This document shows, in pieces, positions 1-64,000 of a DNA stretch of 64,000 nucleotides. Below the pieces are notes generated by a model. That model was not told the DNA's origin. It did not search any database and worked only from the letters and a program-made list of their open reading frames with translations. The stretch lies in assembly GCF_040784935.1 (NCBI RefSeq), contig NZ_CP160680.1, positions 310,001 to 374,000 of the forward strand, written 5' to 3'. How positions within the stretch are numbered: position 1 is the first letter of the stretch; every line of letters starts with the position of its first letter. The stretch is from Lewinella sp. LCG006 (GTDB lineage: Bacteria; Bacteroidota; Bacteroidia; Chitinophagales; Saprospiraceae). The translations under genes and the position numbers were made by a program.

Positions 1-336
1 TCTATAGAGCCTTCATTGTATACCTATCGGCGTACGCCAAATACGAATAGCTTTGGCCAGTTTTTTCCATTTGAAGGGAAAATTTTCGCTCTGGAAGTGG
101 CCCTTATCCCAATGATTTCTGCCCGTTTATCCAAAAAGGTGACGCTAGACATCAAGGCCATTCCCAATATTTTGATTGCCGATTTTGGCAGTATCAAAGA
201 AGAAAATCCAATCATTCCCGAATCCCAAAAAGTAGGCTTACGTGACTTTGATCCTCCTGTTGTGAATATGGCCTTCAGCGTCCTGCTCCGCTACCAAATC
301 CAGGAGGCCAAACGCAGCCGTAGGCGAAAGCCTTGA
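1..336 (+). CDS. C-terminal part of a probable outer-membrane beta-barrel protein (5' truncated)
   Basis: The reading frame is open from the first base of the window, so the gene begins upstream; the first in-frame start-like codon (TTG at 16) is not a convincing start. About 111 residues are visible. They alternate polar and hydrophobic residues in strand-like stretches (for example IFALEVALIPMISARLSKKV and VVNMAFSVLLRYQIQ) and end in a basic tail, SRRRKP. This pattern fits the last strands of a Bacteroidetes outer-membrane barrel, but no family signature is visible and the basic tail after the last strand is not typical. The function is unknown. Confidence 0.45.
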   Translation, partial: SIEPSLYTYRRTPNTNSFGQFFPFEGKIFALEVALIPMISARLSKKVTLDIKAIPNILIADFGSIKEENPIIPESQKVGLRDFDPPVVNMAFSVLLRYQIQEAKRSRRRKP

Positions 337-418
337 TCTCCTAATAAGCTCTTGGCCGGGCTAGGGCATCAGCTAAGCATCAAAATCCTTTGTAAACGCT
401 CCATTAAGATCCACAAAA

Positions 419-1042
419 ATGAAATACCAGGAACAACGAGCCATTGCGCAGCAAGGCGTTCAAAAAATAAACAAAGACCTTACAATAGATGATTACCTAG
501 ACAGCCTCAGTCAGCAGGGGATATATGCCAGCGATATCAATCAAATCAAAGTACTTCTCCGTAAAGAATTCGAGCAGAAGTACGGAAAACAATTCGAGCC
601 TTACTTGCTCAATGGCCAGGAAGAACAACTAGCACAGGTTTTTCCTGATCTGGCACCTTCTACCATTGAACTGGTCAAGAAGTTTCAAATTACCGAAATC
701 CAGACAATGGGCCAAAGGTCCGTTGTCAAGATGATGAAGGAAGGTAGGAAAGAAGAAGAGATCGTCAAGGCACTTGAAAATAGCTTTTTCACCAGTGAAA
801 ACATCCTGGCTGAAGTTGACCACTACATCAAGCATAATGTAAAAATAAGTGGACAGGAGAAGCAGAACTACATTGTGATGGGCTGGTTGCTGATCGTTAT
901 TGCGGGTGCAGTATTAGCTGCTCAGCCTTATCTTCAATGGGGTAGCCGAAGAACACTTTTTTTAGTGATCACTCTCTTTATAACAGGTGCCTATAATTTG
1001 GCGAAATCCAGGATGACAAAGGCTGCTATTGAGGGCAATTAG
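419..1042 (+). CDS. hypothetical protein with two C-terminal membrane segments
   Basis: A 207-residue protein of no family I recognise. The N-terminal two thirds are hydrophilic and largely helical, rich in Glu, Lys and Gln. Two hydrophobic segments follow: YIVMGWLLIVIAGAVLAAQ at about 150-168 and TLFLVITLFITGAYNLA at about 179-195, joined by a short loop. The expected topology is a cytoplasmic N-terminal domain on a helical hairpin in the inner membrane. The gene stands alone, with about 80 bases to the preceding partial gene and 100 to the next. The ATG is the first in frame after the upstream gap. Being a gene is well supported by length and composition; the role cannot be inferred. Confidence 0.7.
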   Translation: MKYQEQRAIAQQGVQKINKDLTIDDYLDSLSQQGIYASDINQIKVLLRKEFEQKYGKQFEPYLLNGQEEQLAQVFPDLAPSTIELVKKFQITEIQTMGQRSVVKMMKEGRKEEEIVKALENSFFTSENILAEVDHYIKHNVKISGQEKQNYIVMGWLLIVIAGAVLAAQPYLQWGSRRTLFLVITLFITGAYNLAKSRMTKAAIEGN

Positions 1043-1078
1043 AATACTTAAAGTGATCATGTAAGAGAATCATCGATT

Positions 1079-1110
1079 TTTGCTTACGTCCTAGAAAACA
1101 CCTATTTTAC
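1079..1110 (+). promoter_or_regulatory. possible Bacteroidetes-type promoter for the oxygenase gene at 1143
   Basis: TTTG at 1079-1082 and TATTTTAC at 1103-1110 are 20 bases apart. This roughly matches the Bacteroidetes primary sigma factor pattern (TTTG, 19-21 bases, TAnnTTTG), with two mismatches in the -7 box. The start codon lies 32 bases downstream. Pattern match only. Confidence 0.3.
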
Positions 1111-1142
1111 AGCATCAAAGACACCCTCAAAACACGTATATC

Positions 1143-1739
1143 ATGCAACCTGTCGAAACCGCCGATACTACCCTGGATCGGGTAAAATTACCCCTCACTT
1201 TTGATGTTCCTAAACTCCAGGAAGAAGTAAAAGCACTGCAACTGTACAGCTACATCTATTACGATGTGCTGCCTCTACGCTCACCTGCTCACATGGTAGA
1301 CCCTTCGTTGCCGATACCTCCCCCCGCCGATGATTACGCCGATGGCTCGTGGACCGAATGGCTGGATACCGAACTGATGAAGAAATCGCCTTACCTCACC
1401 AGTGTTGTCGACTACTTCAAAGCGCATACCGATGTCACGCTGGTGCGCCTGTTACGACTGGCTCCACAGGCCACTGTGCGAGAACATACCGACCCCACCT
1501 TAGGCCTGCACATCGAAAAATCCGTTATTCGCCTCACCATCCCCGTTTTTACCAATGACCAGGTGGAGTTCTACCTCAACAACGAGATCGTACCACTAAA
1601 AGCTGGCGAATGCTGGTACCTGCGCCTGACCGACCCCCACCGTATCAACAACAATAGCGAGGTAGAACGGATCAACCTCACCATCGATATGATTCCCAAT
1701 GACTGGGTGAGGGGGATGATCAATGGGGTTGGGATTTGA
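1143..1739 (+). CDS. aspartyl/asparaginyl beta-hydroxylase-like 2-oxoglutarate dioxygenase
   Basis: A 198-residue protein resembling the aspartyl/asparaginyl beta-hydroxylase domain, a cupin-fold Fe(II)/2-oxoglutarate oxygenase. The iron-binding HxD pair is visible as H115 and D117 in REHTDPTLG. A distal His and a following Arg are seen in YLRLTDPHRINNNS and ERINLTID, matching the expected distal iron ligand and 2-oxoglutarate-binding Arg. The length fits the bacterial single-domain members. There is no signal peptide, so it should be cytoplasmic. Neighbours give no clue to its substrate, which might be a peptide side chain or a small molecule. The family call is fairly secure; the reaction is not. 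Confidence 0.75.
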   Translation: MQPVETADTTLDRVKLPLTFDVPKLQEEVKALQLYSYIYYDVLPLRSPAHMVDPSLPIPPPADDYADGSWTEWLDTELMKKSPYLTSVVDYFKAHTDVTLVRLLRLAPQATVREHTDPTLGLHIEKSVIRLTIPVFTNDQVEFYLNNEIVPLKAGECWYLRLTDPHRINNNSEVERINLTIDMIPNDWVRGMINGVGI

Positions 1740-1863
1740 ACCATATAAGGCATAGAAGATCGTATTCATAAAAATCGGAAGTTAAAAGTGTTTTGCATCT
1801 TCCGTTAAGAACTTTTACACACCTGAACATCCATCCAACTATCAAACTATCAAACCAACCACC

Positions 1864-2856
1864 ATGTCTACAAGAATTTTCCTTCCTTTCCTACTACTTT
1901 TTATCTTTTCCTGTAGTTCAAAACCACAAGAACCCACTGATATGCCGACCGAAGAAGCCACTGAACCAGCGTTCAAAATTTCTTTAGCGCAATGGTCGCT
2001 GCATCGTTCTTTCTTCGGCGGGGCCATTGATGATTGGGAAGCCTTTGGCCGGATGCTCGACGAATCGCCCGACTCTTTGCTGCAAGGCGAGCTCGACCCG
2101 ATGGATTTTCCTACCATTGCCGCTGGTTATGGCGTCAATTCCATTGAATTGGTCAATACCTTCTACTTCAGCAAAGCCCAAGATGAAGCTTACCTCACGG
2201 CTTTCCGCAACAAGTGCCAGGAAGCTGGCGTAAGCGTTGGCCTCATCATGTGTGACCGCTTGGGCGACCTGGGCGATGCCGATGAAGCTGCTCGCCAAAA
2301 GGCGGTAGAAAACCATTACCCTTGGGTCGATGCTGCTCAGTTTCTCGGTGCCCACTCCATCCGGGTCAACGCTGCCGGTAGTGGCACGGCCGAAGAGGTA
2401 GCAGCCCAGGCAGCAGCAGGTTTAGCCGCACTAGGCACCTACGCCGCTACCAAAAACATCAACGTTATTGTCGAAAACCACGGTGGCTACTCTTCCAACG
2501 GCGCCTGGCTGGCCGGTGTGATGAAGCAGGTAAACATGGACAACGTAGGTACTCTGCCCGATTTTGGCAACTTCTGCATCGAAAGAGGCCCCGCTTACGA
2601 ATGCCTCAATGAATACGACCGCTACCAGGGCGTCGCCGAACTGATGCCTTACGCCAAAGGGGTGAGCGCCAAAACCCATGAATTCAATGCCGAAGGCGAA
2701 GAAACCCATACCGACTTCCTGCGCATGATGAAGATCGTCAAAGAAGCTGGCTACAACGGCTACGTCGGCATCGAATACGAAGGCCGAACGTTATCGGAAG
2801 ACGAAGGCATCAAAGCCACAAAAGCACTTCTGGAGAAAGTCTTGCAAGAGCTGTAG
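1864..2856 (+). CDS. exported sugar phosphate isomerase/epimerase-like lipoprotein
   Basis: A 330-residue protein with a lipoprotein signal (basic start, hydrophobic run, lipobox FSCSS with Cys at about 18) followed by a xylose-isomerase-like TIM barrel. Barrel signatures are ISLAQWSLHRSFF, a metal-site region NVIVENHGGYSSNG with conserved Glu and His, LPDFGNFC with Asp, and YVGIEYEGR near the end with the closing Glu. Homologues carry names such as sugar phosphate isomerase/epimerase, and many surface-located ones act on unphosphorylated or keto-sugars. The substrate is unknown. The ATG at 1864 is chosen because it gives a complete lipoprotein signal. A second member with a different export signal lies at 46743-47636. 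Confidence 0.8.
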   Translation: MSTRIFLPFLLLFIFSCSSKPQEPTDMPTEEATEPAFKISLAQWSLHRSFFGGAIDDWEAFGRMLDESPDSLLQGELDPMDFPTIAAGYGVNSIELVNTFYFSKAQDEAYLTAFRNKCQEAGVSVGLIMCDRLGDLGDADEAARQKAVENHYPWVDAAQFLGAHSIRVNAAGSGTAEEVAAQAAAGLAALGTYAATKNINVIVENHGGYSSNGAWLAGVMKQVNMDNVGTLPDFGNFCIERGPAYECLNEYDRYQGVAELMPYAKGVSAKTHEFNAEGEETHTDFLRMMKIVKEAGYNGYVGIEYEGRTLSEDEGIKATKALLEKVLQEL

Positions 2857-3390
2857 CATTTCGTTGATCAGGGCAGGTCGGTGCCGTGGTGTGAGGATCT
2901 CATCTAAGCTTTATTATCTCACGGCACCGTCGCTACGTTACAGGGCTCGTTATTCACTCGGCCAGTGGCGCCTTAGCGCACACCACTGTCTGGCGCCGCC
3001 GCAGCGGCACCACCCTTCCACATCGCTCCTGCGTTGTAGACTGCCGAAGTATTATTTCATCCCTTCGGGATTAACGGAAAACCAATCCCGGAGGGATGAA
3101 AGGATACTAGACCGAAACGGCAGCCATCGGAAACCCCGAAGGGGTGATATAAGAGCAGACACAGCCGACATGACTAGTGCCTTGGGAATTAAGTCTCTGA
3201 CACCTAAGTTGAAGTTATTTTTGTAGCTAATCTAGGCGAAGGTTCATGACTTTAGCCGTAGCTAAAGGAATGGTTCTTCAACCTGCCTTCCTGTGCGCTC
3301 ATACAATTCCCAGACATGCTCTAAAGTAAAAATGAAATCATCCTTCATGCCGTCCAGTTAAGAGATGTGGTACGATTTGCGCACCTTGGC
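2857..3390. repeat. non-coding gap with palindromic Bacteroidetes-style intergenic repeat
   Basis: No convincing gene is present. Around 3050-3150 lie short inverted segments, TTTCATCCCTTCGGGATTAA (3055-3074) against a near-complementary TCCCGGAGGGATGAA (about 3087-3101), followed by AACCCCGAAGGGGTGATAT (about 3132-3150). This looks like a palindromic interspersed repeat and can be misread as a 120-residue Arg-rich plus-strand protein. At 3262-3348 on the minus strand there is a 28-residue ATG-to-stop frame that could be a gene remnant; it is too short to call. Confidence 0.5.
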
Positions 3391-5199
3391 CTAATTTTTC
3401 AGTACCCGTTTCACCACTAGTCCATCTACCGTATGGATGGTCAACAAGAAAAGTCCCTGAGGCAGCGCACTAAGGTTTACGGCCACTTTACCATTGGAGC
3501 GTTGGGGGGAGATACCCCCAATTTTCTTGCCCGTATAATCGTTCAATTCAATGAATTCAATAGACGGAGCGTCAATGGAAAAATCAATGTAGACGATATT
3601 ACTTGTTGGATTTGGGTAAACGGAAAATTGCTGAGCTAATGCAGGCTCATTGGTTCTTACCAAAATGTTGTCGCAATTTTCATCAATGTCATTGCCAAAA
3701 ATTTCTATGGCATCGGGGTTGATGTCTGGGTTCTCATCATCACAGTCGTCAACCAGGTTGAAACCATCACCATCGAGGTCATCATCCGGCGTGGTTGGAT
3801 CACAATCGTCATCCAATCCGTTGTAAGGGGTTTCTTCGACGCCGGGGTTAATGGCAAACATCAGGTCGTCGCAATCCGTATCAACGCCATAGCCATCTCC
3901 ATCCTGATCGATAAAATTACCATACCTGGCTACTACCATATCATTTCCACCATCGGCAGCGTGTTGCCCAATAAGCACCACCTTCGAATCAGGCTGTATC
4001 ACAAGATCATTGGCGATCGCCCCAAGGGGGGCTGGTATAGCTGTTCTTACGTATCCCTGGCCTCCCCAGCTAGGGTCGATGATTCCAGTAGCATCTATTC
4101 TTACGGAAAGTAATTTCCCCGGTTCGCCACCATCGAAAATAGAACCGCCGCTACTTCCTGCGATCATTACTTTTTCATCTACCTGCTCGATGATCGACGT
4201 AGACTGGTCAAACTGTTCAACATCAAGGTAAAATGCACCATCCTGGCCAAAATCGTTTACTGGATTGCCCCCCTGATCAAAGGCCAAAACGACGATGTTG
4301 GAACCGTTAAAACTAGGAATCGAACCCGTCATTAAAATGTTACCATTGGAGTGTATAATCATGCCTCGTGCTTCTCCTTCAAATGGCGGCAGCAATGCTC
4401 CGTCGGTAGCGAAAGTGGAGTCCAAAGAACTGCCGTCTTCCAGTATTTTATAAAGAGACATGCGATCCGTTCCAGCAGGGACACTTTTCCCACAGGCAAG
4501 AATTCCCCCATCCTCGGCGATGGCAACATCCCAAATATCATTATAGGTTTCGTCAGGTCCCCAAATAAAAATCCCATTTTCCGCAAAGGTAGAATCCAGC
4601 GTCCCATTGGCATTGAACCTACAAACCAGATGCTTTCTATAAATTGAGCTTGGTAAATGAGTGGTACCACCAGTAATAATCTGCCCAGCATCATTTACGG
4701 TAAAACTAAAGATGTAGTCTTCTCCAGCATCAATCGGTTGTATGGTAATGCCATCCGTCCCAAAAGAGGTATCGGGAGAGCCGTCTGAATTAAGTTGAAT
4801 GAGTAACAGGTCGGTGTCCGCACCCGTCGTACCGTGAGCGCCAGCCCCTAATATTTTTCCATCTTCCAGCACCTGAATGTGATAAGCGAGATCAGTATAG
4901 GTAGGATTGGAATAACGGTACTCCCCTTGATCGCCAAAAGTGGTATCAATGGTGCCATCAACGTTGAGTCGTACAATGGCTATTTCAAAACCGGCAGCAT
5001 CAGGATAGTCTTCCGACAAAATGATTACCATTTTACCGTCCTCCTGTAGGGCGACTCCCTTGGGGACATCATGTTGCCCGTGGAGATCGGAAAGAAAAAT
5101 CCCGTTATCAGCAAAAGACGGATCGAGTTGTCCAGACTGTGCTGTCAGTACCTGGCCAGCTAACAATAATGCGAAGAAGAGTAAGGCTGATTTTTGCAT
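3391..5199 (-). CDS. T9SS-secreted delta-60 repeat protein with metal-binding (MopE-like) motif
   Basis: A secreted protein of about 602 residues. The ATG at 5199 gives a clean signal peptide ending in LTAQ; an ATG 13 codons upstream adds a basic extension and is less likely. At least seven delta-60 repeats of the form LDPSFxxxG are visible, such as QLDPSFADNG, TIDTTFGDQG and TLDSTFAENG, predicting a beta-propeller-like surface domain. They are followed by Asp- and Cys-rich motifs (DGDGYGVDTDCDD, NGLDDDCD, DGDGFNLVDDCDD, NDIDENCD) of the putative metal-binding type seen in MopE-like proteins. The end (FSVYPNPTSN to VVKRVLKN) is a type A T9SS sorting domain. It is the last of four consecutive minus-strand cargo genes and close in design to the one ending at 7198. 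Confidence 0.88.
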   Translation of the reverse strand: MQKSALLFFALLLAGQVLTAQSGQLDPSFADNGIFLSDLHGQHDVPKGVALQEDGKMVIILSEDYPDAAGFEIAIVRLNVDGTIDTTFGDQGEYRYSNPTYTDLAYHIQVLEDGKILGAGAHGTTGADTDLLLIQLNSDGSPDTSFGTDGITIQPIDAGEDYIFSFTVNDAGQIITGGTTHLPSSIYRKHLVCRFNANGTLDSTFAENGIFIWGPDETYNDIWDVAIAEDGGILACGKSVPAGTDRMSLYKILEDGSSLDSTFATDGALLPPFEGEARGMIIHSNGNILMTGSIPSFNGSNIVVLAFDQGGNPVNDFGQDGAFYLDVEQFDQSTSIIEQVDEKVMIAGSSGGSIFDGGEPGKLLSVRIDATGIIDPSWGGQGYVRTAIPAPLGAIANDLVIQPDSKVVLIGQHAADGGNDMVVARYGNFIDQDGDGYGVDTDCDDLMFAINPGVEETPYNGLDDDCDPTTPDDDLDGDGFNLVDDCDDENPDINPDAIEIFGNDIDENCDNILVRTNEPALAQQFSVYPNPTSNIVYIDFSIDAPSIEFIELNDYTGKKIGGISPQRSNGKVAVNLSALPQGLFLLTIHTVDGLVVKRVLKN

Positions 5200-5254
5200 T
5201 TTTTTGTTTTTTAAAGAAGCTTTCTTGACTTTCTGCATTTACCGAAAGTCCAGA

Positions 5255-7195
5255 TTATCGAATGAGCATTACATCGCCCATTTCTACGCCGGAGATTGAT
5301 GCTTCGGGAGATATTCCCCTGTAGTCATATTCAATGGCATAAGTATAAATACCGTTTTCCGCTTTACGCCCATCCGGAAGATCACCATTCCAGAAAGTGT
5401 TTTTATCGCTGCTTTGGAAGACAATCCCGCCCCAACGATTGAATACCGTCATCTTATAATCTTCCAAAGCACCCAAGGCAAACACTTCAAAGTGATCGTT
5501 GCGGCCGTCATCATTAGGAGAAAAGATATTGGGAACATAAAAATTGACCTTGCTTTGTACCGTGATTTGACGGGAAATAGAATCCACGCAACCGTTTACG
5601 GAAGTAGCCATCAACTTCACATCGTAAATACCGGGCAGATTAAATACGGCAGTGGGATTGTTCTTATCACTGGTTGTACCATTGCCGAAATCCCACAGCC
5701 ACTCCGACAAAGCTCCCACTGAGGTATCAAAAAACTGAACCTCCGGATTTAAATTGGAGGGATTGATGGGAGCATAGGTGAAGTCAACATCGGGAGCTTC
5801 AAAGACTTCGATCAAGTCAGCAATGGTCTGCGTGTTTTTGCAATGTTCCGAATACACGACCTCCAGGCTTACCGCAAAACGCCCTAAGGAGGAATAAACG
5901 GTTGAAGTGCTTAATAAATCATTGCTCAACGCTCCGTTGCCAAAATCCCAGTTATAGGCGATACCAGTAGTAGCGCTCAAATCATTGAACTGAACTTCCA
6001 ATGGTGGACAGCCTTCTAGCACATCCGCTTCAAAATCCACAACGGGCGGCAAGGAGACTTCCACAAAGAGGGTGAAGTCTTCACTGCAATCTACGTCTGA
6101 GGTATAAGCAATATAATGGCCGCCAACTCCGGCAACTGCTGGATCGAATAGCCCTTGTGTTATGTCAATGATCCCTGGCCCGGCCCAGGAGCCCTCCAGG
6201 ATAGTTGGATCAAGAAGGAAAGGAGCTGCTCCCTCGCATACCTCACCGCCCATAAAATCTACCACTTGGTTTCCGATAACCGTTACCACAATAGAGTCCC
6301 TTATCGCGCACAGCGTACTGTCCTGCGTTTGCACATAATAAGTTGTAGTCTGCTGCGGGCTTACCGTTCTGGAAAGAACACCACTATTGTTATCCTCCCA
6401 CCTGATTGGGAAATTGGAACTGGCTTCGAGGGTTAAGCTTTCCCCCACACAAATGGATACATCATCGGTGAGCGTAAGCTGAGGGTCTACGCGTTCAACG
6501 ACCACTTCGTCAATCCACACGTAAGGCCCTAGTAAGTAATCGTCATTGTAAATAATATTGGAGGAAGTGGCGTAGTCCCCCATAAAACCAATGTAAGCAT
6601 AGGAGAAAGCCTCACTGGCCTGATAATCAAACTCGAGTTTCATCCATTCGCTCCCATCAACAATTTGATCACTGGCTACCCAGTGGTCGGCCATTGTGGA
6701 ATAATTAGCCAGGCTGGCATTAAAAAAAGGCGTTGGAGTATGGTTGAAGAACATCCCCCATTGATTGGTGACCAATAACCTGTCGGGATCGTCTACCTTG
6801 TTCTGAATCCAGAAGGAAACTTTATAGCAGCCCCCAGCCACCATTGGTTCGGTGAGCTGGATACCTGCCCATTCTCTGTTGCCATCGGGGCCATTGCCTT
6901 TCCAGCACCCTAGAACGGCTTGGCCCTCGTAAGGGAAACCACAATTGGTGTTTCCCTGACCAAGGGGGCAATCTTCCAGACCCGTTAGATTTGATCCACT
7001 AAACATGGGGGCTTGATGATGATAATCCGCTGTGCCACTGGCTTCGTACCATTCCGCCAAACATGAAAGTGGCCCCGGAGCCCAGCCCGGAGTACCATCC
7101 CAGTTTTCAAAACCGGGATCAGGAATAAGGTTCTGCCCTATTGTTGTTCCGAAAAAAGAGATAACAAGGATTAAAATGGGGATAAGCTTTCGCAT
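5255..7195 (-). CDS. PKD-domain protein with gliding-motility-type (type B) T9SS C-terminal domain
   Basis: A 646-residue secreted protein. A signal peptide (MRKLIPILILVISFFGTTIG) is followed by a jelly-roll-like region starting NLIPDPGFENWDG, an Ig-like segment with the motif VSICVGESLTLEA, and two PKD domains recognised by YNWDFGNG and WLWDFGNGTTS. The last 85 residues (VPNIFSPNDDGRND, VFNRWGGIVFQS, WNGDLPDG, ENGIYTYAIEY, GDVMLIR) are the gliding motility-associated, type B sorting domain. Type B cargo is usually anchored by a PorP/SprF-like partner, but none is encoded here. It sits 55 bases upstream of the next cargo gene and its stop is 2 bases from the stop of the preceding one's region, so co-transcription with its neighbours is likely. 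Confidence 0.88.
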   Translation of the reverse strand: MRKLIPILILVISFFGTTIGQNLIPDPGFENWDGTPGWAPGPLSCLAEWYEASGTADYHHQAPMFSGSNLTGLEDCPLGQGNTNCGFPYEGQAVLGCWKGNGPDGNREWAGIQLTEPMVAGGCYKVSFWIQNKVDDPDRLLVTNQWGMFFNHTPTPFFNASLANYSTMADHWVASDQIVDGSEWMKLEFDYQASEAFSYAYIGFMGDYATSSNIIYNDDYLLGPYVWIDEVVVERVDPQLTLTDDVSICVGESLTLEASSNFPIRWEDNNSGVLSRTVSPQQTTTYYVQTQDSTLCAIRDSIVVTVIGNQVVDFMGGEVCEGAAPFLLDPTILEGSWAGPGIIDITQGLFDPAVAGVGGHYIAYTSDVDCSEDFTLFVEVSLPPVVDFEADVLEGCPPLEVQFNDLSATTGIAYNWDFGNGALSNDLLSTSTVYSSLGRFAVSLEVVYSEHCKNTQTIADLIEVFEAPDVDFTYAPINPSNLNPEVQFFDTSVGALSEWLWDFGNGTTSDKNNPTAVFNLPGIYDVKLMATSVNGCVDSISRQITVQSKVNFYVPNIFSPNDDGRNDHFEVFALGALEDYKMTVFNRWGGIVFQSSDKNTFWNGDLPDGRKAENGIYTYAIEYDYRGISPEASISGVEMGDVMLIR

Positions 7196-7197
7196 AA

Positions 7198-8880
7198 TTA
7201 CATTTTTACAACCCGCTTACTGAAACTACCTTCATTGGTAAGGATAGTAAACAGCCATACACCCTGAGAAAAATCGCCCAAATCGACAGTTAGTTTTCCG
7301 TTAACTGATTCATTAGAAACGGTTCTTACGATTCTTCCGTAAGCATCGCTAATGGAAATGGAGCGGATAGAAAATTTCGAATGATCAAAATCAACTGTAA
7401 CGGCATTACTTGTTGGATTAGGATAAAGACTGAACTGCTGAGCCAGCGCTTTTTCATCAACACCTACCGTTATTAAATCCGTACCGTCGCAATCCTCGTC
7501 GATGTTGTTGTTTGGAATTTCTTCTGCATCGGGATTGATAGAAAAGTCGAAGTCATCACAGTCTTCAACCAGCCCGAATCCGTCCATATCCGCATCAATA
7601 AAGTTGCCGTAGCGGACAATTTGTAGTTCGTTGAAATCATGGGCAGAGACACCCGTCATCAATACTTTCCCATCGGCCTGCAAGGTAATATCATGGGCCC
7701 AGGCCATCCATCCGTTTTCGGTCCTGACGTCCCCTGCTCCTCCCCAGGTGGGGTCGAGCTGGCCATTTTCGTCGATTCGAACCGAGAAGAAAGCGGGAAC
7801 AGGCGTCGAGAAGAGCACCCCTGCTTGACCGCAGGCAATGATTTTGCCGTCGGGTTGTTCAACTAAATTATAGCCGACCGCACTCGTTCCCGGATGAATC
7901 AGGAAGACGCCATCCTGACCAAAATTTGTATTGGGTGTCCCATCCTGGTTATAGGCTAAAATGACAAGATCCGATCCATTCACATTATAGCTTGGTCCGG
8001 TGAGTAAAATATTCCCATTACTGTGAATGATCATTCCGTAGGCCGTACCATTGAAGGGAGCTAGTAATTCTCCATTAAGCGCAAACGTAGAATCCATAGC
8101 ACTCCCGTCTGCCAAAATCTTGTAAACGCAAAATCTATCCGTGCCAAATGGTGCGCTTTTGCCTGATGTAAAAATCTGGCCATCGGGCGCTATAGCAATA
8201 TTCCAGGTGTCGTTATAGGTTTCTCCCCAATTCCAGATAAAACTACCATTTTCTCCGAAAGAGGTATCAATTGCACCATTCGCGTCAAACCTGCTCACCA
8301 CATGACGAATTTCAAACCCGACGGAATCGTAACTGATACCTGCCACAAGAATCTGACCATCGTCGGTGAACGTAAAATCACGGATATAGTTTTCTTTGAT
8401 GTTAACCGCGTGCAAGGAGATGCCATCAACGCCAAAGGAAGGGTCTAGTGCTCCATCGGGCGTTAATTTTACCAAGATAAAGTCCTGGTCATATTCGGTG
8501 GTTGCATATCCTCCTGCGACCATGATGTCATCATTTTCCAGAACCCGGAGATGATAAACAATATCTACACCCGTTGGATTAGCAAGCTGAAAAACGCCAT
8601 TTTCCGCAAAGGTCGAATCGATGGAACCATCTTCGTTTAACCGGACAACCGCAATGTCTAAATTATTGAACCCCGTACCCACAAAGGTCGTGGTTGAGGT
8701 GATGACGATTTTGCCATCTGACTGGACGCCAATCCCATGTCCATTGTTATGATTTCCACCTACGTTCCAGGATAGAATACCGTCCTCTGAAAAGGAAGGG
8801 TCTAACTCCCCTACTTGGGCGAATAAGGTGAAACACAAAGAAAACAATGCAAATGTTGAGTACAACTGCTTTTTCATCAT
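7198..8880 (-). CDS. T9SS-secreted delta-60 repeat protein, paralogue of the one ending at 3391
   Basis: About 560 residues. The chosen start at 8880 (MMKKQLYSTFALFSLCFTLFAQ) gives a normal signal peptide; an earlier in-frame start would put 19 unrelated residues in front. Delta-60 motifs include ELDPSFSEDG, SIDSTFAENG, ALDPSFGVDG, AIDTSFGENG, DSTFALNG and QLDPTWGGAG. One putative metal-binding cluster follows (DMDGFGLVEDCDD, NNNIDEDCDGTDL), where the paralogue has a longer tandem set. The C-terminus (FSLYPNPTSN to FSKRVVKM) is a type A T9SS sorting domain. It is tightly linked to the PKD/type B gene, which starts 2 bases beyond its stop. The role is probably extracellular binding or adhesion, inferred from architecture only. 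Confidence 0.88.
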   Translation of the reverse strand: MMKKQLYSTFALFSLCFTLFAQVGELDPSFSEDGILSWNVGGNHNNGHGIGVQSDGKIVITSTTTFVGTGFNNLDIAVVRLNEDGSIDSTFAENGVFQLANPTGVDIVYHLRVLENDDIMVAGGYATTEYDQDFILVKLTPDGALDPSFGVDGISLHAVNIKENYIRDFTFTDDGQILVAGISYDSVGFEIRHVVSRFDANGAIDTSFGENGSFIWNWGETYNDTWNIAIAPDGQIFTSGKSAPFGTDRFCVYKILADGSAMDSTFALNGELLAPFNGTAYGMIIHSNGNILLTGPSYNVNGSDLVILAYNQDGTPNTNFGQDGVFLIHPGTSAVGYNLVEQPDGKIIACGQAGVLFSTPVPAFFSVRIDENGQLDPTWGGAGDVRTENGWMAWAHDITLQADGKVLMTGVSAHDFNELQIVRYGNFIDADMDGFGLVEDCDDFDFSINPDAEEIPNNNIDEDCDGTDLITVGVDEKALAQQFSLYPNPTSNAVTVDFDHSKFSIRSISISDAYGRIVRTVSNESVNGKLTVDLGDFSQGVWLFTILTNEGSFSKRVVKM

Positions 8881-8900
8881 CAAATGGTTTAAAGGATATA

Positions 8901-8931
8901 GTTGGAAGGCATCTTCGAGAAGCCTTCCAAC
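8901..8931 (-). promoter_or_regulatory. perfect 10-bp hairpin between two T9SS cargo genes
   Basis: GTTGGAAGGC (8901-8910) pairs perfectly with GCCTTCCAAC (8922-8931) around an 11-base loop. It lies in the 59-base gap between the cargo gene ending at 8940 and the one starting at 8880. There is no T-run on the minus-strand 3' side, so it is more likely a processing or mRNA-stability element than a terminator. Confidence 0.45.
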
Positions 8932-8939
8932 TCGCATAA

Positions 8940-10871
8940 TTACTTTTTAACGACAAGGAAAGATTTCCGGTAGTCGCCTTGAGAAACTACGATGTTGTAA
9001 ACACCTGCGGGGTAATTGATTCCTAATTTAGTAGTCTGTAAATCAGCTACATTTACACTCCTTTGCTCAACTTGTCTTCCTACCATATCGTAGACAACCA
9101 CTTGTACTTGGTCCTGGCTATTGGAGGTCAACTTAATAGAGAACTCGTTGGTAAATGGATTAGGAAAAACATTTAGGTCAAATACCTGATCCTCAGTATT
9201 CGTCACCCCTACAATATTGACCAATATAACATCAACAAAAGTCAAGTCTCCTTCCTGGCATTCTATCACGATGGTTCCCGTCACGGTCATCCGTCCGTCC
9301 TGGCTAACCTCATAATAGACTTCCCCGTAAGGAACATCTGGAAATACGTTGCTCCCGGGAGCAGCACCAGTAACAAGCATTACGTCGTAGGTTAAGTCAG
9401 CAGTAAATAGGCGGATTTCAGCACCTTCGATGTTCTCTAATAAATCAGTGACAACGGAAAATTGCAATTCGCCCGTAGTGGCAGGCACCATGCCATCTAA
9501 AGCAACGAAATTACCTTGTGGATTGCCCTGGTTGTCGTTGGGTTGGCAATCTACCGTCACTTGGCCCGTTTGGGTCACGAAGCAATCTTTGCTTACCGAA
9601 TAGGTGTATTCGCCGTAAGGCAAATTTTCGATCACATAACTCCCGAGGATATCTTGTCCTACGATCGTCGTTTGCTCAAAGGTTTCCATATTGGTGACGC
9701 TAATCGTACAACCCGGCTCCTGGAGTAAGCCTACAAAGAAGAATAAACTGTTGGTTGTAGCTGGCACCATGCCATCCAAGGCAACAAAATTACCTTGTGG
9801 ATTGCCCTGGTTGTCGTTGGGTTGGCAATCTACCGTCACTTGCCCCGTTTGGGTCACGAAGCAATCTTTGCTTACCGTGTAGGTATATTCGCCGTAAGGC
9901 AAATTTTCGATCACATAACTCCCGAGGATATCTTGTCCTACGATCGTCGTTTGCTCAAAGGTTTCCATATTGGTGACGCTAATCGTACAACCCGGCTCCT
10001 GAAGTAAGCCTACAAAGAAGAATAAACTGTTGGTCGTAGCTGGCACCATGCCGTCCAAGGCAACAAAATTGCCTTGTGGATTGCCCTGGTTGTCGTTGGG
10101 TTGGCAATCTACCGTCACTTGCCCCGTTTGGGTCACGAAGCAATCTTTGCTTACCGTGTAGGTATATTCGCCGTAAGGCAAATTTTCGATCACGTAACTC
10201 CCAAGGATATCTTGTCCTACGATCGTCGTTTGCTCAAAGGTTTCCATGTTGGTGACGCTAATCGTACAACCCGGCTCCTGGAGTAAGCCTACAAAGAAGA
10301 ATAAACTGTTGGTGTTTCTATTGATCCCAAACTCTGCTACCAGCGCATCGATATCACCAGGCGTACACTCCACCGTCGTGGTTCCATTTACAGTTACCTT
10401 ACAATCTTGCGAAAGCGTATAGTTGTAAGTACCATAAGGCACTGCCTCGAATACGGTAAAACCGCCGGTCACCAGTGTTTGATCGTAAGACAAATCATCA
10501 TTGTACAAACGAACGGTGACCCCACTGGGAGGAAAGCCGATACCGCCCGGTGGTACGAGGTTGACGAAAACGTCATTGGTCGTGCTTAATGATAAAACAG
10601 CAGTATCTGAATTATCAGCTCCAGCGATAACAACAGAACCTGAGCCACCTTCATAGCAATCAGCCGTAACCGTATAGGGGTAAGTTCCATCTGCTAATCC
10701 AGAAAAAATCGCGTTGCCGCTACCATCTGTAAAAACGCTTGTTCCGTCAAGCAATACAGCCGCACCTACGATAGCGGTGGCATCACCATCCTGTACACGC
10801 ACCGTTGCCGTCTGGGCAAACATTGCCAAAAAGGACATGATGAACAATAGGGAGAGTATATTTTTTTTCAC
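8940..10871 (-). CDS. T9SS-secreted repeat protein with three near-identical 93-residue units
   Basis: A 643-residue protein with signal peptide MKKNILSLLFIMSFLAMFAQ. It is built from Cna-B/prealbumin-like beta-sandwich segments, seen in phrases such as LPYGEYTYTVSKDCFVTQTG and VPYGTYNYTLSQDC, each typically ending in a Cys-containing strand. Three consecutive units of 93 residues, each starting near TTNSLFFFVGLLQEPGC, are almost identical in protein and DNA. The last 90 residues (DLNVFPNPFTNEF to RKSFLVVKK) form a type A T9SS sorting domain. It is the first gene of the four-gene cargo series and lies divergent from the TPR-LytTR regulator, with a 279-base intergenic region between their chosen starts. 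A fibrous or adhesive surface role is plausible but not shown. Confidence 0.87.
   Translation of the reverse strand: MKKNILSLLFIMSFLAMFAQTATVRVQDGDATAIVGAAVLLDGTSVFTDGSGNAIFSGLADGTYPYTVTADCYEGGSGSVVIAGADNSDTAVLSLSTTNDVFVNLVPPGGIGFPPSGVTVRLYNDDLSYDQTLVTGGFTVFEAVPYGTYNYTLSQDCKVTVNGTTTVECTPGDIDALVAEFGINRNTNSLFFFVGLLQEPGCTISVTNMETFEQTTIVGQDILGSYVIENLPYGEYTYTVSKDCFVTQTGQVTVDCQPNDNQGNPQGNFVALDGMVPATTNSLFFFVGLLQEPGCTISVTNMETFEQTTIVGQDILGSYVIENLPYGEYTYTVSKDCFVTQTGQVTVDCQPNDNQGNPQGNFVALDGMVPATTNSLFFFVGLLQEPGCTISVTNMETFEQTTIVGQDILGSYVIENLPYGEYTYSVSKDCFVTQTGQVTVDCQPNDNQGNPQGNFVALDGMVPATTGELQFSVVTDLLENIEGAEIRLFTADLTYDVMLVTGAAPGSNVFPDVPYGEVYYEVSQDGRMTVTGTIVIECQEGDLTFVDVILVNIVGVTNTEDQVFDLNVFPNPFTNEFSIKLTSNSQDQVQVVVYDMVGRQVEQRSVNVADLQTTKLGINYPAGVYNIVVSQGDYRKSFLVVKK
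9478..10313 (-). repeat. three tandem 279-bp repeats inside a T9SS cargo gene
   Basis: Units begin at 9478, 9757 and 10036 (for example GTAGCTGGCACCATGCC), giving an exact period of 279 bases, or 93 codons. The copies differ at only scattered single bases, mostly synonymous. The reading frame is preserved through all three. Confidence 0.95.
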
Positions 10872-11150
10872 AATATTTTACTTTTAGTTAATGATTTATC
10901 TAATACTGAATGCTTGGTGAAAAAGCACTGGGATAAAATTAGAGAGGAATACCATGAAGCACCCAATAAAACATAGCTTTTAATGCGACGGAATATTCCG
11001 TAACACCCCAAATCCCTTGCCATTACTGGGTTTTGTCTAATGCTGGTTTACGGCTGCTAAGCGACTTAATACTTTGTTTTTATTAAAAAAAGCAACTCAG
11101 CTCTGCTATTTACTTTCTTTCTTAAGGGGTTGTTTTTATCTTGTTGCAGT
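10872..11150. promoter_or_regulatory. divergent intergenic region between T9SS cargo gene and TPR-LytTR regulator
   Basis: These 279 bases separate the minus-strand cargo gene from the plus-strand regulator and must hold the promoters of both. The sequence is AT-rich, with a run of TTTTTATTAAAAAAA near 11075-11089. I could not fix a convincing TTTG/TAnnTTTG pair or an operator repeat. LytTR regulators usually bind paired short direct repeats, which would be sought here. Confidence 0.4.
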
Positions 11151-12929
11151 ATGAATTACAAAAGCTTCACACTTTTCCTCTCTTTCTTTTTTTTTGGCAC
11201 CTTCTTTTGGGCTTGTCAAAAAGAAGCTGCCGATTCTACTCCTGAGAGCACTCCGCAAAGCACCATTGATTCTTTAGTGAGACAAGTAATTGAAGCACGT
11301 AATTTAGCACCCCAAAGCATTATTGAGCTATCTGATAGTATCATAAAATTATCGCAAGAGGCAGACTATCTGGAAGGAGAATTTCGAGGGCTTTACAATA
11401 AGGCAGCTGGCTATTTTATTCAGGCGCAAGACAAAAAATCACAAGATTTGTGTCATGCGCTTTTAGAGAAATTAGAGGAAAATCCAACGCTTGATACTAC
11501 TTTTACACATAACATCAGCGGAAGTGTATACACGCTGCTCGGAGTTATCAAAAAACGCCAAGGAAATTATTTGGAGGCTATTCCCTTACATTTAAAAGGC
11601 TTGGAAGCATTTGAGAAGATCAATAATTGGGACAATATTGGGAATGCCTATTATCATATCTCTGACGATTTCAAGCTCATCAAGGATTTTGAAAAGGCTA
11701 TTTTTTATAGTGAAAAAGCGGAAGAATCCTATCTAAAGGCAGAAAACGAAAACCAACTCCTCTCCGTTTATCAAAACCGGGGAAGCATTTATTATGACCA
11801 GGGAAACTATCAAGAAGCTTTAGCCATTTTTGAGAGCATCTTGGAAAAAGCAAGCATAAATAATGACATTGAAAACATCATTTATGCGACCAACAACATA
11901 GGTGCAGCGTACGAAGAATTGGGGCAAAGTGAAATTGCGTTACAAAATTACCTTACCGCTTTAGAGATGTACCGAGAAAGGAAAGACCATTGGGGAGAAG
12001 CCAATGCCTTAGGTAACATCAGTATGGTTAATTTCGATTTGACAGAAAGGCTTGAGCAGGCAGAAGAATATGCTTTAGCGGGTTTGTCGATTGCCCAAGA
12101 GTATCAATTTTTAGAACTAGAGAAATTCAACTACGAGAACTTACATCGGATCTATGAGAAAAAAGGCAATTACAAAGAGAGTCTGAAGATGTTGAAACAA
12201 GCGCAATTGCTTCAGGATAGTTTATACAATCAACAAAAATTTGAGATCCTCAGTAATTTAGAGCAGCAATACGACAAGGAAAGAACCAAGCTCATCCTTG
12301 TCCAAAAGGACAAAGCTATCGTAGAAAGCCAGCTTAAATCACAGCGGCTTCAAAGCCTTGTCGGCTTATTAGGGATCATCTTCTTGGCCTTGCTTTCTGG
12401 AGCCTGGCTACTTTATCGGCAAGCGAAATTCAGGAAAGCAAAAAACGAGGAACTCCTCCAAAAGAACACCATCATTCAAAATCAAAATGAAGATCTGGAA
12501 TCGCTCGTCAACGCTTATGAGGCACAAAGGGAGAAGTTTATCCAAATTGGACCACACGAGATTCCTTTAGATGATATCGTTTACATTCGTTATCAAAGCC
12601 GGATGACATCTATTTTCTTAAAAGATCATTCGGTCATTGAGTATCGTACCCAGCTGAGCCAACTATTGGCAGAGCTCAATTTCAAGTCTCACTTCCTTTT
12701 CTCGCAAATCAACCAAAATTATATCGTTCATTTCAAAAACGTGGAGATCAATCTTTTTGACGGTGATGAAGACAAGTACTATTTTACTTCTTATTTACCT
12801 AATGACCACTGGGAAGGAAGAAATGAAGATTATATCAAAACCAGAAAGCGATCCGGCTTAAATAAAAATTTCGAAAGAGAATATCATCGCTATTTAAGAC
12901 TACAGAACCTCAAATCTTCCCGTCAATAG
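11151..12929 (+). CDS. membrane-anchored TPR protein with C-terminal LytTR-like DNA-binding domain
   Basis: About 592 residues. The ATG at 11151 gives a lipoprotein-type signal (FFFFGTFFWACQKE); an upstream ATG would add seven residues. Tetratricopeptide repeats fill residues 60-380, for example NIGNAYYHISDDFKLIKDFE, YYDQGNYQEALAIFE and NIGAAYEELGQSEIALQNYL. A coiled coil leads to a transmembrane helix (LVGLLGIIFLALLSGAWLLY, about 405-424), a second coiled stretch and a final domain with IPLDDIVYIRYQSRMTSIFLKD and FLFSQINQNYIVHFKNVE, which follows the LytTR pattern. This is a one-component design: periplasmic TPR sensing coupled across the membrane to transcription. A lipobox together with a later membrane helix is slightly odd. 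Its divergent position suggests control of the T9SS cargo genes. Confidence 0.8.
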   Translation: MNYKSFTLFLSFFFFGTFFWACQKEAADSTPESTPQSTIDSLVRQVIEARNLAPQSIIELSDSIIKLSQEADYLEGEFRGLYNKAAGYFIQAQDKKSQDLCHALLEKLEENPTLDTTFTHNISGSVYTLLGVIKKRQGNYLEAIPLHLKGLEAFEKINNWDNIGNAYYHISDDFKLIKDFEKAIFYSEKAEESYLKAENENQLLSVYQNRGSIYYDQGNYQEALAIFESILEKASINNDIENIIYATNNIGAAYEELGQSEIALQNYLTALEMYRERKDHWGEANALGNISMVNFDLTERLEQAEEYALAGLSIAQEYQFLELEKFNYENLHRIYEKKGNYKESLKMLKQAQLLQDSLYNQQKFEILSNLEQQYDKERTKLILVQKDKAIVESQLKSQRLQSLVGLLGIIFLALLSGAWLLYRQAKFRKAKNEELLQKNTIIQNQNEDLESLVNAYEAQREKFIQIGPHEIPLDDIVYIRYQSRMTSIFLKDHSVIEYRTQLSQLLAELNFKSHFLFSQINQNYIVHFKNVEINLFDGDEDKYYFTSYLPNDHWEGRNEDYIKTRKRSGLNKNFEREYHRYLRLQNLKSSRQ

Positions 12930-12953
12930 GGAAACAAAAACACAGACCTTCTT

Positions 12954-14408
12954 ATGGAATCCAAGAAATCCACCTCCCGTCGGGAGTTCATCAGAAACGG
13001 GGCCATTGCCTCCTCCTTTTTTATCGTTCCCCGACACGTACTGGGGGGTGTGGGGTATACCGCTCCTAGTGACCAGCTGGTGCTGGCGGCTATTGGTGCT
13101 GGTGGCAAAGGCAGGTCTGATATTTTGCGTGCCTCCGTCGATGGCCGAGAACGGGTAGTGGCCCTTTGTGATGTCGACTTCTCGGGCTCAGCCGCCGCCT
13201 CGGTGGAGCAATTTCCTGAGGCTAAATTGTATGCTGATTTCCGGGTGATGCTGGAAAAGGAAAAAGACATTGATGCCGTGACAATTTCTACACCTGATCA
13301 CGTCCACGGCCCAGCCGCTGCCTTTGCCATGGCGCGGGGCAAGCATGTTTACGTACAAAAGCCCCTGACCCACAATATCCGCGAAGCACGCCTACTGACG
13401 GAAATGGCCCGCAACCAAAAAGTAGTCACCCAGATGGGTAACCAGGGGGCATCAAACCCGCTTTTAAACTTGGTACAACAATGGGTAGATAGTGGCCAAA
13501 TAGGTAAAATATCGAAAGTGCAAGTATGGACCAATCGCCCCGTTTGGCCGCAAGGGATAGCTATGGCCGCACCAGATGCCAGCCAAAAACCAGCGGCCCT
13601 GAACTGGGATTTGTGGCTAGGGCCAGTACCGGAGCGCCCCTACACGCCTAACCTGCACCCCTTCAACTGGCGTGGCTGGTGGGACTACGGCACCGGTGCC
13701 TTGGGTGATATGGGCTGTCATTTGATTGATATTCCTTTCCGTACTTTGGGCTTGAAATATCCTACCTCCGCGGAGTGTAGCATTGGAGCCATCTATTCCC
13801 GGATGTGGAACGCCGACTACTATCCCGAAGGTTGCCCGGCCTCTTCCTTTGTGACCCTCAATTTTGGTGCGACGGAAAAGAGTCAATCTCCCATCGAAAT
13901 GACCTGGAGCGACGGTGGTATTCGCCCCGCACACCCCGATATCATTCCTGCAGACGACGATATGGGCGGCCCGGGAAGTGCCAACGGCGTGCTGATCATC
14001 GGCGAAAAAGGGATCATTGCCACCAATGTCAACGACAGCTCGCCGCTCATGCCCAAGCTATATCTCAACGACGGCACGTTAGAAATTGGGCCACAAACAG
14101 AAGAAAACTTCGAGCCCGAATACGGCCACCAACGCCTGTGGGTAGATGCCTGCAAAGCCGGCTTTGGCAGCAAAGAACACCAGGGGCTCACCTCCTCCTT
14201 CGACTATGCCGGCCCCATGACGGAAACGGTCTTGATGGGCAACCTCGCCATCCGCAGCTACCTCCTCCGTCGCGAAAACCCCGAAGGCGGCATGGATTTC
14301 TACGCCCGCAAAAAACTCCTCTGGGACGGCGAAAACATGCGTATTACCAACCTGGAGGAAGCCAATCAGTTTGTAGGGCGGCAGTATAGGGAGGGTTGGG
14401 AGATGTAG
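12954..14408 (+). CDS. Gfo/Idh/MocA family oxidoreductase with Tat signal
   Basis: A 484-residue protein starting with a twin-arginine signal (TSRREFIRNGAIASSFF), so it should be exported folded with its cofactor. The Rossmann NAD(P) domain is shown by LVLAAIGAGGKGRSDILRA, followed by VVALCDVDFSG, IDAVTISTPDHVHGPAAAFA and KHVYVQKPLTHNIREARLL, the last carrying the conserved EKP-like Lys (here QKP). The C-terminal half has the usual GALGDMGCHLIDIPF motif. Family members oxidise or epimerise sugars and cyclitols. The exported form is common in Bacteroidetes carbohydrate loci, but no sugar-specific partner is adjacent. It begins 24 bases after the TPR-LytTR gene, so the two may be co-transcribed. 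Confidence 0.87.
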   Translation: MESKKSTSRREFIRNGAIASSFFIVPRHVLGGVGYTAPSDQLVLAAIGAGGKGRSDILRASVDGRERVVALCDVDFSGSAAASVEQFPEAKLYADFRVMLEKEKDIDAVTISTPDHVHGPAAAFAMARGKHVYVQKPLTHNIREARLLTEMARNQKVVTQMGNQGASNPLLNLVQQWVDSGQIGKISKVQVWTNRPVWPQGIAMAAPDASQKPAALNWDLWLGPVPERPYTPNLHPFNWRGWWDYGTGALGDMGCHLIDIPFRTLGLKYPTSAECSIGAIYSRMWNADYYPEGCPASSFVTLNFGATEKSQSPIEMTWSDGGIRPAHPDIIPADDDMGGPGSANGVLIIGEKGIIATNVNDSSPLMPKLYLNDGTLEIGPQTEENFEPEYGHQRLWVDACKAGFGSKEHQGLTSSFDYAGPMTETVLMGNLAIRSYLLRRENPEGGMDFYARKKLLWDGENMRITNLEEANQFVGRQYREGWEM

Positions 14409-14539
14409 GATAGCGTTAGCAGAGCAGGATAGACCATAGATTGGACGGATTGAATGTCCGCCGCTCCGCTCCGTAGGGTCGGGTTTTTAGGTAAGTACAA
14501 ATATATTTTGTATATTCTTGTGTACCAAATACTTAAGTC

Positions 14540-15004
14540 GTGACAGCTACTGAGCACAAAGAACATATTCACAAAATCATTTATCGCCTTGCGGAACAGG
14601 GATTAACACAAAAAGATATTGCCCTTGCGACGGGTTATACCCAGGCAGGAATAAGCCATACGCTTGCCAAAATCAAATCCGCGAATGGTGTAGAAAACTA
14701 CAAAGTAGGCAAGCCTAGTGGTAGACCAGCAAAGCTTAAACGTCATCAGCGACAAGAATTGAAGAGGTTGCTAGCCAAAGGAGCTAAGGCCAATGGTTTT
14801 CCAAGCGATGGTTGGACTCGGATGAGGATTCAATCCTTTATAAGTGTTCGTTTCCAAGTAGATTATAGCCTTCCTCATATTAGTAGGTTAATGACCAGAC
14901 TAGGTTACAGTCTTAAGCAGCCTCAAGTCAAAGACACTAGACAGCGTTCTGAACAAATAGCTTATTACGAAACAGAAGTAATCCCGGAGCTAAAAAAAAA
15001 CTAA
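14540..15004 (+). CDS. IS630-family transposase, N-terminal helix-turn-helix part (OrfA)
   Basis: A 154-residue protein beginning at GTG. It contains a helix-turn-helix, LAEQGLTQKDIALATGYTQA, followed by a second winged-helix-like segment with SGRPAKLKRHQRQELKRLL and ISRLMTRLGYSLKQPQ, typical of the DNA-binding half of IS630 transposases. Nine consecutive A residues (14992-15000) come just before its stop, and the DDE frame lies at -1. A programmed -1 frameshift at this run would fuse the two parts into one transposase, as known for other members of the family. Alternatively OrfB starts at the ATG overlapping the stop (TAATG). Confidence 0.88.
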   Translation: MTATEHKEHIHKIIYRLAEQGLTQKDIALATGYTQAGISHTLAKIKSANGVENYKVGKPSGRPAKLKRHQRQELKRLLAKGAKANGFPSDGWTRMRIQSFISVRFQVDYSLPHISRLMTRLGYSLKQPQVKDTRQRSEQIAYYETEVIPELKKN

Positions 15005-15558
15005 TGGAGCCAGATCAAAACATCGTTTTTGTAGATGAGAGCAGCTTTTGTAGTGCCTCTAGTTCTACTAAAGTCTATGAATTGATTGGACATAGTCCGG
15101 TACTCAAGGAAGTAAACAGTGTAACTGAAAGAGTTTATGCCATTAGCGGCATAACACCACGAGGAGAGTTGTTTAGTGAGGTTTACCGCACTGCTATTAG
15201 CACGAAGCAGATCATCGCTTTTTTAAAACTTTGCCTGAACAAAATGGAAGGTCAACTCAATATCATTTGGGACAATGCAAGTATCCACAAGAGTAAAGAG
15301 CTAAAACATTTTTTACGATCAGATTCACAAGCACGTAATCGCTTACAACTCTATTCAACCCCTGTATACTGCCCCCAGTACAACCCTGACGAACAGGTTT
15401 GGAACTTCTTGAAATCGGAATTCCTAAAGCACCGCTGGTGCAAAACTAAGAGCCAGCTTCACAAAACGGTAGAGGCTGGGCTGGAATACTTAGCGATGAT
15501 GCCAGATAGAATCCGTGCGGCTTTTAGGCATTCCGATGTCAAAATAATGGAATATTAA
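15004..15558 (+). CDS. IS630-family transposase, DDE catalytic part (OrfB)
   Basis: A 184-residue DDE superfamily endonuclease domain. The three acidic catalytic positions are visible in NIVFVDESSF, NIIWDNASIHKS and YCPQYNPDEQVWNFLK, the last being the typical IS630 end motif. The ATG at 15004 overlaps the OrfA stop by one base. The frame is -1 to OrfA, so the functional product may be an OrfA-OrfB fusion made by slippage on the A9 run. It acts on the element's ends, with TA as target. No internal stop or deletion is seen. Confidence 0.9.
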   Translation: MEPDQNIVFVDESSFCSASSSTKVYELIGHSPVLKEVNSVTERVYAISGITPRGELFSEVYRTAISTKQIIAFLKLCLNKMEGQLNIIWDNASIHKSKELKHFLRSDSQARNRLQLYSTPVYCPQYNPDEQVWNFLKSEFLKHRWCKTKSQLHKTVEAGLEYLAMMPDRIRAAFRHSDVKIMEY

Positions 15559-15577
15559 TTTTTTACGTACTTACCTA

Positions 15578-15789
15578 TAAACCCGACCCTACGGAGCGGA
15601 GCGGCGGACAGCCTGGTACCGATCACAAACAATCATTGCATTAATCAACTCATATTCAATAGAGTCGCAAGCTCCTCGGGGTTTCGCGATTCTTTTCTAA
15701 CAGCTTCGCTGCCGCTTTCAGACCAAACAAATGGGTTAGACTCCTACAAGTTTTTTTGGCTAATTGTTGCACCTAAACGATTTAGAAGA
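15578..15789. repeat. hairpin arm plus leader copy shared with the region upstream of the PSD-like gene
   Basis: After the IS element the sequence from 15607 (GACAGCCTGGTACCGATC, then CAAACAATCATTGCATTAAT) closely matches 16805-16869 upstream of the PSD-like gene. The 120 bases before the lipoprotein start at 15790 show no gene. Confidence 0.6.
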
Positions 15790-16425
15790 ATGAGAATGAC
15801 AAGCGTGCTACTCGTATTTATTGGGGGGATTTTCGTTAGTTGTGACGCTAGCGAAACGCCAGAAAACCCCGAAAACAAGGAGATTACTACTGCGAAAGTC
15901 ACTCAGGATACGGCATCGCAGCCAGTTCCTCTGGCTTTAGAAATTTCTCAAGGGGATTCCGATCTCATTGTTAACGATTACTTGAAAGAAGCTTTATCGC
16001 CAATCAGAGAAAACTTTCGCCGAATTAACACGAAGGAAAATTGGACGACTATTGACAGCATAGCGTTAGAAGAAAGCACGGAAGGAGGTGAGGCTCTCTT
16101 CTATTATGATAACGACCAATTAAAAAAAATAGTGGCCCGTCATTTTGGAGAATTGGGACAGCAACTGAATGAATATTATTTGCTCGCAGATGAACTTTCT
16201 TTCGTTTTTTAACGAACACTTCATTACGATCGCCCCATTTATGATGATGATTCCACCATGGTAGAGGACGATGCTATTGACGAACAACGCTCCTATTTTC
16301 TCAAGGGAGAATTACTTCATCAACTGGCTAGTGGAGATTGCGGTGCTCCGTTTTCAAAAGATTATTTACTTGAGGAAGAAAAACGCATTACTGCTGAATA
16401 TGCTCATTTACTGAAACTCAAGTAG
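15790..16425 (+). pseudogene. lipoprotein gene interrupted by one in-frame TAA stop
   Basis: The first part encodes 140 residues with a lipoprotein signal (MRMTSVLLVFIGGIFVSC). After the TAA at 16210-16212 the same frame stays open for another 70 codons and ends in TAG at 16423. The downstream peptide, starting RTLHYDRPIYDDDSTMVEDD and including SYFLKGELLHQLASGDCG, has clearly protein-like composition and no start codon or gap of its own. Reading across gives FVF-stop-RTLHYDRPIY, where a Glu codon (GAA to TAA, one G-to-T change) would restore FVFERTLHYDRPIY. The intact product would be about 211 residues, a periplasmic or surface lipoprotein of unknown role. A real nonsense mutation, a sequencing error or stop readthrough are all possible. 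Confidence 0.75.
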
Positions 16426-16479
16426 AAATACCCTTGCGTACTCGCTTTCTTTTTGTGAATATTGCTTTGGTAGTTTGGA

Positions 16480-16680
16480 GTCCTCAAAGGACGATATATG
16501 CTAAGATGATCCTCTGGGCGAGGATCGACGGAATGTCTTCCGCCGGTAACGCATGCCGTCCTTTCAGGACTTTCGTGCTGCGGGGATAGTCCTGAAAGGA
16601 CGATATATACAGGGGTAGGATGTGAGTCCTACCGCGGGTCTAGTCCTGATAGATGCGTAGAATCTTGGTGCGCAAGGCGT
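16480..16680. repeat. hairpin-rich intergenic repeat
   Basis: GTCCTTTCAGGACT (16558-16571) pairs perfectly with AGTCCTGAAAGGAC (16588-16601). AAAGGACGATATAT occurs twice, near 16486 and 16596. This looks like a palindromic interspersed repeat. No gene is seen between 16426 and 16882. Confidence 0.65.
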
Positions 16681-16738
16681 AGCCTGGAGCGCGGGGCCCG
16701 GATCCCGATGAAAGATCGGGAAAGGCCAAAGGATGGTA

Positions 16739-16803
16739 GTCGCTCTGCTCCGCTCCGTTGCGTCGGGTTTTATACCCGACTACGGAGCGGGGAGCAGAGC
16801 GAC
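16739..16803. repeat. intact palindromic hairpin related to the IS630 target
   Basis: The left arm GTCGCTCTGCTCCGCTCCGT and right arm ACGGAGCGGGGAGCAGAGCG form a stem of about 30 bases with small mismatches, around the loop GGGTTTTATACCC. It is followed by a leader (16805-16869) that is also found after the IS element. Its position just before the PSD-like gene may affect that gene's expression. Confidence 0.8.
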
Positions 16804-16882
16804 CGACAGCCCGGTGCCGATCCCGGCATGGCCCCAAACAATCATTAAATTAATCAACCCATATTCATCAATAAAAGTAATT

Positions 16883-18094
16883 ATGAAAAATACCGTACTG
16901 TCTTCCAACGATCCGGTCATTGACAAGCTGTTGAAAAAGCTGGCGAAGGATAAGAAGCTGGCAAATTTGCTTCTGGCTTCGCTGGATAAGGCCCGTAAAA
17001 AAGCCAAGAAAAGCCTCAATGAGCAACTCTTCAAAGCCTTAGACTGGCCTTTGAAATTGGAGACTTACCAAAAATACCTGGAAGAGTTTGCGCGATGGAT
17101 TCCTCAACAAAGTAGCGACCCCGCCTGGACCGCACCCGGTACCGATGAACAGCAGGAGGTGTACGACCGCTTGTGCCATTTTTATTACCTGATTGATCAG
17201 CCAGTGGGACCAAAAGACACGGTCATTGTACAGAATCTGCCCTGGTTTTCGAAGTGGTTGGTGGAATACGCCAACGATTGGGGAAGCTTCCTGGACTCCA
17301 CAGAATCCTTCAATGATGATATCCTGAATTCCTTTATCAATGACTCGCCAAAATACGAGGTGGAAAACTCGATGGTCAATGGTAAGCCCAATAGCCCAAG
17401 TGGGTGGTTGACGTTTAACCAGTTTTTTGCCCGCGAGCTCAACCCAGGGCTGCGCCCGATTGCTGATCCCTTCGACAACACCGTGGTGGTGAGCCCGGCC
17501 GACTGCACCTACCGCGCCCAATACCGGATAGGGCCAGATTCGACGATTGAGGAGGTGACGGTGAAAAAAACGCACAAATACGCCAGTATCAAGGAGTTGC
17601 TTAAAGGCAGTGAATATGCCGATGCTTTTGCCAATGGTCATTTTGCCCACTATTTCCTGGGGCCTTATTCTTATCACCGTTTCCACTTGCCCGTATCAGG
17701 GGTAGTGAAGGAATGCTACCCGGTGATGGGCAAAGTTTTTCTGGATGTCAACATTACCGATAATCAATTTGATGCGCCTGACAACTCGGAAGGAGCCTAC
17801 GAATTTTATCAGGCACGTGGCATCATTACCATTGACACCACGAACTCTCCTTACGGCAACGTAGGTATCGTGGCAGTGATCCCTATTGGGATGGCCCAGG
17901 TTTCGTCGGTACACATGACGGCTACCCCGGGCGCGAAGATGCTCAAAGGCGATGAGTTTGGGTACTTCCTCTTTGGTGGATCCGATATTATCGTGTTGTT
18001 CCAGGATGGTATAGATGCGCTGATTGGAGGCAGCACCGAGTACCATCACTATGGTTCGGTGATTGCGCGCTGTACGGATTTGGATGATTTTTAG
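16883..18094 (+). CDS. phosphatidylserine decarboxylase-like pyruvoyl enzyme
   Basis: A 403-residue protein; the ATG at 16883 is chosen because upstream in-frame codons run through the hairpin repeat. The C-terminal 250 residues are the PSD-type domain: FNQFFARELNPGLRPI, VVSPADC with the conserved Asp, YSYHRFHLPVSG with the conserved His, VMGKVFLDV, and FGGSDIIVLF. In the last motif S367 is the predicted autocleavage site that becomes the pyruvoyl group. All parts needed for self-processing appear present. The first 130 residues are an extra helical domain not found in housekeeping bacterial PSDs, as in PSD-related amino-acid decarboxylases (PsiD-like). The substrate may therefore be phosphatidylserine or a free amino acid. 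No phosphatidylserine synthase gene is adjacent. Confidence 0.8.
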   Translation: MKNTVLSSNDPVIDKLLKKLAKDKKLANLLLASLDKARKKAKKSLNEQLFKALDWPLKLETYQKYLEEFARWIPQQSSDPAWTAPGTDEQQEVYDRLCHFYYLIDQPVGPKDTVIVQNLPWFSKWLVEYANDWGSFLDSTESFNDDILNSFINDSPKYEVENSMVNGKPNSPSGWLTFNQFFARELNPGLRPIADPFDNTVVVSPADCTYRAQYRIGPDSTIEEVTVKKTHKYASIKELLKGSEYADAFANGHFAHYFLGPYSYHRFHLPVSGVVKECYPVMGKVFLDVNITDNQFDAPDNSEGAYEFYQARGIITIDTTNSPYGNVGIVAVIPIGMAQVSSVHMTATPGAKMLKGDEFGYFLFGGSDIIVLFQDGIDALIGGSTEYHHYGSVIARCTDLDDF

Positions 18095-18112
18095 GTAGAA
18101 ACGCTTTCTAAG

Positions 18113-18529
18113 GTCGGAAGTGGGAGGTGGGAAGTCGGAAGTTTTTGAAGGTTGCTAGGGGATGCTTTTCTTTTTGTCCTCGCGTACCCTATTACTTCCA
18201 AATTCTGCTTTACGAAGTCGGAAGTGGGAGGTGGGAAGTCGGAAGTTTTTGAAGGTTGCTAGGGGGATACTTTTCTTTTTGTCCTCGCGTACCCTATTAC
18301 TTCCAAATTCTGCTTTACGAAGTCGAAAGTGGGAGGTGGGAAGTCGGAAGTTTTTGAAGGTTGCTAGGGGATGCTTTTCTTTTTGTCCTCGCGTGCCCCA
18401 TTGCTTCTGAATTCTGCTTTACGAAGTCGGAAGTGGGAGGTGGGAAGTCGGAAGTTTTTGAAGGTTGCTAGCGGATGCTTTACCTTGATTCTACTCGCGT
18501 GCCCCATTAATTCCGACTTCTGATCTCCG
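18113..18529. repeat. four tandem copies of a 104-bp intergenic repeat
   Basis: Units start at 18113, 18217, 18322 and 18426 with GTCGGAAGTGGGAGGTGGGA, giving periods of 104, 105 and 104 bases. Each contains GTTTTTGAAGGTTGCTAG and, in the first three, TTCTTTTTGTCCTCGCGT. The fourth decays after about 60 bases. The GGAAGTGGGA core recurs in other gaps of this window. No gene is encoded, and the spurious frames simply follow the repeat. Confidence 0.93.
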
Positions 18530-18600
18530 ACTTCTCCCCATCTCTGACTTAATACTAACGAAAACCTTACCTTTATCCTCAGTACCACCTTTTATCCATA

Positions 18601-19353
18601 ATGACCATAAATACCATTGACGATGTCATTGCCACCTTGGAATTCATCATCCAGGAATCAGAGACCAACAACAGTACCCAAGGTTATTTTGCAGCCCTTT
18701 ACCTAAAAGTGACTCGCCAGGTAAAGGCGGGCATTACTGCGGGCGACTTTCAAGACAATGGCCGCATGGAACAACTGGATGTTATCTTTGCCAAGCGATA
18801 CATTGATGCTTATTTTGACCACCGGCAAGGCAAGACTATCAGTCAATCCTGGCAAGCCGCATTCCTACTAGCGGAAGATTACTGGGCGGTGGTGTTGCAG
18901 CACCTGCTCAGCGGAATGAATGCACATATCAGTCTGGATTTGGGCATTGCCGCGGCGGAGGTCATGAAAGGCCAGGATATTCAGCAGCTCCATGGTGATT
19001 TTAAGCAGATCAATATCCTCCTGGCGGGGCTCGTTGATCAAGTACAGCAAGAACTGGCAGTGATTTGGCCCAAGCTCCATTGGATACTACGAAAAACCAA
19101 GCGGACCAATAAATTCCTGACCGACTTCAGTATGGAAGTGGCGCGGGATGGCGCTTGGCGCTTTGCCCAAAAACTTGCACAAACACCTGATGAGAGGTGG
19201 CTTACAGAAATGGAAACCCGAGATGATCGGGTAGCCCGTAACAACAAGCTCATTATTCAGCCGGGATGGTTGATGTGTCTGGCTTTGAAAGTCATCCGCT
19301 TGGGAGAACGCGGCACAATACAGCAAAAAATTCAAGGCTTAAATAGGCCATAA
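18601..19353 (+). CDS. DUF5995 family protein
   Basis: A 250-residue protein without signal peptide or membrane segments. It resembles the DUF5995 family, with features such as TQGYFAALYLKVTRQVKAG, MEQLDVIFAKRYIDAYF, SQSWQAAFL, LLSGMNAHISLDLGIAAAEV and DFSMEVARDGAWRFAQKLA. The conserved MNAHIxLDL phrase is the clearest mark. It is predicted to be all-alpha. The biochemical function is unknown. The gene is a single unit between the tandem repeat and a 214-base gap, and the ATG directly follows a possible TACCTTTA -7-like box at 18568-18575. Confidence 0.72.
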   Translation: MTINTIDDVIATLEFIIQESETNNSTQGYFAALYLKVTRQVKAGITAGDFQDNGRMEQLDVIFAKRYIDAYFDHRQGKTISQSWQAAFLLAEDYWAVVLQHLLSGMNAHISLDLGIAAAEVMKGQDIQQLHGDFKQINILLAGLVDQVQQELAVIWPKLHWILRKTKRTNKFLTDFSMEVARDGAWRFAQKLAQTPDERWLTEMETRDDRVARNNKLIIQPGWLMCLALKVIRLGERGTIQQKIQGLNRP

Positions 19354-19567
19354 TCCGAGACAAGAAGCAATTATTGACTACCAATAGGGTAAAAAGAAAA
19401 TAGGCTCTCTAATGATTCAAGTTCGGATGCCGAGACTTTGAGGTTAACCATGACCAACACCCATAATTCCTCTACCGGAATTCATGGAGTTTTTACCTAC
19501 CTGTTTTCAGGGGTAAGCGATTGTGAGAAGCCCTCTATTTTTGAGGTTTAATCCTAAAAATTCCCCT

Positions 19568-20857
19568 ATGAAGTACTTTACGCTACTACTCTTTTCGTTT
19601 TCCTGCTATTTCCTCCACGCTCAGGATTGCGCGCCAGGCTGGGCTTATTACCACACGGTAAGCATCGACAATAGCCTGGGCGGCAACCTTACCGACTACC
19701 AGGTAGCCATTGAACTCAATACTGCTGAGTTGGTTGCCGAAGGTAAACTTCGCGCCGATGGTGCAGATCTGCGAGTGTATACCACCGATTGCACCCTCCT
19801 ACCCTTTTGGGGCGACAGCCTGGGCTTGAGTACCGCCACCAAAGTGTGGGTCAAGATCCCTAACATCGCTGCTGGCGCAAGTTTAGACATCCAGGTTTAC
19901 TACGGTAAAGCGGATGCAACTTCAGCTGCTGATGGCGACAACACCTTTATTTTCTTTGATGATTTCTCTTCGGGAATGGTGGATCCTACAAAATGGGAAA
20001 CCATTGGTGAGTTCGCCACTTTTGAGGTTGTTGACGGAATGCTCAATTACAGTAGTACCGGCAACGTACAGGGATCACGCTTTAAATTTGCACGTACCGT
20101 ACCTGTTTTTTCTGACGAAGTGATTTTTGACTACGCAGGAGCTGTCACCAACTCCAACGGCTTTGGCTTTAGCAGTAGTACCGGCACCGAGCTGGAGCGT
20201 ATCCTTTTCCGGCAATCTAATTTTGGCTTTGATACCCTCAATCAGATAGCTTTGATGCAGGATACCCTAAGCAATGGTTTTCAGATTGAAGGCATGTACC
20301 CGCTTTTGCGCTTTCCACGCTTTGAATTCAATACAGCATCCATTACTGTTGGTCTTAACAGTGACAATAATCTACGTTTTACCCGCTTTGCGAACGAGGG
20401 CACTGGCGATGAAAACACCAATGAATACATTCCCATCCAATTGGAAACGACTGGTTTCCATTTCATCCTGTCCAGTTTCTCCACTTCTCAGACCATTTTC
20501 CTGGACAACATCCGTGTGCGTCAACAAACAGAAACGCCTCCAGTAAGCACCAATGGTCCGGAAATTTTCCTCGATCCTAGCCGCCTTACTTCCCTCATTG
20601 ATCCCAGCCGCGTGCAAGTATTTCCTAATCCTACCACCGAACAGAGCCTCATCAGCATCGACTACCAAGAACCCGTATCGGTGCACATCTTCAATGCGCA
20701 AGGCCAGCAGCTGAATAACTTAAGCTTACAGCTAAACCAGGGTGTATCAGCTTCCCTGGTCACCAGACAATTACCCGCAGGCCTCTACATGTTGCAATTT
20801 ACCCGTTTAGCAAATGGTGCATTGTTGCATACGCGTTCGTTGAGTGTGGTAAAGTAA
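19568..20857 (+). CDS. DUF2341 domain protein with T9SS type A sorting domain
   Basis: About 429 residues. The start at 19568 gives a signal peptide ending FLHAQ; a further upstream ATG adds 15 residues and is rejected. Residues 20-120 match DUF2341 (YYHTVSIDNSLGGNLTDYQV, GADLRVYTTDC, TKVWVKIPNIAAG, DIQVYYGKADATS), a domain common in extracellular proteins that also carry lectin-like folds. A concanavalin-like stretch follows (FIFFDDFSSGMVDPTKWETI to IFLDNIRVRQQ). The C-terminus (VQVFPNPTTEQ to GLYMLQF and LSVVK) is a type A T9SS sorting domain. It is probably a secreted carbohydrate-binding or adhesin-like protein. A strong terminator follows at 20950. Confidence 0.85.
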   Translation: MKYFTLLLFSFSCYFLHAQDCAPGWAYYHTVSIDNSLGGNLTDYQVAIELNTAELVAEGKLRADGADLRVYTTDCTLLPFWGDSLGLSTATKVWVKIPNIAAGASLDIQVYYGKADATSAADGDNTFIFFDDFSSGMVDPTKWETIGEFATFEVVDGMLNYSSTGNVQGSRFKFARTVPVFSDEVIFDYAGAVTNSNGFGFSSSTGTELERILFRQSNFGFDTLNQIALMQDTLSNGFQIEGMYPLLRFPRFEFNTASITVGLNSDNNLRFTRFANEGTGDENTNEYIPIQLETTGFHFILSSFSTSQTIFLDNIRVRQQTETPPVSTNGPEIFLDPSRLTSLIDPSRVQVFPNPTTEQSLISIDYQEPVSVHIFNAQGQQLNNLSLQLNQGVSASLVTRQLPAGLYMLQFTRLANGALLHTRSLSVVK

Positions 20858-20949
20858 AAGGAGAGGAAGCGTAAGCTTTACGCCCGCTTAAGTGACGGAA
20901 CACAAATTACTAAGTAAAATATCCCAAAAATTAATGCAGTTATTGGTAT

Positions 20950-20987
20950 ACCCGGAGCACGGATGAGGTGCTTCGGGTGTTTTTTTT
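20950..20987 (+). terminator. rho-independent terminator after the DUF2341 gene
   Basis: ACCCGGAGCAC (20950-20960) pairs with GTGCTTCGGGT (20968-20978) with one G-T pair, followed by eight T residues interrupted only by one G. Confidence 0.85.
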
Positions 20988-21088
20988 ATTTGATATCCCA
21001 TTTTGTTAAAATCATGTCAACGATTTAAGCGTTGTAAGGTCGTCTGCCGAAAAATCTGCATTTTTGCAAAAATGATATTTTCTTAGCT

Positions 21089-22519
21089 ATGCGAATGATA
21101 ATTACACTTTTATTGGTGACACTCTCACTTACGACTTGGGCCCAGGATGGCTACGAGATCAAAGTAAGCATTGATGGTTACGAACAAAAAGACCTCTACC
21201 TTGCCTACTACCTTGGCGAAAAGCAATACATACTCGACACCGTGGCCAGGGCAGAGGACAATAGTTACACCTTCCGGGGAGAGGAAAATCTGGCCGGAGG
21301 AATTTACCTGGTAGTGATGGCACCCGACAACCAGTTTTTCCAAATCCTTATCGACGATAAAAATCAGCGCTTCAGCCTAAAAACGGCCATGGGAGAAACC
21401 CAACTGGAAAACACCCAGTTTACCAATTCTCCCGACAACCAGGACTTTTACAATTACCTCCTCTATCTGGCTGAGCAACGCGACGAAGGCGAGGAATTCC
21501 AAAAGGTCATCAATTCGGAATCCGCTTCCGAAAAAGATAAAGAACGAGCCAAAGAAGCCTTGGAAGACCTAGGGGATAAAGTACTGGTATACCAGAAAAA
21601 ATTCATCGCAGATCACCCTGGCAGCTTACCAGCAGCCATCATTGAGGCCAACTTGCCTACCGAATTCCCTGAATTTACGGGCACCGAAGAAGAGATCAAC
21701 AATAAGAAATGGCGTTGGATGCAGCAACACTATTTCGACAACCTTGATCTTGGAGACACGCGCATGTTGCGTACCCCCTTCCTCTTCCAAAGGGTCGACT
21801 ATTTTGTACAAAAACTACAAGTTCAGCACCCTGATAGTATTGCATTGGCCATTGATTTTATCTTGGAGAAAATGCGGCCTTCAGAAGAAAACTTCAAATT
21901 TTACCTGATCCACTTCCTGAATTTCTACGCAGCCTCCAAATTTGTGGGTATGGATGCTGTTTACGTCCACCTGGTAGACAAATACTACGCCCTTGGTCTT
22001 GCCCCCTGGACGGAAGAAGAACAACTGGAAAAGATTGTCGACAATGCCAATCGCCTGCGCCCTTTACTCATTGGAAAAACTGCCCCAGACCTCCAGATGG
22101 AACGACGCGATGGTAGTAAAATCAACTTGTCTGATGTAGAGTCGCCCTACACGGTACTGTACTTCTGGCGCTACGATTGTGGTCACTGCAAAAAATCAAC
22201 ACCAATTCTGGCCGACTTTTACGAAAAATTCAAAGATCGTGGCGTCAAAATCTTCGCCGGCTGTGCCAAGCTCCGCGACGAAGTACCTGAATGCTGGGAC
22301 TACATCGACGAAAATGGAATCGGCGAATGGATACATGTCGTTGATCCATACGGCCGCTCCCGCTTCATGACGACCTACGACCTCAAGACCACTCCGCAAA
22401 TCTACGTTCTGGACAAAGACAAAAAAATCATTTCCAAGCGCCTCGGGGCTGAACAATTGGAAGAACTCTTCAACCGCTTGCTGGAAGAAGAGACACTGGA
22501 GATTGAGCGGAGTAAGTAA
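21089..22519 (+). CDS. TlpA-like thioredoxin-fold protein with DUF4369/DUF5106-like N-terminus
   Basis: A 476-residue periplasmic protein with signal MRMIITLLLVTLSLTTWAQ. Residues 22-120 resemble the DUF4369 beta domain (YEIKVSIDGYEQKDLYLAYY). A helical middle region follows (ADHPGSLPAAIIEANLPTEF, YFDNLDLGDTRMLRTPFLF), as in DUF5106-type proteins. The C-terminal thioredoxin fold begins at IGKTAPDLQMERRDG and has the redox motif CGHC at 364-367 (YDCGHCKKSTP) and a later TTPQIYVLDKDKK with the cis-Pro. Such proteins are thought to reduce or rearrange disulfides in the envelope. The gene is transcribed alone: a terminator lies upstream, and a bidirectional hairpin separates it from the convergent gene downstream. 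Confidence 0.85.
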   Translation: MRMIITLLLVTLSLTTWAQDGYEIKVSIDGYEQKDLYLAYYLGEKQYILDTVARAEDNSYTFRGEENLAGGIYLVVMAPDNQFFQILIDDKNQRFSLKTAMGETQLENTQFTNSPDNQDFYNYLLYLAEQRDEGEEFQKVINSESASEKDKERAKEALEDLGDKVLVYQKKFIADHPGSLPAAIIEANLPTEFPEFTGTEEEINNKKWRWMQQHYFDNLDLGDTRMLRTPFLFQRVDYFVQKLQVQHPDSIALAIDFILEKMRPSEENFKFYLIHFLNFYAASKFVGMDAVYVHLVDKYYALGLAPWTEEEQLEKIVDNANRLRPLLIGKTAPDLQMERRDGSKINLSDVESPYTVLYFWRYDCGHCKKSTPILADFYEKFKDRGVKIFAGCAKLRDEVPECWDYIDENGIGEWIHVVDPYGRSRFMTTYDLKTTPQIYVLDKDKKIISKRLGAEQLEELFNRLLEEETLEIERSK

Positions 22520-22556
22520 CCGAAAATGGTTATCCGGCGGCGCTACCGCTACTTAG

Positions 22557-22602
22557 CGTAGAGGGTATAGGGACAGCAATTTATCCTTATACCCTCTCTA
22601 CG
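22557..22602. terminator. bidirectional terminator-like hairpin between convergent genes
   Basis: CGTAGAGGGTATA (22557-22569) pairs with TATACCCTCTCTACG (22588-22602), with two unpaired bases. It lies between the TlpA-like gene and the convergent membrane protein gene. There is no long T-run on either side. Confidence 0.5.
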
Positions 22603-22632
22603 TTTAAGGGCGTGAGTCGTTCTTAAACCCCT

Positions 22633-23538
22633 CTACCTCCTCACCTTCCTGACCAGCTCCTTCTTCAATACCTTGAGGTACCACTTATTCGTTTTCCCGA
22701 CAATGTAGGTAGAAGAGGAGTCCGGGATATTCATACTCTGCAATTGAAAATGAGTATAATCTGAAGTTGCCGAACTAAGGGCAAAATGAATATCATTCAG
22801 GGTATCTTCTTCTAAAATCAACTGGGGGATCACATAAAATTGGTAAAGTGCTTGAAAAGCACTATCTCGGGCATAGCTACCAAAAGCTCCCCCTGTTGAG
22901 TCTACCTTCAGGTAAGGTTCAAAAGCAATCCCTTCCTCCCTTAATCGGGCCAAAACCTCTTCCGGCGACTTCTTCACCTCGTAGGGACTCTGATAAAAAC
23001 GAACATTTCCAGGCGCATCAGCTACCATGTAATACCACCGAGGTGGGGAGGTGGCCACAAAACTCATGCTGGTGAGCAGTAACAATCCCCAGCTCCACGC
23101 GACAGGTTGGAGACGAAGCATAGACCACTCAAATTGCTGTGGCTGCTTTATCATCCACCAGGGCAAAGGCAAAATCACAAAAGCGAGATAGTCCGTATAG
23201 TCCACTACCCTGCTGATCGGGATCGGCGCCACCAGGTTGTAATATTCAATAAACGGCGTGGCCAGTGGCGTCTTCCACAAAAAGAAAAACAGTGCACTCC
23301 ATAAAACGGCACCTTCTTGTAAACGAGGAAACACATACACCAGGCACAGCGGTAGTAACACCAAACCTGCTAAGTCCGACAACTTGCCCGTAAGCACATT
23401 CGAGTAGCTAGCTTTCCAAAAATGATCATTCACGATCAATAGAACCAATGCTGCCAAAAAAACAACATTGAGGAGTAGCTCACTTCTACGTCTGGGAAGA
23501 AAAATATTTTCAGAAAGTTCCATAAAACATTTAGGCAT
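22633..23538 (-). CDS. hypothetical polytopic membrane protein
   Basis: A 301-residue protein with five or so hydrophobic segments in the first 180 residues: LLLNVVFLAALVLLIVND, LAGLVLLPLCLVYVFP, LWSALFFFLWKTPLATPF, LAFVILPLPWWMI and WSWGLLLLTSMSFVA. A soluble C-terminal domain of about 120 residues follows and ends in a basic tail (LKVLKKELVRKVRR). The phrase SNVLTGKLSDLAGLVLLPL at about 47-65 resembles a motif seen in other uncharacterised bacterial membrane proteins. The start may instead be the second Met, five codons in. No function can be given. It is convergent with the TlpA-like gene and divergent from the barrel gene at 23708. Confidence 0.65.
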   Translation of the reverse strand: MPKCFMELSENIFLPRRRSELLLNVVFLAALVLLIVNDHFWKASYSNVLTGKLSDLAGLVLLPLCLVYVFPRLQEGAVLWSALFFFLWKTPLATPFIEYYNLVAPIPISRVVDYTDYLAFVILPLPWWMIKQPQQFEWSMLRLQPVAWSWGLLLLTSMSFVATSPPRWYYMVADAPGNVRFYQSPYEVKKSPEEVLARLREEGIAFEPYLKVDSTGGAFGSYARDSAFQALYQFYVIPQLILEEDTLNDIHFALSSATSDYTHFQLQSMNIPDSSSTYIVGKTNKWYLKVLKKELVRKVRR

Positions 23539-23707
23539 AAAGGAAGGTTACGAAAGCAATGCTGATAAAACAGCTTTAGCGTACTTCCTATTACGTATTG
23601 AATTGGAATTTTATAGTCTACTCATTCTACCCTGATGAGCTTTGTTACTTCTCTTTCCTCAAACGTCTAAATAACCTACCTTTAGGGGCAACAAACTAAA
23701 ACTTATT

Positions 23708-24406
23708 ATGAAACAATCTATTTATGGACTTCTCCTTGGATTTCTATTCCTAGGTACGGCCTTATCTGCTCAAGTCCTGGATCAGGGCAACTTTATGATC
23801 GGTTCTACCGTCGGTTTTTCGGTGGCACAATCCAGCATCAAATTCCAGTCAACGAATATGGACGACGAAGGCGATGGCCCTTCCTCTTCCCAATTCACGC
23901 TGGCACCCAACGTCGGTTACTTTCCGGTAGATAACTTTGTGCTCGGACTGGGCATGAACTATACGTTCAGTAGTGTCGACAATCCCAATGAGGACCGCAA
24001 CGAAGACAGTAACCTTCTCTTTGGCCCTTTCATGCGTTATTACTTTCCCTTTAATGACGATACAGCACTATTTTTCCAAACCGATTTCGGCTTTGGCAAT
24101 GCCTCCGATGACTTGCTCATTGCTGGTCAGCGCCAGAAGATCACCTCCAACATTTTTGCTTTAGGTATCGGCCCGGGCTTTACCATCTTCTCCGACTCGG
24201 CCATTGGTATCGAAGCGCTGTTCAAGTACAACTTTGCTCGTTCTTCATTTGATACCGACATTGCTGGCATCATCACAGAAACGACCACCCGTACCAACCA
24301 GTTTGACCTTTCAATTGGGATACAGTTTTATTTTGGTGGTGTACAGAAAGTAGGTTCCAACAGCGGTGGCACTACTCGTCCGACACCATCACGTCCTGGG
24401 TTCTAA
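23708..24406 (+). CDS. outer-membrane beta-barrel protein
   Basis: A 232-residue protein with signal peptide MKQSIYGLLLGFLFLGTALSAQ. The rest alternates strand-like stretches with loops (FTLAPNVGYFPVDNFVLGLGMNY, FGPFMRYYFPFND, FFQTDFGFGNA, IGIEALFKYNFA, FDLSIGIQFYFGGVQK), as in small eight-stranded OmpA/OmpW-like barrels of Bacteroidetes. A short Ser/Thr/Pro-rich tail follows the last strand. A small porin-like or structural role is plausible. It is monocistronic, ending 47 bases before a very strong terminator. The TACCTTTA at 23677-23684 resembles a -7 box but has no matching -33 box. Confidence 0.8.
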   Translation: MKQSIYGLLLGFLFLGTALSAQVLDQGNFMIGSTVGFSVAQSSIKFQSTNMDDEGDGPSSSQFTLAPNVGYFPVDNFVLGLGMNYTFSSVDNPNEDRNEDSNLLFGPFMRYYFPFNDDTALFFQTDFGFGNASDDLLIAGQRQKITSNIFALGIGPGFTIFSDSAIGIEALFKYNFARSSFDTDIAGIITETTTRTNQFDLSIGIQFYFGGVQKVGSNSGGTTRPTPSRPGF

Positions 24407-24453
24407 TCAGCTTTTGGGGAATCACTCCCCTGGATGATTTTCCTGGGCCATGC

Positions 24454-24517
24454 AGTCCTTATGCCCTGTGGGTCAAATTTACGGATTTGACCCACAGGGC
24501 ATAAGGACTTTTTTTTA
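24454..24517 (+). terminator. very strong rho-independent terminator (24-bp perfect stem)
   Basis: AGTCCTTATGCCCTGTGGGT and onward (24454-24477) is perfectly complementary to 24486-24509, leaving an 8-base loop. A run of eight or more T residues follows on the plus strand. It separates the barrel gene from the DUF3857 gene. Confidence 0.93.
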
Positions 24518-24561
24518 AAAAAAATACTATATTGCGATATAAATCAACCTCTTTCTGAACC

Positions 24562-26568
24562 ATGCGTTACTCCTTATTATTGATCCTCGCAGGCCTGGCC
24601 TGGGGACTACAAGCCCAAATTGTCAATCCTGACAAAGTCCGTTTTGGAAAATTTTCCGACGAAGAAATTGCATTAAAAACCTACCCACTAGACCCTGATG
24701 CGGAAGCTGTTTTTCTTTTTGATGAAGGAAAAAGCTGGATGGACTACGACCCCACTACTGGCGGTTTTGAACTCATGATAGAACGGCACCAACGCATCAA
24801 AATCCTGAAAGGTACTGGCGTTGACTATGCCACTTTTGTCTTTTGGCTCGCTAATAGCACCTCTACATCTTCCAAGGAAGAAGTGATCAACATCAAAGGT
24901 GTTACCCTCAATACCGCCAATGGCGAACCAGAAGAAACCAAGCTCACCAAAGAAGGTATTTTTGAAGAGGTTATCAGCGATGGCTTGGACAAGGTAACCA
25001 TCACCTTTCCACAAGTAAAAGAAGGAGCCATTATTGATTTGAAGTACACCTACAAATCTGATTTTGTATCCAGTATTCCTACCTGGTATTTCCAAAGAAG
25101 CATCCCTACCGACTACAGTTATTTTGAAGCCGTTTTTCCTGAATATTATTACTTCTCGGTAGACATGAAGGGATTTTACAGTGATCGACTTCAGGAAAAC
25201 ACCGTTGCTGAATTAGGTTCCCGCTCACTGGTTCTTTCCGGTGGCCGCAACGGAAACGAAACCATTAATTTTGGCACGAGGGCCTACCGTTGGGCAGCTA
25301 AAGAAATTCCTGGTTTAAAGTCAGAAACGTTTTCGCCAGCTGCCAGGAACTATTTCTTTCGGGTAGATTTTGAACTGGTCAGCGTCAATTTTCCCGGTCA
25401 ATTTGGTAGAACTTATTCCCACAGCTGGGATGACATCGCTGCTTATTACCGTAAATTTTCGATTAATCGCACTTATCTAGACCCCAAGAAAGAGGTGGCC
25501 GATTTGGTCGCAGGTTGGACCAGTGGTGTTGACGCCCCTGCTGAAAAACTTGTCATTATCTATGAGCAAGTTAAAAAACGGTTGGAATGGAATGGCAACT
25601 ACCGTATTGGCGCAGGCAATTCCCCCTCCAGACTTTTAGAACTTAGTAGCGGTAGCTCAGGCGACCTCAACTACTTCCTGATCAGTGCATTGCGTACCGC
25701 AGGAATAGCTGCCAATCCAGTCTTGGTGAGTACCCGCAACAATGGTTACCTATCGTTGACTCGCCCTTCGATTCAGCAATTCAACCACGTCATCGTACAA
25801 GCGACATTACCCGAAAATGGCTCCCTTTTATTGGATGCCAGCCAAGACGATGTACCTCTCCCCCTTCTGCCGCTACACAACCTCAATGATCGCGGTCGGC
25901 TTATCATGGAGGAATCTTCTACTTGGGTGGACCTAAAAGCACCTTCCGACCATAAAACAGCCCTACAACTAAAACTTACGCTACAGCCCGATGGTACCCT
26001 CAGCGGTACCGCCAAATACAAAGCCTCCGGTTATGCGGGCCTGGAAAACCGTAGGGAACTTAAACAGGAAGCAGTCCTCCAACAGCATTTGGAAAAATGG
26101 ACAGGACAAACCCTTTCGGAAGTAGAAGTTACAGGCTTTGATAACAGCTATAAAGACATCAATGTGAGTGCTCAGATGGATGCTTCTGCTGCCGTGATGA
26201 ACAATGAAAACCTGTACTATCTCAACGCCATCATAGCTTCTCATTATCCAGAGAATCCACTCACTACCGAAACAAGGCTCTTCCCGATTGATCTGCAAAC
26301 GCCGCAAGATTATGTCTATGTGCTACAACTCGAACTAGGCGAAGGCATTGTCATTGAAGAGGTTCCAGAATCCATCAACATTGCCCTGCCAGAAGGCAAA
26401 GGAAGGTACTCACTCCGATTCATTGAACTCAATGGTAACCTCCAAATCATCGAAAAGCTATCTTTCAATGATCCTTTCTTCTACGCTCAGGAATACGCTG
26501 CCCTCAAGAACTTCTTTGACCTTGTTGTAGAGCAACAGCAGGCAATGGTGGTGTTGCGGAAGGAGTAA
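24562..26568 (+). CDS. DUF3857 and transglutaminase-like domain exported protein
   Basis: A 668-residue protein with signal MRYSLLLILAGLAWGLQAQ. The N-terminal part matches DUF3857 (FEVISDGLDKVTITFPQVKE is preceded by the GVTLNTANG region; then GAIIDLKYTYKS, WYFQRSIPTDYSYFEAVFPE). A transglutaminase-like core follows around 330-420 (IYEQVKKRLEWNGNYRIGAG, SGSSGDLNYFLISALRTAG, FNHVIVQATLPENGSLLLDA), and a beta-rich C-terminal domain of the DUF3858 type. The catalytic Cys expected at the GxCxDxA-like site appears as SGDLNYF, so Cys is replaced by Gly/Asp residues and peptidase or crosslinking activity is doubtful. It is common in Bacteroidetes, and its role is unknown. Confidence 0.85.
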   Translation: MRYSLLLILAGLAWGLQAQIVNPDKVRFGKFSDEEIALKTYPLDPDAEAVFLFDEGKSWMDYDPTTGGFELMIERHQRIKILKGTGVDYATFVFWLANSTSTSSKEEVINIKGVTLNTANGEPEETKLTKEGIFEEVISDGLDKVTITFPQVKEGAIIDLKYTYKSDFVSSIPTWYFQRSIPTDYSYFEAVFPEYYYFSVDMKGFYSDRLQENTVAELGSRSLVLSGGRNGNETINFGTRAYRWAAKEIPGLKSETFSPAARNYFFRVDFELVSVNFPGQFGRTYSHSWDDIAAYYRKFSINRTYLDPKKEVADLVAGWTSGVDAPAEKLVIIYEQVKKRLEWNGNYRIGAGNSPSRLLELSSGSSGDLNYFLISALRTAGIAANPVLVSTRNNGYLSLTRPSIQQFNHVIVQATLPENGSLLLDASQDDVPLPLLPLHNLNDRGRLIMEESSTWVDLKAPSDHKTALQLKLTLQPDGTLSGTAKYKASGYAGLENRRELKQEAVLQQHLEKWTGQTLSEVEVTGFDNSYKDINVSAQMDASAAVMNNENLYYLNAIIASHYPENPLTTETRLFPIDLQTPQDYVYVLQLELGEGIVIEEVPESINIALPEGKGRYSLRFIELNGNLQIIEKLSFNDPFFYAQEYAALKNFFDLVVEQQQAMVVLRKE

Positions 26569-26752
26569 GTAATGTGAGGTTGGGGAGTAGTAATTACCTG
26601 GTGATCAGGACTTTACTTTTAACGCTGTTACTTTAGTGGCTAGTTAAGAACAATAAAGCATTAAAAAAGCATATCGTAGTTCGGAAACTACGATGAGCCT
26701 TATATTTTATAGCCTTGCTTTTGTGGCTAATTATGCACAGCAAACGCTTGTC

Positions 26753-27022
26753 CTAAAACATGGATACCTTCACAAAAATCACTAATAGGCCGTCTGGCTT
26801 AGGGTGGGTATGACTCATGTCCGTTGACCGGTCAGATGTTCGTGTATGGGCATCCATGACTTGTTGTAAACGATAGCCCTGGTGAACGTGATCATCGATT
26901 AATTGCTGTAGTTTTTTGGCGATCTCTTCTCCCGTCAGTGGACGGCGAGGCGTGGAAGACCATTTAAGATTTCCCTGGTCTTCGATGCTGGATAGAAATT
27001 CAACTTTATAGGCATTGCTCAT
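26753..27022 (-). CDS. small hypothetical protein
   Basis: The start at 27022 gives 89 residues (MSNAYKVEFLSSIEDQGNLK onward). The frame stays open 38 codons further upstream but that part lacks the character of the rest. It has no signal peptide or membrane segment. The phrase LTGEEIAKKLQQLIDDHVHQ looks helical, followed by GYRLQQVM and a terminal strand GLLVIFVKV, a layout reminiscent of small DUF4177-like proteins, but I do not recognise a family with confidence. It is transcribed away from the homogentisate genes, with 164 bases between the starts. Confidence 0.5.
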   Translation of the reverse strand: MSNAYKVEFLSSIEDQGNLKWSSTPRRPLTGEEIAKKLQQLIDDHVHQGYRLQQVMDAHTRTSDRSTDMSHTHPKPDGLLVIFVKVSMF

Positions 27023-27128
27023 GATGACGTGTTTTTGACTGACCGCAACATACAAATAACTGCGTTGCGTTGTAACTTGCTTTCGACAAAGCTGAATAAA
27101 ACGCGGATGAAAGATAGCCGTCAAAATA

Positions 27129-27160
27129 TTTGCCATGACAACTATCTGTCTTTATCTTTA
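27129..27160 (+). promoter_or_regulatory. candidate Bacteroidetes promoter for the homogentisate catabolism genes
   Basis: TTTG (27129-27132), 20 bases, then TATCTTTA (27153-27160). This matches the known TTTG/TAnnTTTG pattern of the Bacteroidetes primary sigma factor in all but the last base. The start codon of hmgA lies 26 bases downstream. It is among the best promoter matches noticed in the window. Confidence 0.5.
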
Positions 27161-27186
27161 CACCGTCCTAACCAAATACCATTCTT

Positions 27187-28347
27187 ATGCCCATCTACCA
27201 CCGTTTAGGTCAGTTGCCCCCCAAGCGCCATACTATTTTTGAAAAACCAGGCGGCGGCTTGTACTACGAACAACTTTTTGGCACCATCGGCTTCGATGGC
27301 ATGTCGTCGTTGCTTTATCATCATCATCGCCCTACCATGGTAGAATCGGTAGGCGAATCGGTGGATGTAAGCCCCAAGCTAGCGTTAGCCAAAAACATGA
27401 AGTCGCGCAAGCTGATTGGTTTTGACGTACCACCACAGGATGATTTCCTGGACAGTAGGGTGACTTTGTTGCTCAATAGCGACATCCATATTGGTCTGGC
27501 GGCTCCCCGTAAGTCGATGACGGACTATTTTTACAAGAATGCCGATGCGGATGAGATGCTATTTATCCACCAAGGTACTGGCACGCTGCGTACCCTGATG
27601 GGAAATATCCGCTTTGAGTATGGTGATTACCTTATCATTCCACGAGGTATGATCTACCAGATCGAGTTTGACACAGAAGAGAATCGCATCCTTTACGCAG
27701 AATCGTTTGACCCTATCTATACCCCCAAGCGCTATCGCAATTGGTTTGGGCAATTGCTCGAGCATTCGCCTTATTGCGAACGTGATTACAAACTCCCTCA
27801 AGACCTGGAAACCCACACCGAAATGGGGCAGTTCTTGATAAAAATAAAGAAACAGCAAACCCTGACCGATTACGTCTACCAAGCCCACCCGTTTGATGTG
27901 GTAGGCTGGGATGGCTACAATTTCCCTTACGGGTTTTCAATTCATAATTTCGAACCCATTACCGGACGGGTACACCAACCCCCCCCCGTACACCAAACCT
28001 TTGAAGCCAAATCCTACGTGATTTGTTCCTTCTGCCCAAGGCTCTACGACTATCACCCTAAAGCTATCCCTGCCCCCTACAACCACTCCAATATCGACTC
28101 CGACGAGGTATTGTACTACGTAGACGGCGATTTTATGAGCAGAAATGACATAGGCCCAGGCTACATCACCTTGCACCCTGGTGGCATCCCCCACGGTCCT
28201 CACCCCGGCGCCTACGAGCGTAGTATTGGCAAGACCAAAACCGAAGAGCTAGCCGTGATGATCGACACCTTCAAACCACTGCAACTCACGGAAGCAGCAA
28301 TGAAACTCGATGATGGGAAGTATTTTCGGTCTTGGTTGGAGCATTAG
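27187..28347 (+). CDS. hmgA: homogentisate 1,2-dioxygenase
   Basis: A 386-residue cytoplasmic enzyme that opens the ring of homogentisate to maleylacetoacetate in tyrosine and phenylalanine breakdown. It begins with a typical family N-terminus (YHRLGQLPPKRHTIF, GGGLYYEQLFGTIGFDGMSS). The central cupin region has FIHQGTGTLRTLMGNIRFEYGDYLIIPRG. The C-terminal iron-binding region shows SDEVLYYVDGDF and TLHPGGIPHGPHPGAYE with the expected His and Glu ligands. The length is shorter than human HGD (445) but normal for this bacterial clade. Fumarylacetoacetase and a flavin reductase follow on the same strand, which supports the pathway call. Confidence 0.92.
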   Translation: MPIYHRLGQLPPKRHTIFEKPGGGLYYEQLFGTIGFDGMSSLLYHHHRPTMVESVGESVDVSPKLALAKNMKSRKLIGFDVPPQDDFLDSRVTLLLNSDIHIGLAAPRKSMTDYFYKNADADEMLFIHQGTGTLRTLMGNIRFEYGDYLIIPRGMIYQIEFDTEENRILYAESFDPIYTPKRYRNWFGQLLEHSPYCERDYKLPQDLETHTEMGQFLIKIKKQQTLTDYVYQAHPFDVVGWDGYNFPYGFSIHNFEPITGRVHQPPPVHQTFEAKSYVICSFCPRLYDYHPKAIPAPYNHSNIDSDEVLYYVDGDFMSRNDIGPGYITLHPGGIPHGPHPGAYERSIGKTKTEELAVMIDTFKPLQLTEAAMKLDDGKYFRSWLEH

Positions 28348-28357
28348 TGATTACGAA

Positions 28358-28512
28358 AGTCGGAAGTGGGAAATCGGAAGTAGGAAGTAACGCCTAGGAT
28401 TGTTGGAAAGTGTAAGAGTGTAAAGGTGTAAAAGTTGATTAATTAAAAACATTAACCATCTTTCCATGAGGCTCAAAATACTTCCGACTTCCCACTTCCG
28501 ATCTCCGACTTT
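28358..28512. repeat. inverted pair of the dispersed GGAAGTGGGA repeat
   Basis: AGTCGGAAGTGGGAAATCGG (from 28358) and its inverted relative CTTCCGACTTCCCACTTCCG (from 28481) flank about 90 bases, including a GTGTAAGAGTGTAAAGGTGT segment. The pair lies in the gap between hmgA and fahA. It may form a long hairpin in the mRNA. Confidence 0.8.
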
Positions 28513-28573
28513 TGGATAACCATTCCTACGAAATCAAACTCCAATTTCATTTTTTTATTAATTCAAATTATCG

Positions 28574-29809
28574 ATGCAAACCTGGCTTAATCCTCCCCCC
28601 AACACCGACTTTTCCATCCACAACCTCCCTTTTGGTATATTCTCGACCAAGGATCTCAGTCCGCGAGCGGGTATTGCCATTGGGGATCAAATTGTTGACC
28701 TCTGCGAAATGGGGCAGCAAGGCTACTTTGCTGACCTGGGGTTCGACAGCTGGGTATTCGAACAAACAAGCCTGAATCGTTTTATCGGGTTGGGCAAAAA
28801 GACAACCAACAGGGTACGAACCAGGGTGCAAGAATGGCTCTGCGACGAAAGCTCGCCACTGGCCAAGCACAAAGCCGGATTGGTACCACAAAGCCAGGCA
28901 CAGATGCACCTACCGGTGCGCGTGGGCGACTATACCGATTTTTATTCGAGCATTGAGCACGCCACCAATGTGGGCATGATGTTTCGCGATCCTGAAAATG
29001 CTTTGCTGCCCAACTGGAAGCATATCCCAGTAGGTTATCACGGCAGAGCTTCCTCTATTATTCCTTCAGGTACGCCTATCCATCGGCCCAAGGGCCAAGT
29101 CATGCCCAATGGTGCAGACAAGCCTGTCTTCAAAGCCAGCGGTCGTCTGGATTTTGAATTAGAGATGGCCTTTATTATTGGCAAAGAAAATGAGCTGGGC
29201 CAACCAGTAAGCACCTCCGAAGCAGAAGATTATATTTTCGGAATGGTGGTTTTCAACGACTGGTCGGCACGCGATATACAAAAATGGGAATACGTACCAC
29301 TAGGGCCATTCCTGGGTAAGAATTTTGCATCCTCGGTCTCACCTTGGGTCGTAACCATGGAGGCACTGGCTCCCTTCCGCGTGGATGGCCCCGTGCAAGA
29401 CCCACCCGTACTCCCCTACCTCGAATACCAAGGGCAGCACAACTACGATATTCAACTATCCGTAAGCATTCAAACCGAGGACGGTACCGAGAACATTGTG
29501 AGCCAATCGAACTATAAATACATGTACTGGAACATGCTACAGCAGCTGGCCCATCATACCGTTAATGGTTGTAATATGCGTATTGGTGACATGCTGGCAT
29601 CGGGTACTATTAGTGGTAAAGACGCCAGTGCTTATGGCTCCATGCTGGAGATTTCGTGGTCCGGCAGCAAGCCCGTCACGCTCGCTAATGGTAGCACCAG
29701 AACTTTTATTGAAGACAATGACACCGTGATCATGAAAGGACACGCGGAGAAAGATGGTATCCGGGTAGGATTTGGTGAAGTACGTACCAAGGTATTGCCC
29801 GCAAAATAG
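28574..29809 (+). CDS. fahA: fumarylacetoacetase
   Basis: A 411-residue enzyme that hydrolyses fumarylacetoacetate to fumarate and acetoacetate, the last step of tyrosine catabolism. The N-terminal SH3-like domain reads LPFGIFSTKDLSPRAGIAIG. The catalytic domain has DYTDFYSSIEHATNVGMMFR with the metal-binding Asp and the catalytic His, IPVGYHGRASSI, LDFELEMAFIIGKENELG with two metal-binding Glu, and FNDWSARDIQKWEYVPLGPF with the metal-binding Asp. The length matches the eukaryotic-type FAH family. It follows hmgA on the same strand. The 226-base gap between them carries an inverted repeat, so co-transcription is likely but not certain. No maleylacetoacetate isomerase gene is seen next to it. 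Confidence 0.93.
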   Translation: MQTWLNPPPNTDFSIHNLPFGIFSTKDLSPRAGIAIGDQIVDLCEMGQQGYFADLGFDSWVFEQTSLNRFIGLGKKTTNRVRTRVQEWLCDESSPLAKHKAGLVPQSQAQMHLPVRVGDYTDFYSSIEHATNVGMMFRDPENALLPNWKHIPVGYHGRASSIIPSGTPIHRPKGQVMPNGADKPVFKASGRLDFELEMAFIIGKENELGQPVSTSEAEDYIFGMVVFNDWSARDIQKWEYVPLGPFLGKNFASSVSPWVVTMEALAPFRVDGPVQDPPVLPYLEYQGQHNYDIQLSVSIQTEDGTENIVSQSNYKYMYWNMLQQLAHHTVNGCNMRIGDMLASGTISGKDASAYGSMLEISWSGSKPVTLANGSTRTFIEDNDTVIMKGHAEKDGIRVGFGEVRTKVLPAK

Positions 29810-29926
29810 AGCGCCGATAAAACTGGATAGAACACTGATTTAACGGATTAGACAGATTTACACGGTTTTAAACTCAGAGCATCAATCATCAGGGACGGAG
29901 AAAAAAATAAGTCAAACTACTAAGTA

Positions 29927-30817
29927 ATGAATATCACTACCATCATCCCCGGTGAAGTATCCACGGGCAGATTACATGGTTTTTTGGTTTCAGCAGTGGC
30001 GCCGCGGCCCATTGCTTTTGCCAGTACGATCGATAAAGAAGGGAACGTCAACTTGAGTCCTTTCAGTTTTTTCAATGTTTTTGGGGCCAACCCACCGATT
30101 TTGATTTTCTCGCCCGCGCGACGGGTGCGAGACAACACCAGTAAGCATACGCTGGAAAACATTCAGGAAGTACCCGAAGTGGTCATCAACATCGTGAACT
30201 ACCCCATGGTAGAGCAAATGTCGCTGAGTAGTACCGAGTACGACAAGGGCGTCAATGAATTTGTGAAAGCTGGCTTTACGGAAGTGGCTTCCGAAAAAGT
30301 AGGGCCACCTCGTGTAGGAGAAGCACCAGTAGCGATGGAATGTGTGGTAGAACAAGTCATAGAAACGGGTGAAGAAGGCGGTGCTGGCAACCTGGTTATC
30401 GCCAGAATAGTAGCCATGCATATTCGCAATGAATACCTCAATGAGCAAGGAACGCTGGACACCCACAAGCTGGATCTAGTGGCCCGCATGGGCGAAAGCT
30501 GGTACTGCCGCGCCAGCGGTGATGCCCTCTTTGAGATCCCCAAACCACTTCAGACCCTGGGCATCGGCGTTGATCAGTTGCCGGAGCGCATCCGTAATAG
30601 CAACATCCTCACCGGCAACAACCTGGGTCGATTGGGAAATGTAGAGCAGCTGCCGGACGAGGCCGCGATAAAGGCTTATGTGAACACTGACCCAGAGATG
30701 CAAGCATTGCTGAAGGAGCGCCCAGATGACCAACAGGCACTACACCTTTATGCTCAGACATTATTGGCCCTAGACAAGGTAGAGGAGGCGCTGATGGTGT
30801 TGCTTTGGGAAGCTTAA
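29927..30817 (+). CDS. flavin reductase family protein (FMN-binding split barrel)
   Basis: A 296-residue protein. Its first 200 residues match the flavin reductase-like FMN-binding split barrel: GFLVSAVAPRPIAFASTIDK, NLSPFSFFNVFGANPPILIFS, DTSKHTLENI-like TSKHTLENIQEVPEVVINIVN, and KVGPPRVGEAPVAMECVVE. The last 90 residues are helical and unusual for the family (DEAAIKAYVNTDPEMQALLK, DDQQALHLYAQTLLALDKVE), perhaps a small TPR-like tail. It follows fahA by 117 bases. Homologues are often found beside homogentisate genes in Bacteroidetes, so a link to aromatic breakdown is possible, but the substrate is unknown. Confidence 0.82.
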   Translation: MNITTIIPGEVSTGRLHGFLVSAVAPRPIAFASTIDKEGNVNLSPFSFFNVFGANPPILIFSPARRVRDNTSKHTLENIQEVPEVVINIVNYPMVEQMSLSSTEYDKGVNEFVKAGFTEVASEKVGPPRVGEAPVAMECVVEQVIETGEEGGAGNLVIARIVAMHIRNEYLNEQGTLDTHKLDLVARMGESWYCRASGDALFEIPKPLQTLGIGVDQLPERIRNSNILTGNNLGRLGNVEQLPDEAAIKAYVNTDPEMQALLKERPDDQQALHLYAQTLLALDKVEEALMVLLWEA

Positions 30818-31140
30818 AACTATGAGTTAACCACTTGACGGTTCGAATGACAACGCAAGCTAAACCTATACTGAACGAGGCACAGTATAGGCCAATTACT
30901 GATACATTATTCCTGCATTAGAGTTGTTCTGCTGGGGGCTGTTTTAGGAACTCCGAGCGAAGCGATCACGACCAAAGGAAGTAAAACGCTAAAATTTTAT
31001 TCTGGGCAAGGCAAAGGCATGGCCCCAAAACAAACCAACAATACTTTTTTTAGAAAAAAGAGCGCACAACTGTCACGTTTGGTCATTGGCGTAGATATAA
31101 GAGAGTGAATAGAAAATATTTCACCAACTTAGATCAACCA
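30818..31140. other. intergenic region of 323 bases with no recognised feature
   Basis: Both strands were read. Apart from short repeats such as ACTGAACGAGGCACAGTATA with a nearby partial inversion, no gene, strong terminator or clear promoter was found. It must contain the promoter of the Cys-repeat lipoprotein gene. Confidence 0.5.
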
Positions 31141-32163
31141 ATGATGTCAACCACACAACTACTAACCCGTCTTTTGGCCTTATTCCTAATGGCCACCACC
31201 CTGCTAGCTTGTGACCCTGAAAATATTGATGATACTTCTTTAACACCCGTCTTCGATTGTCCAGATATCGACGCGAATATTGGTGACGATTGTCTGACGG
31301 CTGCGGGGAGTGCCGGCACCGTGAATACAGATTGCGAGTGTGAACTCCCCACCAGTTATGACTGCCCAGATAGCAATGCCAATATTGGTGATGAATGTGA
31401 GACACCGGCTGGCGCTACTGGTGCCATAAATGCAGATTGCGAATGTGAGCTAACCACCAGCTATGATTGCCCAGACAGTAATGCCAATATTGGTGACGCC
31501 TGTGAGACACCAGCTGGAGGTACTGGTACCATAAATGCAGATTGCGAATGTGAGCTAACCACCAACTATGACTGCCCAAACATCAATGCCAATATTGGTG
31601 ATGATTGCACGACCGCAGCAGGGGTTATAGGTACTGTAAATGCAGATTGTGAGTGTGAACAGCCCGGAGTAGACTGCCCGAATCTTAATGCAAACATTGG
31701 CGATGCCTGTTTTATTCAGGGTGGATTTTTTGGAATAATCAACGAAGATTGCAACTGTATCTTTGTCATCAACTATGATTGTCCAGATATCAATGCCAAT
31801 ATCGGTGATGTATGTATGACCGCAGCAGGTAATGTGGGTTCCGTAAATGCAGATTGTGAATGTGAACTCCCGGAAGTAGACTGTCCTGACCTGGGCCTGA
31901 ATATCGGCGACGATTGTTCGAATCCAGTTGGAGGTGCCGGTACTGTAAATGCAGATTGCGAATGCGAAATGGATGCCGTAGATTGCCCAGAACTGGGCCT
32001 CAACATTGGAGATATATGCCCATTAGATGACCACTACGGTCGAGTAACCACAGACTGTGAGTGCGAGTACCAATGTCCTGATTTACAACTTAATTTTGGT
32101 GATGACTGTATCCGCGCCGATGGAACAGTAGGATATGTGCACCAAAACTGTGATTGTATATAA
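31141..32163 (+). CDS. lipoprotein made of nine Cys-rich repeats
   Basis: A 340-residue protein. The ATG at 31141 gives a lipoprotein signal with lipobox LLAC; an earlier non-ATG start is rejected. The mature part is nine repeats of 32-35 residues with the pattern CPxxxxNIGDxCxxxxGxxGxxNxDCEC, for example YDCPDSNANIGDACETPAGG. Each carries four cysteines, about 36 in all, so each unit probably closes two disulfides in the envelope. The fifth, eighth and ninth units are the most diverged. The family resembles Cys-rich repeats found between domains of large Bacteroidetes surface proteins, here standing alone. It lies 58 bases upstream of a sigma factor gene, with a hairpin between. Confidence 0.85.
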   Translation: MMSTTQLLTRLLALFLMATTLLACDPENIDDTSLTPVFDCPDIDANIGDDCLTAAGSAGTVNTDCECELPTSYDCPDSNANIGDECETPAGATGAINADCECELTTSYDCPDSNANIGDACETPAGGTGTINADCECELTTNYDCPNINANIGDDCTTAAGVIGTVNADCECEQPGVDCPNLNANIGDACFIQGGFFGIINEDCNCIFVINYDCPDINANIGDVCMTAAGNVGSVNADCECELPEVDCPDLGLNIGDDCSNPVGGAGTVNADCECEMDAVDCPELGLNIGDICPLDDHYGRVTTDCECEYQCPDLQLNFGDDCIRADGTVGYVHQNCDCI

Positions 32164-32177
32164 GCACAAAAACATAC

Positions 32178-32211
32178 GGCTGCAACCGGATTATGCTGGT
32201 TGCAGCCTTTT
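32178..32211 (+). terminator. hairpin with short T-run between Cys-repeat lipoprotein and sigma factor genes
   Basis: GGCTGCAACC (32178-32187) pairs perfectly with GGTTGCAGCC (32198-32207), followed by TTTT. It lies 15 bases past the lipoprotein stop and 10 before the sigma factor start, so it may be a leaky terminator. Confidence 0.7.
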
Positions 32212-32221
32212 GGATAAGGAC

Positions 32222-32788
32222 ATGAAAAACATGGAGTTAAGTATTCAACTGATAGAACGATGTATAGCTAATGAGCGAGCTGCACAACGCCAGTTATACG
32301 GGATACTTATGCCCTACCTGAACCTTATCTGTCTGCGGTATTTAAATAATTCGGAAGAATTACAAGATACCTTGCAAGAGGTATTCATCCTGATTTTTAA
32401 AAATATTCGACAGTTTGATCAGCAAAGAGCCAGTTTCAAAACGTGGGCGACACAAATTGCTATCAACTATTGCTTAAAAAACAACCGCACTTACCAGCTA
32501 AAAGGAACACATGAATTAATTGTTCCACTACACGAAACACCTATTGATCCAACTATCATAAATACCCTTAGTGAACGTGATTTATTGAGATGGTTGAAAA
32601 AAATGCCCGAATCGTATTTTCAAGTTTTCAACCTCTATGTAGTCGATGGCTTCTCGCATCGTGAGATTGCCGAAATACTACAAATTGATGAATCCCTATC
32701 ACGACAGCGACTAACCCGAAGTAGGACGTGGTTAAAACAAAACCTACCGGAACACTTGCAAGCAAAAATTCGCCTCAACTGTAATTAA
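32222..32788 (+). CDS. ECF-type sigma-70 family RNA polymerase sigma factor
   Basis: About 188 residues. The ATG at 32222, preceded by AAGGAC, is preferred; upstream codons overlap the hairpin and the previous gene. Region 2 is seen in LQDTLQEVFILIFKNIRQFD followed by SFKTWATQIAINYCLKNN. Region 4 is MPESYFQVFNLYVVDGFSHR with the helix-turn-helix EIAEILQIDESLSRQRLTRS. The protein should direct RNA polymerase to a specific set of promoters. The next gene, 11 bases downstream, encodes a membrane protein in the position normally held by an anti-sigma factor. Confidence 0.9.
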   Translation: MKNMELSIQLIERCIANERAAQRQLYGILMPYLNLICLRYLNNSEELQDTLQEVFILIFKNIRQFDQQRASFKTWATQIAINYCLKNNRTYQLKGTHELIVPLHETPIDPTIINTLSERDLLRWLKKMPESYFQVFNLYVVDGFSHREIAEILQIDESLSRQRLTRSRTWLKQNLPEHLQAKIRLNCN

Positions 32789-32799
32789 AGACTTCCTGT

Positions 32800-34149
32800 A
32801 TGCATTACTTCGAAGAAGAATATCAAAAACGATTCAAAGAGGGTCAGTCTACCGAAGGAGTAGACTCCGATCAGCTTTGGGCCAATATCGAAAGTGCTTT
32901 GCCTCCAGAGAATAAACGCAGAGGGGGGACTTGGGTGTGGGTCTGTCTGGTATTATTATTTGGAATTCTAGCAGGTAGCTATTATTTCTATTCTGTTGCC
33001 CCAAAAGAGATAAATAACAACACAGACGCTACCGCTATTCTTGGGAACGAAGCTGTCCACAACACAGATGAGCTAAACCCAACAACAGCAGCAAATGTGC
33101 AAATGAAAACCTATTCTTCATTGGATGTTACTCACAATAAAGAGGAATTCATTATTTCGACGCAAAATGATGGACTTACATTGCCCCTACCTACCAAAGA
33201 CGTAATAGCGATTAATGAACACTCAAGGTCCAATCCTACCACCGTGTCGCCTAAGAAGCTACTTGCACCGATAGAAAATAGCGTTAATATCTACACCTCA
33301 ATTTCCGTAGATAAACACGAGAAGAAAATTTCACCTACAACAAGTGCAGAAGCTACATCTGATACAATTGCTACCTCACCTGTTGTTGCTAAGCTTTTTG
33401 TCCCATTAGCCGGCTTGGTAAAAGCACCTAGGGCAGTAGTATTACCTGCCATTGTATTGCCATCACCGATTGTTGTTGGCCAAACCAAGGCTTTACCTCC
33501 AAGCCTGGGCTTCTTTAGCGGAATATCCTATTGGGAGGAACGATCAACTAGGCCTGACAGTCCTTTTTCCCAACAACTTGACGGCCTGCTCAAATCGGAG
33601 ACGGGGCTAAGTACGGCTATGGAAATACGTCTGCCACTATCACCATCTATCGACCTGATTAGTGGTTTCCACTACAACTATAGTCGGGCTGTTTTTGAAT
33701 ACAGTCGGAGCTGGGACACGGTTATGTATCGCAATAATGTACCTGGTGCCGAACTAATCAATGCTCTAGGATTCCGGGAAGTGAAGCATCATAACAGCTT
33801 GCAAACACTTACCATTCCATTATTTGCAGGATGGAGCAGTAAGGGCAAAAGGATGCAGATAGGTGTAAATGCGGGCGTAGGGTTGAATCTGCTATTAGAG
33901 ACCACTGGCAGGTCACTCAATGCGTCGGGGGAAGTATTCACATTTAATGCGACCAATACCCCCTACCCTGATATTTATCTTTCATACCATGTACAACCAC
34001 AGTTGAGTTATCCGCTAGGTAAGCAGTTTCGGTTGCATTTCCGACCAGGAATTAGTTATCACATCCTAGGAGTATCAGACGTCTATGAAATTAGGCGTAC
34101 TGCTTTGCGGACGGATTGGAGTCTGGGATTGAGTTGGCGGAGGAAATAA
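32800..34149 (+). CDS. membrane-anchored protein with beta-barrel-like C-terminus, possible anti-sigma partner
   Basis: A 449-residue protein with a hydrophilic N-terminus (FEEEYQKRFKEGQSTEGVDSD, about 1-45), one membrane helix (WVWVCLVLLFGILAGSYYFY, about 46-65), a Ser/Thr/Asn-rich linker to about 230, and a C-terminal 190 residues of alternating strands (TAMEIRLPLSPSIDLISGFHY, TLTIPLFAGWSSKGKRMQIG, LHFRPGISYHI, WSLGLSWRRK), as in PorT-like outer-membrane barrels. The gene follows the sigma factor by 11 bases, the usual place for an anti-sigma factor. A helix in the inner membrane joined by a long linker to an outer-membrane-like barrel is topologically unusual and would span the periplasm if real. 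Confidence 0.78.
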   Translation: MHYFEEEYQKRFKEGQSTEGVDSDQLWANIESALPPENKRRGGTWVWVCLVLLFGILAGSYYFYSVAPKEINNNTDATAILGNEAVHNTDELNPTTAANVQMKTYSSLDVTHNKEEFIISTQNDGLTLPLPTKDVIAINEHSRSNPTTVSPKKLLAPIENSVNIYTSISVDKHEKKISPTTSAEATSDTIATSPVVAKLFVPLAGLVKAPRAVVLPAIVLPSPIVVGQTKALPPSLGFFSGISYWEERSTRPDSPFSQQLDGLLKSETGLSTAMEIRLPLSPSIDLISGFHYNYSRAVFEYSRSWDTVMYRNNVPGAELINALGFREVKHHNSLQTLTIPLFAGWSSKGKRMQIGVNAGVGLNLLLETTGRSLNASGEVFTFNATNTPYPDIYLSYHVQPQLSYPLGKQFRLHFRPGISYHILGVSDVYEIRRTALRTDWSLGLSWRRK

Positions 34150-34253
34150 TGTCTTGAAACTGGAGGAGTGAGGGTGGGGCGCGATGGGGTGTGTGAAAAC
34201 TTCCGACACTTCCCAATGCTGATTTTCTATCTTGGATCTTGGGGGGTGGCTTG

Positions 34254-34314
34254 AACGTATGATCGCACTGGTACGATGAGCCCTATGCTAAACGTATAAT
34301 CGCACTAGTACGAT
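34254..34314. repeat. imperfect 24-bp direct repeat upstream of the pirin gene
   Basis: AACGTATGATCGCACTGGTA with CGAT (34254-34277) recurs as AACGTATAATCGCACTAGTA with CGAT (34291-34314), with 22 of 24 bases the same and a spacing of 37. It may be a pair of operator sites for the gene starting at 34372, or a chance remnant. Confidence 0.55.
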
Positions 34315-34371
34315 TGGAGTGTGAGGTATGGGCGACTATACTTATCTTGTGATCGACCAAGATAGGAGAAG

Positions 34372-35244
34372 ATGACGAACAATAAAATGCTCGTAGAAGA
34401 GCGAAGCCGTGATATTGGCAACTTTTTGGTGGGGAGGCTACTGCCTTTTCGCCGCAAGCGACAGGTGGGACCTTTTACTTTTATTGACCACATGGGGCCA
34501 TCAGTTATAGCACCAGGCCAGTACCTGGACATTGACCAGCATCCACACATTGGCCTGTCCACGTTGACCTATCTGCTCGAAGGCGAAATCGAGCACCGGG
34601 ATAGCACTGGTGCCGAGCAGCTGATCACGCCAGGATCCGTAAATTTCATGACTTCTGGTTATGGCGTCACGCACACAGAAAGAACACCGCAACACCAGCG
34701 AAACGGTGACTCCTACCCTATTCATGGCTATCAAGTGTGGGTAGCTTTGCCCAAGGAGCAAGAGGAAATCGCCCCCAATTTTGTGCACATCGCTAAAGAG
34801 GATTTGCCGCAATGGGAAGAGAATGGCATGCACCTGACCCTAGTGGCGGGCGAAGGCTACGGGCGAAAATCGCCACTTCCTGTCTACTCCCCCTTGTTTA
34901 TGGTCGACATAAAAACAGTCAAAAACAATCATCTAGATATACAAGGGCAACTGAAGGGTGAGATTGCCATTGTGGTGGTGGAAGGAGAAGTGAGCAGCGA
35001 CGAGCAGAGGATCGGTCAGGGACAGATGCTTATCGCAAAAACCGAAGACGAATGTTGCCTGGACTTGGCAGCTCATACCCGCTTGCTGCTATTTGGTGGA
35101 GCACCGCTACCGGAAGAACGTTTTCTGTACTGGAATTTTGTTTCGTCAAGTAAAGAACGTATTGAACAGGCGAAAGCTGATTGGAAGGCGAAGGAGTTCC
35201 CGATAGTACCCGGCGATACGACCTACATCCCGCTGCCAGAATAA
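34372..35244 (+). CDS. pirin family protein
   Basis: A 290-residue bicupin without signal peptide. The N-terminal pirin domain has VGPFTFIDHMGPSVIAPGQ, DQHPHIGLSTLTYLLEGEIE with the HxH metal ligands, and VNFMTSGYGVTHTERTPQ with the remaining His and Glu. The C-terminal cupin runs through SPLPVYSPLFMVDIKTVKNN to LLFGGAPLPEERFLYWNFVS. Pirins bind Fe(II); some act as quercetinases or regulatory partners, but no substrate can be assigned. AGGAG lies a few bases before the ATG, an unusually good ribosome site for this window. An AraC regulator follows on the same strand. Confidence 0.9.
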   Translation: MTNNKMLVEERSRDIGNFLVGRLLPFRRKRQVGPFTFIDHMGPSVIAPGQYLDIDQHPHIGLSTLTYLLEGEIEHRDSTGAEQLITPGSVNFMTSGYGVTHTERTPQHQRNGDSYPIHGYQVWVALPKEQEEIAPNFVHIAKEDLPQWEENGMHLTLVAGEGYGRKSPLPVYSPLFMVDIKTVKNNHLDIQGQLKGEIAIVVVEGEVSSDEQRIGQGQMLIAKTEDECCLDLAAHTRLLLFGGAPLPEERFLYWNFVSSSKERIEQAKADWKAKEFPIVPGDTTYIPLPE

Positions 35245-35338
35245 CGAGTCATTGTTGGCGTATTCGTAGGATTTTTGCCGTAATACGACTATTTTGTTGT
35301 GGTGACAAGGGCTATCTTTCGTCCAGAATTATTTTCAC

Positions 35339-36220
35339 ATGATCCTCCTCCCCCAACGTCTTTTTGATAGTCCGCAAGTAAGTACCATCCTTCGCGATGG
35401 GAATGTTTGTATCCTTAGAAAATCACTGACAGAAAACGTAGAACAGCGTGAGGGATACATCTCCAACCACGCTATTTCGATGGTGCTGGCCGGTGAGCAA
35501 CAGCTGCGAACCTATGAAGGCAAGATGGTCAAAGTTCGCGCTGGAGAAGTACTGTTTATCCCTAGAGGTGTTTACTTTGTAACCGACTTACTGCCCAAGC
35601 AAGGAAATTTTGAAAGCATTCTCTTCTATTTTGATGACGAACTGATCAGGACTTTTTTGACCAACACCACTGTCCAGGAAGTATCGCGCGAGCAGCTCCC
35701 TGAATATTTGAAATTTCCGACCACTCCCCCACTCCAATCCTTTGTGGAAGCCACCCTACAAATTTATGAGCAACACCGCCTAACTGCCAAGGGGGTACTG
35801 GAATTGAAAATACTGGAGCTACTCTTGTTGCTCAACCACCAATGTGGGCAACAAATTTTCGCCAATTTCCTGTTCCGGCTTACTTTGCCCAAGAAGCGCA
35901 ATATCAAGTCGTTTATGCGAGACAATTATGACAAACCGCTAAAGGTGGAAGACTACGCTTACCTAACGGGGCGTAGCATGAGTACTTTTAGAAGAGATTT
36001 CAAGGCTTACTTTGAGACAACTCCGCAACAATGGCTCAAAGACCAACGGCTTGAGAAGGCCTTGTTATTAATGAACAAACAAGAAATGAGCGTGACAGAA
36101 GTTGCTTATGAGGTAGGTTATGAAAATATTTCTTATTTCATTCGGGCCTTTAAAGACAAAGTAGGTATGTCACCAAAGCAGTTTATGTTGTCTTTGCACC
36201 GCAATAAAACAAAACACTAG
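35339..36220 (+). CDS. AraC family transcriptional regulator
   Basis: A 293-residue regulator. The N-terminal cupin-like part has MVLAGEQQLRTYEGKMVKVR and AGEVLFIPRGVYFVTDLLP, suggesting small-molecule sensing. The C-terminal AraC domain (about 190-290) holds two helix-turn-helix units: DYAYLTGRSMSTFRRDFKAY, with ETTPQQWLKDQRLEKALLLM, and MSVTEVAYEVGYENISYFIR with AFKDKVGMSPKQF. The length is normal. It lies between the pirin gene and a 3-hydroxyisobutyrate-dehydrogenase-type gene, either of which could be its target. TATCTTTC at 35313-35320 may be its -7 box. Confidence 0.9.
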   Translation: MILLPQRLFDSPQVSTILRDGNVCILRKSLTENVEQREGYISNHAISMVLAGEQQLRTYEGKMVKVRAGEVLFIPRGVYFVTDLLPKQGNFESILFYFDDELIRTFLTNTTVQEVSREQLPEYLKFPTTPPLQSFVEATLQIYEQHRLTAKGVLELKILELLLLLNHQCGQQIFANFLFRLTLPKKRNIKSFMRDNYDKPLKVEDYAYLTGRSMSTFRRDFKAYFETTPQQWLKDQRLEKALLLMNKQEMSVTEVAYEVGYENISYFIRAFKDKVGMSPKQFMLSLHRNKTKH

Positions 36221-36447
36221 CTGTATTTTAATGCGTGGTGAACCGGATGGAATTTACTCCATAGAATGGGTGGGGCCACCACCCTGGCGGGGGTGCTCCA
36301 AAGTCAAACCTCCATTTCCTCTCTCACGCTCAAATATCCTCGCCTGTCAACAACAACTGACGCTTCAGTATTATTTTTGCCTGATTCTGGTTAGATTGAT
36401 GTCTTGCAAAGCTCGAGGTTTGCAGCATTAATAAAAGACAAATAAAG

Positions 36448-37311
36448 ATGAAGATTACGTTTGTTGGCTTAGGTATTATGGGCAGTCGGATGGCCGCCAA
36501 CTTACTAAAAACGGGGGTAGAACTTACCGTATTCAATCGATCGAGTGCGCCAATGGAAACGCTAGCAGCTCAGGGAGCCATAGCTGCCAACAGCATTGGT
36601 GAGGCGGTAAAAGATGCGGATATTGTTTTTAGCATGCTCTCTACTCCTCAGGTGGTGCGCGATTTGTTTTTTGGATCAGAAGGAGCTTTGGCCGCAATGA
36701 AGTCTCAAGCCCTATGGGCTGATTGTACAACCGTTAATCCTTCCTTTAGCCACGAGGCTGCTACTGAAGCCAGGCATTTCGGTATTCGTTTTGCCGACAC
36801 CCCGGTAGCGGGTACCAAGCCACAAGCCCAAAACGCCGAACTGGTTTTCTTTGCCGGTGGAGAAGAAACGGATTTGAAAACCCTAAAGCCTTACCTGGAC
36901 GCGATGGGGTCAAAAACCATTGCCCTAGGAATGACCGGGCAGGGTGCTTCCTTCAAAATGCTGGTCAATATTATGCTGGCGCAATCGATGATTATTTTCT
37001 CGGAGGCCGTGCTACTAGGCGAAAAGATGGGCCTTGATAAAGATTTCTTACTGAATACTTTACCTAACCTGGCCGTAGCAGCTCCTTTCACAAAGTTCAA
37101 AGCAGAAATGATCCGACAAGATGACTATGAAGTACAGTTTCCACTGGAGTGGATGCAGAAAGACCTTCATCTAGCGGCACTTACAGCGTATGAACACCAA
37201 CAACCTTTGTACCTTGCCAACCTTGCCAAAGAATTGTTTGCCGCCGCTAGCAAACAGGGGATGACCCGCCTTGATTTTGCAGCGATTCATCGCTACTTAG
37301 AAAACGGATAA
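36448..37311 (+). CDS. NAD(P)-dependent beta-hydroxyacid dehydrogenase (3-hydroxyisobutyrate dehydrogenase family)
   Basis: A 287-residue cytoplasmic enzyme. The N-terminal Rossmann fold starts with MKITFVGLGIMGSRMAANLL, the family's FxGLGxMGxxMA signature, followed by ADIVFSMLSTPQVV, FADTPVAGTKPQAQNAELVF (substrate-binding region, with a T-P-V-A-G-T in place of the usual D-A-P-V-S-G) and GQGASFKMLVNIMLAQSM with the catalytic Lys. The length is normal. The family reduces or oxidises beta-hydroxyacids such as 3-hydroxyisobutyrate, tartronate semialdehyde or succinic semialdehyde, and the exact substrate is not clear. The gene converges on the Y_Y_Y regulator with only 11 bases between the stops. 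Confidence 0.88.
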   Translation: MKITFVGLGIMGSRMAANLLKTGVELTVFNRSSAPMETLAAQGAIAANSIGEAVKDADIVFSMLSTPQVVRDLFFGSEGALAAMKSQALWADCTTVNPSFSHEAATEARHFGIRFADTPVAGTKPQAQNAELVFFAGGEETDLKTLKPYLDAMGSKTIALGMTGQGASFKMLVNIMLAQSMIIFSEAVLLGEKMGLDKDFLLNTLPNLAVAAPFTKFKAEMIRQDDYEVQFPLEWMQKDLHLAALTAYEHQQPLYLANLAKELFAAASKQGMTRLDFAAIHRYLENG

Positions 37312-37322
37312 TCCATCTTTTA

Positions 37323-40262
37323 TCAAAAACGCATGATAAAATCGGTGAGATTCGTATTCGTGTCTAGATCGAGTTTTTTGCGGAGGCGGTAGCGGCTGAT
37401 CTCGACACCCCTAACGGAGATATTCATAAGGGGTGCGATCTCTTTGGTAGTCAGATTCATGCGGAGGTAGGCGCAAAGTTTTTGATCCTTAGGAGTCAAG
37501 TCGGGATAAGCCTCCCGCAGGTTGCGCAAAAAGTTTTCGTGCACCTGATCAAAGTAAGCCTCAAATTGCTCCCAGTTGCTATCGAGGCGGATATTGCCAT
37601 CGATAGTGTGGATGATTTTCTGCAATTTCTTGCGGTTTTCTTCCGTGCTGACCTGTTTGTGAACCTTGGCCAACTCCTTTTTTATCTTTAGTAGGACCTC
37701 TCCTTTTTGCACCAAGTGCATGGTGGCTGATGCCAACTGGGAAGTACGGTGCTGAATATCAGACTGTAGATTTTCGCTGCGCAAACGGTCAATTTCTTCT
37801 TCTGATTTTTCTTTTTCCTGTTGGAACTCGGCTTCTTTTTCGGCGAGGGTTTTAGCCTGATTGGCTTCGAAGGCTTGGCGTTCCTTTTCAATTTTCTTCG
37901 AAAAATAGACGAATGCCCCACCCAAGGCTAGTAAGCCTAAAAGAAAATAGACCGTTTTGGCTAAGGTAGAGGCGTACCAGGGTGGTAAAATCGTGAAGCG
38001 ATATACCACTGCCTCACTAATCGTACCGTAGGTGTTTTGAGCTTGTACCTGAAACTCATAGTCTCCACTGGCCAAGTTGGTAAATTCCTTCTCCGTTCTC
38101 GAACTCCAGCTCGACCACTCGTCTTCGTACCCCTTCAACCAATACCGGTAATTCAATTGATCGATTTGTTCGTAGAAAGGTGCTGCGTAGGAAAAATGTA
38201 GGGCATTGAGATGAATAGCCAATTCTTGTACTTCCTGCGCGGTAGCATTTGAAGGAAGGAGGAGCCCATCACTATACAGCAAAGAGTCTGCTCCTGAGAT
38301 GGTTCGCACCTGACGAAGTAGCACGTTGAGGTGCAAATCTCTTTGCGCTCCTCGCTGTGGCGAATAACTGACAAACCCGTTCTCCGTGGCAATGATCGTA
38401 TTGTCTTTATCTATGGCGTAGATTTCTTCAAATCCATCAACCAGTTCTTCTTGTAGATGATTAAAAAACAGATGGTCTATTCCGGGGCGTTCCAAAAAAC
38501 CTTTTTCTTGGATGTTCAAACAACCAAACTCTTTGCCCATAGAAAACCATAGTTTTTCTTCCTCGTCTTGCAGTAATCGATGGATTTCTTTCTTACCACC
38601 CAGTATTTTATTGAAAGACTCATACGGTTCAAACCGGTCACTTTCCTGATTGTAGGAGTAGACGCCTTCCAGGGTCGTAAACAAAACCTCCTCACCAATT
38701 TTCAGAACATTAATACCGATAGTTCCTGGTAGCCCATCTTGCTCCCCAAAATACCTCACTTCTGCAATTTGATAATCATCCTTGAGGCGAATTTTAAAAA
38801 GCCCTTTGTAGGCATGCGAAACCCAAATATTGCCAGCTTGATCCTGCTCAATGACTCTGGCCGACTCGTCAAAGCCATCTATACGATGCTTAAATCGCCA
38901 AGTTGGGTTCTCCTCACTACCCGTATTTTCGTAAAGGTATAACCCTGTGTATCCACCTTCAATCGCCAGAGAAGAGGTGCCATTCAGCCGCATTATTTTC
39001 CAGGCGCCTTGTGGCGGTGAGATCGCAGCAATTTTTCCTTTTTCCAACTGGAAAGTTCCGGCGTGAGAATTGATAATTAGGGAGGACCCCAGACGATTTA
39101 ATCCCCAAATTTGGCCTTTTACGCCTCCAACTTTGCTCACCTGGTTACGTCGAGTACTTTTGTAGGGCAATGGCCAATCGATACTAAAAAGTCCCTGGTT
39201 AGTACCTAAATACAGTTTACCTTCGTACAATTCGGCTGCATATCCAGTACCTTCTAAACCAATTTCATCGGCAATCCTGGCGAAAGGCATACTTATCTCC
39301 ACATAATCAATACCATTGTCTAAGGCCAACCAGTAGTTGTTTAATCGATCCTGGGTAATGGCCAGGATGGTATTGTTCTGTAAGCCCGTATCTTTATTAA
39401 GATGTAAAAGTGCCTTCCCTTCCTGATCTATGATAACCAAGCCGTCTTGAGCAGTACCGATAGCGATATCCTTGTTGGGTAAAAGTAAAGCACAGTATGC
39501 CTGGTTCTTTTGTAAAAACGAAGAAACCTCCGTTTGCCAAGGGGTAATGCGATTGCCGGAAAAACGATAGAGACCGGAAAAATCAGAAATAATGAGTAAA
39601 TCCTTCCCCTGGGGAAGAATACTCGCTATTCGAAAATCATTGAATTGTTCCCCACCAGGAAGAAGCACAAATCGTCCTTCTTCCCAACGCACCAGACCTT
39701 TACCTCTTTCTTGTGCGTATAATTGGTCATTAACAAAAAAGAAATTCTGAAATCTTTGGGGAGATTTTACGACTAAGAAAGTATCGTCTTCATAGACAAA
39801 CAATGCCTTTTGGGTGCAAAAGAAAACACGCTCTTCCGTTGGAAAGATTTTCCACACGTCTTCAAAACTCCGATCCTCCACAGCTAGCCTGTCCGTGAAA
39901 GAGTGGTATTCAATCTGCGCTTGTGCATTTTTGGACAACCAGCCAAACTCATCCTGGCCTCCTATGAAAATACGCCCATCCAGTCCTTTGGCTACCGACC
40001 GTACGACCGTACGATTGGGCATCGGCAACAAATCCCAATGGGTGCCGTCAAAAAATAACGCACCTTTATTGTTGCCAAAAACCATCATCCCGCTTTCATC
40101 CTGGATGACGCTCCAGTTTTGAGTCCCAGCATTGTACTCATCCTTGGCATAATTAATGACCTGAGGGATGCCAAACACCGTAGACTGCATATAGGATTTC
40201 AAGGAAAATCCAATCAAAAATAAAAGTAATAGTGCTAGTCTCCTGCTCTTTGATGTAGCCAT
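37323..40262 (-). CDS. membrane one-component regulator: beta-propeller, Y_Y_Y domain, LuxR-type HTH
   Basis: About 979 residues; the ATG at 40262 (MATSKSRRLALLLLFLIGFS) gives a signal or anchor helix, and an in-frame ATG 25 codons upstream is less likely. Residues 25-690 form two-component-regulator-type propeller repeats (for example NNTILAITQDRLNNYWLALD, GQIWGLNRLGSSLIIN, RVIEQDQAGNIWVSHAYKGL). A Y_Y_Y domain follows (LNYRYWLKGYEDEWSSWSSR, LASGDYEFQVQAQNTYG), then a membrane helix (TVYFLLGLLALGGAFVYF), a long coiled coil, and an HTH (LCAYLRMNLTTKEIAPLMNI, VEISRYRLRKKLDL). There is no kinase or receiver domain, so it should sense periplasmic glycans and bind DNA directly. It is divergent from the GH16 gene. 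Confidence 0.88.
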   Translation of the reverse strand: MATSKSRRLALLLLFLIGFSLKSYMQSTVFGIPQVINYAKDEYNAGTQNWSVIQDESGMMVFGNNKGALFFDGTHWDLLPMPNRTVVRSVAKGLDGRIFIGGQDEFGWLSKNAQAQIEYHSFTDRLAVEDRSFEDVWKIFPTEERVFFCTQKALFVYEDDTFLVVKSPQRFQNFFFVNDQLYAQERGKGLVRWEEGRFVLLPGGEQFNDFRIASILPQGKDLLIISDFSGLYRFSGNRITPWQTEVSSFLQKNQAYCALLLPNKDIAIGTAQDGLVIIDQEGKALLHLNKDTGLQNNTILAITQDRLNNYWLALDNGIDYVEISMPFARIADEIGLEGTGYAAELYEGKLYLGTNQGLFSIDWPLPYKSTRRNQVSKVGGVKGQIWGLNRLGSSLIINSHAGTFQLEKGKIAAISPPQGAWKIMRLNGTSSLAIEGGYTGLYLYENTGSEENPTWRFKHRIDGFDESARVIEQDQAGNIWVSHAYKGLFKIRLKDDYQIAEVRYFGEQDGLPGTIGINVLKIGEEVLFTTLEGVYSYNQESDRFEPYESFNKILGGKKEIHRLLQDEEEKLWFSMGKEFGCLNIQEKGFLERPGIDHLFFNHLQEELVDGFEEIYAIDKDNTIIATENGFVSYSPQRGAQRDLHLNVLLRQVRTISGADSLLYSDGLLLPSNATAQEVQELAIHLNALHFSYAAPFYEQIDQLNYRYWLKGYEDEWSSWSSRTEKEFTNLASGDYEFQVQAQNTYGTISEAVVYRFTILPPWYASTLAKTVYFLLGLLALGGAFVYFSKKIEKERQAFEANQAKTLAEKEAEFQQEKEKSEEEIDRLRSENLQSDIQHRTSQLASATMHLVQKGEVLLKIKKELAKVHKQVSTEENRKKLQKIIHTIDGNIRLDSNWEQFEAYFDQVHENFLRNLREAYPDLTPKDQKLCAYLRMNLTTKEIAPLMNISVRGVEISRYRLRKKLDLDTNTNLTDFIMRF

Positions 40263-40476
40263 AGTATCACTGCGAGAAAGTACAATTCGTTTGCTAACAA
40301 CCGCCTGTAGTGGCTTGGATCGTTGACAACCCCCCAATTTTACTGGGTTTAATTTATTTATGCCTCTTCGCGAAGATAGCCGAATAATTGAAATGATGTA
40401 GTTGTGATGAGGTGTTATGTTAACTGTACGACTATAGAAGTATCGGTGATGTAATAAGCATTACTTTTTTATTCCA

Positions 40477-40484
40477 TAAATTTG
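40477..40484 (+). promoter_or_regulatory. possible -7 promoter box for the GH16 gene
   Basis: TAAATTTG matches the Bacteroidetes TAnnTTTG box exactly and lies 36 bases before the GH16 start codon. No clear TTTG box is found at the expected upstream distance, as may occur for an activated promoter. Confidence 0.35.
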
Positions 40485-40520
40485 GTTGTGTAAACTTTCA
40501 CAAAATAAAAATCCAAAAAA

Positions 40521-41378
40521 ATGACCAATTCCCCAACATACCTCCTAGGCAGCTTGGTGCTAAGCGTGATGCTATTTGCCTGTAATAAGCCAGAAGAAGT
40601 TGCCGGCTGCCAATTCCCCACTGATCTCGAGAGCAGCTATGAACTCATCTGGAGTGACGAATTCGAGGGTGCCGAAATCGACCGAAACAAATGGTCTTTT
40701 GATTTAGGTGATGGCTGTGATTTAGGTATTTGCGGCTGGGGAAACAACGAACTGGAATACTACACCGACCGTTCACAGAATGCTTACCTGGAAAATGGCA
40801 ACCTGGTCATCAAAGCGCGTAAAGAAACGCCCCTTTACCTCAATCAACACCAATACACCTCTTCCCGGATGGTCACCAAAAACAAAGGTGACTTCCGCTA
40901 CGGCCGAGTAGATGTAAAAGCCCGTCTACCTATCGGCCAGGGCCTGTGGCCTGCTATTTGGATGCTGCCTACCGACAATGCTTACGGTGGCTGGCCACGT
41001 AGTGGAGAAATAGACATCATGGAAAATATTGGCAGTGAACCCGACCGCATTTTTGGTACTATTCACTATGGACATGATTACTGGCGTTTTACCTCCGAAG
41101 GGATTACCAAAGAAGAAGGACCTAACTTCGCAGAAGAATTCCACGTTTATACCCTACTCTGGAACGAAGATTGCTTGATGATGATGGTTGATGGGGAAAA
41201 ATATGCTGGTCCTTACTCCAGAAGTACGACGCTGCCAACCACCTGGCCTTTTGATCAAAATTTCCACTTATTGCTGAATGTCGCAGTAGGGGGTAATCTA
41301 CCTGGTAATCCTACACCAAGTACCCAGTTTCCTCAGACTATGGAAGTGGACTACGTGCGTGTCTACTCAGAAAAATAA
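40521..41378 (+). CDS. family 16 glycoside hydrolase, probable endo-beta-1,3-glucanase lipoprotein
   Basis: A 285-residue lipoprotein (lipobox MLFACNK). The mature part is a single GH16 domain: LIWSDEFEGAEIDRNKWSFD, WGNNELEYYTDRSQNAYLEN, GRVDVKARLPIGQGLWPAIW and the catalytic motif SGEIDIMENIG with E163, D165 and E168 (ExDxxE), which is the beta-1,3/1,3-1,4-glucanase form. WNEDCLMMMVDGE and FHLLLNVAVGGNLPGNP complete the fold. The likely reaction is endo-hydrolysis of laminarin-type beta-glucan at the cell surface. Neighbours fit: a sugar-porter transporter and a clan GH-A glycosidase follow, and a propeller regulator lies divergently upstream. No SusC/SusD pair is present. Confidence 0.9.
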   Translation: MTNSPTYLLGSLVLSVMLFACNKPEEVAGCQFPTDLESSYELIWSDEFEGAEIDRNKWSFDLGDGCDLGICGWGNNELEYYTDRSQNAYLENGNLVIKARKETPLYLNQHQYTSSRMVTKNKGDFRYGRVDVKARLPIGQGLWPAIWMLPTDNAYGGWPRSGEIDIMENIGSEPDRIFGTIHYGHDYWRFTSEGITKEEGPNFAEEFHVYTLLWNEDCLMMMVDGEKYAGPYSRSTTLPTTWPFDQNFHLLLNVAVGGNLPGNPTPSTQFPQTMEVDYVRVYSEK

Positions 41379-41451
41379 ATCACGGTATCCTTTATTAAAC
41401 AAGTACTTTAAAATATGCCGAAATTTCTAACTTTACGATAACTTCAATTTT

Positions 41452-41487
41452 TATAGACTACTGGTCTTCCGTGGCTAGTAGTCTATA
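41452..41487 (+). terminator. hairpin after the GH16 gene
   Basis: TATAGACTACT (41452-41462) pairs perfectly with AGTAGTCTATA (41477-41487), 74 bases past the GH16 stop. No T-run follows, so termination is uncertain. Confidence 0.5.
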
Positions 41488-41533
41488 ACTTACGCTCCTC
41501 TCCCCCACTCCACTGATTGAAAACAATAGTCTT

Positions 41534-41605
41534 CTTGTTCTGCTGGGTTAATATTCCCACCAACGCTGGATCACAGCGTAAGGTAAACTGATCCAACAGA
41601 ACAAG
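41534..41605 (+). promoter_or_regulatory. inverted repeat in the leader of the sugar transporter gene
   Basis: CTTGTTCTGCTGG (41534-41546) and CCAACAGAACAAG (41593-41605) are inverted copies with one mismatch and enclose another small hairpin (ACGCTGGATCACAGCGT). It may be a structured leader or an operator for the gene at 41678. Confidence 0.45.
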
Positions 41606-41677
41606 TCTAACACTTACTCGCGTGTTTACGATAAGCACCGAGGCCTTTTCTTCATGTTCCTAATCTAAACCATAAAG

Positions 41678-43234
41678 ATGAACAAGAATATTTCCTATAT
41701 CGTTACTACGGCCCTCATCGTTGCACTTGGAGGCTTCCTTATGGGCTTTGATGCTTCGGTAATTTCTGGCGTGAATAAATTTATAGAACTGGAGTTCAGC
41801 CTTACTAAACTGCAAGTAGGTTGGGCAGTAAGTTCGCTTACCCTTACTGCTACTTTAGCCATGTTGGTAGCTGGGCCACTCAGCGATAAAATCGGGCGTC
41901 GCCAAGTCCTCAAAATAGCGGCTATTTTGTACGCACTTTCGGCTATTTTTTCCGCAATTGCCCCTTCCTACGTGACGCTGGTTCTCGCCCGGATGCTCGG
42001 TGGTTTTGGCGTAGGAGCTTCCTTGATTATTGCCCCGATGTATATTGCTGAAATTTCACCGGCAGCCATACGTGGCCGGATGGTATCTTTCAACCAGTTG
42101 AACATTGTTCTGGGTATTTCTGTGGCCTTTTTCACCAACTATTTAATCCTGCAATGGGGCAAATCCGATGCCAGTTGGGTGCAGACACTCAAATTTGATG
42201 AATGGAATTGGCGCTGGATGCTTGGCATCGAAGCAATTCCTGCTGTTCTCTATTTCCTAGGCTTGTTTTTTGTGCCGCGTAGTCCACGTTGGTTAGTCAT
42301 GAAAGGAGAGTTCGATGAAGCACTAGAAGTAATGAGTAAGGCTACCGGTCCACAAGTAGCCAATGAGGAAATGTCGGAAATTAAGAAGGCCATTGACGCC
42401 GACACCAATAAGCAAGAAGCTCCACTCAGCGAGCTTTTCAAAAAATCCATGATGCTAGTGCTTACGATTGGCATCGTGGTCGGTGTTCTCCAACAAATTA
42501 CGGGGATCAACTCCGTTTTCTTTTACGCTCCAATGATCTTTGAGCAATCAGGGATTGGTACCGACGCCTCCTTCTCACAAGCCATTTATGTAGGTCTTAT
42601 CAATTTGGTGTTCACTTTAATTGCCATCGCACTCATTGACAAGCTAGGGCGTAAACCCTTGCTCATTGGAGGTATGGCTGGTATCGTCATCTGTATGTTC
42701 CTGTTGGCCTACAGTTTCAATACTGCTACTTATACCCTCACCGAAACAGCTGTAAGCAGTTTACCTGCCGAGGTCAATAAAGATGCACTGGCCACTATTG
42801 TCGGTACTACTTTTGATAATGACCTGGATTATAAAGCCTCCCTTTCAGCAGCCATTGGTGATGCCGCAGGTACCTACGAATCGGATCTACTCAAAGGAGC
42901 CATAAATATCAACCCCACCATAGTATTGTTAGGAATTCTCGGTTTTGTCGCTTCCTTTGCGGTCTCGATCGGGCCAGTGATGTGGGTGCTCTTTTCCGAA
43001 TTGTTCCCCAATAAGGTACGAGGGCTTGCTATCTCCTTTGTAGGATTGATCAACTCTGCCGTCAGCTTCCTCGTACAGCTGGTTTTTCCCTGGGAGCTGG
43101 CAACACTTGGCACAGGCACCACCTTCATGATTTATGGAATATTTGGCCTAATAGGCCTCATCTTTATCGTGTTAGTCGTACCTGAAACCAAAGGTAAATC
43201 GCTGGAAGAGCTTGAGCGACAATTGGTAAAGTAA
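41678..43234 (+). CDS. MFS sugar porter (sugar:H+ symporter)
   Basis: A 518-residue inner-membrane protein with about twelve predicted helices. Sugar porter family marks are clear: ALGGFLMGFDASVISGVNKF in helix 1, the loop 2-3 motif GPLSDKIGRRQVLK, FGVGASLIIAPMYIAEISPA, PRSPRWLVMKGEFDEA before the central loop, QQITGINSVFFYAPMIFEQS in helix 7, DKLGRKPLL, and the end motif VPETKGKSLEELE. A longer-than-usual periplasmic loop (about 345-405, with EVNKDALATIVG) sits between helices 9 and 10. It should import a monosaccharide, presumably glucose released from beta-glucan by the neighbouring hydrolases. Confidence 0.92.
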   Translation: MNKNISYIVTTALIVALGGFLMGFDASVISGVNKFIELEFSLTKLQVGWAVSSLTLTATLAMLVAGPLSDKIGRRQVLKIAAILYALSAIFSAIAPSYVTLVLARMLGGFGVGASLIIAPMYIAEISPAAIRGRMVSFNQLNIVLGISVAFFTNYLILQWGKSDASWVQTLKFDEWNWRWMLGIEAIPAVLYFLGLFFVPRSPRWLVMKGEFDEALEVMSKATGPQVANEEMSEIKKAIDADTNKQEAPLSELFKKSMMLVLTIGIVVGVLQQITGINSVFFYAPMIFEQSGIGTDASFSQAIYVGLINLVFTLIAIALIDKLGRKPLLIGGMAGIVICMFLLAYSFNTATYTLTETAVSSLPAEVNKDALATIVGTTFDNDLDYKASLSAAIGDAAGTYESDLLKGAININPTIVLLGILGFVASFAVSIGPVMWVLFSELFPNKVRGLAISFVGLINSAVSFLVQLVFPWELATLGTGTTFMIYGIFGLIGLIFIVLVVPETKGKSLEELERQLVK

Positions 43235-43380
43235 GCGATAAGCTAAACTTTCGGTAAAATGTCAAAAGTCGCTAAGGGACACGCAGCGATGGCATCGCCA
43301 CTTTGAGTAGAAGGTAGCGGGATTTGGGTGCTCTCTGAGGAAACCAATTCCCTATACCTTCTACCATAAGGGTGCAAAGC

Positions 43381-43413
43381 AGCCCAAATCCCTATAATGC
43401 GGGCTTTTTTTTA
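43381..43413 (+). terminator. rho-independent terminator between transporter and glycosidase genes
   Basis: AGCCC (43381-43385) pairs with GGGCT (43401-43405), followed by TTTTTTTT. The stem is short, but the T-run is long. An ATG at 43397 lies inside it, which is why the glycosidase start is set at 43424. Confidence 0.6.
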
Positions 43414-43423
43414 TAAAAAACTA

Positions 43424-44746
43424 ATGATTGTGATAAGATTAAGTATACTCCTGTTTGCCCTTGCCATTTTGCAAGGATGCAACTCACCGGAACCAACAAC
43501 AGCTACCAATTCGGGCATCACTAAAGCCGAAATTCGCCAAACGGACGGTAATTATCAACTCTTTGTCAATGGAGAACCCTTTTTTATTGAAGGAGCAGGC
43601 TTGGAATTTGGCAACGTAGAAGCACTTGCCAAACACGGTGGTAACTCCTTCCGTACCTGGCGCACCGACAATGGTCAATCCAGCGGGCAAGAGGTGCTCG
43701 ATCGGGCACAGGCCAACGGCTTACTGGTTACCATGGGCATTGAGGTAGCCCGTGAGCGACACGGCTTTGACTACAATGATGAAGCCGCTGTCAAGGAACA
43801 ATTCGAAAGAATAAAGACCGAAATTCAGGCTTACAAAGACCACCCGGCACTCATCATTTGGGCCATTGGCAACGAACTCAACCTGCGAGCTACCAACCCT
43901 AAAGTTTGGGATGCCGTCAACCAGATTTCGGAATACATCCACGAAGTAGATCCTAACCATCTTACCACTTCTACGCTAGCGGGTATTGATAAGGAACTCG
44001 TAGATAATATCAAGGAAAGAGCTTCCGATCTCGACTTGCTCAGTATTCAGATGTACGCCGACATCGTCAACCTCAAGCAAAAGGTGACCGAATCGGGCTG
44101 GACAGGCCCCTACATGGTAACGGAATGGGGAGCTACTGGCCACTGGGAAGTAGGCACCACCGCCTGGGAAGCTCCCATAGAAAACAACAGCACCCAAAAA
44201 GCCAACTTCTACCTCGAACGCTACCAGCAGGCGATCCTCCCCAACCGCGACCAATGCGTAGGCTCTTACGTCTTCCTCTGGGGACAAAAGCAGGAACGCA
44301 CGCCCACCTGGTACGGCATGTTTATGCCCGACGGTGAAGAAACGGCCTCTGTAGATGTGATGCACTACCTCTGGAACGATACCTGGCCCGACAACCGCAG
44401 CCCACAGCTGGATTCCTTTTTACTAAATGGGCAAATGGCCGCTAGCAATATCTACCTCGAAGCTGGAAAGTCCTATACGAGTGAGGTCTTTGCCAGTGAC
44501 CCAGACGGTGATGCACTTACGTACCACTACGAAATCAAACCTGAAAGCACTGACCTTGGAGATGGTGGCGACCACGAGTCGGTTCCTCCATCACTGGAAG
44601 GCCTGATCACCGAAAGCAATCAGGCAGCGATCAGCTTTACTGCTCCCGAAACGGAAGGTGCCTACCGTATCTTGGTGACTGTTGCCGATGGGCAAAACCA
44701 TATGGGGCATGCGAATATTCCGTTTTATGTGAAAGCGAGGAAGTAG
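43424..44746 (+). CDS. clan GH-A glycosidase (GH2-type TIM barrel) lipoprotein
   Basis: About 440 residues; the start at 43424 gives a lipoprotein signal (LSILLFALAILQGCNS). The barrel begins with YQLFVNGEPFFIEGAGLEFG and NSFRTWRTDN. The acid/base is predicted at E151 in IWAIGNELN and the nucleophile at E234 in MVTEWGATGHW, the arrangement of clan GH-A. A C-terminal beta-sandwich of about 110 residues starts at SPQLDSFLLNGQ (VFASDPDGDALTYHYEI, RILVTVADG). Annotation services would likely call it glycosyl hydrolase family 2; resemblance to beta-1,3-glucan-active GH-A families is possible. Context with GH16 suggests a beta-glucan substrate. A paralogue ending at 62724 shares the same architecture. 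Confidence 0.85.
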   Translation: MIVIRLSILLFALAILQGCNSPEPTTATNSGITKAEIRQTDGNYQLFVNGEPFFIEGAGLEFGNVEALAKHGGNSFRTWRTDNGQSSGQEVLDRAQANGLLVTMGIEVARERHGFDYNDEAAVKEQFERIKTEIQAYKDHPALIIWAIGNELNLRATNPKVWDAVNQISEYIHEVDPNHLTTSTLAGIDKELVDNIKERASDLDLLSIQMYADIVNLKQKVTESGWTGPYMVTEWGATGHWEVGTTAWEAPIENNSTQKANFYLERYQQAILPNRDQCVGSYVFLWGQKQERTPTWYGMFMPDGEETASVDVMHYLWNDTWPDNRSPQLDSFLLNGQMAASNIYLEAGKSYTSEVFASDPDGDALTYHYEIKPESTDLGDGGDHESVPPSLEGLITESNQAAISFTAPETEGAYRILVTVADGQNHMGHANIPFYVKARK

Positions 44747-44763
44747 AAAGTGGGAAGAAATCT

Positions 44764-44831
44764 GAACCACATAAGACACATAAGTATTTGAAAGAAAGAA
44801 ACTTATACGTCTTATGTGGTTCATTTTTTTC
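44764..44831 (+). terminator. strong terminator between convergent genes
   Basis: GAACCACATAAGACACATAA (from 44764) pairs with a 22-base right arm ending in CTTATGTGGTTC at 44822, with two mismatches, around a 15-base loop. A run of seven T residues follows on the plus strand after CA. Confidence 0.88.
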
Positions 44832-44855
44832 AAAAGCGGCAGTAATGCACGTTGC

Positions 44856-45737
44856 TTACATCTTCTCCTTTACCCAATCCCAAATCTTTAGGGAAAAGAA
44901 AGCGGCAGCCGTCGTAAGCAGAAGCATTCCTATGAACATAAAATATTGTTCAATGGCCCATGTGAAAGCGGTACGGAGACGGCTTGTAAACGAAACTTCG
45001 CGAACCCTCCTTTCTGTAAGGTCTAACTTAACGGTACAAAACTCATTCTCAGCATCGAAGCTGCCTAGCTGTACGCCCAATGCCTGTAGCTGCCCGTCGA
45101 TCTCCAGAATACGGTTTTCCAAACTTATGTATTCTTCAATTTTTCCACCTTTAGCTTTCAATTCCATCAATGATTGACGGGTATTGCTGAGGGTGAGACG
45201 TTTAGCATTTAACTCACGGTATTCGTTGGTCTTATCGGTCTTAACAATGCTGATGGAATTGATCTTATAATTGGCTTGCAAGTGGGCTACAAAACCATCA
45301 AATGCGGTAGGAGGGATACCAATTTGGAGGCTCAGCTTTCGGCTCCCTTCATTCCCTGATTTTTGTTGGTACTGGATAATTCCATTTTCTTTTTCAATAG
45401 CTGCTTTGATACTGGCTTCATCTTCGCTAAAAGCGGTACTGCTGGCACTAATATTTGCCGTTTTCTCGTACTTCTGATCGACTTGAACCGTAGTAGGTGC
45501 TTGCGCTTGTGAAACATCGGCTTTTTTATACTCGTAACTGGAAGAAGCTACATTCACCATCAGGTTATCCATTCTGCTAACGGACTGGGCTACACTGCCA
45601 TTAGAACCATCATAGTAGGTGATCTCATTTTCCGGATAATAGACATATCCATATATCAGCCTAGCAATAACCAGCAATAGAAATAGTAGGCCAAAACCAA
45701 TGACCGTGTTGCGTAAACGCGTTTTGAAAGGGCGCAT
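44856..45737 (-). CDS. DUF4349 domain membrane protein
   Basis: A 293-residue protein with membrane helices at each end: VIGFGLLFLLLVIARLIYGY near 13-32 and FMFIGMLLLTTAAAFFSLKIW near 263-283. The middle, periplasmic part matches DUF4349: EKENGIIQYQQKSGNEGSRK, LSLQIGIPPTAFDGFVAHLQ, then a coiled stretch NEYRELNAKRLTLSNTRQSL and ENRILEIDGQLQALGVQLGS, ending with CTVKLDLTERR. The expected topology is two-pass with a periplasmic coiled-coil domain. The function of the family is unknown. The gene begins a run of minus-strand genes and is downstream of the HD-domain gene by 23 bases, so the two may form an operon. Confidence 0.85.
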   Translation of the reverse strand: MRPFKTRLRNTVIGFGLLFLLLVIARLIYGYVYYPENEITYYDGSNGSVAQSVSRMDNLMVNVASSSYEYKKADVSQAQAPTTVQVDQKYEKTANISASSTAFSEDEASIKAAIEKENGIIQYQQKSGNEGSRKLSLQIGIPPTAFDGFVAHLQANYKINSISIVKTDKTNEYRELNAKRLTLSNTRQSLMELKAKGGKIEEYISLENRILEIDGQLQALGVQLGSFDAENEFCTVKLDLTERRVREVSFTSRLRTAFTWAIEQYFMFIGMLLLTTAAAFFSLKIWDWVKEKM

Positions 45738-45760
45738 GATGATAAAATTTTGAGGGTTAA

Positions 45761-46321
45761 TTAAATATGCAAATACTTATGATAATCATCAATTTTCTTT
45801 TCTAAGCGACTTGCTAGATACGGACTTCCCTCTTTCAATTCAGCGAGAATCAACCTGGCTTCTGCGATGTAATTGGCCTTCTTCTCATTGTCCCAATAAT
45901 AGGGCGGAGCAGATAAATTGGAGATTCGATCCGCCATCTTGACGGCCCAAACGGCTTTGGGTTGTTGTTTTATACGTTGCAAACTATCCATCATCCGCTC
46001 CTCCTTGGGCAGTCCTTCATTCTTGGTGAGCGCTGAAACGCCTTTGGCCACTTCTTCTCCAAACGCGGCCTTCACTTTTTCGTAGCTGTATTCGGTGTCT
46101 TCAATGGAGTCGTGCAGCATAGCGCATTTGATGGCCAATCCTACATTCAGACTTGGTTCTACGTTGATGGCATTGAGCATTTCGAAGGTCACGCTTCCGA
46201 TGTGGTTGAGGTATTCTACGTCCTCGCCCTCCTCCTGGCCGCCATACTTTTGTCCATCATGTAACTTGGATACCAGTTTCCAGATATTTTGTAATTCATC
46301 TATTGACCAGGGTGCTTGCAT
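45761..46321 (-). CDS. HD-domain phosphohydrolase, RelA/SpoT-hydrolase-like
   Basis: The ATG at 46321 (MQAPWSIDELQNIWKLVSKL) gives 186 residues. An upstream start at 46363 would overlap the preceding gene by 17 bases and is not needed. The HD signature is seen as KLHDGQKYGG, YLNHIGSVTFEML, IKCAMLHDSIEDTEYSYEKV (HD with the following ED pair), and WAVKMADRISNLSAPP (the conserved K-x-x-D-R-x-x-N). This is the metal-dependent hydrolase half of RelA/SpoT or Mesh1-type enzymes, which remove pyrophosphate from (p)ppGpp, but there is no synthetase domain. The substrate is inferred only from this similarity. Confidence 0.83.
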   Translation of the reverse strand: MQAPWSIDELQNIWKLVSKLHDGQKYGGQEEGEDVEYLNHIGSVTFEMLNAINVEPSLNVGLAIKCAMLHDSIEDTEYSYEKVKAAFGEEVAKGVSALTKNEGLPKEERMMDSLQRIKQQPKAVWAVKMADRISNLSAPPYYWDNEKKANYIAEARLILAELKEGSPYLASRLEKKIDDYHKYLHI

Positions 46322-46346
46322 AGTTTCGTGTTTTTGTAGGAGTTTT

Positions 46347-46703
46347 TCAAACGCTCTGCCCAAAAGTAAGCAGATTGTTATCTGGGTCTAACAGTGCAAA
46401 TTCTTTTTGCCCCCAGGGTTTCACCTGTAAAGGTGCTGCGGGGTGAATGGGCACTTTTTTTGCCAGTAAGGATTGGTAAAAGTCATCAATATTATCCGTT
46501 CGGAAATAGACTTGTCCGTAATTTTCTTTAGGGTTGAGGTCCTTGAATTCAAAAAAATGAAGCTCTATCTGGTCTTTTTTTACCATTAGATAGTCTTCAT
46601 AATCTGCACTCCCGACCAACTCAAACCCCAACATGTTGAGGTAGTAGTCGCGGGTCAGCGTTTTGTTGCGCATGGGGAGTTTGGGGTGGATGTTTGTGAG
46701 CAT
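46347..46703 (-). CDS. VOC (glyoxalase/bleomycin-resistance) superfamily protein
   Basis: A 118-residue single-domain protein with the beta-alpha-beta-beta-beta pattern twice: MRNKTLTRDYYLNMLGFELV, DQIELHFFEF, YGQVYFRTDNIDDFYQSLL, and PWGQKEFALLDPDNNLLTFG at the end. The last phrase is the usual binding-site strand (F-x-L-x-D-P-D-x-N). It resembles the bleomycin-binding, immunity-type branch, but many relatives are of unknown role. The start may be the second Met (residue 11), which would be closer to the fold. It precedes the HD-domain gene by 25 bases. Confidence 0.82.
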   Translation of the reverse strand: MLTNIHPKLPMRNKTLTRDYYLNMLGFELVGSADYEDYLMVKKDQIELHFFEFKDLNPKENYGQVYFRTDNIDDFYQSLLAKKVPIHPAAPLQVKPWGQKEFALLDPDNNLLTFGQSV

Positions 46704-46742
46704 TGGTAAATTTTCTTTTTCAAAATAGATTTGGAAACTCTT

Positions 46743-47636
46743 CTATAAGAATTGCTGTAAATTCCTTTTGAAGTATTCGGCACTATCAGCGGCGCTTTTG
46801 ATGGAATTATGAGCGTAGTTGCCTCCTTGTTCTATGAAATAAAACTCCAGGCCAGAAGCAACAGGATCGGGAAGTAAATCAAGATAATCAATAGACCCGT
46901 TCCCCAATTCGGTATAATCTCTTGAAACCTTGTCCATGTCTTTGATATGCCACATCACGTAACGCTTCGGCTGTTTTTCCACCAACTCCTTCGGCGTATA
47001 ATTAGAAGAGTGCATTACCCAATACATGTCCATCTCCAACTTGACGAGTGCGGGATCGGTTTCTTTTAAAATAATATCAAATCCATTTTCTCCATCGTGA
47101 TCCTCAAATTCGAAGCCGTGGTTATGGTAAGCGAAGCCAAGGCCCGCCGCAGTGACCTGCTCTCCTATCCCATTCAGCCTTCCTGACATCAGTTTGAAAT
47201 TATCGAGGGTCCGTTGCTCAGGAGCAATCCACGGCCAGGTAATGTAACGCATTCCCACCGTTTTAGCGCCCTTGATACACTGATCCACAAAACGCTTTAG
47301 TGCATCATCCGATTCCTGGAGAAAGGGAGAAAAGCCAAAGTGCCCGCTGGCCACCGAGAGCTCCATATCATCAAGAATTTTCTTGAATTCCGCAGACTTA
47401 TAGCCATAGAAAGTATCTTCTTCGGGCTCATAGCCATAGGTTTCAAAATCCTCATACCCCATCGCCTTTAAAGTTTTCAGGGTAGCAATGGGGTCCTTGG
47501 CCATCTCATCCCGAATGGAATAGAGCTGATAGCCCAGCTTGTATTTAGGCTTGTTGAAAAAAGAGCATGTTGGCAAAGTGAGCAGCGCAGCAGCGCCTAC
47601 GATGCTTGATTTCTCTAAAAAATTCCGCCTGTTCAT
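46743..47636 (-). CDS. exported sugar phosphate isomerase/epimerase-like protein
   Basis: A 297-residue protein with a Tat-like or lipoprotein-like signal (MNRRNFLEKSSIVGAAALLT followed by LPTCSFF), so it should be exported. The xylose-isomerase-like TIM barrel is shown by LGYQLYSIRDEMAKDPIATL, YITWPWIAPEQRTLDNFKLM, FAYHNHGFEF with metal-binding residues, LVKLEMDMYWVMHS with conserved Glu and Asp, RYVMWHIKDMDKV, and FYFIEQGGNY with the closing Glu. Relatives act on sugars or keto-sugars. It resembles in fold, but not closely in sequence, the lipoprotein at 1864-2856. No clear pathway partner is adjacent apart from an aldo/keto reductase upstream. Confidence 0.85.
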   Translation of the reverse strand: MNRRNFLEKSSIVGAAALLTLPTCSFFNKPKYKLGYQLYSIRDEMAKDPIATLKTLKAMGYEDFETYGYEPEEDTFYGYKSAEFKKILDDMELSVASGHFGFSPFLQESDDALKRFVDQCIKGAKTVGMRYITWPWIAPEQRTLDNFKLMSGRLNGIGEQVTAAGLGFAYHNHGFEFEDHDGENGFDIILKETDPALVKLEMDMYWVMHSSNYTPKELVEKQPKRYVMWHIKDMDKVSRDYTELGNGSIDYLDLLPDPVASGLEFYFIEQGGNYAHNSIKSAADSAEYFKRNLQQFL

Positions 47637-47732
47637 TTGAAGATCATTCTGGGTGTTGAATATAAGTCTTTCAATGGTTAGTTTCTTTGAAAACCATCCA
47701 AGTTGTCGTTTTTGAAGGTGTTCTCCTTTTAT

Positions 47733-48737
47733 TTACCTCCCTCCGTAAGCCTCAATCATTCGATAAGGATACAACTCCGGCAGCGTGCTCACTGCGTCGA
47801 GGCGAGCGACTTCTTCGGTGCTTAGCTCCATGGTGGCAGCTTCCAGGTTTTGCTCCAGTTGTACAAAGGTACGTGCGCCGATGATGACGGAGGGAACGAT
47901 TTCTTTGTGCAGTAACCACGCCAGAGCCACCGCTACGTGAGAGCTGTTGCGAGCTTTGGCGATCTCATCCACCACGCTGAGAATCTCCCAATTTTGGGAC
48001 TGGTTGCGGCGCTCCCAGCTTTCTTCCGTATGGTCGGCGGTGGTAGCGATACGGCCTTCAGTAGGTGCTTGATCAGGGCTGTACTTGCCAGACAGGAAGC
48101 CACCGCCCAGTGGTCCCCAGGGCAATAGGCCCAAACCTTCGGTGGCACAGAGGTCGGCAAACTCGTATTCCAGGTCGCGCTTCACTAAGCTGTATTGGTA
48201 CTGGGCTGCGATAAAGGGAGAATAACCCGCCTCATGGGCCATGCCTTGCGCCTTCATCAATTGCCAGGCCTTGAAGTTGGAGATGCCCAGGTAGCGAACC
48301 TTGCCGCTGCTCACCAGGTCATCCAATGCCCGCAGCGTTTCGGCCAGCGGTGTGATGGGATCCCAACAGTGCAGGTACAAGAGATCAATGTAATCGGTGC
48401 GGAGTCGCCGTAACGAATCGTGGACACTTTCCATGATATGCAAACGCGACAGACCACTCTGGTTGGGGTCCTCCCCCATCGGGAAACGAACTTTGGTCGA
48501 CAGGATCACCCGCTGGCGCTTGCCCCCCAGGTGGCGACCAATGATCTCTTCGGAACGCCCCTCCGCGTAGACATTGGCGGTATCAATGTGGTTACCACCC
48601 GCTGCCAGATAATGATCCATGATGCGCTTGGCTTCGGGTTCAGGCGTCGTACGCTCACTCTTTTCACCAAAGAGCATGGAACCTAAGGTGAGTGGAGTGG
48701 TCAGTAGGCCGGAACGGCCGATGGGGGTGTGTTTCAT
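47733..48737 (-). CDS. aldo/keto reductase
   Basis: A 334-residue NADPH-dependent enzyme; the ATG at 48737 (MKHTPIGRSGLLTTPLTLGS) matches the family N-terminus. The catalytic tetrad is visible: Asp and Tyr in NHIDTANVYAEGRSEEIIG, Lys in ILSTKVRFPMG, and His in IDLLYLHCWDPITP. GKVRYLGISNFKAWQL and the C-terminal VIIGARTFVQLEQNLEA (cofactor site) complete the pattern. It belongs to the group that includes sugar-aldehyde and voltage-gated potassium channel beta-like reductases. The substrate is unknown. It lies divergent from the FAD oxidoreductase gene. Confidence 0.9.
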   Translation of the reverse strand: MKHTPIGRSGLLTTPLTLGSMLFGEKSERTTPEPEAKRIMDHYLAAGGNHIDTANVYAEGRSEEIIGRHLGGKRQRVILSTKVRFPMGEDPNQSGLSRLHIMESVHDSLRRLRTDYIDLLYLHCWDPITPLAETLRALDDLVSSGKVRYLGISNFKAWQLMKAQGMAHEAGYSPFIAAQYQYSLVKRDLEYEFADLCATEGLGLLPWGPLGGGFLSGKYSPDQAPTEGRIATTADHTEESWERRNQSQNWEILSVVDEIAKARNSSHVAVALAWLLHKEIVPSVIIGARTFVQLEQNLEAATMELSTEEVARLDAVSTLPELYPYRMIEAYGGR

Positions 48738-48890
48738 TAAATCTTGGGGTTGTTTATTCTTGAAAAGAAATACCAATGGGTTATTTCCAAAGATAAGGTA
48801 TTTGAAGGATTTCAGGTGGTAACAATATGCTGCTCAAAAAATCTTACCGTTAACTTTATGGTCAAAGCATTGTTCAAATGAAAACCATTA

Positions 48891-50030
48891 TTGCCCGTGC
48901 CCACACCCCTCCACAGCGACATTCTCATCCTCGGCGGTGGCCTGGCTGGCCTCACCAATGCCTTGCACCTCACCAAGGCTGGCCTGCATGTGCGGCTGCT
49001 GGAAAAAGGGGAATACCCACGCCATAAAGTTTGTGGGGAGTATATTTCCAATGAGGTCCTCCCCTATCTCGACAGCCTGGGGTTTGATCCCTTTGCGCTG
49101 GGGGCAACGGCGATGGAGCGCTGCTTGTTGAGTACCGTAGAGGGAAAAACCGTGGAGGCTCCTTTACCACTGGGAGGCTTCGGATTGAGTCGCTATCGGA
49201 TGGATAATGAGCTCTATAAATTGGTGCTGGCACAAGGGGGCGAAATCTTACAGGAAACCGTGGAAGACGTACAATTCAATCAGGATCAATTTACAGTCAG
49301 CACGCGCTCTGGTCAGGAGTATACAGCACCGCTGGTGATTGGTGCTTTTGGCAAACGCTCCAAACTTGATGTGGCGTTGGATCGCCCCTTTATGCAAAAG
49401 AATGCCCCTTATTTGGGCGTCAAAGCGCATTACGCGGGCGATTTCCCCGAAGATTTGGTCGCGCTTTACAACTTTGACGGAGGGTACTGTGGGGTGTCCA
49501 AAGTAGAAGAAGGTCGCATCAATATCTGCTACCTGGCCAATTACAACACGTTCAAGACTTACAAAAATCTGGCGACCTACGAGCAGGAAGTGGTCCGTAA
49601 AAACCCTTTACTCAACGAGATCCTCCACCAAGTCACACCGCTCTTTGAACGCCCGCTGACCATCAGTCAGATTTCTTTTGCCCGTAAGGAGAATGTCTGC
49701 GAACACGTCCTCATGAGCGGCGATGCGGCGGGGATGATCCACCCGCTCTGTGGCAATGGCATGGGCATGGCCATCACCAGTGCGCAACTGCTTTCCCAGG
49801 AAATCCTCCAGTATTTCACCAGCAAGCACCCGGATCGCCAACGATTAGAAGCCGCTTATTCCGCACAGTGGCAACAGCAATTTCGCAAGCGGCTCCTCTT
49901 CGGCCGGGCCTTCAACGCCCTGTTTTACCGCCCCCAATTCTTCGCAGCCTCTATTTCTCTGCTGACAATCCTGCCCGGTATGTTACCGTTTTTTATTCGG
50001 CAGACGCATGGGGAAGTGGTTGATGGTTGA
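48891..50030 (+). CDS. FAD-dependent oxidoreductase (geranylgeranyl-reductase/hydroxylase-like) of the type III PKS locus
   Basis: A 379-residue flavoprotein. The FAD motif ILILGGGLAGLTNALHLTKA is near the start, with KVCGEYISNEVLPYLDSLGF and LSRYRMDNELYKLVLAQ next, and the second FAD motif LMSGDAAGMIHPLCGNGMGM. This is the group-A hydroxylase / geranylgeranyl-reductase-type fold. The only starts in frame are TTG at 48891 or GTG at 48897, because a stop lies 12 bases upstream. The last four codons (VVDG) and stop overlap a 48-bp repeat. In type III PKS loci such enzymes often oxidise the aromatic product, for example to a quinone. It probably opens the locus, with the methyltransferase after a 294-base repeat-filled gap. 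Confidence 0.85.
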   Translation: MPVPTPLHSDILILGGGLAGLTNALHLTKAGLHVRLLEKGEYPRHKVCGEYISNEVLPYLDSLGFDPFALGATAMERCLLSTVEGKTVEAPLPLGGFGLSRYRMDNELYKLVLAQGGEILQETVEDVQFNQDQFTVSTRSGQEYTAPLVIGAFGKRSKLDVALDRPFMQKNAPYLGVKAHYAGDFPEDLVALYNFDGGYCGVSKVEEGRINICYLANYNTFKTYKNLATYEQEVVRKNPLLNEILHQVTPLFERPLTISQISFARKENVCEHVLMSGDAAGMIHPLCGNGMGMAITSAQLLSQEILQYFTSKHPDRQRLEAAYSAQWQQQFRKRLLFGRAFNALFYRPQFFAASISLLTILPGMLPFFIRQTHGEVVDG

Positions 50031-50223
50031 TGGTTCAAAAACTTCCGACTTGAAAAGGAGCAACCCTTACACCTCTTAACACAGTGCCTTTTTCGGTGCG
50101 GGGTGCGGTAATGTGCGGAGTGTGATTTAAAAATTCCGACTTCCCACTTCTGACTTCCGACCTTGAGCAGTTGTTGGTTGATGGTTCAAAAACTTCCGAC
50201 TTGAAAAGGAGCAACCCTTACAC
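50025..50223. repeat. 48-bp perfect direct repeat with dispersed repeat between copies
   Basis: GGTTGATGGTTCAAAAACTT and onward (50025-50072) recurs identically at 50176-50223. Between them lies ATTCCGACTTCCCACTTCTG (50133-50152) of the dispersed family, and GTGCGGAGTG, all also found around 53580-53640. The first copy supplies the stop codon of the FAD oxidoreductase. Confidence 0.92.
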
Positions 50224-50324
50224 GCTTACACCTTTCCAACCCTTACACCTCTTAACACAGCACCTTTGTGAAATAAACCAGCCCGCCCATCAAACATTCC
50301 CCCAAAATATTCCTTTCTTACTTG

Positions 50325-51050
50325 ATGATCTTTAGCAAAACACGCCACCGGAGCCAGGCTACCGAAATCATGGATGATTTCGAAATGAAGGGTGAGCTTC
50401 TGCGCTCCTCCCTTGATCAAATCGCCACTATCAATCAATGGTTGGGCGGCAATAGCGTTACGCTAGGAGGATTAAAAGCACTGCTACAGGGCCAACCCAC
50501 CTCGGTGCCTTTGCGTATCCTCGACTTAGGCTGTGGCAATGGCGATCTCCTGCGATTAGTGGCAAAATGGGGCAGAAAAACCGGCCGTCAAGTGGAGTTG
50601 ATCGGTATTGACGGCAACGCCTTTACGGTGAATTATGCACGAAAATTATCGCAAAATTTCCCAGAGATCAGCTACCGGGCAGAGATGATTCCCTCTCCCT
50701 TTTTAGCAGAAGGCAACTATGATGTCGTACTCTGTACCTTATTTCTACACCATTTCGCAACGGAAGACCTACAAAATCTGTTGGTGTTATTAAGTAGGCA
50801 GGCCAAGCTGGGTATTGTCATCAATGATTTGCACCGTAGTCATCTCGCTTACTTTTTATTCAACCTTATCACCCTGTTCATCCCCAACAGAATGATCAGA
50901 GAAGATGGCCTAACCTCCATCCTCCGTGGGTTTAAGAAAAAAGAATTGTTGGCAATAACGGAAAAGCTCCCACTCAAAAAGAGCCGACTCCGCTGGTGCT
51001 GGGCCTTCCGCTACCAGTGGATTTTGTGGACAGACAAAAAGACAGCATAA
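50325..51050 (+). CDS. class I SAM-dependent methyltransferase
   Basis: A 241-residue protein. The SAM-binding motif I is LRILDLGCGNGDLLRLVAKW, followed by VELIGIDGNAFTVNYARKLS (motif II), YDVVLCTLFLHHFATEDLQN (motif post-II) and GIVINDLHRSHLAYFLFNLI. This is like UbiE-related or phenol-type methyltransferases. The N-terminus (MDDFEMKGELLRSSLDQIAT, IN) is a typical lead-in helix. It lies directly upstream of the type III PKS gene with 90 bases between, so it probably methylates the polyketide product on carbon or oxygen. The ATG at 50325 is preferred over the TTG three bases earlier. Confidence 0.87.
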   Translation: MIFSKTRHRSQATEIMDDFEMKGELLRSSLDQIATINQWLGGNSVTLGGLKALLQGQPTSVPLRILDLGCGNGDLLRLVAKWGRKTGRQVELIGIDGNAFTVNYARKLSQNFPEISYRAEMIPSPFLAEGNYDVVLCTLFLHHFATEDLQNLLVLLSRQAKLGIVINDLHRSHLAYFLFNLITLFIPNRMIREDGLTSILRGFKKKELLAITEKLPLKKSRLRWCWAFRYQWILWTDKKTA

Positions 51051-51140
51051 TAAACCGCCCCAATGTCGCCAGGATCGCTTTTGGAATTTTCTTCAACAGC
51101 TCCTCCTATCGGCTTTTCGGCGAAAAAGAATTTGAAATTC

Positions 51141-52190
51141 ATGGTTAAAATAACCACGGTTGCCAAACAATTACCCCCTTACTCCCGGAGTACGGCGGAG
51201 ATTGTCCCCTTCATCGAGCACTGGCTGCACGGGCAGGACGAACGCTTTCAGCGCAAAGTGGTGAAAATTTTCCGCAACGCAGGCGTTGATCATCGCTACT
51301 CGATCATCCCTCCCGAGGAGATGTTTTTGCCGCGCACCTTTGCGGAAAACAACGACCGCTACATCAAAGGTGTCATCGAATTGAGTGAGGCCTGTCTTAC
51401 CAAAGCACTGGACAAGGCTGGCTGGACACCCAAAGATGTCGATTACATTATCACCGTCAGTTGCACGGGCTTCATGATTCCCTCGGTAGATGCCCATCTG
51501 ATCAACCGGCTGGATATGCGGCAAGACATTGTGCGCCTACCCGTGACGGAAATGGGCTGTGCGGCGGGCGTGTCGGGCATTATTTACGCCAAGAATTTCC
51601 TCCAGGCCAACCCGGGAAAGCGAGCGGCCGTGATAGCGGTAGAGTCACCCATGGCGACTTTCCAACAGGAGGATTTTTCGATGGTCAACGTCGTTAGCGC
51701 AGCAATCTTTGGCGACGGCGCAGCTTGTGTCCTGCTGTCTTCCCATCCTGATGACGAAGGGCCAAGTATTCTGCACGAAGAGATGTACCACTTCTACGAC
51801 GCACAACACATGATGGGTTTTGCCCTCAAAAATTCCGGTTTGGCCATGATCCTCGACCAGTCGGTACCCGATACCATTGAAGCCCACTTTGGGGATATCA
51901 TCCACCCTTTTTTGGCGAGAGCGGGCAGTACGATTGAGAAAATTGACCACCTGGTCTTTCACCCTGGCGGCAAAAAGATCGTCCAGATTGTGGAAGACCT
52001 TTTTGGCACGATGGGAAAAAATATTGATGATACAAAAGAGGTGTTGCGCCTTTACGGCAATATGTCGAGTGCGACGGTACTGTATGTCCTTGAACGCTTC
52101 CTCGAACGTGACATCCCCAAAGGAGAGCAGGGACTGATGCTGAGCTTTGGCCCCGGGTTTTCCGCGCAGCGGGTATTGCTGGAGTGGTAG
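51141..52190 (+). CDS. type III polyketide synthase (chalcone/stilbene synthase family)
   Basis: A 349-residue enzyme; the ATG at 51141 (MVKITTVAKQLPPYSR) fits the family start better than one 26 codons upstream. The thiolase-fold triad is complete: C140 in EMGCAAGVSG, H274 in LVFHPGGKK and N307 in LYGNMSSATVLYVLE. VSCTGFMIPSVDAHLINRL and the C-terminal LMLSFGPGFSAQRVLLEW are also family hallmarks. The enzyme extends an acyl starter with malonyl-CoA and cyclises it to a resorcinol, phloroglucinol or pyrone. The nearby reductase, dehydratase, ketosynthase and carrier protein suggest that a dedicated fatty acyl chain is the starter. The exact product cannot be read from sequence. Confidence 0.93.
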   Translation: MVKITTVAKQLPPYSRSTAEIVPFIEHWLHGQDERFQRKVVKIFRNAGVDHRYSIIPPEEMFLPRTFAENNDRYIKGVIELSEACLTKALDKAGWTPKDVDYIITVSCTGFMIPSVDAHLINRLDMRQDIVRLPVTEMGCAAGVSGIIYAKNFLQANPGKRAAVIAVESPMATFQQEDFSMVNVVSAAIFGDGAACVLLSSHPDDEGPSILHEEMYHFYDAQHMMGFALKNSGLAMILDQSVPDTIEAHFGDIIHPFLARAGSTIEKIDHLVFHPGGKKIVQIVEDLFGTMGKNIDDTKEVLRLYGNMSSATVLYVLERFLERDIPKGEQGLMLSFGPGFSAQRVLLEW

Positions 52191-52276
52191 GAGGAGTGTC
52201 GGTTGCTTATCTTTTTTTACTAAACCCAAATTGGATCACCTTATTTTTATACGCTCACTTACAAATAAAAGCACCA

Positions 52277-53053
52277 ATGAAAAACTGGGCGATCATATTA
52301 GGAGGTTCTTCAGGTCTGGGGCTGGCGACAGCCAAAGAACTGGCCCACTTGGGTTGGAACCTGGCCATCGTTCACCGCGATCGCAAATCGGTAATGAGAG
52401 AGGTAGACGCTCATTTCGCAGAGATCGCCGCGATGGGTGTGAGCTTGAGGACCTTTAACGTAGACGCCATGAAGCCGGAAAAGCGGCAAGCTGTCTTTGA
52501 CGAACTAAAGACGATTTTGCCCGCAGAAGGGAACATCGGTGTACTGGTGCACAGCATCGCCAAGGGTAACCTCAAACCGATGCTTTCGGAAGATGGTCCA
52601 CGCTTGCAACAGGATGATTTCCAGTTGACCATCGAAGCGATGGCCATCAGTCTGTACGAATGGGTGCAAGCCCTCTACGAGTCGAAATTGTTTGGCAAGG
52701 ATACCCGCATCATCAGTTTCACCAGCGAGGGTAATCGCAAAGCCTGGCAAAACTACGCCGCCGTATCGGCAGCAAAGGCGGCACTGGAGGCCATCACGAG
52801 GAATATCGCGCTGGAGTTTGCGCCTTATGGCTTTCGGGCCAATTGTGTACAAGCTGGCACTACTGATACCGCCTCGTTGCGGATGATCCCCGGCAGCGAA
52901 CAGCTCAAAGCTCACAGCCTGCAACGCAACCCTTTCGGTCGGCTCACCCAGCCCGAAGATGTAGCGCGTGTCGTAGGGCTTTTAGTACAACCCGAGGCCG
53001 CCTGGATCAATGGTGCCGTCATCCCGGTAGATGGCGGAGAACATATAAGGTAA
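52277..53053 (+). CDS. SDR enzyme, probable enoyl-ACP reductase (FabI/FabL-like)
   Basis: About 258 residues; the ATG at 52277 (MKNWAIILGGSSGLGLATAK) starts directly with the cofactor-binding strand. The glycine motif is GGSSGLGLA. The catalytic pair is Y160 and K167 in YAAVSAAKAALEAI, spaced Y-x6-K as in FabI and FabL rather than the Y-x3-K of ordinary SDRs. VLVHSIAKGNLKPM and FRANCVQAGTTDT also fit enoyl-ACP reductases. Its stop overlaps the start of the dehydratase by one base (TAATG), so the two are translationally coupled. It probably reduces the enoyl intermediate while the starter acyl chain is built. Confidence 0.83.
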   Translation: MKNWAIILGGSSGLGLATAKELAHLGWNLAIVHRDRKSVMREVDAHFAEIAAMGVSLRTFNVDAMKPEKRQAVFDELKTILPAEGNIGVLVHSIAKGNLKPMLSEDGPRLQQDDFQLTIEAMAISLYEWVQALYESKLFGKDTRIISFTSEGNRKAWQNYAAVSAAKAALEAITRNIALEFAPYGFRANCVQAGTTDTASLRMIPGSEQLKAHSLQRNPFGRLTQPEDVARVVGLLVQPEAAWINGAVIPVDGGEHIR

Positions 53054-53490
53054 TGGACAAGCAAACGATCCTAAAATTATTGCCGTATTCGGAGCCCTTC
53101 CTCTTTGTGGATACGCTGGAAGTGGTGACCGATGACGAGGTGGTGGGGTACTACACCTACCCCGAAGATGCGTTTTTCTACCGGGGGCATTTCAAAGATC
53201 ATCCCGTCACGCCGGGCGTCATCCTCACCGAGACGATGGCGCAGATCGGATTGGTATGTATGGGCATCTACCTGCTACGCGACAAAATAGCCGAAGGGCT
53301 GGAACCCGGCCTTGCCTTTTCCTCCCAAGAGGTCGATTATTACAAGGCCGTTTATCCCGGAGAAAAGGTGAAAGTGCAGGCGACGAAAGAATATTTCCGA
53401 TTCGGCAAATTGAAATGTAAGGTTGAAATGCACAATGCCGCAGGGGAGTTGGTTTGTAAGGGGGTATTGGCGGGGATGGGGAGGGTGTAA
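53053..53490 (+). CDS. 3-hydroxyacyl-ACP dehydratase (FabZ-like hotdog protein)
   Basis: A 145-residue hotdog-fold protein. The catalytic dyad is H46 in YRGHFKDHPVTPG and E60 in LTETMAQIGLV, matching the FabZ motifs. GLAFSSQEVDYYKAVYPGEK and KCKVEMHNAAGELVCKGVL are further family strands. It dehydrates 3-hydroxyacyl-ACP. Its start overlaps the reductase stop, and the second half of the presumed pathway (ketosynthase, ACP) resumes 4.1 kb downstream after a foreign-looking cassette. Confidence 0.88.
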   Translation: MDKQTILKLLPYSEPFLFVDTLEVVTDDEVVGYYTYPEDAFFYRGHFKDHPVTPGVILTETMAQIGLVCMGIYLLRDKIAEGLEPGLAFSSQEVDYYKAVYPGEKVKVQATKEYFRFGKLKCKVEMHNAAGELVCKGVLAGMGRV

Positions 53491-53796
53491 GGGTTTTGGT
53501 GGTTGATGGTTGATGGTTTTTGACCATCTTTTGTGTAAACCTATTTCAGGACAAGACATTCCAACCCTTACACCTTTTCAGGTGCGGAGTGCGGTTTAAA
53601 ATTCCGACTTCCCACTTCCGACTTCCGACTTTGAGCAGTTGATGGTTGGATTGGTGGTTTTTAGGACAAAACTGGTTCAGCCAGATAATCTTTTTGAGCA
53701 TACTACAAATTATAGTCTTCCAACCCAGAATTTGGCTGGGCGACAATGCTCGTAATTAACACTGTGCCCAGCCTCAATTTCTTAACCATTGAAAAA
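53491..53796. repeat. repeat-filled gap after the dehydratase gene
   Basis: GTGCGGAGTGCGGTTTAAAA followed by ATTCCGACTTCCCACTTCCG (53601-53620) and GAGCAGTTGATGGTTG closely resembles 50113-50180. TGGTTGATGGTTGATGG also recurs. No gene is seen. It marks the left edge of the AT-rich cassette. Confidence 0.85.
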
Positions 53797-55464
53797 TCAC
53801 CCCACTCCAATCGGACTAAAAACGGCCCAGAGGATTAAAACCAAGATTACCAAAACAAGGGTCAATACTACGTCAGTCGTCCATTTGAAAGTAGAAGTCT
53901 TGGTATCTCTTTGAAAAGTTACCAATTCTAAAGATGCTTCGGTTTGAGGAATACTCATTTTGCTTACGATCATTAAAACAGCAGCGCAGAAAAGGAATAA
54001 AAACAAAGCAAAATGTAAGAAATTGATTCCCAGAAAATAACCTAAAATACTATCCTCTGCAACGAGGATACTTTTATTATTCGACATAAACTCCATGACC
54101 AATCTGAAAATACCAATAACAAATCCTGTCCACAACGTAACAATTGCACCACGAGCGTTTATCCACTTAAAAAATAAACCAAGCAGAAAAACGGCGGCAA
54201 TCGGTGGAGAAATATAAGCTTGGATACTTTGGAGGTAATGAAAAATCCCTCCGCCCATGAGAGCATTCATAAAGGGAATCCAACCTAAACTTGCAACGAC
54301 TAAAACAATGGTTGCAATCCTCCCAAAGCGAACTAAGTCTTTTTCAGATGCATCAGGTTGGTGTTTTTGATAAAAATCAATCGTTAATAAAGTGGAACTG
54401 GAATTGAATGCAGAAGAGAGAGAACTCATCAAAGCTGCCAATAACCCAGCTATTGCCAAGCCTTTCAAACCGCTTGGCAAAAATTGAGTGATTAAGGCAG
54501 GTAAAGCTTGGTCTGCATTATCCATCGAATAACTAATCATCCCCTTTTGCAGCAAAGCATAAGCAATCACTCCCGGAATAAAGAAGAGAAAGACCGGTAA
54601 TAATTTCAAATAACCGGCAAACAAAGCCCCCTTACGAGCACTGCTGACATCTTTGGCCGATAACGCCCGTTGTACGATGTACTGGTCTGTACACCAATAC
54701 CAAACCCCTAAAATCGGAGCACCAAACAACATACCCGTCCACGGATACTCTGTATCTTCCATCGGTCGCCATAAATTAAAAAAACGATCAACGGAAGGGT
54801 TGCCTTCCGTTTGTGCGGCCAACGCAATAGTGTTGATCATTTCGTCCCAACCGCCCAACTGGTACAAACCAAAAATTGAAATTACAGCTGTTCCCAGTAT
54901 TAAAATAAATGCTTGAACCATATCCGTATAAATCACCGCTTTTAGTCCACCAAGCACGGTATAAAAACCTGTTGCGACAACCGTGATAATCGCGCCAGTC
55001 CAAAAAGGGATTCCCAAAACTTCAAAAACCAAGGCCCCAGCAAATATGATCAGCGATATCTTGGTAATAATGTATGCCAAAACAGAAACGACCGATAAAT
55101 AAGTGCGGCAAGCTCTCGAATACCGTTTCTCCAAAAATTCAGGCATGGTGTAAACCCCCGTCCGTAAATAAAAAGGAACGAATACCCAACCAAATAATAT
55201 CAAAACCAAGGAAGCTAATATTTCGAAATTAGCCATCGGCATATTGGCTCTTGCACCAGCACCCGACACTCCTAAAATGATTTCTGAACCAATATTGGAG
55301 GCAAAAAGCGATGCACCAATGACTACCCAACCTTGATTTTTACCTGCCAAAAAGTAATCAACAGATGAAAAAGTCTCATCCCCTTTTTTTTCAGAAGCCC
55401 ATTTGGCTATCCAAAGAATAAATCCAAAATAAATGGCAATGATTGAGAAATCTAAAAATTGCAT
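53797..55464 (-). CDS. sodium:solute symporter (SSS/SGLT family)
   Basis: A 555-residue inner-membrane transporter with about 14 predicted helices; the ATG at 55464 (MQFLDFSIIAIYFGFILWIA) is the natural start. SSS marks include SSVDYFLAGKNQGWVVIGAS, LFASNIGSEIILGVSGAGA, VPFYLRTGVYTMPEFLEKRY, VLGGLKAVIYTDMVQAFILI, and LAGLLAALMSSLSSAFNSSS with the sodium-site Ser. It resembles the sugar (SGLT-like) branch. The gene is AT-rich compared with its surroundings (18 G/C of 60 in the line at 54001). It follows the PhyH gene on the same strand, with a hairpin in the gap, so the dioxygenase substrate or a related compound may be its cargo. Confidence 0.9.
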   Translation of the reverse strand: MQFLDFSIIAIYFGFILWIAKWASEKKGDETFSSVDYFLAGKNQGWVVIGASLFASNIGSEIILGVSGAGARANMPMANFEILASLVLILFGWVFVPFYLRTGVYTMPEFLEKRYSRACRTYLSVVSVLAYIITKISLIIFAGALVFEVLGIPFWTGAIITVVATGFYTVLGGLKAVIYTDMVQAFILILGTAVISIFGLYQLGGWDEMINTIALAAQTEGNPSVDRFFNLWRPMEDTEYPWTGMLFGAPILGVWYWCTDQYIVQRALSAKDVSSARKGALFAGYLKLLPVFLFFIPGVIAYALLQKGMISYSMDNADQALPALITQFLPSGLKGLAIAGLLAALMSSLSSAFNSSSTLLTIDFYQKHQPDASEKDLVRFGRIATIVLVVASLGWIPFMNALMGGGIFHYLQSIQAYISPPIAAVFLLGLFFKWINARGAIVTLWTGFVIGIFRLVMEFMSNNKSILVAEDSILGYFLGINFLHFALFLFLFCAAVLMIVSKMSIPQTEASLELVTFQRDTKTSTFKWTTDVVLTLVLVILVLILWAVFSPIGVG

Positions 55465-55495
55465 GTTAGTTGATTTTCGTTTTGTTTTAAACACC

Positions 55496-55530
55496 AAAAG
55501 TGAGACTCCAAAAAATGGAGTCTCACTTTT
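55496..55530 (-). terminator. perfect 15-bp hairpin between PhyH and symporter genes
   Basis: AAAAGTGAGACTCCA (55496-55510) pairs perfectly with TGGAGTCTCACTTTT (55516-55530) around a 5-base A loop. On the minus strand it ends in a T-rich tail (TTTTGG), so it may be a leaky terminator that lowers symporter expression relative to the dioxygenase. Confidence 0.75.
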
Positions 55531-55570
55531 CCGGAAATTAGAGGTTAGCTTTCTTTGACTAAAGACAAGT

Positions 55571-56554
55571 TTACCATTTTTTCAAGCCCAGTAATTTCTC
55601 TCCTAAATCGGATAATTCAGCTCTTTCGTATTTTGTTTGCTCCCAATTCCGAGGATCTCCAGGGAAGGCATAACCTTCAGGGGCGATGCGATTTTTCCAA
55701 GAATTAACGCGCCATTCTTTCAGCGCTTCATTATCTTCTTGAGCAGGCATCATGGAGATGTATTGCGCAATTCTCACTTTATCCTCCGAATGATTGGGAC
55801 GAATACCGTGGGGTTCGGAGCTGTTAAAAATCAACAAGTCACCTGCTTCCAGCGGCACTTTCACAATTTTGTCTTCCAAGCCAGTCGTATCTGGTTTGAA
55901 ATGATTTCTATCTTCAGGCTGTGTTAATTTCCAAGCATCATAATTTCTAAACAACCAAGGAATACATTGAAAACCGCCCATATTTTCATCCGTTTGGTCG
56001 GCTAATGCTAGTACCCCTTGTACATTTTGGGGTTTAGTATCAGGATCGTAATCCCAATGGATGAATCCTTTGTATTCATACCCCGGACGCATGGGAAAGT
56101 TAAGATTGGCTCGGTCTATCGTTACCCATAATTTCTCCGTTCCCCAAATATCTACGAATGCCTCATACACTTTTTTTGTTTGGCGGTTATTCCAAAGGTG
56201 TTGGTTATTATAGACTTCCACCATGCCCGTCCCTGCCAATTCTTTCATCTTCATTTCGGCACGAGGGGCTGTGTACCAAGTGTTTTTATCATTTGGATCC
56301 TTGCCTTCAAATTCCCAAAGAAAGGCAGCCGTCGCTTCTGCTTGTTCACGAGGAACAGCATTTTTGATAACCACGTAACCCTGTTCTAGCCAAAAACTCC
56401 ATTGGTCCTTCGTTAGTACCTTTAGCGTATCTTCCGTAGCCGCTGTTCTCAGTTGTACATTGCTACTTTTGGCAGTAGAAGGATTGCCGGGAATATCCTT
56501 GTGTTGATTGTCGGGAACCATTGTGGTGGACATCGTTGGATTGGTGTTTTTCAT
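55571..56554 (-). CDS. phytanoyl-CoA dioxygenase (PhyH) family oxygenase
   Basis: About 327 residues from the ATG at 56554; a second ATG seven codons in is also possible. The first 45 residues are low-complexity and variable. The Fe(II)/2-oxoglutarate site is shown by HWDYDPDTK (HxD) and SSEPHGIRPNHSEDKVRIAQ (distal His and Arg). DQWSFWLEQGYVVIKNAVPR and EAGDLLIFNSSEPHG are also family features. The substrate is unknown; members hydroxylate acyl-CoA, ectoine or other small molecules. It is divergent from the AraC regulator, 169 bases away, which probably controls it together with the symporter. Confidence 0.88.
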   Translation of the reverse strand: MKNTNPTMSTTMVPDNQHKDIPGNPSTAKSSNVQLRTAATEDTLKVLTKDQWSFWLEQGYVVIKNAVPREQAEATAAFLWEFEGKDPNDKNTWYTAPRAEMKMKELAGTGMVEVYNNQHLWNNRQTKKVYEAFVDIWGTEKLWVTIDRANLNFPMRPGYEYKGFIHWDYDPDTKPQNVQGVLALADQTDENMGGFQCIPWLFRNYDAWKLTQPEDRNHFKPDTTGLEDKIVKVPLEAGDLLIFNSSEPHGIRPNHSEDKVRIAQYISMMPAQEDNEALKEWRVNSWKNRIAPEGYAFPGDPRNWEQTKYERAELSDLGEKLLGLKKW

Positions 56555-56723
56555 AACAGCCGAATTTTTGGTTGAATAATTTACCCAAACCACTTCGTGC
56601 CGGGTATAACACAAAGCTGAGCATTTTCTTTATTGGGAATTTTACGACATTTAGCAAAAAGTTGTACAATATTGATTAATTTTAGTTTTTGACCATGCTA
56701 ATATTCAAATATTGTGAAAGAAT

Positions 56724-57563
56724 ATGAAAATTCAGCTCGAAACCATCACCAGTCAGGATAAATCATTTAGTATGATGTTCAATCCACGCCTGAGTGATTT
56801 ATGTTACTGGCACTTCCATCCTGAGTATGAATTGGTCTATATTGAAGCAGCCACAGGTACTCGACATGTAGGAGATCACATATCTACTTATGAACAGAAT
56901 GATTTGGTTTTGATTGGCTCAAATATCCCTCATTTAAACTTCGATTACGGCGTCAAGACGGAATATAGAAAAGTAGTAATTCACTTTAAAAAAGATTTTA
57001 TTGAGACTCATGTTAATCGGGTACCCGAGTTATCTCCCTTTACTCAATTATTTAACAAGTCCAAATATGGTCTGGCATTTAGAGGAGGAATTAAAAAACA
57101 AATCGGGGAAAAACTATTTCACTTTGAACAGTTAAATGCCTTTCAGCAGTATATTCAAATGCTAGAGGTGTTAGACCTGCTTGCAAATGCTCCTGATGCT
57201 GAATTATTACATACACAACCTTACAGTAATAAATTTAGTGAAAGAGAGCAAGGCAGGTTAAGAAATATCTATGCCTTTGTCGATAAAAATTATCATAAAA
57301 AAATAGCGTTATCAGAAGTAGCAGCAATCAGTAACATGTCTAAAGAGGCTTTTTGCCGATACTTTAAGAAAGTAAGTAATTATACCTTTATTGAGTTTTT
57401 AAACCGCTATCGTATAAGTCAATCGAAGCGTCTTTTAATGTCTGGAAAGAGTGTTAGTGATGCCTGTTATCAAACAGGATTTGAAAGCTTGTCTTATTTT
57501 AATCGTACGTTTAAAAAAGTGACGAATGAAAATCCTCGCTATTTCAGAAAAAGGTATTTATAG
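56724..57563 (+). CDS. AraC family transcriptional regulator
   Basis: A 279-residue regulator. The cupin part reads WHFHPEYELVYIEAATGTRH, GDHISTYEQNDLVLIGSNIP and HLNF, typical of sugar-responsive AraC proteins. The C-terminal DNA-binding domain has KKIALSEVAAISNMSKEAFC with RYFKKVSNYTFIEFLNRYRI, and SVSDACYQTGFESLSYFNRT with FKKVTNENPRYFRK. The gene is AT-rich (23 G/C of 60 in the line at 57301). Its divergent position points to control of the PhyH-symporter pair. It ends only 21 bases before the ketosynthase gene, so readthrough from its promoter into the PKS-locus genes is possible. Confidence 0.9.
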   Translation: MKIQLETITSQDKSFSMMFNPRLSDLCYWHFHPEYELVYIEAATGTRHVGDHISTYEQNDLVLIGSNIPHLNFDYGVKTEYRKVVIHFKKDFIETHVNRVPELSPFTQLFNKSKYGLAFRGGIKKQIGEKLFHFEQLNAFQQYIQMLEVLDLLANAPDAELLHTQPYSNKFSEREQGRLRNIYAFVDKNYHKKIALSEVAAISNMSKEAFCRYFKKVSNYTFIEFLNRYRISQSKRLLMSGKSVSDACYQTGFESLSYFNRTFKKVTNENPRYFRKRYL

Positions 57564-57584
57564 TTAATTGCGGCAACAAAAATT

Positions 57585-58859
57585 ATGAAAGAAAGAGTCG
57601 TCATCACGGGAGTAGGCGTAGCGGCACCCAATGGTGTGGGTAAAGCAGCATTTACGACAGCCATTCGGGCGGGGCAATCCGGGATTCGTTATTACGAGAC
57701 GCTCCAGGAAATGAATTTCTCGTGTTGTATTGGGGGAGCGCCAGAGATAAGTGAAGAGCTAAAGTTGCAGTATTTTTCGCCTTTGATGTTGCGCAATTTC
57801 CTCAGCTCCGGGATCCTCTACGGTTGTATAGCGGGCATGGATGCCTGGGCCGATGCTGGTTTGGAGGTAAACGAAGAAGTACCCGATTGGGACAGCGGCA
57901 TTGTCATGGGCATTGGCAGCTCCGGGGTAGAAAAAATGCGCGAGGCCGCTTACCTGCTCGACAGTGGAAAAGTAAAACGATTGGGTAGCACCTCCGTTCC
58001 CCAGATCATGGCCAGTGGTGTGAGTGCCTACCTGGGGGGAATGCTGGGTTTGGGCAACCAAGTGACCACCAACTCCTCGGCCTGCACCACCGGAACAGAG
58101 TCGATTTTGATGGCTTACGAACGGGTAGCGAACGGCCACGCCAAACGGATGCTGGCCGGAAGCACCAGCGACAGCGGCCCCTACATCTGGGGAGGCTTTG
58201 ACGCAATGAAAGTGATGAACTTCCGCAGCAATGATATCCCCCAGGCCGCCTCTCGCCCAATGAGTGCCTCCGCAGCAGGTTTTGTGCCGGGCAGTGGTGC
58301 CGGGGCCTTGGTGCTGGAAACCTTGAGTAGCGCCCAAGCCCGCGGAGCAACCATCTACGCTGAAGTACTAGGTGGTGCGATCAATGCTGGCGGCCAAAGA
58401 CAGGGTGGCACCATGACGGCACCCAACTCGAGGGCAGTACAACGTTGCATCAAAGACGCTTTACGCAATAGCGGCGTCGACGCCAACGAAGTAGACCTCA
58501 TCAACGGCCACCTTACCGCTACCATCAAAGACCCCGAAGAAATACAAAACTGGGCAGCAGCCTTGGGTAGAAAGGGAGCAGACTTTCCGTATATTCATTC
58601 CCTCAAAGCTATGATTGGACACTGTATCAGTGCTGCCGGAAGCATTGAAAGTGTAGCCGCCGTGCTGGGTTTACACCATAATTTTGTGTTTCCTTCCATC
58701 AATTGTGAAGACATTCATCCAGAAATTTTGGAAATCATACCTAGCGAAAAAATTGTCCGCGAACAGCGAGAAGATATTCCCGTAAACATCATTGCGAAAG
58801 CAGGGTTTGGATTCGGTGATGTCAACGCCTGTTTACTATTAAAAAAATACCGTCTCTAA
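57585..58859 (+). CDS. beta-ketoacyl-ACP synthase (FabF-like) of the type III PKS locus
   Basis: A 424-residue thiolase-fold condensing enzyme. It starts MKERVVITGVGVAAPNGVGK. The active-site Cys is C167 in NSSACTTGTES; the two His are H309 in INGHLTAT and H346 in KAMIGHCISAAGS, with Lys 341 nearby. The triad is complete, but the first His motif reads GHLTAT instead of the usual AHGTST, a noticeable change beside the active site. YLGGMLGLGNQVTTNSSA and AGGQRQGGTMTAPNS are also typical of FabF. It should elongate acyl-ACP chains with malonyl-ACP, together with the ACP 33 bases downstream. GC content returns to the level of the PKS genes (33 of 60 at 58201). Confidence 0.9.
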   Translation: MKERVVITGVGVAAPNGVGKAAFTTAIRAGQSGIRYYETLQEMNFSCCIGGAPEISEELKLQYFSPLMLRNFLSSGILYGCIAGMDAWADAGLEVNEEVPDWDSGIVMGIGSSGVEKMREAAYLLDSGKVKRLGSTSVPQIMASGVSAYLGGMLGLGNQVTTNSSACTTGTESILMAYERVANGHAKRMLAGSTSDSGPYIWGGFDAMKVMNFRSNDIPQAASRPMSASAAGFVPGSGAGALVLETLSSAQARGATIYAEVLGGAINAGGQRQGGTMTAPNSRAVQRCIKDALRNSGVDANEVDLINGHLTATIKDPEEIQNWAAALGRKGADFPYIHSLKAMIGHCISAAGSIESVAAVLGLHHNFVFPSINCEDIHPEILEIIPSEKIVREQREDIPVNIIAKAGFGFGDVNACLLLKKYRL

Positions 58860-58892
58860 CCATTTGTATGGTCAGAGAACCAATAAAAAAGA

Positions 58893-59141
58893 ATGAATAA
58901 AACAGAAAGAATTGCCACTATCAAACGCATCGTAGCACCCTACGTACAGGAAAAAGCAGCCCTGGAAAACCTCAATGAAGACACCGATTTTATCAAAGAT
59001 CTAAAAATCAACTCCGCCCACCTCGTAGACATCATCCTCGACGTAGAAGATGAATTCGACATTGAGATCGAAGACGAAGCCATGGAGCAAATGCTCACGG
59101 TAGGCGCTGCTTTGGCGATTATTGAAGACAAGGTCAAGTGA
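58893..59141 (+). CDS. acyl carrier protein
   Basis: An 82-residue acidic helical protein. The phosphopantetheine attachment site is S41 in LKINSAHLVDIILDVED, where the usual DSL motif is NSA. EFDIEIEDEAMEQMLTVG and AALAIIEDKV complete the third and fourth helices. It lies between the ketosynthase and the phosphopantetheinyl transferase, whose GTG start overlaps its stop, so it is almost certainly the carrier for this locus rather than the housekeeping AcpP. Confidence 0.92.
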   Translation: MNKTERIATIKRIVAPYVQEKAALENLNEDTDFIKDLKINSAHLVDIILDVEDEFDIEIEDEAMEQMLTVGAALAIIEDKVK

Positions 59142-59779
59142 TCGGGAACGACATTGTGGACCTTAGACAAGCCCGGCAGGAGAGCAACTGGCGGCGGCCG
59201 CGCTATCTAGCTAAAATCTTCACGCCGGAAGAACAGCAATTGATTGCCGATGCCCACAGACCAACGGCCATGGTGTGGTTGCTATGGAGTTGTAAAGAAG
59301 CCGCTTACAAACGATGGGCCAGTGAGCACCAGCAACGCAGCTTTTTTCCCAACAAAATTGAAGTGCAAGGTTTCCAGCAAGTTCAAGAAACGGGCTTACA
59401 CCACGCAGCAGCTGATGGAGAAAGTAGTCATCTTCCTTATACCAGCAGCGTACAAATCATGGGACATTGCTACACCGTACACACCTTCTTGAAGGGCGAC
59501 CTCATCCACAGTTGGACATTGCCCGAAGAAAAAAAGCTCCTCCTCCGTAAAGTTGACGCGCTTCCTTGCTCCACTTTATCGGAGGCAACGAGATCTCTTG
59601 TGTACAAGCACCTTGAACAATGCTTTCAATGGTCGCCAGCAGACCTAAGCATTCAAAAAAATGAACAAGGACGGCCCTTCGTTTATTATCAAAACAAGCA
59701 ATCCCCCTTGTCTTTATCACTGGCACATCACGGGCGCTATGGAGGTTTTGTGCTAGCGGGAAGTGAGCATTTTCTTTAA
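59138..59779 (+). CDS. 4'-phosphopantetheinyl transferase
   Basis: A 213-residue enzyme that moves phosphopantetheine from CoA to the Ser of a carrier protein. It begins IGNDIVDLRQARQESNW, the magnesium-binding GxDxVD-like motif, and has the second motif LWSCKEAAYKRWA (W-x-x-KEA-x-x-K). LSLSLAHHGRYGGFVLA is at the end. The length is like the Sfp/AcpS-intermediate types. The GTG start overlaps the ACP stop (GTGA), indicating coupled translation. Its likely target is the ACP just upstream. Confidence 0.88.
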   Translation: MIGNDIVDLRQARQESNWRRPRYLAKIFTPEEQQLIADAHRPTAMVWLLWSCKEAAYKRWASEHQQRSFFPNKIEVQGFQQVQETGLHHAAADGESSHLPYTSSVQIMGHCYTVHTFLKGDLIHSWTLPEEKKLLLRKVDALPCSTLSEATRSLVYKHLEQCFQWSPADLSIQKNEQGRPFVYYQNKQSPLSLSLAHHGRYGGFVLAGSEHFL

Positions 59780-59801
59780 GCGTATATTTAATCATCTCTT
59801 A

Positions 59802-62042
59802 ATGGTTCCTACAAATATATTCCAGCGCAGCCTCCTTTCCATCATCCGATTTCGGTGGTTTATTGCGGCTTTATTGTTGCTCTTAACCATTGCAGGTGCC
59901 CTTTCTACCGCCGTCAATTTAAGGATCAATAACGCAATATCGATCTGGTTTTTAGAGGATAATGCGGACTATCAAGATTACTTGCAATTTCAGCAAGAAC
60001 GAGGATCCGACGAAATCATCATCGCTATGCTTCCTGTGAAGGAAGCACTCAAGGATACTGCCATCCAGCTCCTGCAAGCATTGCACCAGCAGATCGATTC
60101 ACTCCCTAACGTCACCGCTACTTTTAGTCTGGCCAATGCCCGTTACCCCGTTTATTCGAATAAAAAAATCTACTACCGCCCAGTCTACCAACCTGGCCGC
60201 ACCCCCGAGCAAATAGATCAACTGCTGGCAGAGCTGCCCGCAATCAAGACACAGTTGTTGACCAGCAATGGCAAACACCTTTTCTTTTATGTCCAACTGA
60301 ACCCTACTGACCAAATTGAAGGTCAACGCAATGAAATCGTTACGGGCATTGAAGACCTCATCTATGGTGTTGCTCCAAATGCCCGAATTTCGGGTCAGCC
60401 CATCCTTAATGAGGCTTTCAATGATACCATCTATAAGGAGAGTAATTTTTTCGCGGTCACTACCGTCATTGTCATCTTACTGCTGCTGATTTTCTTACTG
60501 CCTCATTGGCTCTACGTGCCCATTGCGCTAGTTGCCATTGTGGTTCCCATTAGCATCTTGATGGGAGCCATGACGGGGCTGGGATATTCCTTGAACCTGA
60601 TTTCCATGTTGATTCCTACCATCCTCATGGTTTACAGTGTGGGAGACGCCGTGCACGTCATCAATATTTTTCACCAGCACGTAAAGGAACATCCCCAACA
60701 AGCACGGCAACAGCAAATTGTGGAAGCCTTGCAAAAGAGTCTAAAGCCCTGCTTCTTCACTACCCTCACCACTGTTATAGGTTACCTGGCCCTCTATTTT
60801 TCACCATTGCCCGCTTTTAAGATAATGGGCCTTTTCACCTTTGCGGGAATGCTACTGGCCTTTGTATTGGTCTACATCGTGACGGCCATCGGTTTTTATT
60901 GGCTTGGCAGCCTAAAACTCGAAGCCCGTGTTCGTAAGATCAATATCAGCGGTATGGTCCAACGCATCAATGGCTGGACTACTCACCGTGCGCCCCTCAT
61001 TTTGGCCTTGGCGGGATTCGTTGCCATCGGAGGCATATTCGCTGCCTTTGAGCTGGAAGTCAACACCGACTCCCTGAACATGTTGGGCGATGGCAAAGCC
61101 AAAACGGACCTCCATGCGATCGAAGCTAAAATTGGTGGAAATGCCCGTTTCCAGATCAATATTCGCAAACGCGATGGTGAGACTTTGCTCAACCAGGAAG
61201 ACCTGGAAAAACTAGCGGCTTTTCAGCAAAAAATAGACGAGCATCCCCTCCTCGCCACACCTATTTCTATTATCAACTTTAAGACCTTTCTGGAAAACCG
61301 CCGTTCTGCACTGGCCGTCTTCAACCCCGTCAACTTGCCCAACCTGCTGGAAGCACAGCCCGACAATGCCAACCCTTTCTTCTCTCTTTTTTCTGAAGAT
61401 TTTTCGGAAGTAAGCATCGCCGCCAATGTTCGGGAAATCAAAACCAAACAACTGGAAGAACTCCTCGCTACTATTGACCACGACTTTGCTCAAGCTTTTG
61501 ATCCAAACGATTATGAATTACAAGTGCATGGTTTTCTTGCCCTGTTTGCGCAGTTGAACCAGTTTATTTTACAAACCCAGTTCCGATCTTTCGGACTTGC
61601 TTTTCTGATGGCCTTCGTCATCCTGCTCTACTTTATTGGTGATTTAAAAACCACCCTCTTGGCTCTGATCCCCAATTTGCTCCCTATTTTTCTCACCATT
61701 ATCGTGATGGCTTTATTTGGCATCGCTCTGGAAGCGGCTAATGCTATGCTGGCGCCCATCATGCTAGGTGTAGCGATGGACGATACGATCCATTTGATGA
61801 GTAAATACCGGGAACAACGATCAGCAGGCATCCCCGTGACAGGCGCCATAGATCACGCTTTGAATTATACTGGCGGAGCACTGTTTTCTACCACTATTGC
61901 CTTGGTTTGTGGCTTTCTCGTAGTGGGCATGAGTGGGGTAATTTCCGTGAGCACCTTTGGCCTGCTTTGTGCTTTTACCGTCCTGACCGCTTTAATTGCT
62001 GATATCATCGTTTTGCCTGCACTGCTGAAGAAAAGCGCATAA
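59802..62042 (+). CDS. RND superfamily (MMPL-type) transporter of the PKS locus
   Basis: About 746 residues from the ATG at 59802, 22 bases after the transferase stop; a GTG upstream would overlap that gene. It is an RND-type membrane protein with two similar halves, each one helix, a large periplasmic loop and five helices. FRWFIAALLLLLTIAGALST starts the first half. VYSVGDAVHVINIFHQHV and MLGVAMDDTIHLMSKYREQR are the paired helix-4 motifs with acidic residues for proton coupling. The family exports lipids and hydrophobic metabolites. Placed at the end of the ketosynthase-ACP-transferase operon, it may export or insert the polyketide lipid. Confidence 0.88.
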   Translation: MVPTNIFQRSLLSIIRFRWFIAALLLLLTIAGALSTAVNLRINNAISIWFLEDNADYQDYLQFQQERGSDEIIIAMLPVKEALKDTAIQLLQALHQQIDSLPNVTATFSLANARYPVYSNKKIYYRPVYQPGRTPEQIDQLLAELPAIKTQLLTSNGKHLFFYVQLNPTDQIEGQRNEIVTGIEDLIYGVAPNARISGQPILNEAFNDTIYKESNFFAVTTVIVILLLLIFLLPHWLYVPIALVAIVVPISILMGAMTGLGYSLNLISMLIPTILMVYSVGDAVHVINIFHQHVKEHPQQARQQQIVEALQKSLKPCFFTTLTTVIGYLALYFSPLPAFKIMGLFTFAGMLLAFVLVYIVTAIGFYWLGSLKLEARVRKINISGMVQRINGWTTHRAPLILALAGFVAIGGIFAAFELEVNTDSLNMLGDGKAKTDLHAIEAKIGGNARFQINIRKRDGETLLNQEDLEKLAAFQQKIDEHPLLATPISIINFKTFLENRRSALAVFNPVNLPNLLEAQPDNANPFFSLFSEDFSEVSIAANVREIKTKQLEELLATIDHDFAQAFDPNDYELQVHGFLALFAQLNQFILQTQFRSFGLAFLMAFVILLYFIGDLKTTLLALIPNLLPIFLTIIVMALFGIALEAANAMLAPIMLGVAMDDTIHLMSKYREQRSAGIPVTGAIDHALNYTGGALFSTTIALVCGFLVVGMSGVISVSTFGLLCAFTVLTALIADIIVLPALLKKSA

Positions 62043-62130
62043 AATAAATCTCCTAATCTGCAATTTCTTTACAAAAGACCCAACCACCTGCGCTTGATCC
62101 ACGTCTTGCCCAATAAAGTATCTTCGTATC

Positions 62131-62658
62131 ATGACCAGAATAATCCTACTCCTACTATTATCCATCCAATTGCTTTCTTGTGAAAAAGAATCAGCAAACC
62201 CCAATCAAAACCCAGAAACCTTGATCTATTCCACGAGTTTTGAAGATCAGACGACCTTAGAGGAAGAAGGCTGGGAAGGGGTTTATACGCTGCTTGAAGA
62301 TAGCCCAGCTAGCGGAGGCAGCTATTGCCTGGCCCTTGAGCCTCAATGGTTGCCCGGCCTTGGCGAAGCATTTTATGCGCCGACCCTATCTAACAACAGT
62401 AATTACCGGATAGATTTTTGGTTTAAAACCATCAACTGGGAAGGGACCTTCCTCATCAATAAGCGGCTTTCAGGTAGTGATGCAGAAGAAAACCTGCTCA
62501 CCATTTCCTTAACGGAAGAAGATTGGACCTTCGCCTCTCATAGTTTTGTCCTTGAATTGGCGGAAAATGAAACGCTCGTTGTCTATTTTTCTGCTGGAGG
62601 CACCGAAGTGGTAAGCGGCAAAGTATTGGTAGATGAGCTTTCCATTTACCGGGAATAA
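62131..62658 (+). CDS. hypothetical lipoprotein, carbohydrate-binding-like
   Basis: A 175-residue lipoprotein (lipobox QLLSCEKE). The mature part is beta-rich: LIYSTSFEDQTTLEEEGWEG, GGSYCLALEPQWLPGLGEAF, NYRIDFWFKTINWEGTFLIN and VLVDELSIYRE. This is the pattern of a jelly-roll, CBM-like domain, but no family is certain. It follows the exporter by 88 bases on the same strand and may or may not belong to its operon. The function is unknown. Confidence 0.7.
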   Translation: MTRIILLLLLSIQLLSCEKESANPNQNPETLIYSTSFEDQTTLEEEGWEGVYTLLEDSPASGGSYCLALEPQWLPGLGEAFYAPTLSNNSNYRIDFWFKTINWEGTFLINKRLSGSDAEENLLTISLTEEDWTFASHSFVLELAENETLVVYFSAGGTEVVSGKVLVDELSIYRE

Positions 62659-62689
62659 CAAAAACGGGCACCCCGTGATGGAGTGCCCG
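62657..62689 (-). terminator. terminator for the minus-strand glycosidase gene
   Basis: CGGGCAC (62665-62671) pairs with GTGCCCG (62683-62689). On the minus strand the stem is followed by TTTTTGTT. It lies between convergent genes. Confidence 0.75.
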
Positions 62690-62723
62690 CGCAATTTAGG
62701 TAAGGGTTTCTCAAAGTTTAATT

Positions 62724-64000
62724 CTAACTATCCCCCTTCACGTAGAAAGGAATATTGACCGTAGCGGCATTGCCGTTGCCATCATAGATGTAAAGAAACA
62801 TCCGGTATGGCCCCTTCTTTAGTGGTGCCCGAAACTGTAGGGTGCCATTTTCGTCCTTAACCGTTTTAAAAGCTATCGCTTCCGGTTTTGCTTCAGCATC
62901 TCCCCCCGAGCGGATGTCGGTACTCTCTGGCAACAACTCCCAACGGTATTCCAGTTTATCATTGTCTGGATCGTAAGCATCTATCTTGATGGTGCAGACA
63001 TCTCCTTGCTGGGTGTAGACACTTTCTTCAACATGCTTACCATTCATGGTGAAGCTATTGATGTGAGGCGCACGATTCTTTGGCCATTCCCCTGTCCAGA
63101 CGTATTCTAAGACATCCATCACCTCTGTTTCGGTGCCATCTTCCAAAAACACGCCGTACCAGGTACCTGTGGTTTCTTGCTTATGCCCCCAAAGAAAAAC
63201 GTAGGAGCCAATGCACATTTCATCATCCTCAGCGATACCTTTTTCGTAGCGAAGCTGGTAGTAAGCTGCCTTCTGGCTGCTCGTCTGCTCAATGGGTGCT
63301 TCCCAGGCCGTTTTGGGTACTTCCCAGTGGCCATTGGGGCCCCACTCGGTAATCATGTAAGGGCCTTCCCAGCCAAACTGACGGAGTTCTTTACCTACGC
63401 CCAACAGGCCAGCATAAGTATTGACACCATAGATATCAATGCTGGGTGCTCGCTCTTTGATCAGCTGTACCTCTGCGACATCTAATCCGGCGGTAACGGT
63501 CATGGTAGGGTGATTGGGATCCAACTCGTGGATCATGCTTGCGAGATCCTCGATAGCGTTCCAGACTTTGAAATTGGAGTAAAACAAGTCATTTTCGTTA
63601 CCGATTCCCCACATCAAGAGTGCGGGATGATCCTTGTAGGTTTTGACCACTTCCCGAAAACCTTCCAGTTGTGCTTTGACAGCTTTGGGGTCATCGTAAT
63701 CAAAACCTTGCCGCTCTTGCCCTACCCACAAGCCCATCAATACGGTCATTCCTTTGCTGTGGGCCTCGTCTAAAATCTCTTGTGCGCCGTCAGGGCTCCA
63801 GGTACGCAAGGAGTTGGCACCGTAAGCTACTGCCTGATCCAGGTAATCTTTTCCACCTACACCATTTACATAGTAAGGCTCACCGCCACGCAGCAATTGC
63901 CACTTGCCATCTTGCTGTACCAGTTCAACTTTTATTGCCCCAGTCTGCTGGGCTTTAAGACTCATTCCCAAAATGAGTGCCGATCCTAGTAATAAATATT
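62724..64000 (-). CDS. clan GH-A glycosidase (GH2-type TIM barrel), N-terminus cut by the window edge
   Basis: The frame stays open to the window end; residues before the barrel read as a signal peptide (YLLLGSALILGMSLKAQQ), so the true start lies just beyond 64000. About 425 residues are visible. Predicted catalytic Glu residues are in MWGIGNENDLF (acid/base) and MITEWGPNGHWEV (nucleophile). ANSLRTWSPDGAQEILDEAH and YVFLWGHKQETTGTWYGVF are shared closely with the lipoprotein at 43424-44746, as is the C-terminal sandwich (IDAYDPDNDKLEYRWELLPE). The two are paralogues. This one has an ordinary signal peptide instead of a lipobox, so it may be periplasmic or secreted. A beta-glucan substrate is inferred only from its relative's context. 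Confidence 0.86.
   Translation of the reverse strand, partial: YLLLGSALILGMSLKAQQTGAIKVELVQQDGKWQLLRGGEPYYVNGVGGKDYLDQAVAYGANSLRTWSPDGAQEILDEAHSKGMTVLMGLWVGQERQGFDYDDPKAVKAQLEGFREVVKTYKDHPALLMWGIGNENDLFYSNFKVWNAIEDLASMIHELDPNHPTMTVTAGLDVAEVQLIKERAPSIDIYGVNTYAGLLGVGKELRQFGWEGPYMITEWGPNGHWEVPKTAWEAPIEQTSSQKAAYYQLRYEKGIAEDDEMCIGSYVFLWGHKQETTGTWYGVFLEDGTETEVMDVLEYVWTGEWPKNRAPHINSFTMNGKHVEESVYTQQGDVCTIKIDAYDPDNDKLEYRWELLPESTDIRSGGDAEAKPEAIAFKTVKDENGTLQFRAPLKKGPYRMFLYIYDGNGNAATVNIPFYVKGDS

What the first reader, a model, noticed from the sequence alone, without database searches (positions are those of the whole stretch)
48891..62042. Type III PKS locus with its own FAS-like enzymes, carrier protein, transferase and exporter
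Seen: FAD oxidoreductase, methyltransferase, type III PKS (C140/H274/N307), Y-x6-K reductase, FabZ-like dehydratase, ketosynthase (C167/H309/H346), ACP (S41), phosphopantetheinyl transferase and MMPL-type exporter, all on the plus strand with several start/stop overlaps. Known: type III PKSs usually take acyl-CoA starters; some take acyl chains from dedicated fatty acid synthases. Inference: a separate ACP-bound chain is built, passed to the type III PKS, cyclised, methylated and oxidised to an aromatic or quinone lipid, then exported. A ketoreductase is missing, so primary FabG may be borrowed, or the chain may be unusual.
Basis: partly seen in the sequence, partly recalled or inferred. Interest (0 to 1): 0.72.

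Follow-up and report, generated by a model that had tools for sequence, protein, structure and literature searches.

The report
Resorcinol-lipid operon with private fatty-acid synthase
This stretch carries a gene set, shared by many Bacteroidota, that probably builds its own fatty chain on a dedicated carrier protein and hands it to a ring-making enzyme to give a phenolic lipid; here the set is split in two by an unrelated insertion.

Summary
The nine genes are real. In relatives they form one operon: FAD oxidoreductase - methyltransferase - type III PKS - (FabL-like enoyl reductase) - FabZ-like dehydratase - ketosynthase - ACP - PPTase - (MMPL exporter). Two same-genus genomes have all nine contiguous; the window has a 4.1-kb insert (symporter, PhyH-like, AraC). 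The locus is not a flexirubin or aryl-polyene cluster.

Best reading: a discrete (type II) counterpart of Azotobacter arsABCD joined to a hidABC-like trio. A private ACP-bound chain primes the PKS, giving a methylated alkylresorcinol-type lipid. Product, starter hand-over and FAD step are inferred; a quinone is not supported.

Unexpected: the reductase-dehydratase-ketosynthase-ACP-PPTase cassette, with N-S-A instead of D-S-L around the ACP serine, also occurs without the PKS, in two genomes next to darB. It looks like a portable chain-maker serving unrelated head-group enzymes. My searches of open-licence papers listed no description of this gene set.

The parts
48891..50030 (+). FAD-dependent oxidoreductase, geranylgeranyl-reductase/UbiH-like superfamily (TTG start as listed; true start uncertain)
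   Evidence: TIGR02032 105.6 bits, below its cut-off 158.8; found in 81 of 81 loci with room
50325..51050 (+). class I methyltransferase (PRK06202-like)
   Evidence: Methyltransf_25 44.7 bits over cut-off; NF004851 142.5 bits, below its cut-off 243; hit in 95 of 95 loci
51141..52190 (+). type III polyketide synthase; start set by comparison with the same-genus relative
   Evidence: Chal_sti_synt N and C domains over cut-off; Cys/His/Asn in 95 of 95 loci; PDB best Pks11, 1u0m, CylI
52277..53053 (+). FabL-like SDR, Y-x6-K, putative enoyl-ACP reductase
   Evidence: best PDB match enoyl-ACP reductase 3oic, E 1.3e-27; NF005975 FabL 148.9 bits, below its cut-off 328; Tyr/Lys spacing
53053..53490 (+). 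FabZ-like 3-hydroxyacyl-ACP dehydratase
   Evidence: PF07977 over cut-off; NF000582 FabZ 64.9 bits, below its cut-off 113; His/Glu in 89 of 89 rows
53496..57576 (.). insert that splits the operon: SSF symporter (53797-55497, -), PhyH-like (55571-56614, -), AraC regulator (56724-57563, +)
   Evidence: colinear same-genus genome L199 has 131 bp here; families; KS starts 22 bases after AraC
57585..58859 (+). FabF/FabB-type ketosynthase of the cassette
   Evidence: PF00109 and PF02801 over cut-off; Cys/His/His/Lys in all 87 rows with letters there
58893..59141 (+). acyl carrier protein with N-S-A motif in place of D-S-L
   Evidence: PF00550 26.3 bits over cut-off 20.8; Asn before Ser41 in 85 of 85 rows; the genome's ACP beside FabF has GADSLD
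59138..59779 (+). 4'-phosphopantetheinyl transferase
   Evidence: PF01648 54.7 bits over cut-off; one of two PF01648 matches in the genome
59802..62042 (+). MMPL/HAE3-type RND transporter, putative exporter; start by comparison with the relative
   Evidence: PF03176 86.9 bits; directly after PPT in L199 at 83% identity

Best explanation
One biosynthetic operon for a phenolic (alkylresorcinol-type) lipid, split in this genome by a 4.1-kb insertion. Steps: (1) the PPTase arms the private N-S-A ACP; (2) KS, FabZ-like dehydratase and FabL-like enoyl reductase, with ketoreductase (FabG), malonyl loading and priming borrowed from primary metabolism, build an acyl chain on that ACP; (3) the type III PKS takes the chain as starter, extends it with malonyl units and cyclises it; (4) the methyltransferase and FAD enzyme modify the ring; (5) MMPL, where present, moves the lipid outward. 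Shown: gene content, conserved linkage, catalytic residues, the insertion. Inferred: the borrowed steps, hand-over from ACP to PKS, resorcinol rather than pyrone, and the nature of steps 4 and 5.
For: Linkage: 33 of 395 phylum-sample genomes have the PKS ortholog (profile E <= 1e-90); all 33 have the KS on the same contig at 448-1,530 bp, 5,398 bp in the window. KS in 79 and dehydratase in 77 of 81 loci with room, order kept in 80 of 81, median gaps of -4 bp at FADox-MT, MT-PKS, DH-KS and ACP-PPT, using longest reading frames. More distant PKS homologues (33-36%) have none of the partners in 5 of 5 loci looked at. PKS distances correlate with those of KS 0.88, DH 0.79, SDR 0.70, PPT 0.62 and ACP 0.53 (0 of 500 permutations as high each; shared descent alone can give this). 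Split: two same-genus genomes have nine genes together. Head half: same three functions as hidABC and planctomycete operons; planctomycete PKSs made C15/C17 alkylresorcinols (PMC10896814: abstract, passages, section 13). The column that I equate with CHS Phe265 (recalled) is Met in 91 of 95, Ile in 4, as reported for the HidC clade, predicted to use acyl-ACP (PMC8086630 passages); that paper's Gln/Asn for the CylI clade agrees with Asn in the CylI row. Tail half is separate from the genome's ACP-FabF pair at 2.488 Mb and a FabA/FabZ-family gene at 1.007 Mb. Precedent: arsABCD has two type III PKSs, a FAS and a PPTase (PMC4824345 passages).
Against: No product is known to me for any member. The cassette occurs without the PKS, so its chain need not be a PKS starter. 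L065, L090 and L207 have the PKS without KS although there is room. L204 has PKS-KS-ACP-PPT-MMPL without SDR, DH, FADox or MT hits, and L216 and L217 have PKS-SDR-DH-KS without FADox, MT, ACP or PPT hits. The reductase changes state 8 times on the tree, at least 7 forced by well-supported branches, so full chain reduction may not be constant. No ketoreductase, acyltransferase or priming KSIII was found in the operon. In the planctomycete test only a single methylation was seen and the FAD enzyme's role stayed open.
Confidence: 0.65

Rival explanations
1. The PKS makes an alkylpyrone (or both pyrone and resorcinol) from the same private chain; the rest of the scheme stands.
For: The best PDB profile match is Pks11, titled alpha-pyrone synthesis (217 bits); single type III PKSs often give both (recalled).
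Against: Gene company is that of hidABC and the planctomycete alkylresorcinol operons, and the Phe265-column Met matches what is reported for the HidC clade, not Pks11, which has Leu there. Direct comparison with HidC was not possible.
Confidence: 0.2
2. The cassette makes a separate acyl chain, for example one esterified to the phenol or used elsewhere in the envelope, while the PKS takes ordinary acyl-CoA or acyl-ACP from primary metabolism.
For: The KS exists without the PKS ortholog in 5 of 295 class-sample genomes and 5 of 395 phylum-sample genomes (G114 is in both), and L065, L090, L207 have the PKS without it.
Against: No acyltransferase was found in the operon; 33 of 33 phylum-sample PKS genomes carry the KS near the PKS.
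Confidence: 0.15
3. The SDR is a ketoreductase, so KS + KR + DH make a polyene, as in aryl polyenes, and the product is a polyenyl resorcinol pigment.
For: A ketoreductase is otherwise missing; the SDR family is broad (NF009466 FabG 114.4 bits, below its cut-off 222).
Against: Y-x6-K, with no Lys at Y+4 in any of the 61 rows with a letter there (of 62 hits); FabL is the best NCBIfam model and the best PDB entry.
Confidence: 0.12
4. The second half is part of a flexirubin or aryl-polyene cluster that happens to lie near the PKS trio.
For: In two relatives the cassette sits next to dar genes.
Against: Of 6 PF00109 matches in this genome, one is the window KS, one FabF beside ACP, one a KS among biotin-type genes and three are thiolases. 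The three KSIII-like genes at the two other PF00195 places are not DarB by NCBIfam at E <= 1e-20; this is not an exhaustive search for dar genes. The cassette is contiguous with the PKS in relatives.
Confidence: 0.03

Closest known systems
arsABCD of Azotobacter vinelandii (alkylresorcinol/alkylpyrone operon)
   Same: Type III PKS with its own fatty-acid synthase and its own PPTase in one operon; the chain made there is the PKS substrate (PMC4824345 passages).
   Different: ArsA is one type I synthase (title of its reference 5, and PMC3098273 passages), with two PKSs (ArsB, ArsC); here the synthase is split into discrete KS, DH, ER and ACP, with one PKS plus methyltransferase and FAD enzyme.
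hidABC (hierridins, cyanobacteria) and the planctomycete methyltransferase-oxidoreductase-PKS operons
   Same: The same three functions in one operon; PKS reported to make alkylresorcinols (PMC10896814 abstract, passages, section 13); Met in the Phe265 column as reported for the HidC clade (PMC8086630 passage).
   Different: Gene order differs (MT-oxidoreductase-PKS there, oxidoreductase-MT-PKS here); the operons as described have no dedicated chain-making genes. No direct sequence comparison with HidABC could be made here.
Cylindrocyclophane cluster (CylB ACP, CylI type III PKS)
   Same: Carrier-bound chain passed on to a type III PKS (PMC8086630 passage); CylI is among the best PDB matches.
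   Different: The chain starts from decanoate on CylB and is extended by type I PKSs; different tailoring.
srsABC of Streptomyces griseus
   Same: PKS plus tailoring enzymes; alkylresorcinols oxidised to alkylquinones (PMC10896814 passage).
   Different: No dedicated FAS; methyltransferase of another type (both recalled).
dar/flexirubin clusters of Bacteroidota
   Same: Resorcinol lipids; the SDR-DH-KS-ACP-PPT cassette adjoins darB/darH in L219 and a gene 75% identical to that DarB in L137.
   Different: Head group made by DarA/DarB (PMC9606717 passages), not by a type III PKS.

Membership tests
Type III polyketide synthase | Chalcone/stilbene-synthase N and C domains with Cys-His-Asn triad | tested here: met
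   PF00195 66.4 and PF02797 68.4 bits over cut-off; triad in 95 of 95 loci
Type III polyketide synthase | Condenses malonyl units on a starter and cyclises | not testable with these tools
   needs an enzyme assay
FAS-coupled type III PKS operon (ars-like) | PKS, chain-making enzymes, carrier and PPTase in one conserved operon | tested here: met
   PPT hit in 68 and ACP in 85 of 95 loci, so not in every member
FAS-coupled type III PKS operon (ars-like) | FAS is the type I enzyme ArsA, with two PKS genes | tested here: not met
   discrete KS, ACP, DH and SDR genes; one PKS
FAS-coupled type III PKS operon (ars-like) | Direct transfer of the chain from carrier to PKS | not testable with these tools
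   needs an in vitro transfer assay
hid-type operon | Methyltransferase, oxidoreductase and PKS genes together | tested here: met
   FADox, MT and PKS in 81 of 81 loci with room, but not in L204, L216, L217; order of the first two swapped relative to hidAB
hid-type operon | Sequence orthology of all three proteins to HidABC | not tested
FabL-type enoyl reductase | SDR with Y-x6-K | tested here: met
   Tyr in 59 and Lys in 61 of 62 hits; no Lys at Y+4
FabL-type enoyl reductase | Curated FabL model cut-off | tested here: not met
   NF005975 148.9 bits against cut-off 328: family-level likeness only
flexirubin/dialkylresorcinol cluster | DarA/DarB and several KS genes | tested here: not met
   none among the window proteins scanned around the operon; three KS genes and three thiolases behind the 6 PF00109 matches of the genome
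aryl-polyene cluster | Paired KS genes with KR, DH, ACPs and aryl starter enzymes (recalled) | tested here: not met
   one KS, no KR and no aryl starter gene among the proteins scanned

The most novel reading that the evidence does not exclude
The SDR-DH-KS-ACP-PPT block is a portable, self-arming fatty-chain module with a carrier of its own kind (mostly N-S-A instead of D-S-L around the phosphopantetheine serine). Bacteroidota plug it into unrelated head-group makers: type III PKS (most often), DarB-type resorcinol synthesis, and loci with glycosyltransferase and GNAT or PhyH genes. The private carrier would keep specialised lipid tails apart from membrane-lipid synthesis, and gain or loss of the enoyl reductase (8 changes on the tree) would switch tails between fully reduced and other types.
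Probability: 0.4. Interest if true: 0.7.

Novelty: new variant of a known kind. Interest (0 to 1): 0.52.

Why it matters
Surveys count type III PKS clusters as 9% (PMC7440613) and 10.74% (PMC10734526) of the biosynthetic clusters of their Flavobacteriaceae sets, and the passages I saw name no product for them; how many are this operon I did not measure. Defining one conserved operon with a private carrier and chain maker gives a concrete product class and a short list of knock-outs. If the hand-over is true, it is a discrete type II counterpart of the type I FAS to type III PKS route known from Azotobacter, spread over a large phylum. The portable cassette would also explain how unrelated lipid head groups obtain private tails.

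Tried and rejected

In one search I fetched 20 of the 28 other family genomes with a hit; 4 of 20 lack KS, of which L202, L206 and L208 end at a contig edge and L207 does not. The 62 SDR hits include a few weak ones elsewhere in the locus. The KS tree has long branches and weak forks.
Full report
OBSERVATION. The window is part of a 7.5-Mb single-contig genome; its relatives named are nearly all Bacteroidota by title. Starts were revised by comparison with a same-genus genome: PKS 51141, SDR 52277, MMPL 59802. With these only SDR/DH and ACP/PPT overlap.

THE TWO HALVES BELONG TOGETHER. In the class sample 76 of 295 genomes have any PKS match at E <= 1e-20; 16 including this one are at 53% identity or more, then there is a gap to 37%. 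Those 16 are among the 21 of 295 with the KS at E <= 1e-80. In the phylum sample 33 of 395 genomes have the PKS and 38 have the KS; all 33 are among the 38, on the same contig, at 448-1,530 bp in 32 and 5,398 bp in the window. Of 95 fetched ortholog loci (15, 80), tblastn finds FADox in 94, MT in 95, SDR in 62 (some weak or elsewhere), DH in 89, KS in 88, ACP in 85, PPT in 68 and MMPL in 10. Among the 81 with room on both sides the order is as in the window in 80, and the DH-KS gap is -88 to 182 bp in the 77 measured. The five loci around 33-36% PKS homologues show none of the partners.

THE SPLIT IS AN INSERTION. The two other same-genus genomes with the PKS (L199, 96% identical; L200, 78-79%) have all nine genes in a row. 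L199 gives colinear DNA matches to the window from 48518 to 63494; the one multi-kilobase difference is 4,081 bp in the window (53496-57576) where L199 has 131 bp. As other relatives are contiguous too, insertion in the window's lineage is the simplest reading. The inserted genes are an SSF symporter, a PhyH-like protein and an AraC regulator. KS begins 22 bases after the AraC stop, so the second half may now be read from another promoter (inference).

WHAT THE ENZYMES ARE. PKS: Cys/His/Asn in 95 of 95; the column that I equate with CHS Phe265 (numbering recalled) is Met in 91 and Ile in 4. PMC8086630 (passages) reports Met there for the HidC clade, predicted to use acyl-ACP, and Gln/Asn for the CylI clade; the CylI row has Asn, which supports the column assignment. 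SDR: the best PDB match is an enoyl-ACP reductase (3oic; FabL by recall), Y-x6-K spacing; NCBIfam FabL is the best model but below its cut-off, so I call it FabL-like. ACP: Asn before the serine in 85 of 85 rows, Ala in 82 and Ser in 3 after it, whereas the genome's ACP beside FabF reads GADSLD. The FAD enzyme belongs to a broad reductase/hydroxylase superfamily; its reaction is open. A gene of one ORF family lies upstream of the PKS operon in 17 of 95 loci; the two members scanned are YceI-like. PMC10896814 (passage) mentions a lipid/isoprenoid-binding protein gene beside one planctomycete-type PKS operon.

HOW IT LIKELY WORKS. The private KS, DH, SDR and ACP with FabG, FabD and FabH functions from primary metabolism make a chain; the PKS uses it as starter; MT and FADox modify the ring; MMPL exports where present. 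arsABCD is the functional precedent: a FAS, two PKSs and a PPTase in one operon (PMC4824345 passages; PMC3098273 passages). hidABC and the planctomycete operons are the precedent for the head half, with alkylresorcinols after heterologous expression, a single, probably C-, methylation when MT and the FAD enzyme of Gimesia maris were co-expressed, and the FAD enzyme's role left open (PMC10896814 abstract, passages and section 13). Hence a quinone is possible but not supported.

RESULTS AGAINST. L065, L090 and L207 have the PKS without the KS although there is room. L204 has PKS-KS-ACP-PPT-MMPL without FADox, MT, SDR or DH hits, and L216 and L217 have PKS-SDR-DH-KS without FADox or MT hits. The SDR is missing in 35 of 95 scored rows of the tree (96 rows, 1 not scored) and changes state 8 times, 7 at least, so it is dispensable or replaceable. 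ACP and PPT distances follow the PKS less closely (0.53 and 0.62) than KS (0.88), and such correlations also follow from shared ancestry.

THE CASSETTE ALONE. In the class sample five genomes have the KS but not the PKS ortholog (one of them, G114, has a 33% PKS homologue). Their six loci show the cassette or parts of it: ACP-SDR-DH-KS-PPT alone (L134, L136), with a KSIII (L135), beside dar-type genes (L137), and DH-KS-ACP-PPT, in L138 from KS on at a contig edge, with PhyH and glycosyltransferase genes (L138, L139). In the phylum sample five genomes have KS only: G114, which is L137's genome, and four new ones. Of these L219 lies beside DarB (614.7 bits, cut-off 550) and DarH (443.1, cut-off 300), and L220-L222 beside GNAT and glycosyltransferase genes, without PPT hits and, in L220 and L222, without SDR. 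L137's KSIII is 75% identical to L219's DarB. In the KS tree the six class-sample cassette KS (L134-L139) mostly fall outside the PKS-linked KS; the place of L137's is unsure, and several forks are weak. ACP motifs, read, are N-S-A in L134, L136-L139 and L219, N-S-T in L135, N-S-M in L221 and D-S-F in L220 and L222, so the motif is not universal.

THE OWN GENOME. Six PF00109 matches are the window KS, a FabF beside an ACP, a KS among biotin-type genes and three thiolases. Two PF01648 and two PF07977 matches include the window's. The two other PF00195 places hold a FabH over its cut-off and, at the other place, two KSIII-like genes, none matching DarB at E <= 1e-20. I did not search for DarA.

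NOVELTY. Type III PKSs fed by a dedicated FAS, and the MT/oxidoreductase/PKS trio, are known. The combination with discrete type II parts and a private N-S-A carrier is a new variant as far as the searches show; the two surveys I looked into (passages of PMC7440613 and PMC10734526) only count type III PKS clusters as a class in the passages shown.

Noticed in passing
window 50019-50270 and 53497-53690: Intergenic repeat units between FADox and MT and after DH belong to an interspersed family; the first stretch has 57 BLAST matches (itself included) in the own genome.
   Followed up: partly
L134-L139, L219-L222: The SDR-DH-KS-ACP-PPT cassette (or parts of it) occurs without the type III PKS ortholog, in two cases directly beside darB-type genes and in three beside GNAT and glycosyltransferase genes.
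   Followed up: partly
window 53496-57576: A symporter/PhyH/AraC block has inserted into the operon; its origin and whether it is mobile were not traced.
   Followed up: partly
window 43397-44746 (+) and 62724-63971 (-): Two look-alike proteins, both with a glycosyl hydrolase family 2 TIM-barrel match (40.6 and 32.8 bits), lie about 18 kb apart in opposite directions on either side of the operon region; their likeness to each other was judged by eye.
   Followed up: partly
L204, L207, L216, L217: Stripped-down relatives: PKS with KS-ACP-PPT-MMPL only (L204); PKS with FADox, two MT hits and MMPL but no chain-making genes (L207); PKS-SDR-DH-KS without detected FADox or MT (L216, L217).
   Followed up: no
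L076: Record titled Algicola sp. (placed in Pseudomonadota by name) carries the operon and its PKS sits among Flavobacteriaceae in the tree; probably a naming issue.
   Followed up: no
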